Shown: positions 1-64,000 of the stretch, one piece after another
How positions within the stretch are numbered: position 1 is the stretch's first letter
Layout: each line of letters begins with the position of its first letter
Source: Sporolactobacillus kofuensis
GTDB lineage: Bacteria > Bacillota > Bacilli > Bacillales > Sporolactobacillaceae
Direction of reading: 5' to 3'
Assembly: GCF_024125425.1 (NCBI RefSeq)
Contig: NZ_JAMXWN010000005.1
Span: 1 to 64,000, forward strand
Length of the DNA stretch: 64,000 nt
The notes under the pieces: generated by a model
Databases searched by the model: none
The model's input: only the letters and a program-made list of their open reading frames with translations
Told to the model about the DNA's origin: nothing
Program-made: the position numbers and the translations under genes

Positions 1-29
1 GTTGCTCTATCCAGCTGAGCTACTGGGAC
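1..29 (-). tRNA. tRNA, 5' part only (window edge)
   Basis: Read on the minus strand, these bases give a tRNA 5' end: acceptor strand GTCCCAG followed by the D-arm TAGCTCAGCTGGATAGAGCA. The anticodon and T-arm lie outside the window, so the identity cannot be read. The 5' half resembles an arginine tRNA of Bacillus type, from memory only. Confidence 0.85.
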
Positions 30-61
30 AAATTTCAAATTTCATGACGACCTTTATTATT

Positions 62-271
62 TTAAAGAATGTGATAAGATCTGTCAATGGTTGAATCGTA
101 ATAATTTATTCTTTTCCCTTTTCCACTGTTCAATAATTTATGCTGTTCCTTCAAACGAGCACCTTTTTCAGAAACAGGATAATTTTTCATAAGAGCTATG
201 GAGGTCATTGACCAGTCATGCTGTTTATGATCTTTGAAGTGAATATAGTAGACAAAATAGGGTATGTTCAG
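62..271 (-). pseudogene. Possible gene remnant without a usable start
   Basis: A protein-like minus-strand reading frame of about 70 codons ends at a TAA (62-64) and is bounded upstream by a TAG. It encodes a Lys/His/Tyr-rich peptide with segments such as YYIHFKDHKQHDWS and NYPVSEKGARLKEQHK. No ATG, GTG or TTG opens the full frame and no Shine-Dalgarno sequence precedes the likely beginning (an in-frame CTG at 269-271); the first ATG would leave only the second part. I do not recognise the product. It may be a decayed gene or a chance frame. Nothing else is apparent between the tRNA and base 350. Confidence 0.25.
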
Positions 272-365
272 GAATAAATGCTAACATCAAACTATCGGAA
301 GGCAGAAATGTAGTGTAAGGCTTTCATATCTGTGAAAATCCACTGGAATAAAGGAGCGATAAGAA

Positions 366-524
366 TTGAATCAAGAGTATCCCGCTTTCGAACAACTGTT
401 AAAAGACGCTCATAATCAATTAGATCGAGTGGAACAAGGCATTGTACTTATTAATAAACTTTGTGACAGGATTGAAATAGAGCATTCACTATCGGAAGAA
501 AGACAAATCTCATCAGCGTGTTGA
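366..524 (+). CDS. Small hypothetical protein, TTG start (52 aa)
   Basis: I do not recognise this short protein. AAGGAG at 351-356 stands nine bases before a TTG codon and sets the start. The product is charged and mostly helix-forming (QLLKDAHNQLDRVEQG, then CDRIEIEHSLSEERQ), so a short coiled coil is plausible. It has no membrane segment or signal peptide and ends in Cys. A perfect 14-bp inverted repeat follows at 574-612 and probably ends its transcript. The good ribosome binding site and the codon-like composition are the main support. Confidence 0.5.
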   Translation: MNQEYPAFEQLLKDAHNQLDRVEQGIVLINKLCDRIEIEHSLSEERQISSAC

Positions 525-573
525 GTGGCAATTTCTAATTATCTCCAATTACAATATCAAACATCACAGTAAT

Positions 574-612
574 GAAAACCTACTTTCTGTATACTGAGGA
601 AAGTAGGTTTTC
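574..612 (+). terminator. Hairpin between the small ORF and scfA
   Basis: A perfect 14-bp inverted repeat (GAAAACCTACTTTC at 574-587 with its complement at 599-612) and an 11-base loop. Only a short T-rich tract follows (aatgttttc), so it is either a weak terminator or, because the arms begin with A and end with T runs, a bidirectional one. Confidence 0.55.
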
Positions 613-688
613 AATGTTTTCTGGGGCTGAAATAGAGGAGATAACACAGGAAAACTGATTTTGGTGGATAAGGTCGAAATAAAGGTCA

Positions 689-716
689 TTGAAGAACCTT
701 CGTGTTCGATGATAAC
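689..716 (+). promoter_or_regulatory. Candidate promoter of scfA
   Basis: A TTGAAG box (689-694) and a GATAAC box (711-716) are separated by 16 bases, 22 bases before the scfA start codon. The match to sigma-A consensus is moderate and the placement is the main support. Confidence 0.3.
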
Positions 717-738
717 TACACAATAAAAGGGGACGTGT

Positions 739-891
739 ATGATGAAAAGAATCGTTACGCTGAACACAATGAATCTAAAAGAATCTGTAAATCATGGTGG
801 ACATGGTGAATGCCAAACTTCATGCCAATCGGCTTGTAAAACATCTTGTGGTGTTGCTAACCAGAAATGTGCCGAACCGACAAATCGATAA
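739..891 (+). CDS. scfA: SCIFF ranthipeptide precursor (50 aa)
   Basis: Precursor of the SCIFF-type ribosomally made, post-translationally modified peptide, whose Cys residues are crosslinked by the adjacent radical-SAM maturase to form thioether bonds. The N-terminus MKRIVTLNTMNLKESV is leader-like, and the core GECQTSCQSACKTSCGVANQ is the family hallmark. AAAAGGGG (724-731) lies just upstream; ATG at 739 or 742 can start. SCIFF peptides usually have six cysteines in about 45 residues. This one has five: the Cys normally just before the GHGEC segment is absent (NHGGHGEC). The maturase gene follows 71 bases downstream, beyond a terminator-like hairpin. The biological role of SCIFF products is largely unsettled; some ranthipeptides are linked to quorum signalling. 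Confidence 0.9.
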   Translation: MMKRIVTLNTMNLKESVNHGGHGECQTSCQSACKTSCGVANQKCAEPTNR

Positions 892-905
892 GCACTAGAA
901 CTCTA

Positions 906-943
906 CCGCCCAACTGTCTTTCGCAGCTGGGCGGCTATTTTTT
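906..943 (+). terminator. Attenuator-like terminator between scfA and scfB
   Basis: CCGCCCA (906-912) pairs with TGGGCGG (928-934). Three further pairs extend the stem past one mismatch, and six Ts follow (938-943). Because scfB has no obvious promoter of its own, partial readthrough here would give many peptide transcripts per maturase transcript. Confidence 0.8.
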
Positions 944-962
944 GGAAAGAGGGAGTAGAGGT

Positions 963-2369
963 ATGATTCATCAATACAAATTAAACGGATACAATATTGT
1001 CCTGGATACATTTAGTGGTTCAGTCCATGCTGTCGACGATTTGGCATATGACGCGATTGCACTTTATGAACAGAACAGCACTGATGAAATTGTTGCTCAA
1101 TTGCTTGATCACTATTCGAAACAAGAGGATGTAACAGAAGAAAGCATACGTGAGACCTTAGACGATATTGCCCAGTTAAAAGAAAACGGACAGCTCTTCT
1201 CTGAGGATGAATTTAAGGATCTTTCCTTTAACTTGAAAAAGCGTAAAACCTATACAAAAGCGCTTTGTCTCAACGTTGCACATACCTGCAACCTCTCGTG
1301 TGAATACTGTTTCGCCAGTCAAGGAAAGTACCATGGTGAGCGAGCCATCATGAGCTATGAAGTTGGCAAACGTGCCATTGACTTCTTACTCGAAAATTGC
1401 GGCTTTCATCGTAATCTTGATGTCGACTTCTTTGGCGGTGAGCCACTGATGGATTGGAAAGTCGTAAAGCAACTCGTTGCCTATGCCCGGAGCAAGGAAG
1501 AAGAATGTAACAAACATTTTCGTTTCACATTGACCACGAATGGGCTATTACTTAACGATGAGGTTATTGATTTTCTGAATAAAGAAATGCACAATGTCGT
1601 TCTGAGTCTTGATGGTCGAAAAGAAGTGCATGATCGACTGCGTAAAACGATTAATGGAAAAGGCAGTTATGAGTACATCGTCCCTAAATTCCAGAATTTC
1701 GTGAAGAAACGGGGAGATAAAGAATACTATGTACGCGGTACATTTACACATAATAACATCGACTTCACAAACGATATTTTCCATATGGCAGATCTTGGTT
1801 TTGATCGTCTTTCAATGGAACCGGTGATTTGTGATCCAAAAGAACCTTATGCACTGAAGGAAGAGGACCTTCCTGAAATCTACAACCAATATGAAATTCT
1901 GGCGAAAGAGATGTTGAAACGTGAGGAAGAAGGTCGGGGTTTTGTCTTCTATCATTACATGCTCGATCTCTCTGAAGGGCCATGTATCTTTAAAAGAATT
2001 TCGGGTTGCGGATCAGGCACCGAATATCTAGCGGTGACACCGTGGGGAGAGCTTTACCCTTGTCATCAATTTGTAGGCGATGGCGACTACAGCATGGGCA
2101 ATATTTGGGATGGGATTAAAAATAGCGAAATACAGGAACAATTTAAAGAAACGAACTGTTATTCCAAACCCGAATGTCAAGATTGCTGGGCAAAACTGTA
2201 TTGCAGTGGTGGCTGCCCGGCTAATTCGTTGCATGCGACGGGTTCTCTTAACGGGAATTTTGAATTCGGTTGTGATATTTTTCGTAAGCGCATTGAGTGT
2301 GCGATGATGGTTAAAGTGGCACAATCGATGAGAACGATGAACGAAGAACAGCAAGCGGTCAACAATTAA
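963..2369 (+). CDS. scfB: SCIFF radical-SAM maturase (thioether bond-forming, 468 aa)
   Basis: Radical S-adenosylmethionine enzyme that installs Cys thioether crosslinks in the SCIFF precursor encoded just upstream. After an N-terminal peptide-binding-like region of about 100 residues comes the radical-SAM motif CNLSCEYC (CxxxCxxC). A C-terminal SPASM domain follows, with many cysteines (CGSGTEYLAVTPWGELYPC, CYSKPECQDCWAKLYCSGGC) that hold auxiliary Fe-S clusters. I chose ATG 963 because GGGAGTAGAGGT precedes it. An in-frame ATG at 867 would start inside scfA and translate through the terminator hairpin, so it is unlikely. The enzyme is oxygen-sensitive by family, which fits an anaerobic or fermentative host. 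A bidirectional terminator follows. Confidence 0.93.
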   Translation: MIHQYKLNGYNIVLDTFSGSVHAVDDLAYDAIALYEQNSTDEIVAQLLDHYSKQEDVTEESIRETLDDIAQLKENGQLFSEDEFKDLSFNLKKRKTYTKALCLNVAHTCNLSCEYCFASQGKYHGERAIMSYEVGKRAIDFLLENCGFHRNLDVDFFGGEPLMDWKVVKQLVAYARSKEEECNKHFRFTLTTNGLLLNDEVIDFLNKEMHNVVLSLDGRKEVHDRLRKTINGKGSYEYIVPKFQNFVKKRGDKEYYVRGTFTHNNIDFTNDIFHMADLGFDRLSMEPVICDPKEPYALKEEDLPEIYNQYEILAKEMLKREEEGRGFVFYHYMLDLSEGPCIFKRISGCGSGTEYLAVTPWGELYPCHQFVGDGDYSMGNIWDGIKNSEIQEQFKETNCYSKPECQDCWAKLYCSGGCPANSLHATGSLNGNFEFGCDIFRKRIECAMMVKVAQSMRTMNEEQQAVNN

Positions 2370-2380
2370 GGTCGGAAATA

Positions 2381-2424
2381 AAGCCGCACATCAATCATTT
2401 ATGACTGATGTGCGGCTTTTATTT
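2381..2424. terminator. Bidirectional terminator between convergent scfB and doxX
   Basis: AAGCCGCACATCA (2381-2393) pairs with TGATGTGCGGCTT (2406-2418). A T-rich tail on each strand lets it serve scfB (plus) and the DoxX gene (minus). Confidence 0.85.
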
Positions 2425-2454
2425 ATCTATAAAATTCTGAAAATCATTTGTTTC

Positions 2455-2973
2455 TTAGGCATTTAATTGATTACTTTTTTTCCCGAACTTGCTGCTAAAT
2501 GTTTGACGAATCCAAGGAATAACCCAATAGTCCCCGCCCCATTTACCTGCATTAAACCCAGCAAAAAGAATGATTCCACCAATAAGAATATAGAGCGGAT
2601 TACTTGATACCGTGCCAGCGAATAAATACATAAAGTTCATTAATAAGGCGAAGAATACAGCGGCGGTGGTCAGTGTGCCAAGAAGTAGGCCTAAACCGCA
2701 GAGCAGTTCCCCCCATTTAACCAAGAAACTGAAAAATCCTGATCCTGGCAAGGCGATGTGCTGAATAAAGGCATTGAACGGTCCATAGAGCACGTTTCCT
2801 GTGGGACCTTTAACTGGATTAGCAATTACACCTTTCATAAAACCAGAAGCATCAAAAGGTTGAGCACCAAACACTTTATGAATGCCGTCCACCAACCACT
2901 GCCAGCCTAACCAAACACGCAAGACTAATAATATAAATGATGCCGGTTTACTTGTTCTTAACCATTGAACCAT
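2455..2973 (-). CDS. DoxX family membrane protein (172 aa)
   Basis: Integral membrane protein of the DoxX family. The four hydrophobic segments expected are visible: around residues 12-30 (ILLVLRVWLGWQWLVDG), about 82-100, 102-122 and 125-142, the last with GGIILFAGFNAGKWGGDYW. The N-terminal RVWLGWQWL-G-HK pattern is typical. Members are linked to thiol/quinone stress responses and to respiratory or redox complexes, but the reaction here cannot be inferred. GGAGG lies nine bases before the ATG. Three perfect TGATTACA octamers lie in the upstream region and one touches a -10-like sequence, suggesting a dedicated regulator. Confidence 0.85.
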   Translation of the reverse strand: MVQWLRTSKPASFILLVLRVWLGWQWLVDGIHKVFGAQPFDASGFMKGVIANPVKGPTGNVLYGPFNAFIQHIALPGSGFFSFLVKWGELLCGLGLLLGTLTTAAVFFALLMNFMYLFAGTVSSNPLYILIGGIILFAGFNAGKWGGDYWVIPWIRQTFSSKFGKKSNQLNA

Positions 2974-3009
2974 GTTTATCCATCCTCCTTTTCATGGTAC
3001 CGCTTACAT

Positions 3010-3066
3010 TGATTACAAGTGATACCCTGATTACAGTATAATTCTTGAGTGTCGTTAATGATTACA
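3010..3066. promoter_or_regulatory. Triple TGATTACA direct repeat upstream of doxX
   Basis: Identical octamers TGATTACA occur at 3010-3017, 3028-3035 and 3059-3066. Read towards doxX (minus strand) they are TGTAATCA, and a TATACT -10-like box overlaps the middle copy region. The rest of the 340-base gap between doxX and fbp is AT-rich with no gene. Confidence 0.45.
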
Positions 3067-3315
3067 ATTTTTGTTACATAAATGTGAATTGTTTCTCAAA
3101 ATAATTTTTGCAGGATTTAATCATTTTAATGTAGAACAATAAACTAATAAAGCATCATAATAGATCGATATAACTATTTATGTGATATACTTATTGTTGA
3201 TCTACTTTATGAGCATCTCTTTCGGTAGCTCTGTTCTTCTAAGTACTACGATTATTTGTGATCGTTTCCATGTATGCAGATAAAAAATGATAATTTTTGG
3301 GGTAAGGGGATGCAG

Positions 3316-5250
3316 ATGGATACAAAGTATCTGGATTTACTCGCTGAGAAATATGATTGTGAGGAAAAAGTTGCGACGGAAATTATTAATCTAGAGGCGA
3401 TCTTGAACTTGCCAAAGGGAACGGAACACTTTGTGAGCGACTTACATGGGGAATATTATGCTTTTCAACACGTACTCCGCAATGGTTCCGGGAATGTGAA
3501 AGAAAAAATTAAGGATCTGTACAAGGAGAAATGGACCCAGAAACAGATCAATTCGTTCGCAACGCTGGTCTATTACCCTGAAGAGAAGCTCGAGCTCGTA
3601 AAAAAAAATATTGAATCACCCCAACGCTTAAATCAGTGGTATGCAGAAACGATCGGACATATGATTAAGCTGACAGCATTTGCATCAACGAAATACACAC
3701 GTTCCAAGGTACGTAAAGCGTTGCCGGTACAATTTGTCTATATCATCGAAGAACTGTTATATAAAACCGATGAATTCACGAATAAAAAGGAATACTATAC
3801 GAAAATTATTAACCGAATCATCTCACTTGGAATGGCAAGCAAACTGATTACTGGTCTTGCCTACACCATTCAGCGACTGGTTGTCGATCATCTCCATGTT
3901 GTCGGAGATATCTATGATCGTGGCGCAAATCCGGATAGAATCATGGACACGTTAATGAACTATCATTCTGTTGATATTCAATGGGGAAATCATGATGTCC
4001 TTTGGATGGGTGCCTATGCAGGCTCTAAGGTATGTCTGGCAAATATCATCCGTATTTGTGCAAGATACAACAATCTGGACATCATTGAAGATTTCTACGG
4101 TATTAATCTTATTCCGCTACTCAACCTTGCTGAAAAATACTATCAAGATAACCCCGCCTTCCGTCCAAAGATCTCAGCAGAAGATCGTGTTTCAGAAAAT
4201 GAGAAACTACAAATTACGAAAATTCATCAAGCAATCGCAATGATTCAATTCAAATTGGAAATGCCCATAATCAAGAGATGTCCTGATTTCCAAATGAAGC
4301 AACGGCTCTTGTTAGAAAAAATAGATTATGCGCGTCAGACCATTTGTTTGAATGGCAAGACCTATCCACTTACAAACACCTGCTTTGCGACGATTAATCC
4401 GGAACATCCCGAGGACCTTACAACAGAAGAAGAGCAAGTGCTCGAGCGTTTATTGCATTCAATCCAGCATTCTGAAAAGCTCGGTAGACAAATGAATTTC
4501 CTGCTAGATAAGGGAAGCCTCTATCTGAAATACAATGGAAATTTGCTTATTCATGGCTGTATTCCGTTAAATGAAGACGGAAGCTTAAAGAAAATGAGGA
4601 TTCAAGGAATAAATTATTCTGGAAAGGCACTTCTTGATGTTTTTGAGCACTATTTACGTGAGAGTTGCGCGCATCCATCACTTCACGATGACTTTGCCAC
4701 CGACATGGTATGGTATTTATGGACAGGCGAAAATTCATCACTTTTTGGGAAGAAAGAGATGACCACTTTTGAGCGGTATTTTATTGCCGATAAGGAGACA
4801 CATCGAGAACAGAAGAATCCCTACTACAAACTGCGTGAACTAGAAACCACTTGTCGTCGGATCCTAGGAGAATTTGATCTCGATCCCGAAGAAGGGCACA
4901 TTATCAACGGACATACACCGGTCCAAGAAATTAATGGAGAAAATCCAATCAAGGCAAATGGCAAGATGATCGTGATTGACGGTGGTTTCTCCAAAGCCTA
5001 TCAATCGGAGACGGGCATTGCTGGTTATACGCTTCTATACAATTCTTATGGTATGCAATTAGTTGCCCATCAACGCTTTACATCAAAAGAAGATGTTGTG
5101 TTGAAGGGGACGGATGTGCTTTCGGTGCGTAGACTTGTCGATCGTGAACTCAGACGCAAAAAAGTTATGGAAACAAATATTGGTCAATCATTAAAAGATC
5201 AAATCGCTGTTCTGAACCAACTATTGATGTATCGCTATGCGAACCGTTGA
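3316..5250 (+). CDS. fbp: Fructose-1,6-bisphosphatase, class III (644 aa)
   Basis: Gluconeogenic hydrolysis of fructose 1,6-bisphosphate to fructose 6-phosphate, in the Mn-dependent class III found in Firmicutes. The calcineurin-like metallophosphatase motifs are present: [10 protein letters not shown] near the N-terminus, [14 protein letters not shown], and [15 protein letters not shown] near residue 545. Length is close to the B. subtilis enzyme. ATG 3316 is chosen because AAGGGG at 3304-3309 gives a six-base spacing; upstream in-frame ATGs at 3274 and 3310 lack a usable site. The gene is monocistronic, closed by a strong terminator. Confidence 0.95.
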
Positions 5251-5267
5251 TCGTTGAAAAAAATAGG

Positions 5268-5304
5268 CAGGGCACAGTTCCTTTGAGGATTTGTGCCCTG
5301 TTTT
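5268..5304 (+). terminator. Terminator of fbp
   Basis: CAGGGCACA (5268-5276) pairs with TGTGCCCTG (5292-5300), followed by TTTT. Confidence 0.85.
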
Positions 5305-5336
5305 AATCAAGTCATCTTGTCATAAGGTTATTCTAT

Positions 5337-5984
5337 TCACCGCGTCTTCTTTCTATAAATAAGGAGCAAAGTGATGATCCCAACTGCAATTAGGCCGAGA
5401 ATAAGCAATGCAGCATGGAGAAAGAACGTCTCTGGCAAAATGTTAATCACCGGATCTGTTTGTGCGTCGAAAATCCAGTAATTATTACGAAAAAAGAGTT
5501 TATGAAAGAGTATGAATGTGCCGTTGAAATCAATAGCAAAGGCAACAAGCGGAAGAATTGTGAACACTGTAAGCAAAAGAGCCGCAGTTCGCAAATAGTA
5601 ATAATCATGATATTTTCTTTTAATCCAAATGCCAATTGCACTGAAGACCCCGGTCACTACGAGAATTAGATCAATGAGGAAGAAAAGGTGCTTAACGTCT
5701 TGAAAGTGAATTCTGCCTGGATTTGAATAGGGAATAGAGGGCAGATCAAAAGTTTGCGGAAGTGGATTCAGCAAATAATGAATCATGTAGCGATAATTTT
5801 CGATAATTTGTGTTCTATCCATCCCAGATTGTTTTGCGATATCTAGGAACCAAACATCAAGATAATAAAGTGGTGTGAACAGCAGTGTAAGCTGAATGGC
5901 GGAACAAATGATAAATAGTGCCATACAGAGTGACAAAAGAAACTGTAAGAAACGGTACGCGGAAAAAGACAAAACCATACACAT
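5337..5984 (-). CDS. DUF1461 / TIGR01906 family integral membrane protein (215 aa)
   Basis: Predicted membrane protein of unknown function. Hydrophobic segments are near residues 8-35 (FLQFLLSLCMALFIICSAIQ), 98-120, 131-153 and 185-208, and the protein ends in a basic tail (YRKKTR). The pattern LFTPLYY followed by a Y-x-x-MI-x-YLLNP loop is characteristic of this family, sometimes called LctA-like. The gene stands alone, convergent with fbp and divergent from the alcohol dehydrogenase. The Shine-Dalgarno sequence is weak, and ATG codons at 5984 and 5978 are both possible starts. Confidence 0.75.
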   Translation of the reverse strand: MCMVLSFSAYRFLQFLLSLCMALFIICSAIQLTLLFTPLYYLDVWFLDIAKQSGMDRTQIIENYRYMIHYLLNPLPQTFDLPSIPYSNPGRIHFQDVKHLFFLIDLILVVTGVFSAIGIWIKRKYHDYYYLRTAALLLTVFTILPLVAFAIDFNGTFILFHKLFFRNNYWIFDAQTDPVINILPETFFLHAALLILGLIAVGIITLLLIYRKKTR

Positions 5985-6226
5985 CCCAGCATCAAGGTAT
6001 AGTCAACGATCCGTATTGAATAGATCTATTATCTATGATTTGATGAAGAAATACAAAAAATTGATTATCAGTCATTTTTTTTGACAACGCACACGATGAT
6101 CAATTCTTAAATTCGGAAAAAGGTTTGTTTGAAATCAGGAATCAAGCGTCATTGATCATAATCAGTTTATAATAGAAGTGTAGCGTCAAGTGTTCTGTTT
6201 ATTTTTTTTAAGAGAGGCGATTATTT

Positions 6227-7390
6227 TTGGATAATTTCGTATTTCACAACCCGACAACATTGATCTTTGGTAAGGGCCAATTGGAAGCATTGAAAACTCA
6301 AGTTCCAAACTATGGAAAACGTGTTTTGCTTGTCTACGGCGGTGGAAGCATCAAACGTACCGGCTTATATGATCAAGTGATGAAATTGTTAAAAGAAGTC
6401 AATGCAGAGGTGCATGAACTGTCTGGAGTTGAACCGAATCCACGCCTTTCAACGGTTAAGAAGGGTATTTCTATCTGTGCCGAACAGGATATTCAATTTC
6501 TGCTTGCGGTTGGCGGTGGAAGTGTCATTGATTGTACGAAAGCAATTGCTGTTGGTGCAAAATTCGATGGCGACCCTTGGACATTCATTACGAGAAAGAA
6601 AGCTGTCCATGACGCGCTTCCTTTCGGCACAGTATTAACGATTGCAGCGACTGGTTCTGAAATGAATCCTGCTTCCGTAATTACCAACTGGGATACACAT
6701 GAAAAATATGGGTGGGGGAGTGCGTATTCCTATCCGGCATTCTCGATCCTTGATCCAACGGTTACTTTTTCAGTCCCGAAAAATCAAACGATCTATGGAA
6801 TGGTTGACATGATGGCCCATGTATTTGAACATTATTTTCATCCAACTGAACATACGCCGTTGCAAGACAGACTCTGTGAATCTATTTTGCAGACAGTTAT
6901 TGAGACAGCACCGAAACTGGTTAATGATCTTGAAAATTATGATTTGCGTGAGACGATTCTTTATTGTGGGACGATGGCATTGAATGGCATGGTTTCTATG
7001 GGCTTCAATGGGGATTGGGCATCGCATAATTTGGAACATGCGGTTTCAGCTGTCTATGACATTCCGCATGGAGGTGGCCTTGCGATTATTTTCCCGAACT
7101 GGATGAGGCATAACCTTGATGTAAATGTCGGTCGATTTAAACAGATGGCTGAACGTGTTTTCCATATCGATCCAAAGGGGAAGAGCGATCGAGATGTTGC
7201 GTTGGAAGGCATTCAGGCGTTGCGTGACTTCTGGACGAGCATTGGTGCGCCAAGCCGGCTTGCCGACTATGACATCGACGACAGTAAGCTTGATTTGCTC
7301 GTTGATCGTGCGATGGCGCGAGGTGTATTTGGACAATTTAAGCGATTGGATCGTGATGATGTTTTAGCAATATACCGCGCTTCACTGTGA
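6227..7390 (+). CDS. Iron-containing alcohol dehydrogenase, butanol dehydrogenase type (387 aa)
   Basis: NAD(P)H-dependent reduction of aldehydes to alcohols, of the YugJ/BdhA class. The Rossmann-like half carries the dinucleotide-binding [13 protein letters not shown]. The helical half carries metal ligands in [33 protein letters not shown] and the preceding Asp ([10 protein letters not shown]). A TTG start at 6227 is preceded by GAGAGG at nine bases and yields the canonical N-terminus ([16 protein letters not shown]). A TATAAT box lies at 6168-6173. It is monocistronic with a strong terminator and fits fermentative redox balancing. Confidence 0.93.
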
Positions 7391-7401
7391 GTCATATAGA
7401 A

Positions 7402-7445
7402 AAAGTCCGCTTGCTCAATATATTGGGAGCAAACGGACTTTTTTC
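7402..7445 (+). terminator. Terminator of the alcohol dehydrogenase gene
   Basis: AAGTCCGCTTGCTC (7403-7416) pairs with GAGCAAACGGACTT (7427-7440), followed by a T run. Confidence 0.85.
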
Positions 7446-7514
7446 TTATACGTTTCGTGTAGTGACATGAAGAGTAGACAAGTTTTGTGTCCCAAAATGA
7501 GGGTGAAAAGTGCA

Positions 7515-8186
7515 TCATAGCTTTTCAATCAAATATGGGGCATTGTGACGTGGAGAATTTACATCTTGTGATACTTCGTATGCCTGCATTTGATTGGAAT
7601 TATATGGCTGCATTATGTTCATTAAGGTTTGACTGTCTGTTGTGGGATCAAGCCACTGTGCTTCATTTTCTTTTCTCAGTATGATCGGCATACGATCATG
7701 AATCGGTTGCATGATTGTATTGGCTTCTGTTGTGATGATTGTACAACTGTGAATGACGCGTTGATTTGATGTTCGCCATGATTCCCATAATCCGGCCATC
7801 GCGAAGAGCTCACCTGTTTTCATCATGAAACGATAGGGCTTTTTTTCTTTTGGCTGTCGATGCGTCCATTCATAGAATGAATCAGCAACAATTAAACAGC
7901 GCCTTTTGTGAAATGCATCCCGAAAGCTCGGTTTTTCTCGGATACTCTCCACTCGAGCGTTGATTAGTTTATAGCCGATTTTTTCATCCTTGGCCCAAGA
8001 AGGGATGAGGCCCCATCGCAGATACCCCATCCGGTTTCCGTTATTCCCTCTAATCACTGTAAGGATGTTTTGCCCTGGAGCGACATTATAATTTGCACGA
8101 TAAAGTTCTTTCCCAGTGGCATGCTTCACGTGGAAGCGATCAATGATATATTCATAAGGTGCGATGATTGTGAAACGTCCGCACAT
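7515..8186 (-). CDS. SRAP (SOS response-associated peptidase) family, YedK/HMCES-like (223 aa)
   Basis: Family proteins covalently cap abasic sites in single-stranded DNA through the N-terminal Cys2, made available after Met1 removal. The N-terminus MCGRFT is exact. The conserved NAR-ES block (INARVESIREKPSFRDAF), the RCLIVADSFYEW motif and the late HDRMPIIL block with the active-site His are all present, and the length is normal. GAGGTGATT precedes the ATG. A yolD-like gene with an SOS-like promoter lies 149 bases upstream in the same orientation, which suits a DNA-damage role. Confidence 0.93.
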   Translation of the reverse strand: MCGRFTIIAPYEYIIDRFHVKHATGKELYRANYNVAPGQNILTVIRGNNGNRMGYLRWGLIPSWAKDEKIGYKLINARVESIREKPSFRDAFHKRRCLIVADSFYEWTHRQPKEKKPYRFMMKTGELFAMAGLWESWRTSNQRVIHSCTIITTEANTIMQPIHDRMPIILRKENEAQWLDPTTDSQTLMNIMQPYNSNQMQAYEVSQDVNSPRHNAPYLIEKL

Positions 8187-8335
8187 AGAATCACCTCATT
8201 CTCCATTTAAGTATAAAAGCAAGTATTGATGAATGGGAATGCTCAACGAATAAAATTATTCGAGATCAAGATAGGTTTTCCTTTTTGTCGACTGTTCAGA
8301 TTTGAGCAAATAAGGACTAAAAATGCGGCAGTAGA

Positions 8336-8719
8336 TCACAAAGTTTGATGTTGCGAATCTCCGTTGATTGGCGCGCTGTATGCAACATCGATGAGATCAT
8401 GTGCAGCGATTGTCCAGCGGATACCAAATGAATCAGTGATTTGTAGGCTTTGACCGTTTTGATTCAAATTCACTTCACTGTTTGATAAGTCTTTGATCGC
8501 TCCGTCTTTATAATACGAGACATTTAATCTTTTTCTATGGTATATGGCGTCATGCACAATTCTTTCGATTTCCTCCCACTTCTGTTCATCTAGTTGAGGT
8601 TTGCTGATTTTTGTCTCTTCATTTGCGAGTGCTCGTAGTGCCTGAACATGTTCGGGAAGCATCATTCTGCTTGATTCCCAACGCATATTTGATCCATTGG
8701 TTAATTTGTTCGTTTTCAA
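8336..8719 (-). CDS. YolD-like family protein (127 aa)
   Basis: The block RWESSRMMLPEHVQALRAL followed by IERIVHDAIYHRKRLNVSYYKDG matches the YolD-like family. These genes usually sit beside a Y-family polymerase (UvrX) or other SOS functions, and the molecular role is unknown. A TTG start (8717-8719) follows GAAGG; an internal ATG at residue 12 is an alternative. No UvrX gene is present here; the partner is the SRAP gene. The upstream promoter has a LexA-like box between -35 and -10. Confidence 0.8.
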   Translation of the reverse strand: MKTNKLTNGSNMRWESSRMMLPEHVQALRALANEETKISKPQLDEQKWEEIERIVHDAIYHRKRLNVSYYKDGAIKDLSNSEVNLNQNGQSLQITDSFGIRWTIAAHDLIDVAYSAPINGDSQHQTL

Positions 8720-8776
8720 TTCAAACCTTCTTTCTCATTTCATGCTGAATCTACTCACTAAATCATGATTAATTTC

Positions 8777-8804
8777 ATTATATACGAATGTATGTTCTTG
8801 TAAA
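8777..8804 (-). promoter_or_regulatory. yolD-like promoter with LexA-like (SOS) box
   Basis: On the minus strand, TTTACA (8799-8804) and TATAAT (8777-8782) have a 16-base spacer. The plus-strand sequence CGAATGTATGTTCT (8785-8798) fills that spacer and differs from the Bacillus LexA consensus CGAAC-N4-GTTCG at two positions. Confidence 0.6.
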
Positions 8805-8893
8805 CATCTAAAAAGATAATGTGTGATTCCCAATGTTTCCCATCCGCACCAAGTCGTCTATAATGAAACAATAAATGATGGAGGTTTGTTACT

Positions 8894-10138
8894 ATGGATA
8901 CATTTAAGGAATCATTGCAAAAATTTGCAAAGCTGGCGATTAAGACAGGGATTAATCTACAACCTGGGCAAGGTGTTTTTCTTACGTCACCAATTGAGGC
9001 AGCTGATTTTGCGCACCTTGTGACCGAGGAAGCTTATAAAGCAGGAGCAAAGGATGTGACCATACGATGGGGGGATGATACTGTCGATCGGTTGCGGTTA
9101 AATTATGCACCATTGGATGCTCTTGAAACTATTCCCGATTGGAAATTTGCCGCTCAGAATGCAGCAGTTCGAGACAACTATGCAGTACTCCATATCTATG
9201 GACCTAATCCTGATTTATATGACGGAATTGATAGTGGACGTGTCGGTGCATTTATGAAAGCATCAAGTCAAGGATTGAAGGATTATATGCAGTGCATTAT
9301 GAAGGATGAAACGCAATGGTCCATTGTTGCCTATCCAACAATTGCGTGGGCGAAGAAAGTATTTCCGGATAAGCCGATTGAAGAAGCGAAGCATGCATTA
9401 CTAGAAGAAATTTTACGAATTAGCAGAGTAAGTGGTCACGAGGATCCGATTGCTGCTTGGGACGTACATAACGAAACGATGCATAAAGCAAGCACATTTA
9501 TGAATCGTAAAAAATTCAAACAGTTGATTTATCGCGCCCCAGGAACGAATTTAACTATTGATTTGCCAGTCGGACATATCTGGAGTGGCGGTTCAGGACC
9601 ATCAACAGCAGGCATTGTCTTTAATGCTAATATACCGACCGAAGAAGTGTTTACACTCCCGGATAAACGTGGTGTGAATGGAACGGTGATGAGTACAATG
9701 CCTTTGAATTCTGATGGAGGAATCATTGATCACTTTTCATTAACATTCAAAGATGGAGAAGTGGTTGATTTTAAAGCGGAAAAAGGTGAAGAAACACTGA
9801 AACATCTCCTTGAATCAGATCCTGGTGCACGACGGCTAGGCGAGGTTGCTCTTGTACCGCATCATTCACCGGTTTCTGAATCCGGGCTAGTTTTTTTCAA
9901 TACTCTATTTGATGAGAATGCATCATGCCATCTGGCACTCGGTAAAGCCTATCCGACCTGCATTGAAGGCGGTAATGAGCTGGATGAATCCGGTCTTGAT
10001 CAAGCAGGTGTGAATGACAGCTTAATCCATGAAGATTTTATGGTCGGATCCGCAGAGCTTGATATTGACGGTGTGACAAGTGATGGAGTGCGGGTACCGG
10101 TTTTCCGAAAGGGTGCATGGGCGTTCTCATTTGAATAA
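8894..10138 (+). CDS. ampS: Aminopeptidase, M29 family (AmpS/PepS-like, 414 aa)
   Basis: Metal-dependent cytosolic aminopeptidase that removes N-terminal residues from peptides. N-terminal family signature: FAKLAIKTGINLQPGQGVFL. The C-terminal metal-binding region has conserved GxNPxxxxx-like elements, VALVPHHSPVSESGLVFFNTLFDENASCHLALGKAY and IHEDFMVGSAELDIDG, with the Glu, His and Asp ligands of M29 peptidases. Length is normal and GGAGG stands nine bases before the ATG. The next gene, ysoA, begins 76 bases later. Confidence 0.93.
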   Translation: MDTFKESLQKFAKLAIKTGINLQPGQGVFLTSPIEAADFAHLVTEEAYKAGAKDVTIRWGDDTVDRLRLNYAPLDALETIPDWKFAAQNAAVRDNYAVLHIYGPNPDLYDGIDSGRVGAFMKASSQGLKDYMQCIMKDETQWSIVAYPTIAWAKKVFPDKPIEEAKHALLEEILRISRVSGHEDPIAAWDVHNETMHKASTFMNRKKFKQLIYRAPGTNLTIDLPVGHIWSGGSGPSTAGIVFNANIPTEEVFTLPDKRGVNGTVMSTMPLNSDGGIIDHFSLTFKDGEVVDFKAEKGEETLKHLLESDPGARRLGEVALVPHHSPVSESGLVFFNTLFDENASCHLALGKAYPTCIEGGNELDESGLDQAGVNDSLIHEDFMVGSAELDIDGVTSDGVRVPVFRKGAWAFSFE

Positions 10139-10214
10139 GAACGGTCTGTTCATTGCTATGGAAGAACGAAACTGATATTCTAAACACAAAGACGACGGAA
10201 GCGGGACATGCAAG

Positions 10215-11270
10215 ATGAAGAACAATGGAAAGACAAATCGTGATAACAGCAAGCTGGTCATGTTCCCTCATTTGGATGAACGGCTGCTGGCAAAGGCAAT
10301 GGAGCTGGTGGAAGAGAAAAATTATAATCAAGCCCGCGATTTGTTTGGAGAAATGCTTGAAATCGATGAACATGACATCCGTGGCCTGTATGGCTGGTCG
10401 GTTTGTTCCGTAGAACTAGGTGATTATCGTGCTGCCGAAGAATCGGTTGTTTTACTGCTGGAGGAAGATACGCCCTATTACTATGACGTGTTCCGTCTCT
10501 ATTTAACCATTCTCATTGAGCGGAAAGATTATAAAAGCGCATTGCAAGAGATAATGAAAGCCAATAAGAAACATAATGTACCGCTTGAATTAAAGGATTT
10601 CTTTCTTCAGATGCAGAAGTTCTGCCGAATTCGGCTTCATGAACCAGAATGGAACCAATCAATAGGTGAGGACGTCGGTGCTCTCCCAAATAAGCAGCAA
10701 CGCGAACAGGGAGCAGAACAGAGTCTTGATTGGCCGGCTTTAGAAAAAGCTGATTCGAACACTCAAATGCTCCTTCTCCATAATTTAACAGGCCAGTTAA
10801 AAACAAAGCATCTTCCGGAAATCGAGCGTTTCTTGATGGATGAGCATCAGCAACCTGAAATCAAAACCATGTTGCTCTGTGCCGTCAAGGAAGGCAAACT
10901 GGCTAGTGAGATCTCCATGAAGAAATTTGGGGCGGTCTATCACGTCCAATTGGACAGCGAGGATTTTCTCAATAAGCGCTTTGCCGATCAGATTGAAGAG
11001 GAAATCAGGCGGAAATTGGATTCAGACAATCCAACGTTAGCGGATTTAGCGGTTGACATGGAACGGTTCTTTACAATGAATGTCTATCCAAAACCGTTTG
11101 TACCGGCCTCCGTCCCATTATGGGCTGCCGTTTTTTCTATTCGAGCAATGGGGGGCTCTTCTGCGGATGAGATAAAATTATTGAGTCGATTTGGTGTGGA
11201 GGAAGAAGAGTATCATTCAGCGGTAAGCATGGTGCAAGATGTTGAAAGTTACGGAATTTGGTCCTCTTAA
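10215..11270 (+). CDS. ysoA: TPR-repeat protein YsoA (351 aa)
   Basis: Tetratricopeptide-like protein of unknown partner, in the position upstream of tig that ysoA holds in B. subtilis. Helical repeats occupy residues about 20-140 (ARDLFGEMLEIDEHDIRGLYGWSVCSVELGDYRAAEE and the next repeat). A variable acidic linker follows, then a helical C-terminal domain with conserved LPEIERFLMDEHQQPEIKTML. No signal or membrane segment. The Shine-Dalgarno sequence is weak (gcgggacatgcaag), so the start is less certain. Confidence 0.8.
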   Translation: MKNNGKTNRDNSKLVMFPHLDERLLAKAMELVEEKNYNQARDLFGEMLEIDEHDIRGLYGWSVCSVELGDYRAAEESVVLLLEEDTPYYYDVFRLYLTILIERKDYKSALQEIMKANKKHNVPLELKDFFLQMQKFCRIRLHEPEWNQSIGEDVGALPNKQQREQGAEQSLDWPALEKADSNTQMLLLHNLTGQLKTKHLPEIERFLMDEHQQPEIKTMLLCAVKEGKLASEISMKKFGAVYHVQLDSEDFLNKRFADQIEEEIRRKLDSDNPTLADLAVDMERFFTMNVYPKPFVPASVPLWAAVFSIRAMGGSSADEIKLLSRFGVEEEEYHSAVSMVQDVESYGIWSS

Positions 11271-11332
11271 TGATCCTTTGAAGCATATCAGCGACAATTT
11301 CGTACAAATAAGTTTTTCACAAGAAACTCTTA

Positions 11333-11341
11333 TGTTATAAT
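11333..11341 (+). promoter_or_regulatory. Extended -10 promoter upstream of tig
   Basis: TG at 11333-11334 one base before TATAAT (11336-11341) makes an extended -10 element; the -35 region is weak. A leader of about 140 bases would follow before tig. Confidence 0.5.
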
Positions 11342-11485
11342 AACAGGGTTGTCATTGCTTTGCTGCAGGGCATCCCCAGAGATGCACTCACGTCGGCATA
11401 ACAAATGGCGGATGTTTGCGCGTGATTCAGGCAAAAAGCCAATATGCTGAAAAAGCATGAAGATAGATGGTGGAGGTAAGAATAA

Positions 11486-12790
11486 ATGACTGTAGAAGCA
11501 AAATGGGAAAAAAAAGAAGGTAATGTTGGCACATTAACTTTTGAAGTTGATGCGGATAGCTTTAACGAAGCTCTGGACAAAGCCTTCAAAAAAGTCGTTA
11601 AGAAAGTCAACGTTCCTGGTTTTCGTAAAGGTAGAGTACCGCGCGTGTTATTTGAACAACGCTTCGGTGTAGAAGCACTTTATGAAGATGCAATTGATTT
11701 TGTCCTTCCAGATGCTTACTCTGAAGCAATTGATCAGACGGGTATCGAACCGGTGGACAAGCCGCAAGTTGATGTTGAAGAAATCGGTAAAGGCAAAAAG
11801 TTGGTACTCAAAGCAGATGTCACTGTAAAGCCGGAAGTTAAACTCGGCGACTACAAAGGCCTCGAAGTTGAAGAAAAGAGTACGGAAGTCACTGATGAAG
11901 ATGTCGATCATGAAATTAAACATCTTCAAGAACGCTATGCAGAATTAGTTGTTAAAGAAGACGGTGAAGTGGAACAAGGCGATACTGCTCTTATCGATTT
12001 TGACGGTTATGTTGACGGCAAACAATTCGAAGGCGGCAAAGCTGAAAACTACTCACTCGAAATTGGTTCTGGTTCCTTTATCCCAGGTTTTGAAGACCAG
12101 CTCGTTGGTGTTAAAGTCGGTGCAGAAAAAGATGTTGTTGTCACTTTCCCTGAAGATTATCATGCTGAAGAATTGAAAGGAAAAGAAGCAACATTTAAAG
12201 TAAAGGTTAATGAAATCAAGCAGAAACAACTTCCTGAACTGGATGACGAATTTGCTAAAGATGTCGATGAAGAAGTTGAAACACTTGATGCCCTGAAAGA
12301 AAAAATCAAGAATCATCAAAAGGAACACAAAGCAGCAGATGCTGAGAACAGCAAACGCGACAGTGTTGTGCAGCAAGCTGCAGCAAATGCTGAAATCGAT
12401 GTTCCTGAAGTAATGATTTCAAACGAACAGGATAACATTCTAAAGGAATTCGAACAACGTTTGAAGGCTCAAGGAATGACGTTAGAAATGTATACTTCCC
12501 TTTCAGGTCAAGACAAGGACGCTCTGCGTGATCAGATGAAAGACGATGCTGAGAAACGCGTTCGTGCTAACTTGACACTTGAAGCCATTGCCAAAGCAGA
12601 ATCAATCGAAGCATCGGATGAAGATGTTGAAGAAGAACTGAAAAAAATGGCTGACCAATATAAGATTAGCGTTGATCAAATCAAAGCTGCAATGGGCGGT
12701 ACGGATCTGATCAAGGGTGATATCCAATTGCGTAAAGCGGTAGATTTTCTTGTTGAAAACAGCAAACCAAAAGCTGCCGAAGAAAAATAA
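11486..12790 (+). CDS. tig: Trigger factor, ribosome-associated chaperone/prolyl isomerase (434 aa)
   Basis: Binds the ribosome exit tunnel and folds nascent chains. The order is: N-terminal ribosome-binding domain (signature [19 protein letters not shown] near residue 36), FKBP-type peptidyl-prolyl isomerase domain ([20 protein letters not shown], then [15 protein letters not shown]) and the C-terminal helical arm domain. It is full length. GGAGG lies 11 bases before the ATG. It has its own promoter and terminator, and clpX follows after a long structured leader. Confidence 0.97.
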
Positions 12791-12815
12791 GCAAGCAAGA
12801 ACATAATTGAATGAA

Positions 12816-12860
12816 TGTTGGTGGACGAATCTACGGGTTCGTCCACCAACTATTATTTTT
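12816..12860 (+). terminator. Terminator of tig
   Basis: TTGGTGGACGAA (12818-12829) pairs with TTCGTCCACCAA (12838-12849), followed by a T-rich tract. Confidence 0.9.
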
Positions 12861-12925
12861 ATTCGCAAAGGAAAATGAATGATTTTTCCTTTGCCATACA
12901 TATTTTCTTACAGAAAGCATATGGC

Positions 12926-12954
12926 TTATCGGAAGAGTTATTTTATGTTACAAT
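12926..12954 (+). promoter_or_regulatory. Promoter of the clpX leader
   Basis: TTATCG (12926-12931), a 17-base spacer and TACAAT (12949-12954). Transcription would start near 12961, giving a leader of about 310 bases. Confidence 0.6.
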
Positions 12955-12960
12955 GCCTAC

Positions 12961-13250
12961 ATAGAACTTGCTATAGGGCAAGCTGTAACACCCAATCGTG
13001 TGAGGCACACAGTTAGGTGACAAAATTTACTAGTAAATGAAATGGTTCTTTGCTGCAACGATTTCCTGTTCATTTTACAGGGCGGTGCGGCTGTAATGGG
13101 TATCATTCATCTCGTGTACTTTTCCAAAAGACTACGCGATTTGTGGGAAAAAGGGAAAGATACTAAAAAGCGGCGTTCATCAATGAATGGTCGGTAAAAC
13201 AGCCGAGAAGCCCAGGTTTCGCTTTTTGTAAGAAACGCGAATAAAGGAAT
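12961..13250 (+). ncRNA. Hairpin-rich untranslated leader or small RNA upstream of clpX
   Basis: At least five consecutive stem-loops can be drawn by eye: CTTGC/GCAAG (12967-12982); CACC-AA-GTGT with ACAC-TT-GGTG (12989-13019); palindrome TTTACTAGTAAA (13026-13037); GAAAT-GTT with AAC-ATTTC (13039-13065); CCTGT/ACAGG (13065-13081). Smaller ones follow near 13175-13230. No reading frame with a ribosome site covers it. It matches no riboswitch class I could recall (T-box, M-box, cobalamin and ZTP considered). It could be a cis-acting leader of clpX or an independent small RNA. Confidence 0.45.
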
Positions 13251-13270
13251 GTATGAATAGGGGTGAAAGA

Positions 13271-14539
13271 ATGTTTAAATTCAACGAAGAAAAAGGGCAG
13301 CTGAAATGCTCTTTCTGTGGAAAGACTCAAGACCAGGTACGCAAACTTGTAGCCGGACCAGGTGTTTATATTTGTGATGAATGTATTGAATTGTGTACGG
13401 AAATCGTTGAAGAGGAATTAGGTACGGATGAAGAAGTAGAATTCAAAGATATTCCGAAACCGCAAGAAATCTGCTCAATCTTGGAAGATTACGTTATTGG
13501 TCAGAATGATGCGAAGAAAAGTTTGTCGGTAGCGGTATATAACCACTATAAACGTATCAACAGTAAGCAAAAGCCCGATGATGTTGAACTTTCAAAAAGT
13601 AATATCATGATGATCGGACCGACGGGTAGCGGAAAAACATTGCTCGCGCAAACGTTGGCAAGAATTTTAAATGTACCTTTTGCCATTGCCGATGCAACAT
13701 CGCTGACTGAAGCGGGCTATGTCGGTGAAGATGTCGAGAATATTCTTTTGAAATTGATTCAGGCTGCTGATTATGATGTTGAAAAAGCTGAAAAGGGCAT
13801 TATCTACATCGATGAAATTGATAAAATCGCACGAAAATCAGAAAATCCATCGATTACACGTGATGTATCCGGTGAAGGCGTTCAACAGGCATTGTTGAAG
13901 ATTCTTGAAGGAACAGTTGCCAGTGTTCCGCCTCAAGGTGGAAGAAAACACCCGCATCAGGAATTTATTCAAATCGATACAACAAACATTTTGTTTATCT
14001 GCGGCGGTGCTTTTGATGGCATTGAACAGATTATTAAACGTCGTCTCGGTAAGAAGGTTATCGGATTTGGTGCCGGTAATAAGGCACAGGACATGCATCG
14101 GGATGATGCGTTGAAGAATGTTCTTCCTGAAGATTTACTTAAATTCGGACTGATTCCTGAATTTATCGGACGTCTCCCAGTTATTAGTACATTGAAACAA
14201 CTGGATGAGAAAGCACTGGTTGACATCTTGACCAAACCAAAAAATGCACTTGTAAAGCAATATAAGAAGTTGCTTGAACTTGATGATGTTGATCTGGAAT
14301 TTACAGATGACGCACTTGAGTCCATTGCTAAACTTGCCATTGAACGTAAAACAGGTGCGCGTGGCTTACGGTCGATCATTGAAGGCATGATGCTTGATGT
14401 GATGTATGAATTACCATCGCGCGAGGACATTGAAAAATGCGTAATCACTAAAGAAACAGTTGATGGAAAATCACGTCCCACTTTGATTCTGAGTGATGGC
14501 ACGGAAGTCAGCGTTGAAACACCTAAAGAAAGTGCATAA
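13271..14539 (+). CDS. clpX: ATP-dependent unfoldase ClpX, specificity subunit of ClpXP (422 aa)
   Basis: AAA+ unfoldase that feeds tagged substrates to ClpP. An N-terminal zinc-binding domain ([11 protein letters not shown] with a second CDECIELC pair) is followed by Walker A GPTGSGKT, Walker [11 protein letters not shown], the pore loop GYVGED, sensor-2 GARGLRS and the IGF-like ClpP-docking loop [13 protein letters not shown] 13271 is used because AGGGGTGAAAGA precedes it and the product starts [13 protein letters not shown] as in relatives. An ATG at 13253 lies upstream of that ribosome site. Terminator at 14557-14590. Confidence 0.97.
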
Positions 14540-14556
14540 ACTAATTTAATGATACG

Positions 14557-14590
14557 ACGTTCGCTCTTAATTCGGAGCGAACGTTTTTTT
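14557..14590 (+). terminator. Terminator of clpX
   Basis: ACGTTCGCTC (14557-14566) pairs with GAGCGAACGT (14575-14584), followed by seven Ts. Confidence 0.9.
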
Positions 14591-14602
14591 ATGAGCAAGA
14601 AT

Positions 14603-14763
14603 GAGGCTTTTTGCGTAAACCGAGCAAATATGCGGAATTCCAGCGGGATCGGCGTTCCAAACCACGTAGATTTTTGGTTGTATGAGGAGGCTCGCGGTGC
14701 GCCTGCGGCAAGTGAGCAATCGAAGCAAAACCGATGCAAAATAAGAATAGTGCGGCATTTGCC
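14603..14763 (+). repeat. Intergenic direct repeat, copy 1 (about 160 bp)
   Basis: First of two near-identical copies with a period of about 189 bases. Both begin with a GGCTTTTTG segment and end in GTGCGGCATTTGCC. The internal stretch AGATTTTTGGTTGTATGAGG is identical in both. Confidence 0.85.
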
Positions 14764-14790
14764 CAGGTGTTATTCTGAAAATGAAAGTCT

Positions 14791-14957
14791 AAGGCTTTTT
14801 GATTAAAAATGGAGCGAAGAAGCGAGACGCCAGCAGGATCAGCGTTCCAGAGAAACCCCGTAGATTTTTGGTTGTATGAGGAGGCTCACAGTGCGCCCGC
14901 GGCAAGCGAGCAATCGAAGCAAAACCGATGCAAAATAAAGACAGTGCGGCATTTGCC
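14791..14957 (+). repeat. Intergenic direct repeat, copy 2 (about 165 bp)
   Basis: Second copy. Differences from copy 1 are mostly scattered substitutions. Both copies stay open in one plus-strand frame (peptide core VDFWLYEEA...APAASEQSKQNRCK), but neither has a ribosome site, so I treat them as repeats rather than genes. The rest of the 640-base clpX-lonB gap (14958-15181) shows nothing clear. Confidence 0.85.
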
Positions 14958-15181
14958 GAGCATTTTTCTCATAATCGTGAACAATAAATAAAAGATAAAA
15001 AGCGTAGAGGAAAAAAGTATAAGTTCAACTAAGGCTCAGCCATCGCCGACGCTTAGCTTTACCAAGTTTTCTTCATGGTCACTGTTTAGTTGCTTTTGCG
15101 AATGGAGATAATGCCTTTATACGAAATTTCTATGGGGCAAGTCGCAGGATGCGGCTGTTTCTCCGGGAGGCAAAACAACAG

Positions 15182-16900
15182 ATGAGCTGGATGGTACTAT
15201 TAATTGTTACACAAATTTTCTTCGGAGCGATCATTGGACTTTATTTCTGGAGCCTACTGCGTAATCAGCACGTGCAGAAGATTTCAATAGATAGAGAATC
15301 AAAAAAAGAAATGGACACATTGAATCGAATGCGCCAAAATTCCCTGGCTGAACCTCTCTCTGAACGGATTCGTCCTAGAACTTTAGATGATGTGATTGGC
15401 CAAGAGGATGGCATTGTGGCACTTCGCGCTGCACTTTGTGGTGCGAATCCGCAACACGTCATAATTTATGGACCACCTGGAATTGGTAAGACGGCAGCGG
15501 CACGTCTTGTACTCGAGGAAGCAAGAAAGAATCCAGATTCACCATTCAAACCCACTGCCCCATTTGTCGAGCTTGATGGTGCGACGGCACGATTTGATGA
15601 ACGCGGGATTGCTGATCCACTGATCGGTTCGGTGCATGACCCCATTTATCAAGGGGCAGGAGCCATGGGACAGGCGGGTATTCCACAGCCGAAGGAAGGT
15701 GCGGTGACACATGCGCATGGAGGCGTTCTGTTTATTGATGAAATCGGTGAATTGCACCCGATTCAATTAAATAAATTGCTGAAAGTGTTGGAAGATCGCA
15801 AGGTATTTCTGGAAAGTGCGTATTATAATTCAGAAAATCAGCAAATCCCTGCGTATATTCATGATATTTTTCAGAGAGGCTTACCTGCAGATTTTAGACT
15901 AATTGGCGCAACAACACGCCGCCCTGAAGAAATTCCGCCTGCGATTCGTTCAAGATGCCTCGAAGTATTTTTTTCGGAGCTGACCCGCACTGATATTCGA
16001 AAGATTGTGAAACGTTCTGCGGCTAAATTAGGCATTGATGTATCAAGTGCTTGTGTTGAAAAAATTGCAGATTATGCAAAAAATGGGCGTGAGGCTGTGA
16101 ACATCATGCAAATTGCAGCCGGCGTTGCCTTAGCCAAACATAAAGAAGCAAGCATCATTGGTATCGATGAAATTGAATGGGTGATTCGTTCGAGCAGGCT
16201 TACTCCGAAACCGAGTCGCAAGGTTCAAGCCAATCCTGAAGTGGGGCTAGTGAATGGGCTTGCAGTATATGGACCAGGGCTAGGCACGCTTTTAGAAGTC
16301 GAAGCTACTGCAGTGAAGAGCAGACATGAAGGCAGTATAACCATCACAGGCATCGCTGAAGAGGAATCCATGGGGACTTCCGGACGTTCAATTACCAGAA
16401 AAAGTATGGCGCGTGCATCAGTGGAAAATGTCCTGACTGTACTCAATCGGATGGGCTTTGCTGCCTATCGCTATCACATTCACGTCAATTTTCCTGGGGG
16501 CGCATTAGTCGACGGACCATCTGCCGGTATCGCTATGGCTGTGGCGATCAGTTCGGCGATTTCCCGACGGAAAGTGTACTCAGATATTGCAATGACTGGA
16601 GAGCTAGGGCTTCATGGACAGGTCAAGCCAATTGGTGGAGTCATGGCGAAGATCGAAGCTGCCGTTGAAGCTGGGGCAAAACGTGTCATTATTCCGAGTG
16701 AAAATATGCAAGAGACTTTGAAAAATTATGATCGGGCGACGATTATTCCGGTAGACGCGTTACATCAAGTTTTTGAATTGTCCCTGTACCCCGAAATGGA
16801 ACAACCGCAAAAAGAAGAACAGTCATCATTTTCGGACCAGATTCTGAATCGGACACTCTCTGCACACTCAGCAGAATCAGGTGTTGAAAAGCAAGGTTAA
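15182..16900 (+). CDS. lonB: ATP-dependent protease LonB (572 aa)
   Basis: Membrane-anchored Lon-like protease of spore formers, expressed in the forespore in B. subtilis. One N-terminal transmembrane helix (residues about 3-24, LLIVTQIFFGAIIGLYFW) is followed by an AAA+ domain with Walker A GPPGIGKT and Walker B VLFIDEIGEL, then the Lon protease domain with catalytic Ser in VDGPSAGIAMA and Lys in KPIGGVMAKIEAA. ATG 15182 gives the conserved MSW N-terminus, with GGGAGG (15166-15171) upstream. In B. subtilis lonA follows; here ysxC does. Confidence 0.95.
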   Translation: MSWMVLLIVTQIFFGAIIGLYFWSLLRNQHVQKISIDRESKKEMDTLNRMRQNSLAEPLSERIRPRTLDDVIGQEDGIVALRAALCGANPQHVIIYGPPGIGKTAAARLVLEEARKNPDSPFKPTAPFVELDGATARFDERGIADPLIGSVHDPIYQGAGAMGQAGIPQPKEGAVTHAHGGVLFIDEIGELHPIQLNKLLKVLEDRKVFLESAYYNSENQQIPAYIHDIFQRGLPADFRLIGATTRRPEEIPPAIRSRCLEVFFSELTRTDIRKIVKRSAAKLGIDVSSACVEKIADYAKNGREAVNIMQIAAGVALAKHKEASIIGIDEIEWVIRSSRLTPKPSRKVQANPEVGLVNGLAVYGPGLGTLLEVEATAVKSRHEGSITITGIAEEESMGTSGRSITRKSMARASVENVLTVLNRMGFAAYRYHIHVNFPGGALVDGPSAGIAMAVAISSAISRRKVYSDIAMTGELGLHGQVKPIGGVMAKIEAAVEAGAKRVIIPSENMQETLKNYDRATIIPVDALHQVFELSLYPEMEQPQKEEQSSFSDQILNRTLSAHSAESGVEKQG

Positions 16901-16912
16901 TCGATTACTTGA

Positions 16913-16943
16913 GCAGCTGGGTCAATTTGATCCGGCTTTTTTT
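16913..16943 (+). terminator. Terminator of lonB
   Basis: GCTGGGTCA (16916-16924) pairs with TGATCCGGC (16928-16936), with two G-U pairs, followed by seven Ts. The rest of the gap to ysxC (16944-17201) has no convincing gene. Confidence 0.85.
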
Positions 16944-17201
16944 ATACAAACGGATGGCCATGTTTAACACGAATGGTGTCTATGGTGGATTTGGTGCAAG
17001 ATGCTTGTGGTCATCGCGCACCAAGTCGGCCCTAGAGATAAGGCGCATGTATAGGGGGAACGTGGATCGTCTTCGGCAAGCGGGCACCGAGCGTACATCA
17101 GCAACTCTATTGGACAGCAGTAATGAACATAAGATAGAATGATGGAGACACAACAGGTTCACGTCATGCACGATGTTGGCGCAATCTGAGGAGAGATGAC
17201 G

Positions 17202-17786
17202 ATGAAAATAACACAGGCGGAATACGTGATAAGTGCTGTCGGACCGGCACAATACCCAGTAGATGGGCTGCCGGAAATAGCATTAGCAGGACGATCCAAT
17301 GTTGGAAAGTCTTCATTTATTAATAAAATTTTAAACCGAAGAAATTTGGTCCGTACCTCTGAAAAACCTGGGAAAACGCAAAAATTGAACTATTTTATTG
17401 TGAATCATGCCTTCTACTTTGTTGATGTGCCCGGTTATGGCTACGCAAAAGTTTCAAAAAAAGATAAAGAGGCTTGGGGGCGAATGCTGGAAACTTATTT
17501 TTCGGAAAGGGAGCCGCTGAAGGCGGTCGTTCAATTGGTTGATTTACGCCATCCACCGTCCAAAGAAGACATTCAAATGCATGATTATTTGGCCTATTTT
17601 GGACATCCTGTGATCACTGTGGCGACGAAATCAGACAAAGTACCGAGAAGTAAGCATCAAAAGCATAAGCAAATCATAAAGAAGGCACTCGGTTTGCAGG
17701 CAGATGATCCGTTCTTGATTTTTTCCTCGCTGAATGGTACGGGAAAAGATGAAGCTTGGCAAGCATTAGAACCCTATTTGCACTAA
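17202..17786 (+). CDS. ysxC: Ribosome biogenesis GTP-binding protein YsxC/EngB (194 aa)
   Basis: Essential small GTPase for 50S subunit assembly. G1 GRSNVGKS, G2 region [10 protein letters not shown]3 DVPGYGYA, G4 TKSD and a C-terminal [12 protein letters not shown] are all intact. The start is ATG 17202, giving [13 protein letters not shown] as in relatives; the in-frame ATG six bases upstream directly abuts AGGAGAG. In B. subtilis hemA would follow; here a terminator and an unrelated DUF421 gene do. Confidence 0.96.
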
Positions 17787-17855
17787 TAACGACGATCCAA
17801 AATGAACAACTTAACAATTTTTTGATCAATCAAGTACATGATTGAGAATCTATAC

Positions 17856-17896
17856 AAATCAGGATGAGAACCTTTGTTGTCGTCCTGATTTTTTTA
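17856..17896 (+). terminator. Terminator of ysxC
   Basis: AAATCAGGA (17856-17864) pairs with TCCTGATTT (17883-17891), ending in a T run. Confidence 0.8.
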
Positions 17897-18036
17897 TAGT
17901 GAAAACCACGTACCTCCTTCAGCTATGAAAAAATAAATTAGATGGAGCATTTGATGCATCGCATGAAATATTTATTCTATTTCTGCTCACACTAACTATG
18001 TTTTCAAGTCAATAATCGTCTGAAGGTGAACCGAAC

Positions 18037-18711
18037 ATGCACTTTGTCAAAATAGCGATTGAGTTAATCATTGGTTTTTCTGGGCTTTTCATTATGACAA
18101 AAATTCTCGGAAAGGCGACACTCGCACAGGTCACGGCATTTGATTTTATTTCTGCTATCGTTCTTGGGGAGTTTGTCGGAAATGCATTATACGATAAGAA
18201 CGTGGGTATTGGTTCCATATTGTATGCCATTGCACTATGGGGTTTATTGATTTATTTGGTTGAGTGGTGCACCCAGAAATTTCGTTCATCTCGATCTTTC
18301 CTCGAAGGGAAACCAGCAATTATTATTCGGAATGGGCACTTGGATCGAACTGCGATGAAAAAAGAGAAACTCGACATTGATATGCTTCTTAATTTATTAA
18401 GACAAAAGAGTGTTTTCTCGATTCGGGAAGTAGCTTATGCGATCTTGGAAACCGACGGAACGGTAAGCGTACTTAAAAAGTCTCAATACGACACACCGAC
18501 CATGGAAGACTTAAGTCAACCGAAGAAATCGGTCTACTTGCCGATCACAATTATTAGCGATGGTGAAGTTGACTGGGAAAATGTGAAAGAAGCGGGTCTG
18601 AATGAAGAATGGCTCTTGAAAAATCTTCGCTTACACCATATTCATAATTACAAGGATGTATTTTATTGTGAATGGAAAAAGGATGAAGGCATTTTTATTG
18701 AAAAAATGTAA
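18037..18711 (+). CDS. DUF421 (YetF-type) membrane protein (224 aa)
   Basis: Three N-terminal membrane segments (residues about 5-23, 30-50, 58-80) are followed by a cytosolic DUF421 domain. Conserved family features are RDFIS-like TAFDFISAIVLGEFVGN, EGKPAIIIRNGHLD and LDIDMLLNLLRQKSVFSIREVAYAILETDG. Function is poorly known; some homologues affect spore germination or antibiotic susceptibility. GAAGGTGA precedes the ATG. It occupies the place where the hem genes lie in B. subtilis. Confidence 0.9.
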   Translation: MHFVKIAIELIIGFSGLFIMTKILGKATLAQVTAFDFISAIVLGEFVGNALYDKNVGIGSILYAIALWGLLIYLVEWCTQKFRSSRSFLEGKPAIIIRNGHLDRTAMKKEKLDIDMLLNLLRQKSVFSIREVAYAILETDGTVSVLKKSQYDTPTMEDLSQPKKSVYLPITIISDGEVDWENVKEAGLNEEWLLKNLRLHHIHNYKDVFYCEWKKDEGIFIEKM

Positions 18712-18762
18712 AAGTGAGTTTCAACCATCTTATCCATAACTTTCTTTTTCATGATCGTTGTG

Positions 18763-18837
18763 TCATGGAGCAAACAGTCCAAAGAAACGGATTAATCCGC
18801 GCGTTCGTTTACTTAGTAAATAAGAATCATCGGGCAT
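18763..18837 (-). CDS. Possible 24-aa microprotein upstream of spoVID (antisense)
   Basis: On the minus strand, GGAGG stands eight bases before an ATG that opens a 24-codon frame: MPDDSYLLSKRTRGLIRFFG then LFAP. It is basic, with a short hydrophobic end. Only the strong ribosome site and clean frame support it. It would be transcribed divergently from spoVID. Confidence 0.35.
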   Translation of the reverse strand: MPDDSYLLSKRTRGLIRFFGLFAP

Positions 18838-18892
18838 ATTTCCATCCTCCAAGCATAGAACATTAATAAGAATGGATGAGAGGGTGGAAGGA

Positions 18893-20365
18893 ATGTCTCA
18901 ATCTTCGAATGATCGCTTGCAGTTTTCGATAAATGAATCCGTATGGCTTCGAGATGATGCACCTGCAGACGAAATATTGTCAATGGCGCTAGAACCCGAT
19001 ATCACTGTCGAAGAAAGTTGGAATGACATCACCATTAAAGGCTTTCTTCGATTAACAGGCGAATATCGACCATCTGAGGTACAGGCAGACGGGGTAAGTG
19101 ATTTTGAAAATCAAACCGCGCCCTTCCGTACGATTGATGAAATTATGGAAACAGGCAGTGGAACGGACACGTTAGAACATCATTTTCCAATTGACATTAC
19201 GATCCCGGCAGATCGCGTGCCAAATCTGGAGAATTTATTTGTGATTATTGACTCGTTTGATTATGAGCTTTCCGAGCATCGTCATATCCAGCTGCAAGCA
19301 GACATAGCTATCACAGGTTTGTCAGAGTCGACATATCAAGAGCGCAAAGAAAAAGCAAAGGCGCCTGTTCAGGCACCGGCAGCAGAAACACAGAAGCCAA
19401 TGAAACAAGAAGCACCGCTACCAACTGAAAAACCAAAGAAACCGGTGGAAGCAGAAGCAACGGTTGAAAAACCAAAGAAACCGGTGGAAGCAGAAGCAAC
19501 GGTTGAAAAGCCAAAGAAACCGGTGGAAGCAGAAGCGAACGTTGAAAAGCCAAAGAAACCGGTGGAAGCAGAAGCAACGGTTGAAAAGCCAAAGAAACCG
19601 GTGGAAGCACAAGCAACGGTTGAAAAGCCAAAGAAACCGGTGGAAGCAGAAGCAACGGTTGAAAAGCCAAAGAAGTCGGTGGAAGCAGAAGCAAACGTTG
19701 AAAAACCAAAGAAGTCGGTAGAAAATGCTAAACCCCTTGAAAAAACAATAGCAGCTAAGAATGAAGAAGCTCTTGAAAAAGCACCTAAAGAAAAGAAACC
19801 AACCAAAAAAGGAAAAAGATTTTCCAAAGATGAGAGTTCACTTGCCGACTCTGATTTTTCATCTTATTTTGATGAGATGCCTATAAATCAATTGGGTGAT
19901 GATGAACATACTGATTTCCACTATGAGGCATTCCGCAAGAGAGAACTTGAGGATGGAGCGGATGCGTCGTCGCCGTTTGTTGCTTTTAATGAAACATCGG
20001 AGAGATCTGAAGAATTACCACAAGCGGGTCAGGCAGCACCGCAAACGGTTCCTGAAGCTGGGCAAAAGCCTTCCATTCAAAAGGAAGCTCTTCAATCTGA
20101 GGAACAGGAAAAGAAAGAAGAGGGCAAATCTTCTGAAGCGACCAGTCAGTACCTAACTAAAGTACTTGCTGGTGAAGAAAAGGATCAAAAAACTCGGGTC
20201 AAGATTTGTATTGTTCAATCGGGCGAATCGCTGGAGAGTATTTCCGAACGATACCATGTACCGGTCACGACGCTTCTGAGAAAGAATGAATTGTCCACTG
20301 GAGAAATTCAGGCAGGTGAATTGCTTTATATACCAAAAAGTTCGAAGGCAGCGAAGGATGAATAA
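18893..20365 (+). CDS. spoVID: Stage VI sporulation protein D, spore coat morphogenesis (SpoVID, 490 aa)
   Basis: Directs encasement of the forespore by coat proteins with SafA and SpoIVA. The N-terminal domain (residues 1-150) matches SpoVID: RLQFSINESVWL, LEPDITVEE, FLRLTGEYRPSE, HHFPIDITIPADRV and IIDSFDYELSEHRHIQLQADIAI. A Lys/Pro/Glu-rich linker made of eight 13-residue repeats follows (residues about 179-278), then an acidic segment and a C-terminal LysM domain (CIVQSGESLESISERYHVPV...GELLYIPKS) that binds glycan. ATG 18893 is chosen because GGTGGAAGG precedes it. The next gene overlaps the stop codon. Confidence 0.92.
   Translation: MSQSSNDRLQFSINESVWLRDDAPADEILSMALEPDITVEESWNDITIKGFLRLTGEYRPSEVQADGVSDFENQTAPFRTIDEIMETGSGTDTLEHHFPIDITIPADRVPNLENLFVIIDSFDYELSEHRHIQLQADIAITGLSESTYQERKEKAKAPVQAPAAETQKPMKQEAPLPTEKPKKPVEAEATVEKPKKPVEAEATVEKPKKPVEAEANVEKPKKPVEAEATVEKPKKPVEAQATVEKPKKPVEAEATVEKPKKSVEAEANVEKPKKSVENAKPLEKTIAAKNEEALEKAPKEKKPTKKGKRFSKDESSLADSDFSSYFDEMPINQLGDDEHTDFHYEAFRKRELEDGADASSPFVAFNETSERSEELPQAGQAAPQTVPEAGQKPSIQKEALQSEEQEKKEEGKSSEATSQYLTKVLAGEEKDQKTRVKICIVQSGESLESISERYHVPVTTLLRKNELSTGEIQAGELLYIPKSSKAAKDE
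19427..19725 (+). repeat. 39-bp tandem repeat (minisatellite) inside spoVID
   Basis: About eight copies of a 39-base unit encode EKPKKPVEAEATV-type 13-mers. Units vary slightly (AEAN, AQAT, KKSV), so the copies are recent but not identical. Confidence 0.95.
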
Positions 20366-21299
20366 TCAGCAATCTTTATTAATGTCTGCCATACAATCTA
20401 ATTACCGGTTTAAACAAATTAATAGGGTAAATGAACAACCATTCCTCATTGAAACCGAACGTGGATTGAAAAAAATCAGAATATGGGATAACGAAGCCAT
20501 GCTCAAGCTGCATTTGAAATGGCGGGAACAATTGGTTACTGATCGATTTTTTATAGACCGCATGTATGTGACACGTTCCGGTCTCCCCTTTGTTCGTGTG
20601 GGACATTACGCAGTTACGTGTCATGATGCTCCCTATGAAGTCGCTCCGATTGCGGGTCATGAGGGGCTTTGGGCAGACTTGATCACGCATCTTATGATGA
20701 GAAGTAGAAGTACCCCTGTAACTGAAGAGCATTTTTCAATGGCTAGCCATGTCCAGAATGTTTTTGAACAAGCAAAGACTTTCCAGGTTATGGACCATGA
20801 AGAATGGAAACTGATCCATTCATGCTTTTCTTCGGTATTCACGCGTGCGGAAAAGGCGGATCATCTGCGGGAATCCAATAAGCACCAAATGAAGACATTC
20901 TTACTACCAGAGGATTTCTCAAGCCATTCATGCACACAACTTTTTGATACCCTCTTCTGTGAATTAGGGCAATCACAACCAATGGATGGGTACCGCCTTT
21001 TGGCTGACCTCCTTCTTAGAGAAGCATTAGAACATGAGGAGCAGTCCGTGCATCACTTGCTCCAACATCTGAGTCGAAACGACGCCATTGACCAAAGAAG
21101 TGCAGATCTTATGCTTGCACAATGGTTTGAACCTACTGAGTGGGTTCAGTTCGTGTACAGTACTGTTCAAAAAGATCAGGGTATTCGAACTGACATTACG
21201 GTGCAAAAGTTTAAGCACGTCTGGGATCAAAAAGTACGGCTGATCCATGAATTCAGCACGCTTTTTCTGCAAACAGGAGCATCCGTTGGAGGTACATGA
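20358..21299 (+). CDS. Degenerate CotS/YsxE-like spore coat protein (313 aa)
   Basis: Lies between spoVID and ysxE and overlaps the end of spoVID by eight bases, so it is probably co-translated. The N-terminal part has the shape of the CotS/YsxE kinase-like coat family: FKQINRVNEQPFLIETERGLKKIRIW, then RFFIDRMYVTRSGLPFVRVGHYAVTCHDA. No kinase catalytic HxD-type motif is visible, and I infer it is a divergent paralogue that has lost or never had activity. The rest is helical and unrecognised. ATG 20358 with GAAGG nearby is chosen; an ATG at 20286 would overlap spoVID by 80 bases. Confidence 0.6.
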   Translation: MNNQQSLLMSAIQSNYRFKQINRVNEQPFLIETERGLKKIRIWDNEAMLKLHLKWREQLVTDRFFIDRMYVTRSGLPFVRVGHYAVTCHDAPYEVAPIAGHEGLWADLITHLMMRSRSTPVTEEHFSMASHVQNVFEQAKTFQVMDHEEWKLIHSCFSSVFTRAEKADHLRESNKHQMKTFLLPEDFSSHSCTQLFDTLFCELGQSQPMDGYRLLADLLLREALEHEEQSVHHLLQHLSRNDAIDQRSADLMLAQWFEPTEWVQFVYSTVQKDQGIRTDITVQKFKHVWDQKVRLIHEFSTLFLQTGASVGGT

Positions 21300-21300
21300 T

Positions 21301-22344
21301 TTGGGGCCAACAGTGAGTAATCAGATCAATCGAATACTTTATCAATATGACCTATACCCCCATCATTTCGACGATCAAGGAAATCTAATTAAGATTGAAA
21401 CGTATTCAGGAACATTTGCACTTAAGAGGAAAGCGCTGAATGATCAGCAAATCCGTAAGTTACAAACGGTCTATTCTCTGGCACGACAAATGACGATTGA
21501 TGCCGTTTGCCCACTTTCATCAAAATATGGCGACCTCATTATCCGCACGGATGAACTCTGCTATTATTTAATGCCCTGGTTTCGTGAGACGGTTGATGCA
21601 TCCGACTTGCTCGAACGCTATCGTCATCTCTTTATTAAAGCGGGTCAATTACATCGACAGACGCTTGAAAAAGAAACAGAGTGTATGACGCTCTATCAGG
21701 ACATGGTACGGGTGATCAATCAAAGGCAAATGGTCTGGGAGCAATTCCTGTATCAAGCAGAGCACCATGTCTATCCGTCCCCTTTCGAGCAGATGGTATT
21801 TAAATCTGCTGCGATTTATCTTGTCAATATGCAGCGTGCTCGAGATTTTTTTTCTCGTGATCACGACGACGAAGGAAAAGGCAAGCTTATGCGGCGCGCT
21901 CTATGTCATGGAAGGCTGAGTCCGTTGCATTTACTTATACAAGAAGAAAGAAGCGCCCTCACTAATTTTGAGAATAGTGAGTACGGCTTTTTTGTGGTTG
22001 AAATCGCCACTCTTTTTGAACAATCAAGTGTAACACTTGGAACGAAGAAAACGGACTGGAAAGGTTTTTTTCGATCCTATGAGGCTGCTTGTCCCATGTC
22101 AGATGAAGAGCATGAATTTCTACTTCATTTTCTATTATTTCCGAGTGCACATGCAGAGTTGCTTCAACGCTACATGCAAACAGACCAGAGGAGTGAGCAA
22201 TGGTTTGTGAGCAGATGGACGAAGCTGTGCCGTGTCCATCAAGAAATGTTTACAACAATTAAGTTGGAAATAGATGAAGAGCGCAAGAAAAAGGAAACGA
22301 TTCAAGCTGAAGTAGATAAAAAAATGAAAAATGAAGACGCGTAG
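21301..22344 (+). CDS. ysxE: Spore coat-associated protein YsxE (347 aa)
   Basis: Kinase-like coat protein of the CotS family that in B. subtilis acts with SpoVID. The N-terminal lobe matches: YDLYPHHFDDQGNLIKIETYSGTFALKRK. Later motifs are YYLMPWFRETVD and LCHGRLSPLHLLIQEERSALTNFEN, the HGR-x-x-P block that corresponds to the catalytic loop. The TTG at 21301 is preceded by GGAGG (21288-21292) at eight bases and gives a length near that of the B. subtilis protein; an ATG at 21247 lies inside the upstream gene. The last 25 residues are highly charged and coiled. Confidence 0.82.
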   Translation: MGPTVSNQINRILYQYDLYPHHFDDQGNLIKIETYSGTFALKRKALNDQQIRKLQTVYSLARQMTIDAVCPLSSKYGDLIIRTDELCYYLMPWFRETVDASDLLERYRHLFIKAGQLHRQTLEKETECMTLYQDMVRVINQRQMVWEQFLYQAEHHVYPSPFEQMVFKSAAIYLVNMQRARDFFSRDHDDEGKGKLMRRALCHGRLSPLHLLIQEERSALTNFENSEYGFFVVEIATLFEQSSVTLGTKKTDWKGFFRSYEAACPMSDEEHEFLLHFLLFPSAHAELLQRYMQTDQRSEQWFVSRWTKLCRVHQEMFTTIKLEIDEERKKKETIQAEVDKKMKNEDA

Positions 22345-22354
22345 TGCACGCCTA

Positions 22355-22537
22355 CTAGAGCCATTTTTTTAAAAAACCGACATAGATAAAGAAGAGTAGG
22401 GCGCAGAGCAGTACATCCATGGTTGTTGGCAAAAAAATAGTACGGAGTAATTGAAAAATAGCGAGTGGAAGTACAATAATACTCAAACCTTCACGACATT
22501 TTTTAAAGAACGGTTGAAAACGATTGTTCTTAAACAT
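22355..22537 (-). CDS. Small membrane protein (60 aa)
   Basis: Two hydrophobic segments (residues about 19-36, IIVLPLAIFQLLRTIFLP; 41-58, VLLCALLFFIYVGFLKKW) with basic ends. AGAGAGGTG precedes the ATG. It is convergent with ysxE. I do not recognise a family. Confidence 0.5.
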   Translation of the reverse strand: MFKNNRFQPFFKKCREGLSIIVLPLAIFQLLRTIFLPTTMDVLLCALLFFIYVGFLKKWL

Positions 22538-22640
22538 AGGGAAGCACCTCTCTGGATAGCATTTAACTTGGCTATTTGTAGTTTATGTACACTGTATGAT
22601 GCTTGTGCAAAGCCGATTATAAAAAAAATTCGAGTCAACA

Positions 22641-22670
22641 TTGACGAGAGCAGTAGAAAGTTTATATAAT
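22641..22670 (+). promoter_or_regulatory. Promoter of the valS T-box leader
   Basis: TTGACG (22641-22646) and TATAAT (22665-22670) with an 18-base spacer, close to sigma-A consensus. Confidence 0.8.
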
Positions 22671-22676
22671 GAGTAC

Positions 22677-22949
22677 AAAACACATGAGCTCATGTGCCAA
22701 AGTGAACATGCTGAGACAGGGAGTAGTACATATCTTTCAGCTAACAGAGAGAGAAGCCGATACGCTGAAAAGCTTCTTTAGCCCACGATATCGAAGTAAC
22801 CCTTGAGCAGTCTTTCTGAACAACACTTGTCGTCTAGTAGGAATGACCGGAGTTTCCGTTATCGAATGAATGAGGCGTGTTTCATGCACGTAAATTATAG
22901 GTGGTACCACGGAGCTTTCTTCGTCCTTGCGATGGAGAAAGCTCTTTTT
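22677..22949 (+). promoter_or_regulatory. T-box riboswitch of valS
   Basis: tRNA-sensing leader that permits valS transcription when uncharged tRNA-Val accumulates. Seen directly: the AGTA-containing Stem I start (gacagggagtagta), the T-box AGGTGGTACCACGG (22900-22913 region), and a terminator GAGCTTTCT/AGAAAGCTC (22912-22944) with five Ts. The T-box overlaps the terminator's left arm as an antiterminator would. A GTA triplet at 22796-22798, in the context GAA-GTA-ACC, is the candidate valine specifier codon (inference). Confidence 0.92.
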
Positions 22950-23005
22950 GACGTTCACTGACACGATGAGCATACAGTATAAGTTTCATTAAGGAGCGGT
23001 TCAGG

Positions 23006-25639
23006 ATGGATAAAGAATTAGCAACCAAATATGATCCCAGCCAGACTGAAGAAAAATGGTATAAGACTTGGCTGGAAAACGATTATTTTAAAGCAGAAGG
23101 CGATCCGGAGAAGAAACCGTATTCGATCGTTATTCCGCCACCAAACGTAACAGGTAAACTTCATCTCGGACATGCCTGGGATACAACGATGCAGGATTTG
23201 CTCATCCGGTTCAAACGGATGCAAGGCTATGATGCGCTGTATCTTCCCGGCATGGATCATGCGGGTATTGCGACACAAGCAAAGGTTGATGCGAAACTGC
23301 GTGCAGAGGGAAAGTCACGTTATGATCTTGGCCGTGAGAAATTCCTTGAAGTAGCTTGGGAATGGAAAAAAGAATATTCCACTTTTATTCGAAAACAATG
23401 GGCAAAGCTTGGCTTATCCTTGGACTATTCAAGAGAGCGATTCACACTGGATGAAGGCTTGTCAAAGGCGGTTCGCAAAGTGTTCGTTCAGCTCTATGAA
23501 AAGGGGTTGATCTACCGTGGCGCATACATCATTAACTGGGATCCGGCAGCACGGACGGCGTTGTCCGATATTGAAGTTATTTATAAAGAGGTTCCTGGCT
23601 TTCTCTGGCATGTGAATTATCCGCTATCCGATGGAACAGGTTCGATTCAGATTGCGACGACGCGTCCTGAAACTATGCTTGGAGATACCGCCATTGCGGT
23701 TCATCCTGATGATGAACGTTATAAAGATATTGTGGGCAAAACAGCCATAGTACCGATTGTGGGACGGGAGATTCCAATTGTTGCCGACAGTTACGTTGAC
23801 CAATCTTTTGGAACCGGCGCTGTGAAGATTACTCCTGCGCATGATCCAAATGACTTTGAAGTAGGCAATCGCCATCATTTACCGCGTATTCTTGTCATTG
23901 ATGAAGCCGGTAAAATGAACGAGAATGCGGGTACATATCAAGGAATGGATCGTGACGAATGCCGTAAGCAAATTGTGAAAGATCTTGAAACAGCTGGTGC
24001 GCTCGCATATGTTGAAGAACATACGCATACGGTTGGTCACTCAGAACGAACCGGTGTCGTTGTCGAACCCATTTTGTCGACGCAATGGTTTGTAAAAATG
24101 CAGCCACTCGCCGATGCATCACTCGACATGCAAAAAAGTAAGGACAAAGTAAATTTTGTTCCCGAACGTTTTGAAGGGACTTATAAGCATTGGATGGAAA
24201 ATATTCGTGATTGGTGCATCTCAAGGCAGCTATGGTGGGGTCACCGTATCCCGGCTTGGTATAACAAACAAACCGGTGAAGTTTATGTAGGAATGGAAGC
24301 GCCAAACGATATTGAGAACTGGAAACAGGATGAAGATGTCTTGGATACTTGGTTCAGTTCTGCACTCTGGCCTTTTTCAACAATGGGCTGGCCGGATGAA
24401 GAAGCTGCTGATTTCAAACATTATTTTCCAACCAACGCTCTGGTCACCGGTTATGATATTATCTTCTTCTGGGTTGCACGTATGATGTTCCAGTCCACAG
24501 AATTTACCGGCAAGAGCCCATTTAGAGATGTGCTGATTCACGGTCTCGTACGTGATGAGCAAGGACGGAAGATGAGTAAGTCGCTTGGAAATGGCATTGA
24601 TCCAATGGATGTCATTGCAAAATACGGCGCAGATGCGCTTCGCTATACATTGGCAACAGGGACAACCCCAGGTCAAGATCTCACGTTCCAATGGTCAAAA
24701 GTGGAAGCCAATTGGAACTTTGCCAATAAAATCTGGAATGCTTCACGTTTTGTCATTATGAATTTTGAAGGATTCACACTCGAAGATATGGATCTTTCTG
24801 GTGAACTTTCGGTTGCAGATCGTTGGATCATGACACGTTTGAATGCAACGATTGAAAAGGTGACGGCACTTTACGAAAGCTACGATTTCGGTGAAGCCGG
24901 CCATTACCTGTATCAATTCATCTGGGATGATTTCTGTGATTGGTACATTGAAATGGCGAAATTACCGCTTTATGGTGAAAATGATGCTGCAAAAAAGACA
25001 ACCAAATCCGTACTTACTTATGTACTGGACAAAATTTTAAAATTGCTTCATCCGATTATGCCTTTTGTAACTGAAGAAATCTGGCAGCATATCCCTCATG
25101 AAGGGGCAACGATCATGCATAGCCAATGGCCGACGGTTCATCCCGAATGGAACGATGCGGATGCTGAAAATGACATGCGCGCTCTTCAAAATGTGATCCG
25201 CTCTGTACGTAATATTCGTGCAGAAATGAATGTTGCACCAAAGAAACCAGTGGATATGCTGATCAAAACGGTATCCGATCGTGAAACAGCTATTTTCGAA
25301 GCAAACAAAGACTATATTGAACGCTTCTGCAATCCTGAGCGTTTGCTGATCAGCACGGCTATTCAAGCACCTGATAAAGCTGTTTCTGCGGTCATTTCCG
25401 GTGCGGATATTTATTTGCCACTCTCTGGATTGATCAACATTGAGGATGAAATTAGTCGGCTCATGAAAGAACTGGAGAAAATGAACGCTGAAGTAGAACG
25501 CGTGGAAAAGAAGTTAAGTAATCCAAGGTTCGTTGATAAAGCACCAGAACAAGTAGTGAACAAAGAGCGAGAAAAACAAGCAGACTATATGCAAAAACGT
25601 GATAAACTTCAGGCAAGAATTGCTGAACTTAAGGCATAA
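23006..25639 (+). CDS. valS: Valyl-tRNA synthetase (877 aa)
   Basis: Class I synthetase charging tRNA-Val. HIGH-type motif HLGHAW in [14 protein letters not shown], editing (CP1) domain with [22 protein letters not shown] motif in [14 protein letters not shown], anticodon-binding domain, and a C-terminal coiled coil (residues about 810-877). Full length, with AAGGAG upstream. Regulated by the T-box leader. Confidence 0.98.
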
Positions 25640-25763
25640 CTGTAGATAGAGAATTGAATAGTCATGAATGCTTACGGAGACATCCACTTGACAAAATAAC
25701 GAATACGGTGATTAGAGAAAATGGATGACTTCCGTTAAAGATCTTTATATAAACAGATTATGG

Positions 25764-25805
25764 ACACGATGATCACTAAGTATTATTTCTACTTGATCAT
25801 CGTGT
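25764..25805 (+). other. Perfect 12-bp inverted repeat between valS and folC
   Basis: ACACGATGATCA (25764-25775) pairs with TGATCATCGTGT (25794-25805) around an 18-base loop. No T run follows. It may protect or process the valS 3' end. Confidence 0.6.
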
Positions 25806-25836
25806 AAAATAAGAATGGACCATTCAATCACTGATG

Positions 25837-25873
25837 ACGGTGGTGGGAGCTGACTGCCCGCCACCGTTTTTTT
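25837..25873 (+). terminator. Terminator of valS
   Basis: ACGGTGG-GGG (25837-25847) pairs with CCC-CCACCGT (25857-25867), with one mismatch, followed by seven Ts. The rest of the 387-base gap before folC shows no gene. Confidence 0.85.
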
Positions 25874-26026
25874 ACAAAGATAAGAAAAGCAGTGAAGATG
25901 CGGGACATCGCTCAGTTGTTCCTAATAATTAGAAAGAATTGTGTAATTTTTGATAAGTTCAGATCAGTTCGATCTCTGCGCATAGTGACATCACGATAAA
26001 TCATTTAGTTAACTGGAGGGCTAATC

Positions 26027-27337
26027 ATGTTTGAAACAATTGATGAAACACTACAATGGATACACGGTTTAATTCCCCATGGGATCAAACCCGGAACAAA
26101 AAGGATGGAATGGATGCTGACAAAGCTTGGAAATCCGGAAAAAACGATGCGCACCATCCATGTTGGAGGAACCAACGGTAAAGGTTCGACGGTATGCTAT
26201 CTTTGGCATATTTTTGAGGCAGCCGGTTTCAAGGTTGGTACCTATATATCTCCTTACATTACAACCTTTAATGAACGAATGATGGTAAATGGAACGCCGA
26301 TCAGTAACGATGATCTTGTGAGAGCGGCTAATAGTGTTTACCCATTGACGCTTGCAGTTGATCAAGAAACTGATCTGGGTACTCCAACGGAATTTGAAGT
26401 GGTGACCATGATCAGCTTTGTCTATTTCGGTCAGCTTAATCCGTGTGATCTTGTTATTTATGAAGTAGGTCTTGGTGGGCGATTGGATTCGACGAATGTG
26501 ATTCATCCGCTTGTTTCCGTGATTACAAATGTTGCTATGGATCATATGAAATTACTTGGCAACACCATTTCAGAAATTGCCTTCGAGAAGGCAGGGATTA
26601 TTAAAGAAGGTGTTGGCATTGTCACTTCTGCAGAACATCCCGATGCACTTCAGGTGATCCGTGGGAAAGCGGAGGAAAAGAAAGCAAAACTGTTTGTCCT
26701 TGGACAGGAATTTCAGGTACATGCACATGGTCATGACGAACAGGGGGAACATTTTGATTTTGAATCGACGATTTTTACTCGATCTGATCTTACCATTCAT
26801 ATGAAAGGCGAACATCAACTGAAAAATGCGGCTGCAGCACTAATGGCTGTCGGATATCTTAAAAATTACTGCGGAATTGAGGTTGATGATCAAGCAATAC
26901 AGACCGGGCTTGAGCATGCAGCATGGCCGGGACGATTTGAACGGATGTTAAAAAAACCACTTGTAATCATTGATGGTGCACATAATGTCCAGGGAACTGA
27001 GGCACTTGTGAATACGGTAAAAAGGTACTATTCCGGCAAAAAAATTCATTTGCTCTATGCCGCTTTGCAAGATAAAGAGTATGTGAAAATGATCCGATTG
27101 ATTGAGACAGTAGTTCATGACGTAACCCTGACAACATTTGATTATCCTCGTGCTGCAAGCAGCGACCTTCTCTATGCTGCTTCGCTGCACAAATTAAAAA
27201 GTAATCAGGCCAACTGGAAATCTGCGTTACATCAGCTGATGCAACAAACCAATGAAGATGAGATGCTGCTTGTTTGCGGTTCACTCTATTTTATTGCCGT
27301 TGTTCGACATGAACTATTACATCTGCAAAGCTTGTAA
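26027..27337 (+). CDS. folC: Folylpolyglutamate synthase/dihydrofolate synthase (436 aa)
   Basis: Adds glutamate to folates (and to dihydropteroate). Mur-ligase fold: P-loop VGGTNGKGSTV, substrate block SPYITTFNERM, conserved EVGLGGRLDSTNV and MDHMKLLGNTISEIAFEKAGIIK, and the C-terminal domain start AWPGRFERM with IIDGAHNVQG. GGAGG precedes the ATG. Confidence 0.95.
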   Translation: MFETIDETLQWIHGLIPHGIKPGTKRMEWMLTKLGNPEKTMRTIHVGGTNGKGSTVCYLWHIFEAAGFKVGTYISPYITTFNERMMVNGTPISNDDLVRAANSVYPLTLAVDQETDLGTPTEFEVVTMISFVYFGQLNPCDLVIYEVGLGGRLDSTNVIHPLVSVITNVAMDHMKLLGNTISEIAFEKAGIIKEGVGIVTSAEHPDALQVIRGKAEEKKAKLFVLGQEFQVHAHGHDEQGEHFDFESTIFTRSDLTIHMKGEHQLKNAAAALMAVGYLKNYCGIEVDDQAIQTGLEHAAWPGRFERMLKKPLVIIDGAHNVQGTEALVNTVKRYYSGKKIHLLYAALQDKEYVKMIRLIETVVHDVTLTTFDYPRAASSDLLYAASLHKLKSNQANWKSALHQLMQQTNEDEMLLVCGSLYFIAVVRHELLHLQSL

Positions 27338-27415
27338 AAGATGTATTTTTCAGAAAAAGAAAAGACGGTGTTCATCAGCATATTTTGTAAAAAGTTGAGA
27401 AGGTTTTGAAAAAGC

Positions 27416-27444
27416 TTTTCATCTTGTCCTTATTTTGCTACAAT
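27416..27444 (+). promoter_or_regulatory. Candidate promoter of the diguanylate cyclase gene
   Basis: TTTTCA (27416-27421), 17-base spacer, TACAAT (27439-27444). The -35 match is modest. Confidence 0.4.
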
Positions 27445-27518
27445 ACACTTAGTAAAATAGTCTTAGAACAGTTTCAACTAAGAAAATCGCACAAGTCATT
27501 ATAAAGGGGGAAGTGCGA

Positions 27519-29216
27519 TTGAGCAAAGTGAAGCAGCGAGTGGTCGGTGCAATCTGGTTTTTCTCATTCATAGTTACTATGCCTCTTTTATATATAACCG
27601 ATCCTCCACGAAATATAACACCTTCTTCTCTGATTACTGTAGGCTTAGTATTTGTGCTCACCGCTCTTTTCAGTTTTAAAGTCAAAGGAACAGATATTAT
27701 TGCACTTCAAGGAATAGGGCTTGCCGGATTCCTTATTTTCGGTTTATTTGTTGAGACATTACTGACACAATTCGGCATCCTTGTTTATCTACTATCCCAG
27801 AGAATTGGAAAAAACGATGTCTATCGATTACCGCTAAACTCTGTGATGTTTCTCTTAGTTTCCCTTTCCGCCGGCAGTGCATATTACGCGCTAGGCGGGG
27901 AAATAGGTGTCGTTTCGGGTAATGTTCTTGATCTTAGTTTAATTCCAATTATTGGTTTTTATCTTTCAGCATATCTCGTGAATACACTATGCCTTGACTT
28001 AATCAGGAGATGGTTGCTTAGCCTCCCGGTGAAAGCAAAAGTATTTGATAAGGATGCTGTATGGGAAATTGTTGTGACGGCAATGATGATGCCTCTTGGT
28101 ATTGCCTTTTATCTCATGTATGGAACCAAAGGTTGGCTCGGAATGATGATTATTGCTGTTCCTATGGTTACACTCTCGGTCATCGTTCGTCTCATTAACA
28201 ATAGCCAAGAATTAATTAAATTTCTTCAAAGTGTGAATCATCTTGGTCAACAGCTTACAGAAGAACTTTCTGTCAAGCGTGTATTGGATTTGCTTTTTGA
28301 GAAAATGCCAGACATACTGCCTGTTGACTATCTCTATGTTGTTATGTATACCAAACCCGAGAAACCGAAACTCATTCGAATGTTTCGTAAGGACGAGGGA
28401 GAATCATTTGTTCCCTTCCAACAAGAAGCTGATATTAGTCTGCGCGTATATCGCCAAGCAAAAGCGGTGATTGGTTCTGGAAATGCTGGTGAGATGTACC
28501 CATTCCTAGACGCGCTCTCTGATGGACGAGCAAGATCATACCTATCTGTTCCGATGATGCACCGCGGGCAAGTTCTGGGTGTGATGACACTTGCCTCACA
28601 CATCAACAAAGCGTATACAAAGACCAGTAGAATAGGGATGGAAATTGTTGGCGACTTTCTGGCCATTGCCCTAGAAAACGCCAAAAATTTTGAAATTCGG
28701 AAAAAAGAAAGTGAGCGTTGTCCGCTTACTGATCTATTTAATTATCGGTACTTAATGAAGGCAATAAGCAAGTTATTCAATAATCCAGCATTAGAGTCTT
28801 TTTCTATTATTATGTTAGATATTGATAATTTTAAAAGAATCAATGATACTTATGGACATCAAAACGGTAATGCCATTCTGATTGGCGTTGCTAACCGCTT
28901 AAGAAAAACGGTTGGTCATAAAGGTATTGTCGCAAGATATGGTGGGGAGGAATTTACCGTTCTTCTTCCGGGACTTGATCGAAATCTCTGCTTTGCGGTC
29001 GCGGAAACGATTCGACTCGCTGTTGCTGCCGAACCGTTTATGATTTTCAATGAATCTGACAATCGTTACGACCAAATCTATGTAACGATTAGCTTAGGTA
29101 CCTCAACTGCACCAGCTGATGCAACAGAATCCTCGGAATTGATTTACAATGCAGATCATGCGATGTATAAAGGTGCTAAGCAGAAAGGCAAAAATCGAGT
29201 TGCTCGCTATGTATGA
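27519..29216 (+). CDS. Membrane diguanylate cyclase, GAF-GGDEF (565 aa)
   Basis: Makes the second messenger c-di-GMP from two GTP. Six to eight membrane segments fill residues about 8-230, a GAF sensor domain spans about 240-395, and the GGDEF domain about 400-565 carries the signature RYGGEEFTVLLPG and the NDTYGHQNGNAIL block. There is no RxxD inhibitory site five residues before GGEEF, so product inhibition by the usual I-site is not expected. TTG 27519 has ideal spacing to AAAGGGGG; GTG 27513 is the alternative. In B. subtilis comC occupies this place between folC and spoIIB. A terminator follows. Confidence 0.9.
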   Translation: MSKVKQRVVGAIWFFSFIVTMPLLYITDPPRNITPSSLITVGLVFVLTALFSFKVKGTDIIALQGIGLAGFLIFGLFVETLLTQFGILVYLLSQRIGKNDVYRLPLNSVMFLLVSLSAGSAYYALGGEIGVVSGNVLDLSLIPIIGFYLSAYLVNTLCLDLIRRWLLSLPVKAKVFDKDAVWEIVVTAMMMPLGIAFYLMYGTKGWLGMMIIAVPMVTLSVIVRLINNSQELIKFLQSVNHLGQQLTEELSVKRVLDLLFEKMPDILPVDYLYVVMYTKPEKPKLIRMFRKDEGESFVPFQQEADISLRVYRQAKAVIGSGNAGEMYPFLDALSDGRARSYLSVPMMHRGQVLGVMTLASHINKAYTKTSRIGMEIVGDFLAIALENAKNFEIRKKESERCPLTDLFNYRYLMKAISKLFNNPALESFSIIMLDIDNFKRINDTYGHQNGNAILIGVANRLRKTVGHKGIVARYGGEEFTVLLPGLDRNLCFAVAETIRLAVAAEPFMIFNESDNRYDQIYVTISLGTSTAPADATESSELIYNADHAMYKGAKQKGKNRVARYV

Positions 29217-29290
29217 TCGTTTTACCTTTTGATTTTACTCTCAGTATTGCAAATGAGAAGAACAACATGAATAATAGCGAAAAAAGTTTT

Positions 29291-29321
29291 AGACAAGACG
29301 ACAAATGTCTTGTCTTTTTTT
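29291..29321 (+). terminator. Terminator of the diguanylate cyclase gene
   Basis: AGACAAGAC (29291-29299) pairs with GTCTTGTCT (29307-29315), followed by a T run. Confidence 0.85.
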
Positions 29322-29381
29322 ATATATTCTGTGCTACTATCTTTGAAAGAAAAGCTTGTCTCACTGTGAAGGGGGATCAAT

Positions 29382-30407
29382 GTGCCCGAAAAGAAACAAC
29401 AGAAGCCCCACGTGACGGTCATGATAAATGGGGAAAAACATAGCCTTGATGAGTGGACAAGAACAGAAACTGCTGCTGATAAGGATACATCTTTGGATTG
29501 GCATGGCGCTTTTTCTTCTCATGAACATACGTTGCAAAGTGAGCAATCACGAACTTTTTCAGATAGGGATCATGATCCGCTTAGTCGCCACAAACCAACC
29601 CTTTTCAAAAAGAAAAAGGGTTGGAAAACGAATCAGAATCAGCACATGCGACCTCTACGGATGATTCGTATGTTCTGGTTACCCGGAACTGCTGCAATAG
29701 TTGTCGGACTCGTGATCGGACTGTCTATGTTAATGATCCTTAGTGAACAAAACAATATGATTAAGGGAAGTAGGCTTGGTAAAAGTAGTGTGAATACAAC
29801 GGAAGAAGCGCAAACCGTTCAGCGCCGTAATCTCAACTTGTCGGTCTATATGATCCAGGCTGGCGTCTTTGAATCGAGAAGTACAGCAACCCAAATGGCC
29901 ACCAAACTCAAGGAACAAGGTTCTGCTGCGGTCATGCCTACATCTGAAGGAACGGCAATATTTGTTGGTATTTCAAAGACAGCAACCGGCTCAGAACCAT
30001 TACTAATGCACAATAAACAGTTAGGCATGACTGTTTTCAAAAAACAAATAGCAATCAAACCAACTTCACTTTTTCAAGGTGATGATCGACGTGCCACGGT
30101 GGCATATTATGGGAACAAGTTAATCATGACAATGCTTGACCTATCTGATCAAGTAGAATTAGGCAAAAAGTCGCCGTCATCACGTACAATTAAAACGATG
30201 GAAAAATGGTATACCATTTGTAAACAGAAGGGATCCTCGGTAAAAGATCCGGAAACGAACCGTTTTCTAACCGATCTTTCTTTAGCTCGAGAGGCTGCAA
30301 AAACAGTGTCGTTTGGGTATACTGATGACCACTTCGCACATTATCAACAAACGCTCCTTGAATCAGTTATTGAATATAACCGTTTCATTCAAACTGGAAA
30401 AAAATAA
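29382..30407 (+). CDS. spoIIB: SpoIIB-like SPOR-domain sporulation protein (341 aa)
   Basis: Membrane protein that in B. subtilis helps engulfment and locates to septal peptidoglycan. Order: short cytosolic segment with the family opening VTVMINGEKHSLDEW (compare the VTINGKEE opening of SpoIIB), one transmembrane helix at about 98-120 (LPGTAAIVVGLVIGLSMLMI), a SPOR domain at about 150-205 (SVYMIQAGVFESRSTATQMA), then a helical C-terminal region. GTG start with GAAGGGGG six bases upstream. Position before radC agrees. Confidence 0.8.
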   Translation: MPEKKQQKPHVTVMINGEKHSLDEWTRTETAADKDTSLDWHGAFSSHEHTLQSEQSRTFSDRDHDPLSRHKPTLFKKKKGWKTNQNQHMRPLRMIRMFWLPGTAAIVVGLVIGLSMLMILSEQNNMIKGSRLGKSSVNTTEEAQTVQRRNLNLSVYMIQAGVFESRSTATQMATKLKEQGSAAVMPTSEGTAIFVGISKTATGSEPLLMHNKQLGMTVFKKQIAIKPTSLFQGDDRRATVAYYGNKLIMTMLDLSDQVELGKKSPSSRTIKTMEKWYTICKQKGSSVKDPETNRFLTDLSLAREAAKTVSFGYTDDHFAHYQQTLLESVIEYNRFIQTGKK

Positions 30408-30580
30408 ATTACCCTATTTTTGCGCTTTATTGACATAAATACAGGTTTATCGTCGAAAATAATGAGCGACTAATTGATTAAACAGGGCTTTTTTGGCTTT
30501 TCCCATTCTGCAGAAGTGTACCAGCAACGGTAAAGTGTAAGGTAAATGGTATTGTCTTCAGAGAATGGGGGAGCCGAAAC

Positions 30581-31066
30581 ATGAACAAAAACGTGATGAT
30601 GAAAGATATACCACAGGATGACCGACCTAGAGAACGTTTGATCCGAAATGGTGCCGCTTCATTATCCAATCAAGAATTACTTGCTCTATTGCTTCATTCT
30701 GGAACAAGGAATGAATCCGTCATGCAACTTGCTGAGCGCCTTTTCAGCCAATTCGAGGGCCTTGAACTACTGAGAGAGGCGAGCATTGAAGAATTGAAAC
30801 AGGTGAAAGGGATCGGAGAGGCGAAAGCGGTTCAACTCCTGGCAAGCTTTGAGATCGGACAGCGTATGGCCAGAGGATTGCCTCATTCTCGTTATACAAT
30901 TCGTTCACCGGAAGATGGCGCAGATTTTGTTATGGAAGAGATGCGCACACTTAAACAAGAACATTTTACAGTTTTGTTTCTCAATACCAAGAACCAAGTC
31001 TTGCAAAAGAAGACAATCTTCGTCGGAAGCTTGAACGCATCGATCGTCCATCCACCGCTAAAATGA
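30581..31066 (+). pseudogene. radC: radC 5' part, truncated by prophage insertion (161 aa left)
   Basis: JAMM/MPN-family DNA repair-associated protein. The N-terminal helix-hairpin-helix region is intact (RERLIRNGAASLSNQELLALLL, then VKGIGEAKAVQLLASFE). The MPN domain starts normally (HFTVLFLNTKNQVLQKKTIFVGSLNASIVHP), then diverges into PLK and a stop. The metal-binding HNHPSGD segment is lost, so the protein cannot have its presumed active site. A phage integrase lies immediately beyond. The chromosomal 3' half should be at attR outside the window. Confidence 0.92.
31020..31060. other. attL region of the prophage (approximate)
   Basis: The RadC reading frame matches the family up to about base 31054 (codons for SIVHP) and then departs. 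The attachment core must therefore lie within or ending at this stretch. Exact limits need the attR copy. Confidence 0.6.
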
Positions 31067-31086
31067 GCTTTAACTAAAGCTTTTTT
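31064..31086 (+). terminator. Hairpin after truncated radC
   Basis: AGCTTT (31066-31071) pairs with AAAGCT (31076-31081), followed by six Ts. It ends radC readthrough towards the convergent integrase. Confidence 0.6.
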
Positions 31087-31124
31087 AACTGGCAATATTC
31101 ATCGAGTGACATAAAAGTGACAAA

Positions 31125-32282
31125 CTATAGAACCTCATCTAACTTATCTAACGCTTCAGCTTTACTCGATTCCTCCAAATGACTGTACGTTTCGATTGTT
31201 TCGCGAATATTCTTATGCCCTAACTGCTCCTGAATGATCTTAAAATTTACGCCTTTTAGTACAAGCAGAGATGCACATGTATGTCTAAGTCCGTGAAAAT
31301 TGAGGTAAGGAAGATTAGGGTGTTTTTTTAAAAACTTTATCCATTCATTCCCCATACTGTTTATATGGTTTGGGTAGCCGATTTCATTTGTGAAAAGCAA
31401 ATCAATTGGCTGCTTATTTATGATAAGTGGTTTCCATGCTTCCCCACATTTCTTTTGCAGCCAGTTATGCCAATATACGTATTCCTTCAACTCGCCCTGC
31501 ATAAATTTCTGCGGCACATTGACTATCCGCGGCATTTTATTTTTAACCGGACCGAGAAAAAACTTTTTTGTTTCTTTATCATATTGAAGTGTTCGATCGA
31601 TACGTATTTTGTTATGCACAAAGTCAAAACAATCTTTTCGTAATCCTGCGATCTCTGCCAAACGTAATCCAACAAAGCAAGCTAATTTTGACTGTATTCG
31701 TAGCTTTTTAAAAGCATCACGATCGAGAACTGCTAGAACTTTTTTTAATTGTACTTCTGTATATGCTTTAAACGGTCTTTCACGTTTTGAACGCTCCTGT
31801 GGCTCATCAACATTTTTCATCGGTGAATTTTCAATCACACCCCACTTGACCGCTTTTGTAAAGATACTACATAAGCATAAATATTTTCCTTTCAACGATC
31901 CAGCATTGATCTTCTTTTGTTCAGCGAAGAATTTTTCTACATGGTATGTTTTTATTTTAGCAAGTTGCATATCACCAAAATAATCGATCGGTCCATTATC
32001 AAGACATGTTTTATAGGTATTACGCGTTTTGACCGTAAGCTTTGGACGTACATACACATTCATCCACCGATCGGCAAACTGTTCAAATTTTATTTTAGAT
32101 AAGTTTTCGCTTTGCTTACTTACTTCAATTTCAAATTCAGTAATGGCTTTTTTTAAAGCACGATCTGATTTGGCAACGATTGTTTTTGTTCTACGTTTTC
32201 TTTTCTGTCCTTCTTCTGTTTCTACGTCTACATATATTTTGAATTTGTTTGGTGCGATCTCCTGGTACGATGCCATTTTCAT
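31125..32282 (-). CDS. int: Phage tyrosine integrase (385 aa)
   Basis: Catalyses integration and excision at radC. N-terminal arm-binding domain (Arm-DNA-bind type, VDVETEEGQKRKRRTKTI), core SAM-like domain at about 60-155, and catalytic domain with Arg in GLRLAEIAGLR, the HGLRHTCAS box and the nucleophile Tyr in ETIETYSHL. ATG 32282 has GGAGG five bases upstream; the GTG at 32288 is inside that ribosome site. Confidence 0.95.
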   Translation of the reverse strand: MKMASYQEIAPNKFKIYVDVETEEGQKRKRRTKTIVAKSDRALKKAITEFEIEVSKQSENLSKIKFEQFADRWMNVYVRPKLTVKTRNTYKTCLDNGPIDYFGDMQLAKIKTYHVEKFFAEQKKINAGSLKGKYLCLCSIFTKAVKWGVIENSPMKNVDEPQERSKRERPFKAYTEVQLKKVLAVLDRDAFKKLRIQSKLACFVGLRLAEIAGLRKDCFDFVHNKIRIDRTLQYDKETKKFFLGPVKNKMPRIVNVPQKFMQGELKEYVYWHNWLQKKCGEAWKPLIINKQPIDLLFTNEIGYPNHINSMGNEWIKFLKKHPNLPYLNFHGLRHTCASLLVLKGVNFKIIQEQLGHKNIRETIETYSHLEESSKAEALDKLDEVL

Positions 32283-32355
32283 TCTCACCTCCTTTCAAGG
32301 GAATGTATGTTCTATGTATAGGATAAAAAGGGCCCGATAAAAAGGGCAGATTATG

Positions 32356-32970
32356 TTAAAAAGCGACAACCAATTTCTTCAATTTACCAATGATCTTTAC
32401 TTCACCGCTTGTAATGATGATAGGCTTATACTTTGGATTTTCTGACTGGAGGATTAATGTTCCATTCTGTTTATATACCCGCTTTAAAACGGCTTCACCG
32501 TCAAAATAAACCGCGGCTATTTCTCCATCTTCTATTTCTTCTTGTTTTCTAATCAGCAGCAGATCTCCATCGTGGATACGTGCACCTTCCATACTGTCGC
32601 CCTTAGCCCGGAGATAAAAATATTCGCCACCATTCAGCCAGTTTTTTGGGGTTGCTTCGTAACCTTCAATTTCTTCCAGTGCGACTATACCGTTACCACA
32701 AGAAACTTTACCAACAATCGGTAATTCCACAATTGGCGATACTTCATAATTTTCATTCGTCTCCCTGATTACATCTTCTTTATCAAAGAAGTATGTAACG
32801 GAAACTCCAAAAATTTTAGATAAAATGGAGAGCTTATCCATTAAAGGACGATTATCATCACGTTCCCATGCGGATACTGCAGTCGGTGCGACACCTAATT
32901 TCTTAGCAAGATCAGCCTGTGTTAATCCTTCACGCTTACGTAATGATTTAATCTTTTCCCCTAGCTTCAT
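32356..32970 (-). CDS. CI-like phage repressor, HTH plus S24 peptidase (204 aa)
   Basis: Maintains lysogeny and should self-cleave after RecA activation. HTH_3 domain at 1-60 (REGLTQADLAKKLGVAPTAVSAWER), linker with a Cys-Gly candidate cleavage pair (KVSCGNG), and a LexA-type peptidase with Ser in GDSMEGARI and Lys in EAVLKRVYK. Divergent from the cro-like gene across an operator region rich in CTGTA. Confidence 0.95.
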   Translation of the reverse strand: MKLGEKIKSLRKREGLTQADLAKKLGVAPTAVSAWERDDNRPLMDKLSILSKIFGVSVTYFFDKEDVIRETNENYEVSPIVELPIVGKVSCGNGIVALEEIEGYEATPKNWLNGGEYFYLRAKGDSMEGARIHDGDLLLIRKQEEIEDGEIAAVYFDGEAVLKRVYKQNGTLILQSENPKYKPIIITSGEVKIIGKLKKLVVAF

Positions 32971-33005
32971 CTTTATAAATCCTCCTTTTGTTATTTATAT
33001 TGTAC

Positions 33006-33115
33006 ACTGTATCTGTAATTATGTACAGTATTTCTGTATTATATTCAATAAAAATTATTTTTATGCAGAAAATCTGTAAATTGTTATTGCAAGTAAAGAA
33101 AATCTGTAGTAATAT
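33006..33115. promoter_or_regulatory. Lysis-lysogeny operator/promoter region
   Basis: ACTGTA/TACAG palindromic arms (33006-33011 and 33024-33029) and further CTGTA copies (33013, 33034) lie near the repressor side. Two perfect GAAAATCTGTA repeats (33068-33078 and 33098-33108) lie near the cro side. The rightward promoter is TTGCAA (33087-33092), 17 bases, TAATAT (33110-33115), and the second GAAAATCTGTA sits in its spacer, where repressor would block polymerase. Confidence 0.75.
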
Positions 33116-33137
33116 TTGGATATCGGGAGGTGAGAAC

Positions 33138-33368
33138 ATGAGGTACACAATTGCTCAAGCAAGAATTTTGGCTGGCCTTACTCAAGTGAAAATGGCTGAA
33201 CGACTTGGTATGTCTGAGAAAACGTACATTCAATACGAAAAATACCGCAAAGTATTTCGCATGAATGACGGTATGAATTTTTCTCGGATCACTGGTATCA
33301 AGTTAGACAGCATTATTTTTTTTAATCCTAAACTACAGATAAACTGTAGTGAAGAGGAAGTGGGGTAA
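33138..33368 (+). CDS. Cro-like HTH regulator (76 aa)
   Basis: Short HTH_3 protein (ARILAGLTQVKMAERLGMSEKTYIQYEKYRK) divergent from the repressor; it probably opposes it. GGGAGGTGAG precedes ATG 33138. Its 3' end contains an operator-like palindrome. Confidence 0.85.
   Translation: MRYTIAQARILAGLTQVKMAERLGMSEKTYIQYEKYRKVFRMNDGMNFSRITGIKLDSIIFFNPKLQINCSEEEVG
33333..33349. promoter_or_regulatory. Third operator-like palindrome inside the cro-like gene
   Basis: CTACAG-ATAAA-CTGTAG, related to the CTGTA half-sites of the main operator region. Confidence 0.45.
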
Positions 33369-33569
33369 ATGAGAAAGGTTCGAGGTGCAAAAGCATTATC
33401 TGATTATTTAGATTCAATTGGTTGCCCAATGTCACGTAGCACGATTCAAACCTTGCAAAGAACAAATTCGATTCCGTTTAGTAAGCCATCTCCACGAGTT
33501 CTGATTTTTGACCTTGATGAGATCGACACCTGGCTAGGATCGGATTGCGAGGAGGTACAAGCCCAATGA
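33369..33569 (+). CDS. Small DNA-binding/excisionase-like protein (66 aa)
   Basis: Basic N-terminus (MRKVRGAKALSDYLDSIG) and an element resembling a winged helix (CPMSRSTIQTLQRTNSIPFSK...LIFDLDEIDTWL) of the AlpA/helix-turn-helix 17 type. The ATG abuts the cro-like stop codon, so the two are co-translated. Whether it is an excisionase or a second early regulator cannot be told. Confidence 0.6.
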   Translation: MRKVRGAKALSDYLDSIGCPMSRSTIQTLQRTNSIPFSKPSPRVLIFDLDEIDTWLGSDCEEVQAQ

Positions 33570-33712
33570 CTGACGCTGAAAAAGCACAAAATCTAATCGA
33601 TGATCTGTCCTGGGTCATGGGCCTTGAAACGTACCAACGTTTCCTCGTCCATTACGACCACCTATGCCGACAGAACGAAGTGGGGAGGGGCAGTGATGTA
33701 TCGGGTAGTTGA
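33566..33712 (+). CDS. Small phage protein (48 aa)
   Basis: ATG overlaps the previous stop (ATGA) and follows GGAGG at 33551-33555. Helical, opening MTDAEKAQNLIDDLSWVMGL. Unrecognised early-region protein. Confidence 0.55.
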   Translation: MTDAEKAQNLIDDLSWVMGLETYQRFLVHYDHLCRQNEVGRGSDVSGS

Positions 33713-33890
33713 CCACATTCATGGTTGTAAGAAAACGAAGTATGACACCATCAACGAAGCCCTTGCAGTGGCGTTTAGACTAGCTCAGATGCAAACGATC
33801 TTTAGCAACAAACGTATTCATTTGTCAGTCATGGACGGCAGCAAACAAGCAATTGATATCAATGTCAATCAACGAGAGGAGGCAAAGTGA
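33696..33890 (+). CDS. Hypothetical phage protein (64 aa)
   Basis: ATG 33696 has GGAGGGG at six bases. Sequence YRVVDHIHGCKKTKYDTINEA then a helical region; it has a small alpha/beta look but no family I know. It overlaps the preceding small gene by 17 bases in another frame. Confidence 0.6.
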   Translation: MYRVVDHIHGCKKTKYDTINEALAVAFRLAQMQTIFSNKRIHLSVMDGSKQAIDINVNQREEAK

Positions 33891-34013
33891 TTGGCACTTA
33901 CCGTAGGAGCTTGGTCAGAACTTGCTGTATCAGTAGTCGTACTTATCACTTATGCGCTTGTTGATGATTGGTGGATGAAAAGAAAGTCAACGAAAGGGGG
34001 TGGGAGATCTTAA
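33891..34013 (+). CDS. Single-span membrane microprotein (40 aa), TTG start
   Basis: GGAGG (33878-33882) stands eight bases before a TTG right after the previous stop. One hydrophobic helix (LAVSVVVLITYALVDDWW) then a basic tail (KRKSTKGGGRS). Function unknown. Confidence 0.55.
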   Translation: MALTVGAWSELAVSVVVLITYALVDDWWMKRKSTKGGGRS

Positions 34014-34052
34014 ACGTCTGCTTGAAGCCAAATGAAAGGGGGGTGACAGCCA

Positions 34053-34301
34053 ATGACACCGGAAGCAAAAGAAAAGCTTGAAGCACACATCATTGATTTA
34101 AAACAAAGCATCAATGCACCTGATCAAATTAAACGGATTACTTCTATGGCATCGGTTAATGAATTAATTAAAATTCGTAGAATCATGAACGATCCTGATT
34201 TTGACGATGTGATGCAACAGCATCTTCAAGATTTTGCAAAAGGCGTTTTATTTAACCTGATGCTGATTAATGAAGGAATATCAATCAAGCCAATAAAATA
34301 A
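34053..34301 (+). CDS. Hypothetical phage protein (82 aa)
   Basis: Helical, acidic/basic mix (EAKEKLEAHIIDLKQSI; ELIKIRRIMNDPDFDDVMQQ). GGGGGGTGA lies upstream. No family recognised. Confidence 0.65.
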   Translation: MTPEAKEKLEAHIIDLKQSINAPDQIKRITSMASVNELIKIRRIMNDPDFDDVMQQHLQDFAKGVLFNLMLINEGISIKPIK

Positions 34302-34370
34302 GCCGTCTCTGCAAAGACGACTAAACAAATCTACCTGTGCTCAGTATAGCACGAAAGGACTGATTTATGC

Positions 34371-34880
34371 ATGGAAATTACCATACACCTACCTGAAGCC
34401 GATAAATTGGCACAAGCTGTCACACTTCTTGCCGCTGCACTCGGCGACAAAAGCGCCGCTGCATTGATGCGCGAACAGAAATGGAACGCCAATGCAGAAC
34501 TACAACATCCTGATGAAGACCCGAAGCCTGTTCAACCGATAACAACTACCGCTGAGGCACTTCAAACAGTGCAACAAACCGCGCCAGTTCAGCAGGCGCC
34601 AACTTATCAAGCTGTGCCAACTGCCGCACCACAACAGCCAGTCACACAGCCGCAGACGGCTCCAGTTCAGTCAGTACCAACAACCGTACCGACTACAGCC
34701 AAAACGTACACCCTGCCTGAGCTTGCGAAGGCAGCAGGGCAACTCATGGACAGCGGAAAACAGCAGCAGTTAATTGATCTGCTTAACAAGACTTTTGGGG
34801 TACAAGCACTAAACTTCCTGCCGGTTGAACGTTATGGCGACTTCGCAACAGCGCTACGCGGTCTAGGTGCACAGCTATGA
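34371..34880 (+). CDS. Hypothetical phage protein with Pro/Gln/Thr-rich linker (169 aa)
   Basis: Short N-terminal amphipathic part (ITIHLPEADKLAQAVTLLAAAL), a low-complexity linker at about 45-110 rich in P, Q, T and A, and a globular C-terminus (YTLPELAKAAGQLMDSGKQQ). Overlaps the next gene by four bases. Such proteins occur beside DUF2800/DUF2815 modules; role unknown. Confidence 0.65.
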   Translation: MEITIHLPEADKLAQAVTLLAAALGDKSAAALMREQKWNANAELQHPDEDPKPVQPITTTAEALQTVQQTAPVQQAPTYQAVPTAAPQQPVTQPQTAPVQSVPTTVPTTAKTYTLPELAKAAGQLMDSGKQQQLIDLLNKTFGVQALNFLPVERYGDFATALRGLGAQL

Positions 34881-36058
34881 CAGCAGTCAAAGAGATTGAC
34901 CATGCACACCGCAGCCATGCGCTGCTTGGTGCAAGTGGCGCGCATAAGTGGCTGAACTGTACACCAAGCGCACGACTGGAAGAGCAGTTCCCAGATACGA
35001 CTAGCGAGTATGCAAAGGAAGGTACGCTGGCGCATGAGATCGCCGAACTCAAGCTGCGGAAGTATTTCATCGAGCCAATGAGTAGCCGCACCTATAACAC
35101 ACGTATGAACAAGTTCAAGCGCGACGAGCACTACGATGACGAAATGGACAAGCACACGGACACGTACCTTGAGTACCTGAAGGAGCTGTCCATGAGCCGA
35201 CCGAACGCACCGTTCGTCACGATCGAACAGCGGATGGACTATAGCGATTATGCACCTGGCGGATTCGGCACAGCCGACTGCATCATGATCGAGGGCGACA
35301 CACTTTTCCTTAACGATTTTAAGTATGGCAAGGGCGTTCCAGTATCAGCAGAAAACAATCCGCAAATGATGTTATACGCGCTGGGTGCTCTGAAGAAGTA
35401 CGGCATCTTGTACCCGATTGAGCAGGTGCATTTAGCCATTATCCAACCGAGATTAGACAACATCAGCGAATGGGTTTTTCGGCGGGAAGATCTTGTGATC
35501 TGGGGTAAGAATTTAGTTAAACCGAAAGCAGCATTGGCAGATGCGGGAGAGGGTGAGTTTGTACCTGGCGATCACTGCCGGTTCTGCCGGGCAAAAGCAC
35601 AGTGCCGAGCCTATGCCGGACAATTTACAGCACTACAAGACTTTGGTGCGCCGGTTAAAAAGCCCGCGCTCCTGACGGATGAGGAAATCGGCAAGGTGAT
35701 TAACATTGGCCAGCATCTTGATAACTGGATCAAGGCGGTTAAAGAGTACGCACTCAGCCAATGTCTTGCCGGCAACGAGATTCCTGGATGGAAAGCAGTC
35801 GAGGGACGCGGCTCGAGAAACTACGTTGACCAGGATAAAGCCTTTGCCTACCTCACAGAACACGGTATTGATGAAAACATACTCTACGATCGTGTACCAC
35901 TGACCGTTCCAAAGGTTGAGAAGTTGCTTAAGAAAAAGCAATACGATGAGCTGCTTGTTGTACCCGGACTTGTTGAAAAGACGCAAGGCAAGCCAACGCT
36001 TGCACCGGCAAAGGATAAGCGCCAGGCGATTACCTCAGCAACACAGGATTTTAGCTGA
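34877..36058 (+). CDS. DUF2800 protein, Cas4/RecB-like nuclease family (393 aa)
   Basis: PD-(D/E)XK-fold protein common in phage replication modules. The N-terminal SGAHKWLNCTPSARLEEQFPD and AKEGTLAHEIAEL pattern, then the nuclease core GTADCIMIEGDTLFLNDFKYGKG (Asp ... D-x-K) and a cysteine cluster FCRAKAQCRAYA that could hold an Fe-S cluster. It probably processes DNA ends or recombination intermediates with the DUF2815 protein. Confidence 0.88.
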   Translation: MTAVKEIDHAHRSHALLGASGAHKWLNCTPSARLEEQFPDTTSEYAKEGTLAHEIAELKLRKYFIEPMSSRTYNTRMNKFKRDEHYDDEMDKHTDTYLEYLKELSMSRPNAPFVTIEQRMDYSDYAPGGFGTADCIMIEGDTLFLNDFKYGKGVPVSAENNPQMMLYALGALKKYGILYPIEQVHLAIIQPRLDNISEWVFRREDLVIWGKNLVKPKAALADAGEGEFVPGDHCRFCRAKAQCRAYAGQFTALQDFGAPVKKPALLTDEEIGKVINIGQHLDNWIKAVKEYALSQCLAGNEIPGWKAVEGRGSRNYVDQDKAFAYLTEHGIDENILYDRVPLTVPKVEKLLKKKQYDELLVVPGLVEKTQGKPTLAPAKDKRQAITSATQDFS

Positions 36059-36924
36059 TGTATGGCATTTATAGCGCAGTTTCACGCAAATTCATTTTCG
36101 GAATTGCCGAGAAAAGCAAACGCGCTGCCTTCCGTAAACTAAGACAAAAAATAGGCACGGACGCACTTAAGTATCGTTTCGTAGCCATAAAACTAAAGGA
36201 GACTAAATCAATTATGCCAAATTCACAAAACTCTTATGCAACACGTGTGGTTACACCGGAAGAAGTTCGTTTCAGCTATGTAAATCTACTAAAACCAAAA
36301 GCTAGTACGTTCGGCGGCGATCCAAAATTCAGCGCCGTACTGCTTATTCCGAAGGCTCATACACAAACGAAAGCTGCTCTTGACGCCGCGGTTAATGCAG
36401 CCACGCAAAAAGGTAAAGCAGAAAAGTGGGGCAATGTCATTCCGCCACGGCTCCGGCTGCCAATTCACGATGGCGACGGTGTAAAGGAAAGCGACGGACT
36501 ACCATACGGTCCTGAATGCAAAGGACACTGGGTGCTTGCGGTAAGCAGCGGCACAGATTATCCGCCAAAGATTGTTGGTCCGGATCTACAACCAATTATG
36601 GATGCAACTGAAGTTTACAGCGGCATGTTCGGACGTATTGCAGTTAACTTTGCACCATACAACAGCAACGGTAACAAAGGTGTCGGTGCTTATATCTCGA
36701 CTAACGTCATGAAAACTCGTGATGGCGAACCGCTAGGTGCTTCTGCTCCGGATGCAGGTAGTGACTTCGGCGGTGCACCTGCTCAGGCAGCTCCGCAGTA
36801 TCAGCAACCGCCATACGGTCAGCAGGCATATGGCCAGACTGCTCAACCAGCAGCACCTCAGCCATATGGTCAAACACAAGGACAAGGCCAGCGATTTGAT
36901 CCATTAACTGGGCAATTTCTGTGA
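36058..36924 (+). CDS. DUF2815 ssDNA-binding-like protein with an in-frame N-terminal extension (288 aa)
   Basis: The core from ATG 36214 (MPNSQNSYATRVVTPEEVRF...) is a DUF2815 protein, related to T7 gp2.5-like ssDNA-binding proteins, and ends in a Gln/Gly/Tyr-rich tail (YGQQAYGQTAQ). The frame is open back to ATG 36058, which overlaps the previous stop by one base. The extra 52 residues (MYGIYSAVSRKFIFGIAEKS...) resemble a separate small phage protein often found here. AAAGGAG also precedes 36214. Either a fusion is made or both starts are used. Confidence 0.85.
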   Translation: MYGIYSAVSRKFIFGIAEKSKRAAFRKLRQKIGTDALKYRFVAIKLKETKSIMPNSQNSYATRVVTPEEVRFSYVNLLKPKASTFGGDPKFSAVLLIPKAHTQTKAALDAAVNAATQKGKAEKWGNVIPPRLRLPIHDGDGVKESDGLPYGPECKGHWVLAVSSGTDYPPKIVGPDLQPIMDATEVYSGMFGRIAVNFAPYNSNGNKGVGAYISTNVMKTRDGEPLGASAPDAGSDFGGAPAQAAPQYQQPPYGQQAYGQTAQPAAPQPYGQTQGQGQRFDPLTGQFL

Positions 36925-36935
36925 GGTGCTGACCA

Positions 36936-39059
36936 ATGAATGAACAACTAAACAGAGGGCATCCAGTTATGCCCTCTTTAAATTTACCTAAAAGTCACTT
37001 AAATATTGACCTTGAAACGTTTTCAAGTGTGGAAATCAGTAAGAGCGGATCGTACAAATACATCCAGTCAGACGACTTTGAAATCCTATTACTCTCTTAC
37101 TCTTTTAATGGTGGTGAGGTCATCACGATTGATCTTTTGCAAGGTGAGACCGTGCCGCAAGAAGTGATCAATGCCTTGGCTGATCCAAACGTCATCAAGC
37201 ATGCATACAACGCAGCATTTGAGTGGTACGCGCTGAACAAGTTTTGGCACAGTCCGATTGAACAGTGGCAAGACACCATGATACACGGACTGTACTGCGG
37301 CTTTACGAGCGGGCTTGATATTACCGCTAAAGTGCTAGGGCTGCCGCAAGATAAACAGAAAATGACCGTTGGGCGTAACCTCATTAAAATCTTTTGTACA
37401 CCGACGACACCCAACAAGCGAAATGGCAATCGCACGCGAACACTTCCGCACCATGAGCCTGAGAAGTGGCAGCTGTTCAAGGACTATAACAACCAAGACG
37501 TTGCAGTGGAAATGGAGATCGAGAAACGGCTCGGGCGTTTCCCGGTACCTGATGATGTTTGGCAGCAATGGCGACTCGATATGCAGACCAATGCCCATGG
37601 CATACAGCTAGACGAGGAACTTATTAACGGTGCGCTTTACATCGACCAGTTATCAACGTCCCAGCTTAAAGATGAAGCAAAGGCATTAACCGGTCTCGAT
37701 AACCCGAACAGTGCCGCGCAGCTGACCAAGTGGCTAGCGGAAAAGGGTGTAGAAGTTGAGAACCTTCAAAAAGACACAGTCGCTGAACTCGTTAAAACAA
37801 CTACCGGTGAAGTGAAAAAGGTGCTAGAGATCCGGCAGCAACTTTCCAAAACAAGCATTAAGAAATACAAAGCTATGGACGCAGCAATCTGCGCTGATGG
37901 ACGCGTGAGAGGACTTCTGCAGTTCTACGGCGCCAATCGTACCGGACGATGGGCAGGACGGCTTGTCCAGGTTCAGAACCTCAGCAAGAACCATATGAGC
38001 ACCTTGGACTTGGCACGTGACTTGGTGAAGAACAAGAAAGCTGATTTACTATCTTTCACCTATGGGAACACCTCAGATGTACTCAGCCAGCTTGTACGGA
38101 CGGCTTTTGTTCCGGCACCTGGGCATAAGATCGTCGTTGCCGATTTCTCAGCGATTGAAGCCCGCGTTATTGCGTGGCTCTCCGGAGAACAGTGGCGGTT
38201 AGATGTGTTCAACACACATGGCAAAATTTATGAAGCGTCTGCGTCCCAAATGTTCGGCATCCCGATCGATCAGATCAAAAAAGGGTCTTCACTGAGGCAA
38301 CAGGGCAAAGTTGCAGAACTCGCCCTTGGCTATCAAGGCAGTGTTGGTGCAATGAAGCGCATGGACTTCGGAGGGAAGATCAGACCAGATGATATGAGCG
38401 ATGAAGCAGTTAGAGTATTCGCCAACGAAAATGGAGACTTTCTATCCGAGGACGCAGGAGAAGATCAGTATCAACTTGCTAGAGACGCCATGATCGACGC
38501 CAACTATCTCAGCATAGTGCGGAAGTGGCGGGCAGCAAGCAAGCACATCGTCAACATGTGGTACGCCTTTGAAAATGCGGCGCTATCTGTCATGAACGAT
38601 GGACGACCAGCTGGAACACACGGCTTAATCTTCGCTCGTGAGAGCGATATTGTGAACGGTCTTGACTTCCTGACCATTCAGCTGCCAAGCAAGCGCAAGC
38701 TCTACTACGTTAAGCCGTTCATCGCGCAGAACCAGTTTGAAAAAGATGCCCTTTACTATTACGGACTCGATCAGGAAAAACACAAGTGGGTGAAACAAAG
38801 CACCTACGGTGGCAAACTTGTGGAAAACGTCGTACAGGCAATCGCTCGTGACTGCCTAGCAGTCACGCTGAACCGACTAGCCTCAGCAGGCTATCAAACC
38901 GTTATGACCATACACGATGAAGTGGTACTGGACGTGCCGGCAGAACGCGCTGACCTTGATCACGTGGTTGATCTGATGAAACAGCCGATCGAGTGGGCAC
39001 CAGGGCTGCCGCTGAATGCAGATGGATTCGTGAACGACTACTACAAAAAGGATGATTGA
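36936..39059 (+). CDS. Phage DNA polymerase, family A (707 aa)
   Basis: Replicative polymerase of the phage. A 3'-5' exonuclease domain starts at LNIDLETFSS (DxE), and the polymerase domain has motif A VVADFSAIEARVIAWLSGE, motif B-like RQQGKVAELALGYQG and motif C IHDEVVLDVP. GAGGTG precedes the ATG. It is followed by DUF3310 and a clamp-like gene. Confidence 0.95.
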   Translation: MNEQLNRGHPVMPSLNLPKSHLNIDLETFSSVEISKSGSYKYIQSDDFEILLLSYSFNGGEVITIDLLQGETVPQEVINALADPNVIKHAYNAAFEWYALNKFWHSPIEQWQDTMIHGLYCGFTSGLDITAKVLGLPQDKQKMTVGRNLIKIFCTPTTPNKRNGNRTRTLPHHEPEKWQLFKDYNNQDVAVEMEIEKRLGRFPVPDDVWQQWRLDMQTNAHGIQLDEELINGALYIDQLSTSQLKDEAKALTGLDNPNSAAQLTKWLAEKGVEVENLQKDTVAELVKTTTGEVKKVLEIRQQLSKTSIKKYKAMDAAICADGRVRGLLQFYGANRTGRWAGRLVQVQNLSKNHMSTLDLARDLVKNKKADLLSFTYGNTSDVLSQLVRTAFVPAPGHKIVVADFSAIEARVIAWLSGEQWRLDVFNTHGKIYEASASQMFGIPIDQIKKGSSLRQQGKVAELALGYQGSVGAMKRMDFGGKIRPDDMSDEAVRVFANENGDFLSEDAGEDQYQLARDAMIDANYLSIVRKWRAASKHIVNMWYAFENAALSVMNDGRPAGTHGLIFARESDIVNGLDFLTIQLPSKRKLYYVKPFIAQNQFEKDALYYYGLDQEKHKWVKQSTYGGKLVENVVQAIARDCLAVTLNRLASAGYQTVMTIHDEVVLDVPAERADLDHVVDLMKQPIEWAPGLPLNADGFVNDYYKKDD

Positions 39060-39062
39060 TAA

Positions 39063-39341
39063 ATGAGTAACGTCATTAAAAATGATGCCATCAACCGTGC
39101 CATTGAAAAAACTAAAGCAGAAATTCATGCCAGTGACGAATCAAAAGACTCCACCTCACCAAGCTACTACAAACATGGTGGCATTGAGACGTGGGACTAC
39201 ATCATTGCTAAAGGGCTTAATTATCTCGAAGGCAACATCGTCAAATATGTGACACGTTGGCATGATAAGAACGGTGTTGAGGACTTGAAAAAGGCACGTG
39301 TGTATCTGGACAAGCTGATTGAGGAGGCTGAAAAGAAATGA
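39063..39341 (+). CDS. DUF3310 protein (92 aa)
   Basis: Typical DUF3310 core SYYKHGGIETWDYIIAKGLNY then GNIVKYVTRWHDKNGVEDLKKARVYLDKL. Frequently found in phage nucleotide/replication modules; reaction unknown. Starts four bases after the polymerase stop and overlaps the next gene by four bases. Confidence 0.88.
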   Translation: MSNVIKNDAINRAIEKTKAEIHASDESKDSTSPSYYKHGGIETWDYIIAKGLNYLEGNIVKYVTRWHDKNGVEDLKKARVYLDKLIEEAEKK

Positions 39342-39961
39342 TTTCATATACGACATTCATCAAACATGCAAGCAAAGTAACAAAGGCAGCAAATGAAGCG
39401 CGACCGACACTGAAAGGCATCTTCCATCGCACAGATGGTGTGCTCATTGCAACTGACTCACATCGACTCTATCGAGCAGAAGGACTTTACAACGGAATTC
39501 AAGAGCGATTGATCAATCCGGAAACTGGCGAACTGATCGAGGGCACTTACCCTGACACTGATCGGCTCATCCCTACTAACCCGAAAACTACCTTCCAAAT
39601 TTGGCATATCGGCAAAATCTCAAAGATTACTAAAATCCTTTGGGAAGCAGCACGATACCCAGAAGATCTAGATAAGTCCGCTGATAACAAAAAGCATGTA
39701 CTTCTCAGCTTTGATTCAGCAAACGGAAAAATTTGGCTGAACACACGAGGTGATCGGGCAATCGAGGCAAGCGTACAAATTGGGCTATCAGAAGAAAAGA
39801 TCGATTTGGCGGTTAACGCAGGTTATCTATTTGAAGCGTTTGACCTTTTTGGCGACTGCGGCTTTGACGATCTGACGGTTGAATACTACGGAAACATGAG
39901 ACCGCTTGTGTTCAAGAAAGATAATCTCTTGGCGCTTGTTCTGCCGGTGCGGGCGTGGTGA
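39338..39961 (+). CDS. Putative sliding-clamp-like phage protein (207 aa)
   Basis: Two stretches resemble domain 3 of DnaN: ARPTLKGIFHRTDGVLIATDSHRLYRAE (compare gvl...ATDSHRLA) and the C-terminal PLVFKKDNLLALVLPVRAW (compare the PL-I...L-LI-PVR end). At 207 residues it is about half a bacterial beta clamp, so it could form a higher-order ring or be a degenerate homologue. Position immediately after the polymerase supports a processivity role. Inference only. Confidence 0.5.
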   Translation: MISYTTFIKHASKVTKAANEARPTLKGIFHRTDGVLIATDSHRLYRAEGLYNGIQERLINPETGELIEGTYPDTDRLIPTNPKTTFQIWHIGKISKITKILWEAARYPEDLDKSADNKKHVLLSFDSANGKIWLNTRGDRAIEASVQIGLSEEKIDLAVNAGYLFEAFDLFGDCGFDDLTVEYYGNMRPLVFKKDNLLALVLPVRAW

Positions 39962-40131
39962 TGAAAATGAAACTCTACCAAGCAATTTTAATCCTGCTCA
40001 TCATTGCCGGTATCTTTGGCACGTTTGGTGATAACGAAGAACGATCAATGCGGTTTGTGTTTGCTTTAATCACTGTATCATCGTCTGTTGCCCTATTTAT
40101 AACGCTTGCCATGCCGCACATTGCGCGGTGA
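39961..40131 (+). CDS. Small membrane protein (56 aa)
   Basis: ATG overlaps the previous TGA by one base. Two hydrophobic helices (YQAILILLIIAGIFGTFG and VFALITVSSSVALFITLA) around a charged turn (DNEERS). Unknown. Confidence 0.6.
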   Translation: MKMKLYQAILILLIIAGIFGTFGDNEERSMRFVFALITVSSSVALFITLAMPHIAR

Positions 40132-40137
40132 TGCCAA

Positions 40138-41019
40138 GTGGACAAGCATGCGATCAGAATCGAGATCGGGAAGATATTGGATCAGCATTGCCACGGATGC
40201 AAGTTGGTTGAAGGTCATTCATCTTTGTCTCAAAACGTGATTAAAATTTGCCAAACGTGCCCGCATTATAAAAAAATACGTCAGCTAGGAAATCAACTGA
40301 TTACAGATGAGGGAGGATTAAAAATGTCACCACTTGATAATTTAACCGCTACACATTTTGCTGAATTGAATAAATCGGGAAAGACATATAAAGCCATCGC
40401 CAATAAATATGGTGTAGCTTTATCGGCATTGAACAACTGGGTAACCAAGCACAAGGAAGAAATTAAGGAAGCCAAGCTGAAACTACGAGTTAAGCCAGGA
40501 AGGAAAACAAGCAATAATGTACCGAAAACAGCTAAAAATGATCAAAAAACAAGTGGAAATGATCAAAATGAAAAAACGATCAACAAAGAACTGGCGGCTT
40601 ACAAAACTATGGTTGAAGAACGTTCAAAGCGAATGAATGAAGCATTACAAGCAAAGAGCCAACTGATAGTGAGATTGGACGAAGTTCAAAAAGAACTACT
40701 TATTGCCAATGATAAATACGAACGTGAAACACGTGCAAATTATTCACTGTGCCAAGAGATTGAGAAATTAAGCAAGGCATTTACAGATGCTAATTCCAAT
40801 TACAACGCTAAATGCAAACAAGTAGAAGACCTCAATGCTGCAGCTGACGACCTCGAAGCTGAAATCATTGGACTGCGTAACGACAAGACTGACCTTGAAC
40901 ATCAGCTGGCTTACACAGGGCAAGAACGTGACCGATTTTTCAATCTCTACAACCAATCTGACAAACAGTTAAAAGCACTGGAAGCATACGTCCTGACCAG
41001 ATTAGAGCCGGAGAAGTGA
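40138..41019 (+). CDS. Zinc-finger/HTH coiled-coil phage protein (293 aa)
   Basis: The N-terminus has two Cys pairs (CHGC and CQTC in HCHGCKLV...ICQTCPHYKKIRQLG), the short C2HC-type finger seen in phage regulators. An HTH-like segment follows (KTYKAIANKYGVALSALNNWVTKH), then a long coiled coil from about residue 150 to the end. GTG start. Its downstream neighbour is a paralogue with the same finger. Function unknown; DNA binding inferred. Confidence 0.7.
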   Translation: MDKHAIRIEIGKILDQHCHGCKLVEGHSSLSQNVIKICQTCPHYKKIRQLGNQLITDEGGLKMSPLDNLTATHFAELNKSGKTYKAIANKYGVALSALNNWVTKHKEEIKEAKLKLRVKPGRKTSNNVPKTAKNDQKTSGNDQNEKTINKELAAYKTMVEERSKRMNEALQAKSQLIVRLDEVQKELLIANDKYERETRANYSLCQEIEKLSKAFTDANSNYNAKCKQVEDLNAAADDLEAEIIGLRNDKTDLEHQLAYTGQERDRFFNLYNQSDKQLKALEAYVLTRLEPEK

Positions 41020-41025
41020 TGCTCT

Positions 41026-41631
41026 ATGGACAAGCACAAACAAATACAGATTATCAACAAACTACTTGATCAGTGTGGTGATTGCCCACTACGGTACCGG
41101 CAAGATGGGCATCCAGATAAGGTACATGGGCATTGCGCACTTTATCATGAGATGCGTAAAGTTGGTAAGCCATTGTGGGCGGAAAAACATCGAGATAAAT
41201 ACGTCAAGCTCGTTATAAGTTCGGACGAGTATATGGAGCTACGCAATATAGGTTTCAACGATGAAGAAATCGCTTTTGAAAAAGGCGTGTCCACGTCCAC
41301 GATCAGGCGATGGAAACAGAAAAATGGTATACGAGTAGGTCGGTCAAAATACAAAAGCAAAATTGACAAAATAGACTATGAAGAATTGGTTAAAGAAGGT
41401 TTGCGACCATCACAGATACAAAAACGATTAGGTGTATCGCGTGGACAACTTGAGCTGTTTCGACATGCGAACGGTTATAAATTGGATGGACTTAGAAAAC
41501 CTTTGTCAAGCGATAAAGAGATCCTACAAGCGATCATCGATAAAAAGTCTAATTGGTGGATACAGAAGTATCTACATGCAGGAGCAAAGCGTGTAAATCG
41601 GATAGCGAGGGAACACGGTATTGCACGGTAG
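41026..41631 (+). CDS. Zinc-finger/HTH phage protein, paralogue (201 aa)
   Basis: N-terminal finger CGDCPLRY...HGHCALYHEMRKVG is homologous to the preceding gene. Two HTH-like units follow (NDEEIAFEKGVSTSTIRRWKQK and RPSQIQKRLGVSRGQLELFR) and a shorter third near the end. Starts six bases after the previous stop. Likely DNA binding. Confidence 0.7.
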   Translation: MDKHKQIQIINKLLDQCGDCPLRYRQDGHPDKVHGHCALYHEMRKVGKPLWAEKHRDKYVKLVISSDEYMELRNIGFNDEEIAFEKGVSTSTIRRWKQKNGIRVGRSKYKSKIDKIDYEELVKEGLRPSQIQKRLGVSRGQLELFRHANGYKLDGLRKPLSSDKEILQAIIDKKSNWWIQKYLHAGAKRVNRIAREHGIAR

Positions 41632-41660
41632 ACAGCAAATGTGAAGGAGATGAAATAAGT

Positions 41661-41879
41661 ATGGCATATAAAAAAATCGGTACTATTGATAATATATCTC
41701 AAATTCCATTTAATAAAAATCTTATAGTGACTGGGAGAATGGGAAATGGTTGGTCATGGCACATGCCAGGGGTTTTTAAGAAACAAGGAAACAAGATAGT
41801 TTTTAGAAATGTGCATGAGATGTCTACTGAAATAGACAAGAATACAATTATTGGTTTAAACATTTTGGAAGAGATATAG
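41661..41879 (+). CDS. Hypothetical phage protein (72 aa)
   Basis: ATG 41661 has AAGGAGATG upstream. Beta-rich small protein (GRMGNGWSWHMPGVFKKQGN). The base composition is more AT-rich than its neighbours. No family recognised. Confidence 0.6.
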   Translation: MAYKKIGTIDNISQIPFNKNLIVTGRMGNGWSWHMPGVFKKQGNKIVFRNVHEMSTEIDKNTIIGLNILEEI

Positions 41880-41935
41880 ATTTCGATTAATTCGCAGTTC
41901 GACACGGATGCGCAACAAGAGAGGAGACTTAATTC

Positions 41936-42106
41936 ATGATTAAACCGCCACTCGGAGTAACGCCAAGAAGTATATGGCTTCAGTATAGATTAACTGATTT
42001 GATCGAGGCAATTGATCGCTACGATGCGGCAGGATTAGATCCGAACAAAGAATGGATTGAAGAACGTAACCAATTATTTTTTGATCTGTATGGAAGTAAC
42101 AAGTGA
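41936..42106 (+). CDS. Small conserved phage protein (56 aa)
   Basis: Sequence MIKPPLGVTPRSIWLQYRL then DLIEAIDRYDAAGLDPNKEW matches a short protein common in Firmicutes phages. GAGGAG precedes the ATG. Role unknown. Confidence 0.75.
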   Translation: MIKPPLGVTPRSIWLQYRLTDLIEAIDRYDAAGLDPNKEWIEERNQLFFDLYGSNK

Positions 42107-42122
42107 CAGTAGGTGAAGCCTT

Positions 42123-44570
42123 ATGGCTGTAGTTAACGATCGACAACTCAATATCTCGACCGCTGGAACCCGAACAGCAAAGCTATGGCAACAGCAGACG
42201 ATCTACTGGTCAGAGCTTGCTGAACGACTACGGACAGCAGCGCGAGGAAAGGAGACACTGGAAGATTACCTACGCTTGCCAAAGCGTCAGCAGGACGATC
42301 TGAAGGACGTGGGGGGCTTTGTCGGTGGATCACTTGAAGGTGGGCACCGGAAGGCGTCAGCAGTTACCGGGCGTGACCTGATCACCTTAGACCTCGACAA
42401 CATTCCTGCCGGTGGAACGGATGATGTGCTAAAACGGTTGAACAGCTTCAACTGTGCTTATGTCGTGTACAGTACACGCAAACATGAGCCAGGTAAACCG
42501 CGTCTGCGCTGCCTGTTTCCGCTGGATCGTACGGCAACTGCAGACGAGTACGAGCCAATCGCACGGAAACTCGGATCTATCATTGGCATGGCTTTTATGG
42601 ATCCGACGACGTTCGAAGCAAGTCGGCTAATGTACTGGCCATCATGCTGCGCAAATAGTCAATATGTGTACGAGTTCTCGGACAATCCTTTCTTATCGGT
42701 AGATGGGCTACTGAGCATGTACGACGACTGGCGCGATGTGGATACCTGGCCGGTTGTGCCAGGCACAGAGAATAAGCATGTGCGTCTGGCAGCAAAGCAG
42801 GGTAACCCACTTGAAAAGCATGGCATCGTTGGTGCGTTTTGCCGGCAGTACGATATCTACCAGGCGATTGATAAGTTCCTGCCTGGTGTGTATGAAGAAG
42901 TGGAAGGAAAAGCCGATCGACTGACCTTTATTGAAGGATCAACGGTTGGTGGTGCGATCGTGTACGAGGATGGCAAGTTCTTGTACAGCCATCATGCGAC
43001 GGATCCGGTAAGTGGTCGTCTCGTCAATAGTTTTGACCTGGTGCGCACGCACAAATTCGGGGATGAGGACGACGATGCAGAGCCAGGAACACCGGTCAAT
43101 CGTCTACCCAGCTACAGTCGGATGAGTGCATTTGCACTTGAGGATGATGCTGTAGCCGGCGAATTGTCGCAGAAGCGATACGAACAGGCAGTTCAGGACT
43201 TTGGGCCTCAGGAACAGCAAGAGCCAGGGCAAGAAAAGGTTCAATCAAAGCCGGATACCAGTTTTATCCGAAAGCTAAAGCTGCATCCATCAACCGGTCA
43301 GCCGATGAAAACGATCGAGAACATATTAATCGTTCTTGAGGGTGACCCTGCACTAACCGGACGGATCAGGAAGGACACGTTCGCCGAGAGCATTGTAGGT
43401 GTTGCACCGATGCCATGGGCGCCACGCGACCAAGAGAACGAGCCCTTTCTATGGACAGAAGACGACGATAGTGGACTCGCACTCTATCTTGAAAAACTCT
43501 TAAACTTCCAATCTGCCGACAAGATCAAACATGCACTCAGTCAGTGCTCGGCAAAGAACCGATTTAATCCGGTAGCTGACTTCTTGAATAGTCTCACCTG
43601 GGACGGCAAGAAGCGCCTTGATGATCTATTCATCGATTATCTCGGTGCAGCAGACACGCCCTATGTGCGAGCCGTGACACGCAAATCATTCGTGGCTGCC
43701 GTTGCCCGTGCAATGAAGCCTGGCGTTAAGTACGACACAATGCCAGTCCTTACCGGCACGCAGGGATTGGGCAAAACGACACTGATTCAAAAGCTGGGTA
43801 AAGACTGGTTCACGAACAGTGTGGAATCGTTTGAGGGCAAAGACGCTGCAGAACTACTGCAAGGTGTCTGGATTGTCGAGATTGGCGAAATGAGTGCTTA
43901 TAAGAAGTCTGACCTGGATACGATTAAAGGGTTTCTCAGCCGCACAGAGGACCAGTATCGGGCAGCTTATGCGCGGAAAACGGAGAAGCACCCGAGACGC
44001 TGCGTGTTTTTTGGTACATCAAATCGGAGCGACTATTTAAGAGATCCAACAGGTGGCCGACGATTTCTTCCGATTGATGTTGGCGTGCAGCGTCCGACTA
44101 AAAGTGTTTTTGATGATCTCGATAGTGAAGTGGATCAGTTATGGGCTGAAGCCGTGATGCATTGGCGGCTGGGCGAGAGCCTGTTTCTCACGGGTGAACT
44201 GGAACAGGAGGCAAAGCGGCAGCAGGAGGAACACTCTGAAAGTGACCCGTGGGAAGCCGCTATTAATGAATTTGTCGAGCGAAAGGTACCCGCAGACTGG
44301 GACAAAAAAGATATTAATGCCCGCATGATGTACTGGAATAGTGAGTTCGGCAAGCCGGAGCAACCCGTTGAAACGATTCAGAGAGACCGCGTATGCGCCC
44401 AAGAAATATGGGTGGAGTGCTTAGGTAACCGTGATTTACGGTTCATGAAACGCCGTGATGTTGCCGTGATTAACGACATTCTTGGGCGAATTAAGGGCTG
44501 GGAAAAGGTCAAAAATTCATATCGATTTGGGCCCTATGGGAGGGTTAAAGGTGGATTTATTCGGGGATAA
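42123..44570 (+). CDS. VirE-type phage primase-helicase (815 aa)
   Basis: Likely starts phage replication. The N-terminal region looks like an AEP primase (LITLDLDNIPAGGTDDV with an Asp-x-Asp pair, and PRLRCLFPLDR). The C-terminal VirE/DUF3874-type helicase domain has P-loop GTQGLGKTTLIQK, Walker B-like WIVEIGEM and the FFGTSNRSDYLRDPTGGRRFLPI sensor region. An iteron-rich gap follows directly. Confidence 0.9.
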   Translation: MAVVNDRQLNISTAGTRTAKLWQQQTIYWSELAERLRTAARGKETLEDYLRLPKRQQDDLKDVGGFVGGSLEGGHRKASAVTGRDLITLDLDNIPAGGTDDVLKRLNSFNCAYVVYSTRKHEPGKPRLRCLFPLDRTATADEYEPIARKLGSIIGMAFMDPTTFEASRLMYWPSCCANSQYVYEFSDNPFLSVDGLLSMYDDWRDVDTWPVVPGTENKHVRLAAKQGNPLEKHGIVGAFCRQYDIYQAIDKFLPGVYEEVEGKADRLTFIEGSTVGGAIVYEDGKFLYSHHATDPVSGRLVNSFDLVRTHKFGDEDDDAEPGTPVNRLPSYSRMSAFALEDDAVAGELSQKRYEQAVQDFGPQEQQEPGQEKVQSKPDTSFIRKLKLHPSTGQPMKTIENILIVLEGDPALTGRIRKDTFAESIVGVAPMPWAPRDQENEPFLWTEDDDSGLALYLEKLLNFQSADKIKHALSQCSAKNRFNPVADFLNSLTWDGKKRLDDLFIDYLGAADTPYVRAVTRKSFVAAVARAMKPGVKYDTMPVLTGTQGLGKTTLIQKLGKDWFTNSVESFEGKDAAELLQGVWIVEIGEMSAYKKSDLDTIKGFLSRTEDQYRAAYARKTEKHPRRCVFFGTSNRSDYLRDPTGGRRFLPIDVGVQRPTKSVFDDLDSEVDQLWAEAVMHWRLGESLFLTGELEQEAKRQQEEHSESDPWEAAINEFVERKVPADWDKKDINARMMYWNSEFGKPEQPVETIQRDRVCAQEIWVECLGNRDLRFMKRRDVAVINDILGRIKGWEKVKNSYRFGPYGRVKGGFIRG

Positions 44571-44584
44571 TTGGAAAATAATGG

Positions 44585-44849
44585 GTCAACCTTCTTGTCA
44601 ACCTTCTACCCATTTTGTCAACCTTGTAAAATTTGGAAATACAACCTTGTCAACCTTCTAAACTATGAAGGTTGACACAAAGGTTGACAGAAAAATCCCT
44701 TTATATCAGTAAATATTAACTAATGTATACCTTGTCAACCTTAAATACTATATAGATAGATAAATAGGTAAATAGAGGATTTAGAGAGTATATATACCCT
44801 CAAATTACCTAATTTAGAATCATATACGCGTATAGGGTAAAAGGTTGAC
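44585..44849. repeat. Iteron array and AT-rich tract, candidate phage replication origin
   Basis: Eight perfect copies of a 9-mer lie in 265 bases. GTCAACCTT occurs at 44585, 44597, 44617, 44649 and 44734. AAGGTTGAC (inverted) occurs at 44668, 44680 and 44841. A partial copy, ACAACCTT, is at 44641. Between the clusters (about 44700-44830) the DNA is strongly AT-rich. There is no gene on either strand with a ribosome site. Position straight after the primase-helicase suggests an origin; binding of a regulator is the alternative. Confidence 0.7.
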
Positions 44850-44879
44850 AAGCCCACTTTTGAAAGTGAGGTTTGTAGA

Positions 44880-45176
44880 ATGCGAGAGCGAGAGATTGAA
44901 ACGTACCTCCGGGAACAAGTGAAGAAAGCTGGAGGGAAAGCATACAAGTTTGAATCGCCAGGAAATGATGGAGTGCCAGATCGATTGGTGGTTTTCCCTG
45001 GCAATCGAATTTATTTCGTCGAATTGAAACGACCAGGTGGAAAGCCAAGGCCGTTGCAAGTTAAGAAGATTAGTGAACTACAAGGATTTAACTGCCGGGT
45101 ACTTGTTATCGATTCAAAAGAACAGGTTGATACTTTTGTTTGGGAAGAATTATGTGTTTCAAGGCATTTAAAATGA
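44880..45176 (+). CDS. VRR-NUC domain nuclease (98 aa)
   Basis: Stand-alone virus-type replication-repair nuclease: REREIETYLREQVKKAGG, catalytic GNDGVPDRLVVFPGNRIYFVELKRPGG (PD...ExK) and RPLQVKKISELQ. Usual companion of the SNF2 helicase that follows. Confidence 0.93.
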   Translation: MREREIETYLREQVKKAGGKAYKFESPGNDGVPDRLVVFPGNRIYFVELKRPGGKPRPLQVKKISELQGFNCRVLVIDSKEQVDTFVWEELCVSRHLK

Positions 45177-45201
45177 CAAAACGAAAGGCAGGTGATGCCA
45201 C

Positions 45202-46584
45202 ATGATGTTCAAACCGCACGACTATCAGAAGTTTGCAATCGAAAAAGTGATTGATCGACCGGCTGTGGGGTTGTTTTTGGACATGGGACTTGGCAAAACG
45301 GCCATCACGTTAACCGCAATCAATGATCTGAAATATAACCGATTTGCAATCAACAAAGTACTGGTTGTGGCACCTAAGAAAGTGGCACAAGCAACCTGGC
45401 AGAAAGAAGCGCAGCAGTGGGACCATCTGAAATTGATTCGTTTTTCAACTTGCCTAGGATCGCAGACGAAACGAGTCAGAGCATTGAATACTCCTGCAGA
45501 TATTTATGTGATCAATCGAGAAAACATTCCATGGTTGGTTGAATATTACCGAAACAATTGGCCGTTTGACATGGTGGTTTTGGATGAATCATCAAGCTTT
45601 AAGAACCATCAGGCGAAACGGTTTAAGGCCATGAGAATGGTTCGGCCGCACATCAAACGGATTGTTGAATTGACGGGTACACCAGCGCCGAACGGATTGA
45701 TGGACCTGTGGGCACAGGTTTATCTCCTAGATCAAGGGGAGCGCTTAGGCAAACGCATCACAGGATTCCGTGAACGGTACTTTGAACCGGATCAACGAGG
45801 GCGTGACAAGGTTTACAGCTACAAGCCTAAAGATGGCGGAGATAATGCAGTGCAAAAGTTGATTGGCGATATCTGTGTGAGCATGAAAGCCGATGATTAT
45901 CTGCAACTTCCTGATCTGATTTCGGATCAGATTCCTGTGATCCTGGATCCAAAAGCAAAACGAGCGTATGAGAAGCTTGAGCAGGATATGATCTTGAAGA
46001 TAGACGAGTCAACGATCGATGCCGGGTCTGCAGCCGTACTTGGCAATAAGCTGCTACAGCTTTGCGATGGTGCTGTGTATGACGGTGAACGGAACATTGT
46101 TGAAATCCATAACTGTAAGATCGACGCATTTACAGAGTTGATCGAAGGGCTTGCTAGAAAACCTGCACTTGTATTTTATAACTATCAGCATGATAAGGCA
46201 CGTATCTTGAAAGCATTGAAGGATTCAATGCTTCGTGTACGTGAGTTGAAGACCGAACAAGATCAGCAGGATTGGAATGACCACAAGATTGATATCCTCT
46301 TGGCGCATCCTGCAAGCGCAGCATACGGATTGAACCTGCAATACGGCGGCAATCACGTGATTTGGTTTAGCTTGCCTTGGGGGTTGGAACTCTTCCAGCA
46401 GGCAAATAAGCGTCTGCATCGGCAAGGGCAGACCCAGAAGGTGATCATGCACATGCTGACGGTTTCGGGAGGAATGGATGAGGACGTGGTTGCACGGCTA
46501 ACGGATAAAGCAAGCACGCAGGATGAGCTGATCGAATCTTTGAAAGCGAGGATTAAGCGTGTGAAACAGGAGGTAACAGGATGA
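45202..46584 (+). CDS. SNF2-family DEAD/DEAH helicase (460 aa)
   Basis: Superfamily 2 ATPase. Walker A LDMGLGKTAIT, DEAH-type box VVLDESSSFKN, motif III LTGTPAPNGLMDLWAQ, and C-terminal motifs PASAAYGLNLQ and ANKRLHRQGQTQKV. Common in siphovirus early regions with VRR-NUC. Overlaps the next gene by four bases. Confidence 0.93.
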   Translation: MMFKPHDYQKFAIEKVIDRPAVGLFLDMGLGKTAITLTAINDLKYNRFAINKVLVVAPKKVAQATWQKEAQQWDHLKLIRFSTCLGSQTKRVRALNTPADIYVINRENIPWLVEYYRNNWPFDMVVLDESSSFKNHQAKRFKAMRMVRPHIKRIVELTGTPAPNGLMDLWAQVYLLDQGERLGKRITGFRERYFEPDQRGRDKVYSYKPKDGGDNAVQKLIGDICVSMKADDYLQLPDLISDQIPVILDPKAKRAYEKLEQDMILKIDESTIDAGSAAVLGNKLLQLCDGAVYDGERNIVEIHNCKIDAFTELIEGLARKPALVFYNYQHDKARILKALKDSMLRVRELKTEQDQQDWNDHKIDILLAHPASAAYGLNLQYGGNHVIWFSLPWGLELFQQANKRLHRQGQTQKVIMHMLTVSGGMDEDVVARLTDKASTQDELIESLKARIKRVKQEVTG

Positions 46585-46997
46585 CGGAAACGAAATTAAA
46601 ACCCGCAGTGTTTAAATATATTGAGTCAGAACTTTATGATTATCCGGAGACAAAGAAAGAAATAAAGCGACTTCGAGAACAAATTATATACGGTTCGTCA
46701 TCCGAAGATAATATCGGTGGTGGTCGACCAAGCGAACCAGGACGGCCAACAGAACGAATTGCGTCAAGGTTAGTCAATAATCGTAAACTTCGAAACATGG
46801 AAGAGGTCATTGACGCAATCGAATCAGCGTATCAGCAGATACCTAGCGAATATCAAAAAATAATTCGAATGAAATATTGGGATCGCCAGTCGATGCAGTG
46901 GAAAGAGGTTGCTGACAAGTGTTTTGTTCATCCAAATACGGTAACAAAATACAGACGTCGATTTGTTTATCTTGTTGCTGACAAGATAGGCGTGTGA
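46581..46997 (+). CDS. ArpU/RinA-type phage late transcription regulator (138 aa)
   Basis: Sigma-70 region 4-like HTH at the C-terminus (MQWKEVADKCFVHPNTVTKYRRRF) and N-terminal helices with YPETKKEIKRLREQI. Proteins of this kind sit at the end of the early module and turn on packaging and structural genes. A promoter and short terminator follow. Confidence 0.8.
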   Translation: MTETKLKPAVFKYIESELYDYPETKKEIKRLREQIIYGSSSEDNIGGGRPSEPGRPTERIASRLVNNRKLRNMEEVIDAIESAYQQIPSEYQKIIRMKYWDRQSMQWKEVADKCFVHPNTVTKYRRRFVYLVADKIGV

Positions 46998-47010
46998 TTA
47001 CCGTGTGATT

Positions 47011-47038
47011 TTGAACAGCAATTCCATGGTATTATGAT
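47011..47038 (+). promoter_or_regulatory. Candidate late-operon promoter
   Basis: TTGAAC (47011-47016), 16 bases, TATGAT (47033-47038), placed just before the packaging genes. Confidence 0.45.
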
Positions 47039-47065
47039 AGTGTGGTAATGATATAGATATTGCCT

Positions 47066-47090
47066 AAAGCGCCTGATGAGGGCGCTTTTA
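47066..47090 (+). terminator. Hairpin between the late regulator and HNH
   Basis: AAAGCGCC (47066-47073) pairs with GGCGCTTT (47081-47088), with a T tract. It would end early transcripts. Confidence 0.65.
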
Positions 47091-47103
47091 TTAAGTCTTG
47101 GTG

Positions 47104-47577
47104 ATGAATATGGTTCTCATGAAGTTCTGCGCACACTGTCATAAGTTAATACCTGCCGGTCAACGATACTGCACTGATTGTCAAGCAATCATGGATCAGC
47201 GACGTGAACAGTCAGATAAGTATCGGCATCGAAGGTACAACAGACAGCGTACTGATAAGCGTGAGCAACAGTTCTATAAGTCAAGACAATGGGAACAGTT
47301 GAGACAATACTTGGCTGGTTACTATCATGGCTTATGTGTGTACTCATATCTGGTTGAGCATAAGATCGTACCGTACTACACGATGCACCACATCATACCG
47401 GTTAAGGATGATTGGTCAAAACGATTCAATAGCAACTGCATCATACCTTTGTGTGAGTCAGTACATCAACGAGTCGAGAAAGCATACCGTGAAGGACGGA
47501 AGAAAGAGACGCAAGAACAGCTGTTTGAACTGTTGAAGCGATGGCGAGATGGGGCAGGGGGTACTGAAAAAGTATGA
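47104..47577 (+). CDS. HNH endonuclease (157 aa)
   Basis: Works with terminase in cos-type packaging. An N-terminal zinc ribbon CAHCHKLIPAGQRYCTDC and the HNH core MHHIIPVKDDWSKRFNSNCIIPLCESVHQRV. Several in-frame starts are possible (47098 TTG, 47104, 47110 and 47119 ATG), and no strong ribosome site decides between them. Confidence 0.88.
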   Translation: MNMVLMKFCAHCHKLIPAGQRYCTDCQAIMDQRREQSDKYRHRRYNRQRTDKREQQFYKSRQWEQLRQYLAGYYHGLCVYSYLVEHKIVPYYTMHHIIPVKDDWSKRFNSNCIIPLCESVHQRVEKAYREGRKKETQEQLFELLKRWRDGAGGTEKV

Positions 47578-47655
47578 CGCGATCCCACAGGGAACGCGGC
47601 TCCCAGGATTCTCTCGCAAAAACTCCCTTTTTGAAATTTTGAGATTAGGAGGTGA
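47578..47655. other. Candidate cos region
   Basis: The gap between HNH and TerS contains GGGA-acgcggc-TCCC and other GC-rich symmetry, in the usual place of cos in HK97-like phages. The exact nick sites cannot be read. Confidence 0.3.
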
Positions 47656-47660
47656 TCCGG

Positions 47661-48113
47661 ATGCCAGGACGCCAAAAACAACCAACAGATTTGCTCTTGG
47701 TCAAAGGCAAAAAGCATTTGACGAAGGCTGAGATTGAAAAACGAAAATCAGAAGAAGTTAAGGCGCCATCGGATAAGATCCGGGCGCCTTCTTACTTGAC
47801 CAATGACTTAAAAAAAGAATTTCGTAAGCTTGCAAAAGAGCTTGTTGAAATAAATATAATGAGTAACTTGGATGTTGATGCACTGGCACGCTTTGTTATG
47901 TCTCGCAAATTGTACAACGACCTCATGACTAAGCTTTTGAATAAGCCTGACTTGATGCTTGATAAAGATTTTGCGTCTGCACAGGATAAGCTGTTTAAAC
48001 AATGTCGTGCTTCCGCTACCGATCTTGGCTTAACCATCACATCGCGCTGCAAACTCGTTGTACCGAAAAAAGAGGAAGACAAACCTAAAAGCAAATGGGA
48101 TAAATTTGCATGA
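47661..48113 (+). CDS. terS: Terminase small subunit, P27 family (150 aa)
   Basis: Recognises phage DNA for packaging. N-terminal MPGRQKQPTDLLLVKGKKHLTK basic segment and helical region APSYLTNDLKKEFRKLAKEL, typical of P27 proteins. ATG 47661 follows a perfect GGAGGTGATCC. Overlaps TerL by four bases. Confidence 0.9.
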   Translation: MPGRQKQPTDLLLVKGKKHLTKAEIEKRKSEEVKAPSDKIRAPSYLTNDLKKEFRKLAKELVEINIMSNLDVDALARFVMSRKLYNDLMTKLLNKPDLMLDKDFASAQDKLFKQCRASATDLGLTITSRCKLVVPKKEEDKPKSKWDKFA

Positions 48114-49843
48114 TCGATCGAGTTACCCAGTATGCACAAGACGTGGTGGATGGTAAATATACAAAAGGCAGGCTTGAAATTCTTGCATGCAAGCGGCATT
48201 TGAATGATTTAAAACGACAAGATACAGACGAATTTCCGTATCACTGGGACGCGGACCAAGCGAGCCGAATGATTGATTTTTCTGAGACACTGACGCTTGC
48301 CGAAGGTGAAGAACCGCAACCGATGAAGCTTTATGCCTTTCAGGATTTTGTATTTGGTTCCTGGAACGGCTGGCTGAGGTCAGGAACGCCATACCGGCGT
48401 TTTCGAACAAGTTATATGCAGGTGGCAAGGCAAAATGGTAAATCAGTTGGTAATGCGGTTCCGTCAATGTACTATGGAAATTTTGCTGGCTATCAGTATC
48501 CACAGATTTACGTGGTAGCAACCAAGGAGCAGCAAGCAAAGATTGTTTTAAAAGAGTGCTATAAATTTATCAATGCTGATCGTGATTTGTCCGGGACGAA
48601 AACGAAGCCCGGACTGTTTACGATAAAAGATTACAAGTCGGAAATAGAATGCAATCTAACGAACGGAAACATCAAGGCACTCGGTCGTGATACCGAAAGC
48701 ATTGACGGTTTCCGTCCATTTTTTGGTTCTGTTGATGAGTACCATAAACACAAGACGAACCAAATGTATAAGCTGCTTTCTGACGGTACGAAAAAGCTGA
48801 AGCAATCGCTGATTTCGGTCATTACAACAGCCGGATTTGACATCAATTCACCCTGCAAAGAACTTTACGACTACTGTGTGAAGGTGCTTGAAGGGCGGAT
48901 CCCAGACGAAACGCAATTTGTTTTTATCGCTCAGTTGGATCCGGATGACGATATCTGGGATGAAAAGAACTGGCCTAAAGCTAACCCACTTTGGACAGAC
49001 GAAACACTGGAAAACTTACGGAATGATGCAGTCAAAGCAAAGGAAATGCAAGGCACAGAACTTCGTAATTTTTTGACGAAGGACCTCAACATGTGGGTTC
49101 AAATGGCGGATGAAGACTACATCAATGCTGAAAATTGGAAAGCGTGTGCATCAGATCTGACGCTAGAGGATTTTCGTGGCCAAGAATGCGTCGTTGGTTT
49201 GGACTTATCGAGTGGTGGCGACTTAACATCACTTGCACTTGAATTTCAGATACCTGGCGGATATATGCCGAAAGTATTTTTACATCAGCATTCATTTATC
49301 CCTAAAATGCGTTTGAATGAGCATATTTTGACTGATAAAGCACCGTATGATATTTGGCATAGGCAAGGATTAATTACAGCCACTGAGACGCTTGCGGGCG
49401 TTAAAACGGATTACAAGTATATTATCCAATATCTTAAAGAACTGCGAGATCAATACAACTTAAAATTTAAAGCAATCGCCTACGACCCACACAATGCAGA
49501 TACATTCTTGGCTGACCTCGAAGAGTTTGGATGTGATTGCATCGAAATTGTACAGAGCGCTAAAAGCTTGAACACTCCAACGGAAGATTTCAAGCTATCA
49601 GTTGATGCAAAAAGCGTGCTCTACAACAAAGATGATGGGCTTTTGACATGGTGTGCGTTAAACGCAAAGCTAACATACAACAGCTTCAAAGAAATGAAGA
49701 TCGATAAAGAGCACCGGACGGAGCGTATTGACCCAATCGATGCTGCTATTGATGCACATAAAATTGTGTTAATGAACAGGGAAAATGAAATTGATATCAA
49801 TGAATCTGCAGACGACTATCTGAAGATGATGGGATGGGATTAG
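48110..49843 (+). CDS. terL: Terminase large subunit (577 aa)
   Basis: ATP-driven packaging motor with nuclease. ATPase domain starts FRTSYMQVARQNGKSVGNAV (Walker A-like RQNGKS), with FGSVDEYHKH as Walker B, then the RNase H-like nuclease domain starting VVGLDLSSGGDLTSLAL and later FKAIAYDPHNADTFL and ERIDPIDAAIDAHK. Full length. Confidence 0.96.
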   Translation: MIDRVTQYAQDVVDGKYTKGRLEILACKRHLNDLKRQDTDEFPYHWDADQASRMIDFSETLTLAEGEEPQPMKLYAFQDFVFGSWNGWLRSGTPYRRFRTSYMQVARQNGKSVGNAVPSMYYGNFAGYQYPQIYVVATKEQQAKIVLKECYKFINADRDLSGTKTKPGLFTIKDYKSEIECNLTNGNIKALGRDTESIDGFRPFFGSVDEYHKHKTNQMYKLLSDGTKKLKQSLISVITTAGFDINSPCKELYDYCVKVLEGRIPDETQFVFIAQLDPDDDIWDEKNWPKANPLWTDETLENLRNDAVKAKEMQGTELRNFLTKDLNMWVQMADEDYINAENWKACASDLTLEDFRGQECVVGLDLSSGGDLTSLALEFQIPGGYMPKVFLHQHSFIPKMRLNEHILTDKAPYDIWHRQGLITATETLAGVKTDYKYIIQYLKELRDQYNLKFKAIAYDPHNADTFLADLEEFGCDCIEIVQSAKSLNTPTEDFKLSVDAKSVLYNKDDGLLTWCALNAKLTYNSFKEMKIDKEHRTERIDPIDAAIDAHKIVLMNRENEIDINESADDYLKMMGWD

Positions 49844-49884
49844 ATGGTTAGCCATAAATTATGCCCGGTGGAGGTGATCCAGAT

Positions 49885-51309
49885 TTGAATATATTTCAAC
49901 GATTTTTTAGCAGCGTACGATCACGGGTACGGCGTACCATTGTCAATCTCATCTCACCTACTGGAACGGTTGGACTACAAGACGAAGAATTGCTTGAATG
50001 GCTAGGCATCTCACAAACATCAAAAAGTGTTTTGGGCGAAACAACTTATTTCACCTGTTTGAAAATGTTGTCTGAAACACTCGGGAAAATGCCGTTAAAG
50101 TATTACCAGGACACCGAAAATGGCATTGAAAAAGCGGCATCAAACCGAGTTCATCAGCTTCTAAGTCGCCGACCTAATCCATACATGACACCATCAACGT
50201 TTTGGGCAGCGGTTGAGCAAAACCGAAACCATTTTGGCAATGCTTACGTGTGGATCAGGAGAAAATTGACGCTTTATCAGTTCGGCGGCAATTACGAAGT
50301 GCAAGATTTTTGGATTATGCCTAGTGATTCGGTGACCATTTATTACGATGATGCAGGATTATTTGGCGAACCTGATGCACTTTGGTATCAATATTCGGAC
50401 AAGTATACTGGAAAACGATACTTTTTCCGTAGCCGTGATGTGTTGCATTTTAAAACATCATACAGTTTTGACGGTGTTTCCGGTGCGGCTGTTAAAGATA
50501 TTTTGAAAGCTACGGTAGAGGGCGGACTTGAGAGTCAAAACTTTATGAACAACCTTTATAAGAGTGGTCTTACAGCAAAAGCAGTACTTGAATATACCGG
50601 TGACCTTGACAAGAGTAAGCAGGCAAAGCTTAAAGCTGGCATGGAAGAATTTGCAAACGGATCTGCTAACGCTGGCAAGATTATACCGGTACCACTCGGA
50701 ATGAAATTGACGCCACTCAATATTAAACTCACGGATAGCCAATTCTTTGAATTGAAAAAATTTGGAGCACTGCAAATTGCGGCGGCGTTCGGCATTAAGC
50801 CAAATCAGATCAATGACTATGAAAAGTCGTCTTACTCAAACTCGGAAATGCAGCAGCTTAGTTTTTATGTAGATACCGAACTGTACATCCTGAAACAGTA
50901 CGAAGAAGAATTAAATTTTAAACTCTTAACCGATCAAGAAATGACGGCCGGCTATTTCTTAAAGTTTAACGAGAAAGTCATCCTTCGTACAGATAGCAAG
51001 TCGCAAATGGAATCCTTAACAAAGGCTGTTGACTCAGGGATTTACAGCAGAAATGAAGCGCGTGAGTTGCTGAATCTGCCACGTAAAGATGGCGGGGATG
51101 TCTTGGCCGCAAATGGAAACTTAATCCCTGTAGTAATGGCAGGGGAACAGTATAAAAAGGCTGACAACGAGGATAAAGCAGTGCTGACTGTTAATGAACG
51201 ACGTGCTGCCATTGGATTGCCACCGATTGAAGGCGGAGACGCTATTTACATGCCGGCTAGTGAAATTCCAAGTATTGATGTGAATGATTCGGGCGGTGAT
51301 GGCATGTGA
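49885..51309 (+). CDS. Portal protein, HK97 family (474 aa)
   Basis: Dodecameric entry vertex of the capsid. Family blocks YFTCLKMLSETLGKMPLKYY, HQLLSRRPNPYMTPSTFWAA and QIAAAFGIKPNQINDYEKSSYSNSEMQQLSF are present. TTG 49885 lies eight bases after GGAGGTGATCC; the ATG at 49861 precedes that ribosome site. Overlaps the next gene by four bases. Confidence 0.95.
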   Translation: MNIFQRFFSSVRSRVRRTIVNLISPTGTVGLQDEELLEWLGISQTSKSVLGETTYFTCLKMLSETLGKMPLKYYQDTENGIEKAASNRVHQLLSRRPNPYMTPSTFWAAVEQNRNHFGNAYVWIRRKLTLYQFGGNYEVQDFWIMPSDSVTIYYDDAGLFGEPDALWYQYSDKYTGKRYFFRSRDVLHFKTSYSFDGVSGAAVKDILKATVEGGLESQNFMNNLYKSGLTAKAVLEYTGDLDKSKQAKLKAGMEEFANGSANAGKIIPVPLGMKLTPLNIKLTDSQFFELKKFGALQIAAAFGIKPNQINDYEKSSYSNSEMQQLSFYVDTELYILKQYEEELNFKLLTDQEMTAGYFLKFNEKVILRTDSKSQMESLTKAVDSGIYSRNEARELLNLPRKDGGDVLAANGNLIPVVMAGEQYKKADNEDKAVLTVNERRAAIGLPPIEGGDAIYMPASEIPSIDVNDSGGDGM

Positions 51310-52061
51310 AACCCTTATTTGGCAGTATTAGTCAGACGATTGGAAAGACAATCGCTCGTAACTCACCAAAGTATAGCAAAATTGTTGAGCCATTCGGAGA
51401 TAAAGGCACGTTTGCATTATTCGTGGAGAAAAAGCCAGCAAATTCACATGTTGTTAACGTGGTTGATCCGGTCCTTTTCAATGCTTTTTTGTTCGCACAA
51501 AGCTATTCTGGTAGTGACTTTTCAGCACTTAAAAAAATGGATTGGGTCGGATCGCAAGAAGCTTTTGACGCTGCTATGAGCATTTCGGACACAGAAACAG
51601 GTGTTCAAGGCTTTTACCGGTTCATTTATCTGAAAAAATTTGGCATGAAGATGCTTGGAGCAGACCAACCAACTTTCGACATTTTTAGTACTGGTGTGGA
51701 TGTTAAAAATTCACTGTTTTCTTTGCCCATGATGAAGGCATTACTTAAAAAGGTGACCTTTACTAACGATGATCCGCTGAGCATGATTCCGTCAGATGGC
51801 TTTATGATCCTTGTTCCACCACCTGATCAGATTGATACAGTCAAATCACGATTAAAGGGCCTATCCGGCTCTTTTTTCTTTGCAGGAAAAGCTGCTGATG
51901 GTGATGCAGTTATTTCTGATGCTGAAGCACTTCCGGACTTGAATGTACATGCTCAGAAAGTGGCATCGATCATGATGAACACGTATTCATTTATCACGAA
52001 TTATGACTCACGGCTAGAACCTATTGATCCGGAAGTGCTTAAGTCTGGGATGAACATGTGA
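51306..52061 (+). CDS. Putative degenerate D12-class methyltransferase-like protein (251 aa)
   Basis: Between portal and protease. The segment IVEPFGDKGTFALFVEKKP...VNVVDPVLFNAF recalls the FxGxG-type opening and following Asp of Dam-like (D12) adenine methyltransferases, but the glycine loop is altered and no DPPY motif is seen (VPPPD is the nearest). It is probably an inactive structural derivative, or simply unrelated. GTG start overlapping the portal gene. Confidence 0.45.
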   Translation: MKPLFGSISQTIGKTIARNSPKYSKIVEPFGDKGTFALFVEKKPANSHVVNVVDPVLFNAFLFAQSYSGSDFSALKKMDWVGSQEAFDAAMSISDTETGVQGFYRFIYLKKFGMKMLGADQPTFDIFSTGVDVKNSLFSLPMMKALLKKVTFTNDDPLSMIPSDGFMILVPPPDQIDTVKSRLKGLSGSFFFAGKAADGDAVISDAEALPDLNVHAQKVASIMMNTYSFITNYDSRLEPIDPEVLKSGMNM

Positions 52062-52076
52062 GGGAGGTGATTACGG

Positions 52077-53288
52077 ATGAAAATAAACGTTATCTGGGGT
52101 GCTCCGGAAAGTGGAAAAACGACTTACGTCAATGAGCATAAAGCGGAAAATAATTTAATATTCGATTTTGATTTGCTCATGCGTGACTTATCCGGACTTT
52201 CGCTTTATGAACGTAACGAGTACATCATCTCGTATATTACCGACTTTCGTCAAACCATCGTCAATCGCATGGATCGAGAACGCAACATTGACAGTGCTTG
52301 GATGATTATCTCTTATCCAGCTGATCCGCTCAAAATGCAGCTTGAAGATTTAGGCGCAGAATTTATTCTGATGAAAGCGACTAGGCAAGAGTGCTTGGAT
52401 CGCCTCGCACTCGATGAAGCTCGCAAGGACAAAAGTGAATGGGCACAGGTTATCAATGACTGGTTTGATCGTTATGAAGATGAGTACGGTAACGATCAAA
52501 ATAGTGAAAATTTCACCGAAAGGAGGGTTGTAAATATGTCAAAACGATTTTGGAACTTCGTTAAGAACGAAGATACAGGTAGCGCAGAGTTACGCATTGA
52601 TGGCGACATTATTTCAGACGATGATGCTTGGTTGTATGAATGGTTTGACATTAAGGCTACAGCGCCAAATGCGTTTCGAGAAGCATTGAAAGACTATGAT
52701 GGACAACCGATTGATGTCTGGATTGATAGTTACGGTGGCGATGTCTTTGCAGCAGCTGGAATCTACAATGCGCTTAAGGCTCATAACGGAAAAGTAACAA
52801 CGAAAATCGATGGAAAAGCGATGTCTGCTGCATCTGTCATTGCAATGGCTGGAGACGAGGTGCTTATGTCGCCACTTGCAGTGATGATGATCCATAATCC
52901 ACTTAGCGCCGCTCAAGGGTACGCGAGCGACCTGAGAAAACAGGCGGAGGTGCTTGACACTGTTAAAGAGACGATTATTAATGCCTATCAAGCCAAGACA
53001 CATAAATCTCGTTCGAAGTTATCCGCCTTAATGGATGACGAAACGTACATGGATAGCAAGTTGGCTATTAAAAATGGTTTTGCTGATGGCGAACTTAATC
53101 AGGACAAGCAGCCTGCAGCTGTCAATATGGCTTTTAATCGTTACGCAATTGTTAACAGTGCTAAGTTATCGATGCGCCGGCTGGTTGATTTTGAAAAAAT
53201 GCGCGATGTGCAAAATGCAGCCGATCATCAGCAGCAAGACCGCGAGCAGGAAAAACAAGCTTTGCTCGATGAATTAGACCTAATTTAA
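52077..53288 (+). CDS. P-loop NTPase fused to ClpP-like prohead protease (403 aa)
   Basis: Residues 1-153 form a kinase-like P-loop NTPase (VIWGAPESGKTTYVN; LIFDFDLLMRD; KATRQECLDRL). Residues 154-403 form a ClpP-type (S14) prohead protease with Ser in GKAMSAASVIAMAGD and His in MMIHNPLS. ATG 52536, in the same frame, has AAAGGAGGG upstream and would make the protease alone (250 aa). In many phages these are two genes; here no stop separates them. Confidence 0.9.
   Translation: MKINVIWGAPESGKTTYVNEHKAENNLIFDFDLLMRDLSGLSLYERNEYIISYITDFRQTIVNRMDRERNIDSAWMIISYPADPLKMQLEDLGAEFILMKATRQECLDRLALDEARKDKSEWAQVINDWFDRYEDEYGNDQNSENFTERRVVNMSKRFWNFVKNEDTGSAELRIDGDIISDDDAWLYEWFDIKATAPNAFREALKDYDGQPIDVWIDSYGGDVFAAAGIYNALKAHNGKVTTKIDGKAMSAASVIAMAGDEVLMSPLAVMMIHNPLSAAQGYASDLRKQAEVLDTVKETIINAYQAKTHKSRSKLSALMDDETYMDSKLAIKNGFADGELNQDKQPAAVNMAFNRYAIVNSAKLSMRRLVDFEKMRDVQNAADHQQQDREQEKQALLDELDLI
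52526..52538 (+). promoter_or_regulatory. Internal ribosome site for the free protease
   Basis: AAAGGAGGG (52519-52527 region) before ATG 52536, inside the longer frame. It is one of the strongest ribosome sites in the late operon. Confidence 0.7.
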
Positions 53289-53301
53289 GGAGATGGACAA
53301 T

Positions 53302-54489
53302 TTGAACAAGAAATTGCTTGAAATGCTGAATGCAATTAATGCAAAAAAACAAGAAGTGAAAGATTTAATTGCTGCGGATAAACTCGATGAAGCAAAGGCA
53401 GCAAAAAATGAACTGGTTAACCTGCAGAACAAGTTTGATTTGGCCAAAGATCTTTATGATGAAGAAGAAAAGACCGCTACTAATAATGCGCAGCCGGCTA
53501 CACCAGTTGTTGAAGACAAAGCGAAACAGCATGAAGCGTTCGTTAATATCATCAAAGCTGGTCTTTCTAAACAAGCAGTAAACGAAGAAGATTTGAAAAT
53601 CTACAACGCAATGACTGAAGCTGATCCTGTCGCAGGGATATCTGAAGGTGGAGTTACAGTACCTCAAGATATTCGTACACAGATTATGGAGATGAGACGA
53701 AATCTTGATGCCCTTGAACCGCTTGTACATGTGGAACCAGTAACAACGCTAACCGGTTCGCGCGTGATCGAAGTTACTGCCGATCAAGTACCGTTTGACA
53801 ATGTCGATGAAGCAGCTCAATTTCCAGATGTTGCAACACCAGAGTTTACAACCATTGAATATAAAGTAGCAAAAAAAGGCGGAATCTTGAAATCATCTCG
53901 TGAATTATTACAAGATACTGCAGAAAATATTCTCGCGTATCTAGGAAACTGGATTCAGAAAAAAGCTCGTGTTACACGAAACTTTATGATTCTGTCCCAA
54001 TTAAACACAATCACTGCTGGAAAAGAAGTCACAATTGCTGATTTTGATGACTTCAAAGATGTATTCAACGTCATCCTCGACCCAGCGATTGCTATCTCGT
54101 CTGTTGTTTTGACAAACCAGGACGGTTTCAACTGGATGGACAAGCAGAAAGACAGTGAAGGTAATTACATTCTGCAGAAAGATCCGACACAAGCGACACG
54201 CAAGCTGCTTTTCGGTATATATCCAGTACATGTTGTATCTAACAAAGTGCTTCCTTCTGTCGCTGTTGGTGATCCGGTTACTAGCCATACTGTACCGGTC
54301 TACATGGGCGATTTTAAAGAAGCGATCACGATTTTTGACCGCGAAACCTTGTCAATCGAAATTTCAACAGAAGCTGGAGACCTGTGGGGTAAAGACCAGA
54401 CAGGCATTAAGGTCCGTGAACGTCTTGATATTAAAACTGTTGACGGTGAAGCAGCTGTTAAAGGTCAGATCAGCATTCCAGTAGCATAA
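53302..54489 (+). CDS. Major capsid protein, HK97 fold (395 aa)
   Basis: N-terminal delta/scaffold coiled coil (residues about 1-75, LEMLNAINAKKQEVKDLI), likely removed by the protease, then the HK97 core with GGVTVPQDIRTQIMEMRRNLDAL and ILKSSRELLQDTAENILAYLG. TTG 53302 stands nine bases after GGAG; the ATG at 53293 abuts it, so TTG is preferred. Confidence 0.93.
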   Translation: MNKKLLEMLNAINAKKQEVKDLIAADKLDEAKAAKNELVNLQNKFDLAKDLYDEEEKTATNNAQPATPVVEDKAKQHEAFVNIIKAGLSKQAVNEEDLKIYNAMTEADPVAGISEGGVTVPQDIRTQIMEMRRNLDALEPLVHVEPVTTLTGSRVIEVTADQVPFDNVDEAAQFPDVATPEFTTIEYKVAKKGGILKSSRELLQDTAENILAYLGNWIQKKARVTRNFMILSQLNTITAGKEVTIADFDDFKDVFNVILDPAIAISSVVLTNQDGFNWMDKQKDSEGNYILQKDPTQATRKLLFGIYPVHVVSNKVLPSVAVGDPVTSHTVPVYMGDFKEAITIFDRETLSIEISTEAGDLWGKDQTGIKVRERLDIKTVDGEAAVKGQISIPVA

Positions 54490-54503
54490 GGAGTTGACGC
54501 CTT

Positions 54504-54785
54504 ATGGCAATCTTAACACCTGATGAAGCGCGGGAATATCTTCGGGCAACGCCTGATGAACTCGGTGATAATGAAGCAAACAGCTATATATCGGCAGCTG
54601 AAACCTATCTGATTGGTGCTGGTTGTACGCTTAATCCTGACGATGAACTCGCAAAGATTGCCGCAAAAATGCTGATTGTTGATCATTATGAAAATCGAGA
54701 TCCAGAGAGCAGATCTACTGGAAAACTTGATGCTGGTTTGAAAGGTATTATCACGCAGCTACAGCTGACTGATCCGGTGGTGTAA
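54504..54785 (+). CDS. Head-tail connector protein, gp6-like (93 aa)
   Basis: Short helical connector: LTPDEAREYLRATPDELGDNEANSYISAAETYLIGAGC. Placed directly after the capsid, as in HK97-like phages. Confidence 0.88.
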   Translation: MAILTPDEAREYLRATPDELGDNEANSYISAAETYLIGAGCTLNPDDELAKIAAKMLIVDHYENRDPESRSTGKLDAGLKGIITQLQLTDPVV

Positions 54786-54789
54786 GCCG

Positions 54790-55128
54790 ATGAATCCAGG
54801 TAAATTCAATCGAAAGATTACTTTTCAATCGATGCAACCAGTTTATGATGCAGACGGCTTTCAGACGGGGACCGATTGGACAGATGTAAAGACCGTTTAT
54901 GCTTGGCCAAAGACGTTGAGTGGTCGTGAATTCGTAGCGGCAAATAGCGATCAGAATAGTCGATCAGAACGTTGGCGAATTCGCTATACAACTGGATTAT
55001 CTGAGGATATGCGCATCCGCTACGGGACGCGTTTTTTTAATATCACAGCGATCCTGCAAGATGACGAGTTACGTCAAACGCTAACTTGTGTTTGCGAGGA
55101 GGTGATCCCGGATGCCTCTGAAATTTGA
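54790..55128 (+). CDS. Head closure (stopper) protein (112 aa)
   Basis: SPP1 gp16-like head closure protein. GKFNRKITFQS opening, a TDVKTVYAWPKTLSGREF core and the RWRIRYTTGLSEDMRIRYG beta segment. Overlaps the next gene by 17 bases. Confidence 0.9.
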   Translation: MNPGKFNRKITFQSMQPVYDADGFQTGTDWTDVKTVYAWPKTLSGREFVAANSDQNSRSERWRIRYTTGLSEDMRIRYGTRFFNITAILQDDELRQTLTCVCEEVIPDASEI

Positions 55129-55468
55129 GGGAATGGACGATCTTTTATCTAAACTGAGTCAATTGGAGCATCCGGAATTTGCTAAAGAACGAGCGCTTGA
55201 CGTTGGGGCGGAACATATGCGGCAGAAAATAGCCGAAAGTGTGCCACGCGGATCCGGAAGTGATCATGCCGCGGATCACATTATTGTTAAAAAAGAAAAT
55301 GGTACCCGCGAGATTGGCCCCGATCACGGTTATTGGTATTTGAAGTTTCCTGAGTTTGGGACGTCGACACAACCAGCGCAAGGATTTATGGCTAAGACGT
55401 TTCATGCGGAAATTAAGACAACACAGAACAAGATGGCTGATTCCATCCGAAAGGACTTGGGATTATGA
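55112..55468 (+). CDS. HK97 gp10-like tail-joining protein (118 aa)
   Basis: Conserved blocks FEGMDDLLSKLSQLE, ALDVGAEHMRQKIAESVPRG and a FPEFGTSTQPAQGFM end. Connects tail tube to head. Confidence 0.9.
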   Translation: MPLKFEGMDDLLSKLSQLEHPEFAKERALDVGAEHMRQKIAESVPRGSGSDHAADHIIVKKENGTREIGPDHGYWYLKFPEFGTSTQPAQGFMAKTFHAEIKTTQNKMADSIRKDLGL

Positions 55469-55821
55469 GCCGGAATAGTGAAGTATTAACAGCATTGGCG
55501 AGTATCGGTGTGCCGGTAAATTACCAGTTTTATAATGGTTCAGCGCTCACCTATGCCACGTTTTTGTTTATTGACGAGACAGAAGCATTGACGGCTGATG
55601 ATGAGGAACAGCTGACCAACTATTATTTGCAGGTTGATCTTTGGGCGAAGCCGAACAGCAGTGGAAATTATACGAATACGTTGCCAATTGAAGCGGCAGT
55701 TAAAGCAGCATTGAATGGTATCTACTATGCTCGGACCGGGGCTTATGATCTGCCCGAGATGGATACAAAGATCATGCACAGAGCAATACGATTTAAAAAA
55801 ACTGACGTGCCTAATTTGTAG
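55465..55821 (+). CDS. Tail completion/terminator-type protein (118 aa)
   Basis: Position and size fit a tail terminator. The YYLQVDLWAKPNSSGNYTNT stretch is typical of minor tail proteins of this slot (DUF3168/DUF806-like). Overlaps the preceding gene by four bases. Confidence 0.75.
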   Translation: MSRNSEVLTALASIGVPVNYQFYNGSALTYATFLFIDETEALTADDEEQLTNYYLQVDLWAKPNSSGNYTNTLPIEAAVKAALNGIYYARTGAYDLPEMDTKIMHRAIRFKKTDVPNL

Positions 55822-55851
55822 GTGCGTTTTAATTTTTAGGAGGACAGTACA

Positions 55852-56424
55852 ATGGCACAAATTGGTTTAAAAGATCTGTATTATTGCAAACTTCTCACTG
55901 ATGATACTACAGGCGTCACTTATGATACGACACCAAAAAAAATTGCCGGTCTAATTAATGCAAATATCAATCCAACTTATAATGATGGTACTTTATTTGC
56001 AGATGACGGACCAGCAGAAACTGCATCAAGTCTTGGCGGTATCGCAGTGACAATCGGTACAAAAGATATTTCTACGGAAGACGAAGCAGCACTGCTCGGG
56101 AAAACTGTAGATACAAATGGGGTGATTGTGGATAGTACAGATGATAATCCTCCATATGTGGCGATTGGATTTCGGTCGCTTAAATCCGACAATACGTACC
56201 TTTATGTTTGGCTGCTTAAAGGAAAATTCCAGCCATACCAAGAGCAATTCCAAACGAAAGATAACAATATCAATTTTCAAACGCCGTCGATTACGGGAAA
56301 TTTTGTTGCACGAAATAATGATGGTAAATGGCGTTTCAAGGCGCAGAGTGGCGACGAAGGAATTGCTGCCAATTTGATTTCAAGCTGGTTTACCAAAGTG
56401 TATGACGGAACTACTCCAGCTTAA
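55852..56424 (+). CDS. Major tail (tube) protein, phi13 family (190 aa)
   Basis: Forms the tail tube. GLKDLYYCKLLTDDTTG opening and VAIGFRSLKSDNTYLYVWLLKGKF block are characteristic. AGGAGG precedes the ATG. A UUCG-loop terminator follows, which should make this and the upstream genes the most abundant transcripts. Confidence 0.93.
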   Translation: MAQIGLKDLYYCKLLTDDTTGVTYDTTPKKIAGLINANINPTYNDGTLFADDGPAETASSLGGIAVTIGTKDISTEDEAALLGKTVDTNGVIVDSTDDNPPYVAIGFRSLKSDNTYLYVWLLKGKFQPYQEQFQTKDNNINFQTPSITGNFVARNNDGKWRFKAQSGDEGIAANLISSWFTKVYDGTTPA

Positions 56425-56429
56425 TTTAT

Positions 56430-56451
56430 GGACTCTTCGGAGTCCTTTTTT
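56430..56451 (+). terminator. UUCG-loop terminator after the tail tube gene
   Basis: GGACTC (56430-56435), loop TTCG, GAGTCC (56440-56445), followed by six Ts. Confidence 0.85.
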
Positions 56452-56475
56452 ATTTTGAATATGAGGTGATTTACA

Positions 56476-56778
56476 TTGGAAGTCACATTAACTATAGATG
56501 GCAAAGAAAAGAAATTTTCATCGGGTAAAGTTTATTTGGCAGCATTGATTAATCTTACTGAAATGCAGACAAGAATTGACTTCAAAACACTTGATAAGAA
56601 AGAAGACATTCAGGAATTTGCTCAATTTATAGCTGATGATATTTTTCATGGGCAGTTTACTTCAGAAGAATTAATAAACGGTATCGATATGATCGAGTGG
56701 AATAAAAAATATCTTGAATTTTTTGATGTTGTTATGGGTATTCTCCCATCCGCAGAAACAGAAGAAGAAAAAAACTAA
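56476..56778 (+). CDS. Tail assembly chaperone gpG (100 aa)
   Basis: Binds the tape measure protein during tail assembly. TTG start eight bases after GAGGTGATT. Acidic (FAQFIADDIFHGQFTSEELINGI), ending SAETEEEKN. The last codons contain the slippery heptamer for the gpGT fusion. Confidence 0.9.
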   Translation: MEVTLTIDGKEKKFSSGKVYLAALINLTEMQTRIDFKTLDKKEDIQEFAQFIADDIFHGQFTSEELINGIDMIEWNKKYLEFFDVVMGILPSAETEEEKN

Positions 56779-56927
56779 CGCCGCGCGATAAGTTTGAGAA
56801 TATAAAAAAACTTTATCGCGCGTTGCAAAAAAATGGCATGACGGACAAAGAGATCAACGAGATCGATGCCCGGATGTTTTTTATTATGAACAAGCCTGAA
56901 CGTGTGTACATCGATCAATTGCTGTAG
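56476..56927 (+). CDS. Tail assembly chaperone gpGT, made by -1 frameshift (150 aa)
   Basis: A slip of -1 at A-AAA-AAC (56769-56775) joins gpG to a second frame that has no start of its own, read as LTPRDKFENIKKLYRALQKN and ending ERVYIDQLL at a TAG (56925-56927). The join is 56476-56775 then 56775-56927. A perfect 10-bp stem begins six bases after the heptamer. The T part normally recruits tail tube to the tape measure. Confidence 0.9.
56769..56822 (+). promoter_or_regulatory. Programmed -1 ribosomal frameshift signal
   Basis: Slippery A-AAA-AAC (56769-56775), six-base spacer, then stem CGCGCGATAA (56782-56791) with TTATCGCGCG (56813-56822) around a 21-base A-rich loop. Confidence 0.92.
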
Positions 56928-56938
56928 GAGGTGAGAGT

Positions 56939-59900
56939 ATGGCAGACCAAGAAATAGGTGCACTTAAAATCAGTCTCAGTCTTCAAGAGGCTGATTTTTC
57001 TAAGTCCATGGGTGAAATCACTCGGAAAATACGCGGTGTCAACAGCGAATTTAAAGTCGCAGCTGCAGGTGTTGATGGTTTTGACAAAACGCTGGCAGGG
57101 ATGCAGGCCAACTCTCGCCGCCTAACTAGCATATTAGAACTGCAAAGATCACGTGTAGCATCGTTAAAGTCTGAATATGATCGAGCATCAAATTCTGCGG
57201 AAATTAATCAAAAAGAAGTCGATAATCTATCCAAACGCTATAACAACAGCGTAGCGGCAATGAAAAATACAGAAGCTCAACTTGGTCGGGTAAATAAACA
57301 GATTGCTGAACAATCCACATTTTGGGGACGTGCGGCCGCAAATGCGGACAGGTTTCGTGATGTTGGTGATCGTGTTTCTGCAACTGGATCGACAATGATG
57401 CGTACGTTTGGTGTTGCTACGACTGCCATCGGTGGAGGTCTCGGTCTTGCTGCTAAGTCAGCTATGGACTTTGAATCGCAGATGTCCGGAGTAAAGTCAG
57501 TAATGGCACCTGATGAAGTCCGCAGGTATAGTAAAGAGCTTGAAAATCTAGCCATTGTACAAGGATCAAAAACGGCGTACAGTGCAACACAGGCAGCACA
57601 AGCCGAAGAAGAATTAGTTAAAGCTGGGGTGTCTGTTAAGGACATAATCCATGGCGGACTTTCAGGCGCACTTAACCTTGCTACTGCTGGTTCTCTTAAT
57701 CTAAAAGATGCCGCTGAAATTGCATCAACTGCGCTTAATGCTTTCAAGAATGACAATCTTTCAGTTTCTCAAGCTGCAGATATTTTAGCCGGTGCGGCTA
57801 ATGCCTCCGCTACGGATGTTGGAGAGCTTAAATTTGGCTTATCTGCTGTTTCTACGGTCGCCGCTGGCGTTGGTTGGAGTTTTAAAGACACAAGCACTGC
57901 ACTTGCTGAATTCGCTCAGAACGGGCTTAAGGGACAGGATGCAGGGACATCGCTCAAGACAATGCTCTTAAACTTGCAACCGCAAACGACTAAGGCAGCA
58001 GGTGCGATGAAAGACCTGGGCCTCATCACCAAAGACGGTAACAATTTATTTATTGATGCACATGGGCGATTCAAAAATCTTGCCGATATTTCCGAAATTT
58101 TACGTACACACATGGATAACTTAACGGAAGCCCAACAACAACAGGCTTTAAAAACCATGTTTGGTACGGATGCCGTTCGTGCGTCCAACATCTTAATGCG
58201 CGAAGGCGCTAAGGGTGCAACCGATATGGCGACCGCGATTAGTAAAATATCGGCAGCAGACGTAGCCAAGCAGAAGCTCGATAATATGAAAGGCACCTTA
58301 GAGCAATTACGCGGCTCTTTAGAAACAGCGGGCATTACAGTCGGTAATGCGCTATTACCATCGCTAAGGAGCCTGACAAAGGACGTCCAGGGCGTTGTTG
58401 ACTGGTTTAATAAGCTTGATCCTGCTACCCAGCAATGGATTGCTAAAGCGGCTCTCGGAACGACTGCAACGTTAGGTGTTGGCACTGCTATGGGTGCGAT
58501 GACCATGGCGATTGGCGGAGGAATTAAGCAGTTTGGAAGCCTTGCTATTGGAATTAATGCGGTCAATACAGCTTTCCGGGAAGTTAAAGCTGCACGTGCT
58601 GCTGAATCGGTAGCTGATATTGGTGCAGGGGCATCAGGAGCGGCTGGTAAAGTTGGCACGCTGACTAAAGGTGCTGGATTACTAACAGGAGCGATTGGCG
58701 CCCTAACGAGCCCTGTTGGCCTTGTTACGCTTGGTATTGGTGCCGCTGGCCTTGCGGCTTATGGTTTATATCATCACTTTACCAAAATACAGGACACGTC
58801 GACTGCGGCGGCCGATGCAATTGGTAAGCAACGCGCAGAACTCACACCGCTAATCAACCGATATGATGAACTAACCGGAAAATCTAAGCTAACATCGAAT
58901 GAATTTGGAAGATTTGTCGATATTCAGTCACAGCTTAAAAAAACGTCTAGTGCAAATGAAATTAAGAAACTCAAAGATGAAGCCGATCAGCTGCAAAATA
59001 AGTCGGGACTATCCAATAAGCAACTGTCTGAAATGGTTGATTTAAACGGTAAGCTTGTCAAATCTGTACCAGGTGCAACGGATAAAATTACGGATCAAGG
59101 AAATCGTATTGCCGAAAATACAAAGAAAGCAAAAGCATATAATTCGCAACTACTAGAACAACAGTTACGTGAACTAGAGATTAAGAAGAATGCTGCTGAA
59201 GGCAATGAAGCGAAATACAAAAAAGAGATTGCTAATTTACAAAGTAATCTTAACGTTGGCTTAGCGCATGAAAACGACTTATCAAAGATCGCAAATTACT
59301 TAAATGAGCACGGTGTTGAAGCAACAAAAGAACATTTTCGCTATCGCCGTGACATCAATCAATTGCTTTCGAATAACGGAGCATCTCTAAAATCGCAGTT
59401 GTCGACAATGATGTCCCAGAATGACGAAGCTAAAAAAAAGATCGGCTATGATAAGGAACAACTTGATCGTTCAAATCAACTTAAAGCAAATATCGCTAAT
59501 GTTTATCTGAAGTCTGTGGGTATCACTGAGCAGGGGCATGCCGGAATAAGTGCACTTGCTCAGCAAGTAGAAAAATTGAAACAACAAGGTGACCAACTAG
59601 CTAAAAACCATGCATCCGGAAAGTTATCAACTGCCCAATATAATCAAGGTCGAGAAGCAATCCAAGGCCAGATTGATAAGCTTACAGGTGTTGGCCACAA
59701 GATTTCTAATGCTACTGACGGAGCATACAGCCTGAATAAGGAATTGAGAAAGGACATCAATAAGGATGTTAATTCTCATACACACACAGATGGAACCTAT
59801 AAAAGCCTTGATAATGCAGTTAGTAAAAGTGTGAACGTAAAGGTTAACAAACCAAAAGATTATTACAATCTAACTGACGACATTACAAAAAATCTTTATG

Positions 59901-60418
59901 TTAAGGTCCACGCATCTAAGTTGCAGGAATATGTAAATAGTCATGCTACTGGTGCCAGAAACATACCGCATGATGAGGTCGCACTCGTGGGTGAAGCTGG
60001 CCGTGAATTTGTCCATGATAAGAAATTTGGTACGTACCTGGTCAATGAACCGACGATCGTTCCGTTGTCTGCTGGTTCTTCTGTGCTTAAAAACGCGGAC
60101 ACCGAACGATTAGGTAAAGCACTCGGGTTGAGAGGTTTTGCTGTCGGTGTTGGTGACGCGTTCGATAGTTTGATGAATCGGTACGTGCCGGACGTGAGTC
60201 AGACGGCGGCTGCCCCGCAGGTAACTGTGAACAATGATAACTCGGCGTTGCTTATGGCCATGAAACAGCAACTTGCTATGGCGCAACAAACGGTCGATTT
60301 ATTAGCCAAGATTTTGATGAAGGATCCTAATATTAATTTAAATCCGAATGATTTTGACACTTTTATGAGTAAACGATTTGGAAAGATGTACAGCAATGCT
60401 ATATACATGAGTAGGTGA
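56939..60418 (+). CDS. Tape measure protein (1159 aa)
   Basis: Sets tail length. N-terminal coiled coil (residues 1-130), TP901-type tape measure core (SAMDFESQMSGVKSVMAPDEV; ALAEFAQNGLKGQDAGTSLKTMLLNLQP), hydrophobic segments around 500-625 (TLGVGTAMGAMTMAIGGGI; LLTGAIGALTSPVGLVTLGI), a long coiled region, and a C-terminal HDEVALVGEAGREFVHDKKF block. GGAGGTGAG precedes the ATG. Overlaps Dit's upstream region. Confidence 0.95.
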   Translation: MADQEIGALKISLSLQEADFSKSMGEITRKIRGVNSEFKVAAAGVDGFDKTLAGMQANSRRLTSILELQRSRVASLKSEYDRASNSAEINQKEVDNLSKRYNNSVAAMKNTEAQLGRVNKQIAEQSTFWGRAAANADRFRDVGDRVSATGSTMMRTFGVATTAIGGGLGLAAKSAMDFESQMSGVKSVMAPDEVRRYSKELENLAIVQGSKTAYSATQAAQAEEELVKAGVSVKDIIHGGLSGALNLATAGSLNLKDAAEIASTALNAFKNDNLSVSQAADILAGAANASATDVGELKFGLSAVSTVAAGVGWSFKDTSTALAEFAQNGLKGQDAGTSLKTMLLNLQPQTTKAAGAMKDLGLITKDGNNLFIDAHGRFKNLADISEILRTHMDNLTEAQQQQALKTMFGTDAVRASNILMREGAKGATDMATAISKISAADVAKQKLDNMKGTLEQLRGSLETAGITVGNALLPSLRSLTKDVQGVVDWFNKLDPATQQWIAKAALGTTATLGVGTAMGAMTMAIGGGIKQFGSLAIGINAVNTAFREVKAARAAESVADIGAGASGAAGKVGTLTKGAGLLTGAIGALTSPVGLVTLGIGAAGLAAYGLYHHFTKIQDTSTAAADAIGKQRAELTPLINRYDELTGKSKLTSNEFGRFVDIQSQLKKTSSANEIKKLKDEADQLQNKSGLSNKQLSEMVDLNGKLVKSVPGATDKITDQGNRIAENTKKAKAYNSQLLEQQLRELEIKKNAAEGNEAKYKKEIANLQSNLNVGLAHENDLSKIANYLNEHGVEATKEHFRYRRDINQLLSNNGASLKSQLSTMMSQNDEAKKKIGYDKEQLDRSNQLKANIANVYLKSVGITEQGHAGISALAQQVEKLKQQGDQLAKNHASGKLSTAQYNQGREAIQGQIDKLTGVGHKISNATDGAYSLNKELRKDINKDVNSHTHTDGTYKSLDNAVSKSVNVKVNKPKDYYNLTDDITKNLYVKVHASKLQEYVNSHATGARNIPHDEVALVGEAGREFVHDKKFGTYLVNEPTIVPLSAGSSVLKNADTERLGKALGLRGFAVGVGDAFDSLMNRYVPDVSQTAAAPQVTVNNDNSALLMAMKQQLAMAQQTVDLLAKILMKDPNINLNPNDFDTFMSKRFGKMYSNAIYMSR

Positions 60419-60423
60419 GCGTT

Positions 60424-61248
60424 ATGGAAACTCTGACAATCGAACGATTAGACGGAACCAAAGAAGATATCCAGGATATTAATGGGGCAATGCTCTTAAC
60501 TTGTGATGATCAGGGTCCTCAGCCTGTGATTAATTACAGTCAGATGGCTGGGGTTGATGGCAAGCAGGATAATGGGACAACCTTTGATTCACGCCCCATC
60601 ACTGCGACGTTTTCCTTAGCCGGTATTGATAAGTACTCTTATACGCTGGCTACTCGTGCTATATGGTCAAAATTATTCAGCCGTGAGCCTTATTATATCA
60701 GCTGGTCTCGAATGCCGGGCATGCGTTATCTCGTCCATTGCCAACCGTTTCAATATTCTCGTTTAAATGCATGGACAGCATCGTACACGGTCCAGTTCGA
60801 TGCATTCAAGGGCTATCCTGAATCAGTTGGCCGAACTGATCTTGACCCGATTAACATGCTGTCTGATAAATATCAGATGATTGGCCAAGGCTTTGACATG
60901 TCTGAAGACCCGATCTACCATCACACAGAAAGTAGTTTTCGAATTTTTAACGCTGGCAGTGAAACGATTAATCCACGCCAGCACTTTCTTTTAATCTCGA
61001 TCAAAGGTGTAGGCACCCCAACACTGACAAATCTTACAACTGGTGATGTTTTTCAGTACAATAGTGAACTATCTGCGGATGATGAATTGACGATCGAAGG
61101 AGTTTATCCAAAGCTTAACGGTGTTAATTGTGGGCGAGATACCAACCATGGATTGATTACAATCGCTCCTGGTTGGAATGATATGGAGCTGACCGGGTTA
61201 AGCAATCCAGAGTCAACCTTCGGATTTTATTTCTTGTACACGAAATGA
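60424..61248 (+). CDS. Distal tail protein Dit (274 aa)
   Basis: Hub ring at the tail tip. Sipho_tail family features: an ATFSLAGIDKYSYTLATRAIWSKLF N-terminal domain and a galectin-like C-terminal domain (NAGSETINPRQHFLLI...). ATG 60424 has AGGTGAG at a suitable distance; a GTG at 60415 overlaps that site. Confidence 0.88.
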   Translation: METLTIERLDGTKEDIQDINGAMLLTCDDQGPQPVINYSQMAGVDGKQDNGTTFDSRPITATFSLAGIDKYSYTLATRAIWSKLFSREPYYISWSRMPGMRYLVHCQPFQYSRLNAWTASYTVQFDAFKGYPESVGRTDLDPINMLSDKYQMIGQGFDMSEDPIYHHTESSFRIFNAGSETINPRQHFLLISIKGVGTPTLTNLTTGDVFQYNSELSADDELTIEGVYPKLNGVNCGRDTNHGLITIAPGWNDMELTGLSNPESTFGFYFLYTK

Positions 61249-61259
61249 GGTTAGATATT

Positions 61260-62876
61260 ATGGATGATTTACTGATAAATGATGGGGTAAACGAAGAAAT
61301 ATTGATCGACTTTGATCCAGATAGTTTTAAAGAAGATTGGCAGAAAAACAGTGCCTGGTCAATTGGTTTCACCGTTCCTCGAACAGTACGGAATGCCATC
61401 ACCTACGATATGATACAAGGCGATAAAATTATCATCTATGAAGGTCAGCAGTTTATTATTAAAAGTCTTAACCCAAATGCAACCGGCCCGGTAACTTACA
61501 AAGAAGTCACTGCACCGCATATTTATTTTACATGCCAAGATCATCGGCAGTATGACCAGCAGTCAAAAATTTGGTCGATTGATGAAGCGATGCACTGGGC
61601 GTTTGATAACAATGTGCTGGGGTTTGATTTTGAGATCATTGGTTCATTTCCGACCGTACAGATTGACAATTTTGGCGATAATGACGCACTATCTATGCTT
61701 AGCGATATCTTAAATAAGTTTGGTGCCATCCTAGAAGCAGATAATAAGCATCTTATTCTGTATTCGGCTGCTGAATGGGGGTCCATATCAGAAAAAGTGA
61801 TCCGGTATCAGCACAACACAGACGGCGTTCAGTGTACGGTCGACACGAGTAATCTTAAGACAGTGATTAGGGGCTACGGGAAGCAAAATGATGATGGCTC
61901 ATATGTATTTGATCCGGTTACTTACACAAGCCCGAACATAACAAAATACGGAGAACGACATGCTGCGCCGATCAGAGATGATCGGTTTTTATATGCCGAT
62001 TCGATGCTTACTTATTTGCAAACGCAGCTACAAGATGAGCCCGTTGTCAGCTTGTCTGCGCCGTTAAAGACAAAAGAGGATATCAGCCGCGGAGAGCACC
62101 GCTTACTAATTTACGAGCCGCTAAATCTTGATACAGATGTCCAGATTATCGCTTATTCGAAGTATCCGCGCTCAAATAAGCCACCTGAAGTCACTTTTAG
62201 TAACTCAACGAAAAACATGGTTGATGTTATGTCGAGTTTTGCTAACGTTGGAACGACAGTAGGTAAGGTGATTGACGACAACGGTCAGGTAAGAACTGAA
62301 GCACTAGGAACGACTGTTGCAGACGCGGTACAGAAGATTAATAGTGTAGTGACAAGTGATGATCTGCTTGACTTAACGAAATCGACTGGAAAAATACAAG
62401 AATCACAGGCGCGTATTGGACCCGGTACCACGTTTGCGGCTGGGTATGATCCTATACAGCAAGACGGCATACCACTTGCCACGGATGCCATTGACGGCTT
62501 ATTGAGCAAAGAGTATCACCAAATTGTTGCTTCACTTCCTGAGGTCGGCATTGTCGGGCCAGGTGGACAAGTTACTTATAAGGTTCTTGTTTCAGATGTC
62601 GTATTCGGCGGTCTAATGTCGCCTGAAGATGTTAAAAAGGTACACTCATTACTTGCTAATGAGGATGGCAGTGTTGCTGAAGCCACAGAAACAGATGATG
62701 GGTTACTCGGTTTCATAGATAAGCAGAACCTAAATAAATTGTCACTTTGGTTTAGCGGAAGTGGCTTTAATCCGAAAGTCGAAGATCCTAAGAATTCAGG
62801 AACGTATGTGAATCTTTCGGACGTTTTATCTAATTTTGAAACAAGGATTGCAACACTCGAAGGAGGTACACCCTAA
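61260..62876 (+). CDS. Tail-associated protein Tal, prophage endopeptidase tail family (538 aa)
   Basis: Tail tip protein with gp27-like domain (WSIGFTVPRTVRNAITYDMIQGDKIIIYEGQQF, then AMHWAFDNNVLGFDFEI and DILNKFGAILEADNKHL). C-terminal part is less conserved and carries baseplate linkers; no lysozyme or NlpC motif is apparent. ATG 61260 has GAGG upstream. Confidence 0.85.
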   Translation: MDDLLINDGVNEEILIDFDPDSFKEDWQKNSAWSIGFTVPRTVRNAITYDMIQGDKIIIYEGQQFIIKSLNPNATGPVTYKEVTAPHIYFTCQDHRQYDQQSKIWSIDEAMHWAFDNNVLGFDFEIIGSFPTVQIDNFGDNDALSMLSDILNKFGAILEADNKHLILYSAAEWGSISEKVIRYQHNTDGVQCTVDTSNLKTVIRGYGKQNDDGSYVFDPVTYTSPNITKYGERHAAPIRDDRFLYADSMLTYLQTQLQDEPVVSLSAPLKTKEDISRGEHRLLIYEPLNLDTDVQIIAYSKYPRSNKPPEVTFSNSTKNMVDVMSSFANVGTTVGKVIDDNGQVRTEALGTTVADAVQKINSVVTSDDLLDLTKSTGKIQESQARIGPGTTFAAGYDPIQQDGIPLATDAIDGLLSKEYHQIVASLPEVGIVGPGGQVTYKVLVSDVVFGGLMSPEDVKKVHSLLANEDGSVAEATETDDGLLGFIDKQNLNKLSLWFSGSGFNPKVEDPKNSGTYVNLSDVLSNFETRIATLEGGTP

Positions 62877-64000
62877 TGAAATGGCCATATAGTTTTGACA
62901 TGATCGAATCCATGAAAGCTTTTTATGATCGATTAAAACAGCTATTTGCTGATGTTGGCAGTGACATGCAGGAACAGAAGACACGTGTAGATAACCTCGT
63001 CAATGGCGTAGAGCAACCGTCTGAGGTTGTCGACATGCATCTTGGTAGAGATAGCCAAACCTATCCAGTTGCTAGGGATATGGTACTTGGCGAGATCGGG
63101 AAAACAGAAGCTGCACAGGCGGTAATTAATGCAGACACTGCTGCGCAGTTGGCGACTCAGAACGATTCTGTTGCTGCGCAGTTGGCGGATGAGGCGCAAC
63201 AAAGACAAATTAAAGATGAAGATTTAGAAATTAAAAAGGCTCAAAAAAGCGATGTAGTTTCTCTACAGTCACAATTTAATACTTTGGTCGCAAATGCTGG
63301 AAATACTGATGGCAATGCAGAACTTTTAGGGATACGATCAGATTCGATTGGCAGTTCTTTTACAACATCTGGTGACAGGATAACAAATATAGAAAAAACC
63401 ATGGTAACAGGTCTATCTAAATTTGAACCCGGTGATTGGGAGTCTGGCAATTTAGATGCAAATGGGAATAATGCATCATCAAATCAACGAATAAGAACAG
63501 CGAACTTTCACGGCTTTAGCGGGGAAACAATTCATCTTCATGTGAATGCTGGTTATGGATTAAGTATGTTCTATTTTGATGACGATAAAAATTATATTGG
63601 GAAATCTTCATATAATTCAGATATGGATGTTGTGATGAGTCACCCATATTATAAATTCGCTATTGGAGCAAATGGGGATCCAGTAATTAATGTGTCAGCC
63701 GCATTAAATATTGAGATGTATGTTAAAGTAAATCTTTATATAAATGATGGGGCAGTTACTACAGAAAAGTTAGGAAATAAGTCTGTAACTGATGATAAGA
63801 TTAATCTATCAAATATAGCAGCATTTAAAAATTTGATTTACAATTATGCAACAAATATTGGTGCGCCCAAAACTGGAGGCTATCTTAATTCTGGATTATT
63901 AACAACTGAATTAAGTTCTAACGTTGAATATTTATTTCTTGTTGATTTATCCACAGCTTTTAACAAGATTGAGGGATACTCTAACCCAGGATTAACTATA
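62876..64000 (+). CDS. Tail fibre/receptor-binding-like protein, 3' end cut by the window
   Basis: ATG overlaps the Tal stop and follows AAGGAGGTAC. The first 375 codons are open to the edge. An N-terminal coiled-coil shaft (FYDRLKQLFADVGSDMQEQK, then AAQLATQNDSVAAQLADEAQ) is followed by a beta-rich region with the repeat-like TTEKLGNKSVTDDKINLSNI, usual in tail fibres. The host-recognition domain probably lies beyond the edge. Confidence 0.75.
   Translation, partial: MKWPYSFDMIESMKAFYDRLKQLFADVGSDMQEQKTRVDNLVNGVEQPSEVVDMHLGRDSQTYPVARDMVLGEIGKTEAAQAVINADTAAQLATQNDSVAAQLADEAQQRQIKDEDLEIKKAQKSDVVSLQSQFNTLVANAGNTDGNAELLGIRSDSIGSSFTTSGDRITNIEKTMVTGLSKFEPGDWESGNLDANGNNASSNQRIRTANFHGFSGETIHLHVNAGYGLSMFYFDDDKNYIGKSSYNSDMDVVMSHPYYKFAIGANGDPVINVSAALNIEMYVKVNLYINDGAVTTEKLGNKSVTDDKINLSNIAAFKNLIYNYATNIGAPKTGGYLNSGLLTTELSSNVEYLFLVDLSTAFNKIEGYSNPGLTI

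What the first reader, a model, noticed from the sequence alone, without database searches (positions are those of the whole stretch)
44585..44849. Iteron-like array (8 x GTCAACCTT, both orientations) as phage origin
Eight perfect 9-mers in 265 bases flank an AT-rich tract in a noncoding gap directly after the primase-helicase. Chance occurrence of this density is negligible.
Basis: partly seen in the sequence, partly recalled or inferred. Interest (0 to 1): 0.75.

Follow-up and report, generated by a model that had tools for sequence, protein, structure and literature searches.

The report
Phage replication origin with coevolving iterons
The repeats look like the start site of DNA copying for a prophage, read by the tail end of the neighbouring primase-helicase; a similar layout recurs in many related phages, where the repeat letters and the tail of the protein tend to change together.

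Summary
In detail: eight exact GTCAACCTT copies lie at 44585-44849, in the 309-bp gap between a VapE-type primase-helicase gene and a VRR-NUC gene; a ninth, stray copy is at 61212. The phage-origin reading is supported. Of 125 distinct VapE-to-VRR-NUC gaps from related (pro)phages, 123 carry a short repeat array stronger than in any of 20 shuffles of the same gap. The layout is largely shared: forward block, inverted block, about 45 bp, forward pair, about 100 bp of AT-rich DNA, inverted copy. The repeat letters vary between phages, and residues 799 and 807 in the C-terminal winged-helix-like domain of VapE rank first of all its columns for the two variable bases. A rule read from the first loci fits base 1 in 17 of 19 and base 2 in 15 of 19 later rows, not all independent. 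Two phages with 95% identical VapE differ together in protein tail and repeats. The nearest solved protein is PriRep1 with dsDNA, 7pds. This is a PICI/SaPI-style rep-ori unit in a phage with its own head and tail genes. Nothing was tested at the bench.

The parts
42123..44570 (+). VapE-type primase-helicase (815 aa), proposed origin-binding initiator
   Evidence: Pfam VapE-like_dom 1.8e-82; PHROG 256 DNA helicase; AF2 pLDDT 90.9; closest PDB chain 7pds PriRep1
44220..44567 (+). C-terminal winged-helix-like domain (residues 700-815), proposed iteron-binding domain
   Evidence: AF2 of the domain pLDDT 88.9, pTM 0.80; Foldseek to 7pds TMq 0.74-0.78, other PDB hits E 0.28 or worse
44517..44519 (+). 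codon of residue 799 (Ser), top column for iteron base N1
44541..44543 (+). codon of residue 807 (Arg), top column for iteron base N2
44585..44593 (+). iteron A1, exact
44597..44605 (+). iteron A2, exact
44617..44625 (+). iteron A3, exact
44640..44648 (+). iteron A4, degenerate (TACAACCTT), 9 bp before A5
   Evidence: read; the copy at +70
44649..44657 (+). iteron A5, exact
44668..44676 (-). iteron B1, exact, inverted
44680..44688 (-). iteron B2, exact, inverted
44725..44733 (+). iteron C1, degenerate (GTATACCTT), 9 bp before C2
   Evidence: read; in relatives 61 of 63 detected C pairs are spaced 8-9 bp
44734..44742 (+). iteron C2, exact
44743..44840 (.). AT-rich spacer, 98 bp, 73% AT, proposed unwinding element
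44841..44849 (-). iteron D, exact, inverted, beyond the AT-rich spacer
44880..45176 (+). VRR-NUC nuclease, usual downstream neighbour
45202..46584 (+). SNF2-type helicase, usual downstream neighbour
36936..39059 (+). A-family DNA polymerase of the same replication module
36058..36924 (+). Enc34-type ssDNA-binding protein of the same module

Best explanation
The array is the replication origin of a temperate phage, integrated here in radC. Inferred mechanism: the C-terminal winged-helix-like domain of the VapE primase-helicase binds the 9-10 bp iterons. Copies bound in opposite orientation on the two sides of the AT-rich spacer (C pair and D) place two helicase rings facing each other, the spacer melts, the helicases load and the primase domain starts synthesis, extended by the phage A-family polymerase with its SSB. 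Shown here by computation: the array, its conserved place and largely shared layout in relatives, and its co-variation with the VapE C-terminus. Inferred: binding, melting, ring loading, bidirectional start.
For: The array beats all 20 shuffles in 123 of 125 distinct gaps and all (up to 12) control windows of the same locus in 117 of 125. Iterons flanking the widest spacing point in opposite directions in 98 of 102 loci whose widest spacing is 85-135 bp (37 of 139 loci had another spacing and were not counted; permuted orientations give mean 52.6, maximum 68 in 500), and that spacer is richer in AT than the VapE gene in 102 of 102. Of the 815 VapE positions, 799 ranks first for base N1 and 807 for N2 (23 loci, 30 loci). 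The best VRR-NUC and SNF2 columns reach z 3.8 and 4.0 for N1 against 8.5, and 3.3 and 4.7 for N2 against 5.6. From the list: P799 in 12 of 12 loci with N1=A and 0 of 18 others; K/R/Q807 in 14 of 17 with N2=G and 1 of 13 others (most of these loci are those on which the rule was seen). Later loci: N1 7 of 8 and 10 of 11, N2 6 of 8 and 9 of 11. Natural pair L033/L221. Nearest solved relative PriRep1 was solved with dsDNA.
Against: No replication, binding or marker-frequency data. On well-supported branches only 5 independent pairs test residue 799 (5 of 5 agree, sign test p 0.0625); for 807, 9 pairs, 6-8 agree, 0 disagree, the rest do not differ in the residue. Exceptions: L190 and L234 (V799/R807 with GA iterons) miss both bases; L299, L203, L082, L011 and the fragment L021 miss N2. 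With 30 loci other VapE columns far from the C-terminus also score high (568, 667 and 314 at z 5.8-6.1 for N1; 283 at 5.06 for N2, against 807 at 5.60). The family-wide partial correlation is modest (0.18 for residues 801-815, 0.14 for 761-800, but 0.13 also for 641-680). Two gaps do not beat shuffles (L157, L018), and eight do not beat all control windows. In this window only one iteron lies beyond the AT-rich spacer; at least two on both sides of the widest spacer was seen in 69 of 148 loci, and in 15 of 148 that spacer is not clearly richer in AT than the gene.
Confidence: 0.88

Rival explanations
1. The repeats are operators: VapE or a small phage repressor/activator binds them to control the VRR-NUC/SNF2/late genes, and replication starts elsewhere.
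For: The array sits upstream of an operon, and the iteron of this phage contains TTGACA, the sigma-70 -35 hexamer. Phage proteins resembling HTH proteins or regulators are present (41026-41631, 46581-46997).
Against: No promoter-like site in 44400-45000 (0 found, 1.5 expected in shuffles). Relatives have iterons without TTGACA (AAAGTATACA, AAAGTAGACA). Copies in both orientations (147 of 148 loci with five or more copies) around a long AT-rich spacer would be unusual for an operator. The best co-varying columns are in the helicase.
Confidence: 0.06
2. The array is an origin, but the iteron-binding initiator is another protein (phage HTH protein or host factor), with VapE only the helicase.
For: Many phages use a separate initiator (lambda O; recalled).
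Against: VapE columns 799 and 807 outrank every VRR-NUC and SNF2 column. In L033/L221 protein tail and iterons differ together. The other phage ORFs were not scanned for co-variation, so this is not excluded.
Confidence: 0.05
3. A packaging (cos/pac), partition or recombination site.
For: Repeats with an AT-rich core also occur at such sites (recalled).
Against: The terminase small-subunit gene lies about 3 kb downstream (47652 onward), no partition family was hit by the proteins scanned (11 distinct proteins, not the whole prophage), and repeats also follow vapE in plasmid elements (L215-L217, no shuffle control there).
Confidence: 0.01

Closest known systems
SaPI/PICI rep-ori units (Rep helicase, origin just 3' of rep)
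   Same: Initiator helicase gene followed directly by iterons around an AT-rich region; helicase C-terminal domain reported to recognise the origin (PMC7581432 and PMC6092414, passages read); nearest solved structure is PriRep1 (7pds), which I recall as a SaPI1 protein
   Different: Here in a phage with its own terminase, portal, head and tail genes, polymerase, SSB, VRR-NUC and SNF2 genes; primase and helicase fused in one 815-aa protein (the PICI paper says pri and rep are sometimes fused); [quoted passage not shown]
SCCmec Cch2 and its three-iteron origin
   Same: C-terminal domain binds a repeat region directly downstream of the helicase gene (PMC7581432, passages)
   Different: Cch2 is of the Primase_Cterm/D5_N helicase type with three short repeats, not a VapE-domain protein
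Lambdoid origin (O protein iterons beside an AT-rich region)
   Same: Phage iterons beside AT-rich DNA (recalled)
   Different: Lambda iterons lie inside the O gene, and O recruits the host helicase through P (recalled; the place in gene O also in an abstract seen)
Iteron plasmids of the RepA/RepE kind
   Same: Repeats bound by a winged-helix initiator beside an AT-rich region (recalled)
   Different: Initiator is not itself the helicase; iterons are mostly direct and longer (recalled)

Membership tests
SaPI/PICI-type rep-ori unit | origin lies immediately 3' of the initiator helicase gene | tested here: met
   first iteron 15 bp after the vapE stop; repeat array in the same gap in 123 of 125 distinct gaps
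[quoted passage not shown]
   window: nine copies (seven exact, two degenerate) before but only one after a 98-bp, 73% AT spacer; two or more on both sides of the widest spacer in 69 of 148 relatives
SaPI/PICI-type rep-ori unit | initiator is a helicase homologous to a SaPI Rep | tested here: met
   7pds PriRep1 E 4e-83 by sequence and TMt 0.81-0.86 by fold; that PriRep1 is the SaPI1 Rep is recalled
SaPI/PICI-type rep-ori unit | helicase C-terminal domain binds the iterons | tested here: inconclusive
   co-variation only; no binding assay
SaPI/PICI-type rep-ori unit | rep plus ori drives autonomous replication | not testable with these tools
   reported for SaPIbov1, SaPI1, EfCIV583 and EcCICFT073 in PMC6092414 (passage), not for this phage
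PICI (as a whole element) | phage satellite that relies on a helper for its structural genes | tested here: not met
   terminase small and large subunits, portal, head protease, major head, major tail and tape measure proteins follow at 47652-60418; the element spans about 31.1-73.8 kb of contig C39, splitting radC; 64.0-73.8 kb was not read
Lambdoid origin | iterons inside the initiator gene, host helicase recruited | tested here: not met
   iterons are outside vapE, and the adjacent protein carries its own helicase domain

The most novel reading that the evidence does not exclude
Phages of the VapE clade carry an origin-specificity cassette: residues 799 and 807 in the wing of the initiator's winged-helix domain read the two variable bases of the iteron A-n-G-T-N1-N2-A-C-A (P799 with A, other residues mostly with T; K/R/Q807 with G, L/M/I mostly with T or A), and the 3' end of vapE moves between phages together with its iterons, so that phages sort into replication-specificity groups. 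PICI origins would then be one branch of a wider phage origin type.
Probability: 0.55. Interest if true: 0.72.

Novelty: new member of a known kind. Interest (0 to 1): 0.55.

Why it matters
VapE/VirE-type genes, often filed under virulence, are common in phages (731 of 50,697 phage records give a tblastn match, 324 of them with at least 80% of the query covered), and none of the five named phage stretches I opened lists an origin. A shared layout lets one mark the likely origin of such phages from sequence, and the co-varying residues make DNA recognition by the initiator directly testable. It also bears on the printed statement (PMC6092414, passage) that this origin organisation is found in PICIs and in no other known bacterial replicon.

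Tried and rejected
Operator reading: no promoter-like site, and TTGACA is absent from iterons of many relatives. Structured RNA: one Rfam match far below its gathering score (19.3 against 70 bits), set aside. Two terminator-like hairpins on the minus strand (0.3 expected): one is the inverted pair A5/B1, the other pairs the direct copies A1 and A2; I read both as by-products of the repeats. Spacing classes about 10 bp apart first looked like helical phasing; one search shows that part of it comes from missing a degenerate partner 9 bp away, so I do not claim phasing. Iteron base 3 ranked residue 777 first, but this rests on three loci and no tree control. A code for other iteron forms (AAAGTTACA and others) was not attempted: 26 of 37 new loci and 12 of 20 fall outside the rule.

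Literature: ten searches listed no title or abstract start that reports an iteron origin 3' of vapE in phages; the listings are capped. I read passages of PMC7581432, PMC10061031, PMC8637289, PMC6092414 and PMC5862659 only, and other hits as listings. Two papers that I tried by id, recalled as the SaPI helicase-structure paper and the 2007 SaPI origin paper, are not held.

Full report
Observation. The window holds nine exact GTCAACCTT, eight of them at 44585-44849 in the gap between a VapE-type gene and a VRR-NUC gene; shuffles of the window give 0.62. Close pairs of the 9-mer in one orientation occur nowhere else in the assembly. Two degenerate copies (44640-44648, 44725-44733) complete a regular layout (my reading). 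GC drops to 24-37% over the gap.

Setting. The element is a prophage in radC: a RadC match ends at 31054 and another begins at 73820 of contig C39, where the window is C39:1-64000. Its replication module reads exonuclease (DUF2800), Enc34-type SSB, A-family polymerase, VapE primase-helicase, array, VRR-NUC, SNF2 helicase, and terminase, portal, head and tail genes follow. In 90 aligned VapE proteins D90 and D92 are invariant and H121 at least 90% conserved, in line with an archaeo-eukaryotic primase domain (motif recalled); the VapE ATPase domain and a C-terminal domain follow.

Relatives. with the window gave 153 sequences, 144 of them with a VapE C-terminus. Of these, 5 had no VRR-NUC match, 5 had a gap outside 100-700 bp and repeated identical gaps were counted once, leaving 125 gaps. 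The best 8-mer repeat (one mismatch allowed, both strands) beat all 20 dinucleotide shuffles in 123 of 125 and every control window (same length, up to 12 per locus) in 117 of 125; at VapE identity of 50% or more it was 55 of 55 and 54 of 55. The letters differ: AAGGTTGACA, AAAGTATACA, AAAGTAGACA, AAAGTTTACA, AAAGTTACA, ATGGATACC, GGAACAA and others. Best repeats were also printed, without a shuffle control, for the named phages 3A, Pd_22F, phiFL4A, LWP01 and phiPaco and for plasmid elements, including L215-L217, where VapE stands next to a separate primase gene; L217 is the weakest.

Layout. A later set of 201 loci gave 166 distinct gaps, 148 with at least five copies and 139 with at least six that could be oriented. 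The usual picture is a forward block within about 80 bp of the stop, an inverted block at about 60-140, a forward copy or pair, an AT-rich spacer and an inverted copy or pair; the single patterns vary. The Listeria phage LWP01, whose VapE is 42% identical, repeats order and nearly the positions of the window: 20+ 32+ 51+ 75+ 94- 107- 151+ 273- against 15+ 27+ 47+ 79+ 97- 109- 164+ 270- (the window's degenerate copy at +70 left out here). The copies on the two sides of the widest spacing are opposed in 98 of the 102 loci where that spacing is 85-135 bp; the other 37 of 139 were not counted. Where two copies were detected, the forward pair is spaced 8-9 bp in 61 of 63, and the step from the inverted block to it is 43-48 bp in 50 of 63.

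Recognition. I saw the rule by eye and noted it; the rankings came after. For loci with iterons A-n-G-T-N1-N2-A-C-A, mutual information was computed for every VapE column. Residue 799 led for N1 (z 8.0, next 4.9) and 807 for N2 taken as G or not (z 5.5, next 3.6) with 23 loci. With 30 loci, N2 taken as the base, they led again (8.5, next 6.1; 5.6, next 5.1) and were first and second for the dinucleotide (7.7, 6.7, next 4.9), while VRR-NUC and SNF2 columns reached at most 4.3 and 4.7 in any of the three scans. L014 was given its class (TG) by hand from incomplete copies; L021, a fragment, was left out of the scans. On a tree of residues 1-700, N1 changes at least 10 times and N2 at least 12 times; independent pairs on supported branches agree in 5 of 5 (p 0.0625) and in 6-8 of 9 with none opposed. 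Later loci were scored as P799 to A, otherwise T, and K/R/Q807 to G, otherwise not G., scored by hand on the printed rows: N1 7 of 8 and N2 6 of 8 among 20 new loci (12 lack three copies of this form)., scored by script: N1 10 of 11 and N2 9 of 11 among 37 (26 lack four copies). Some later loci are close to earlier ones (L187 to L186, L197 to L009, L247 to L080), so these are not all independent. L190 and L234 miss both bases in the same way, with V799, R807 and GA, which suggests a second solution. Family-wide, after allowing for residues 1-700, iteron similarity correlates with the two last VapE segments most (0.18 and 0.14), but 641-680 is close (0.13); 0 of 500 permutations reached the value for 741-815 (120 loci).

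Natural pair. L033 and L221 have 95% identical VapE; 16 of 40 differences lie after residue 700, among them S799P and R807K. L221 has TAGAC at all nine proximal sites, where L033 has TTGAC at seven and TAGAC at two, at the same positions, while most of the AT-rich tract, the distal copy and the DNA beyond are nearly identical. Protein tail and repeats differ together, as if swapped as a block; that a swap happened is inferred.

Structure. AlphaFold2 gives pLDDT 90.9 for the whole protein and 88.9 for the C-terminal 116 residues: helices 759-766 and 777-789, then a small sheet whose second and third strands begin at 799 and 807 in the domain model, which I read as helix-turn-helix and wing. Foldseek finds 7pds, PriRep1 with dsDNA, first for both; weak winged-helix hits (vIRF-1, Fox proteins) are not significant. 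Among viral models the significant hits of the domain are a phage VapE and an uncharacterised fragment. phmmer finds 7pds alone at E up to 0.01 (4e-83, residues 388-771). That PriRep1 is the SaPI1 initiator is recalled.

Known context. PMC7581432 (passages) describes SaPI Rep reading an iteron origin directly downstream with its C-terminal domain, and shows binding of repeats by the Cch2 C-terminal domain. PMC6092414 (passages) describes two iteron sets around AT-rich DNA 3' of rep in PICIs, autonomous replication from such units, and says that no other known bacterial replicon shares this. PMC5862659 (passages) predicts VirE-domain ATPases to be helicases of mobile elements. I found no report of this origin in VapE phages in ten capped searches; the library lacks most subscription papers.

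Verdict. A phage replication origin read by the adjacent VapE initiator, of the kind known from SaPIs/PICIs, is well supported by comparison; binding and firing remain untested.

Noticed in passing
30581-31066 and contig C39:73820-74044: radC is split by the prophage: N-terminal part before the integrase, C-terminal part about 42.7 kb on, with a few profile positions (46-52) in both parts, so precise excision might rejoin it.
   Followed up: partly
33001-33042: A 21-bp tandem repeat beside the S24-type repressor gene (32356-32970, -) could be its operators.
   Followed up: no
44769-44816: Imperfect palindrome (27-nt arms, 74%, overlapping) inside the AT-rich spacer between iterons C and D.
   Followed up: no
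L190 and L234: Both pair V799/R807 with GA iterons, against the main rule; may be a second recognition solution.
   Followed up: partly
L215, L216, L217: Plasmid elements with a VapE helicase next to a separate primase gene carry repeats just downstream as well (no shuffle control).
   Followed up: partly
61212-61220: Isolated ninth copy of the 9-mer; chance expectation is 0.62 per window.
   Followed up: yes
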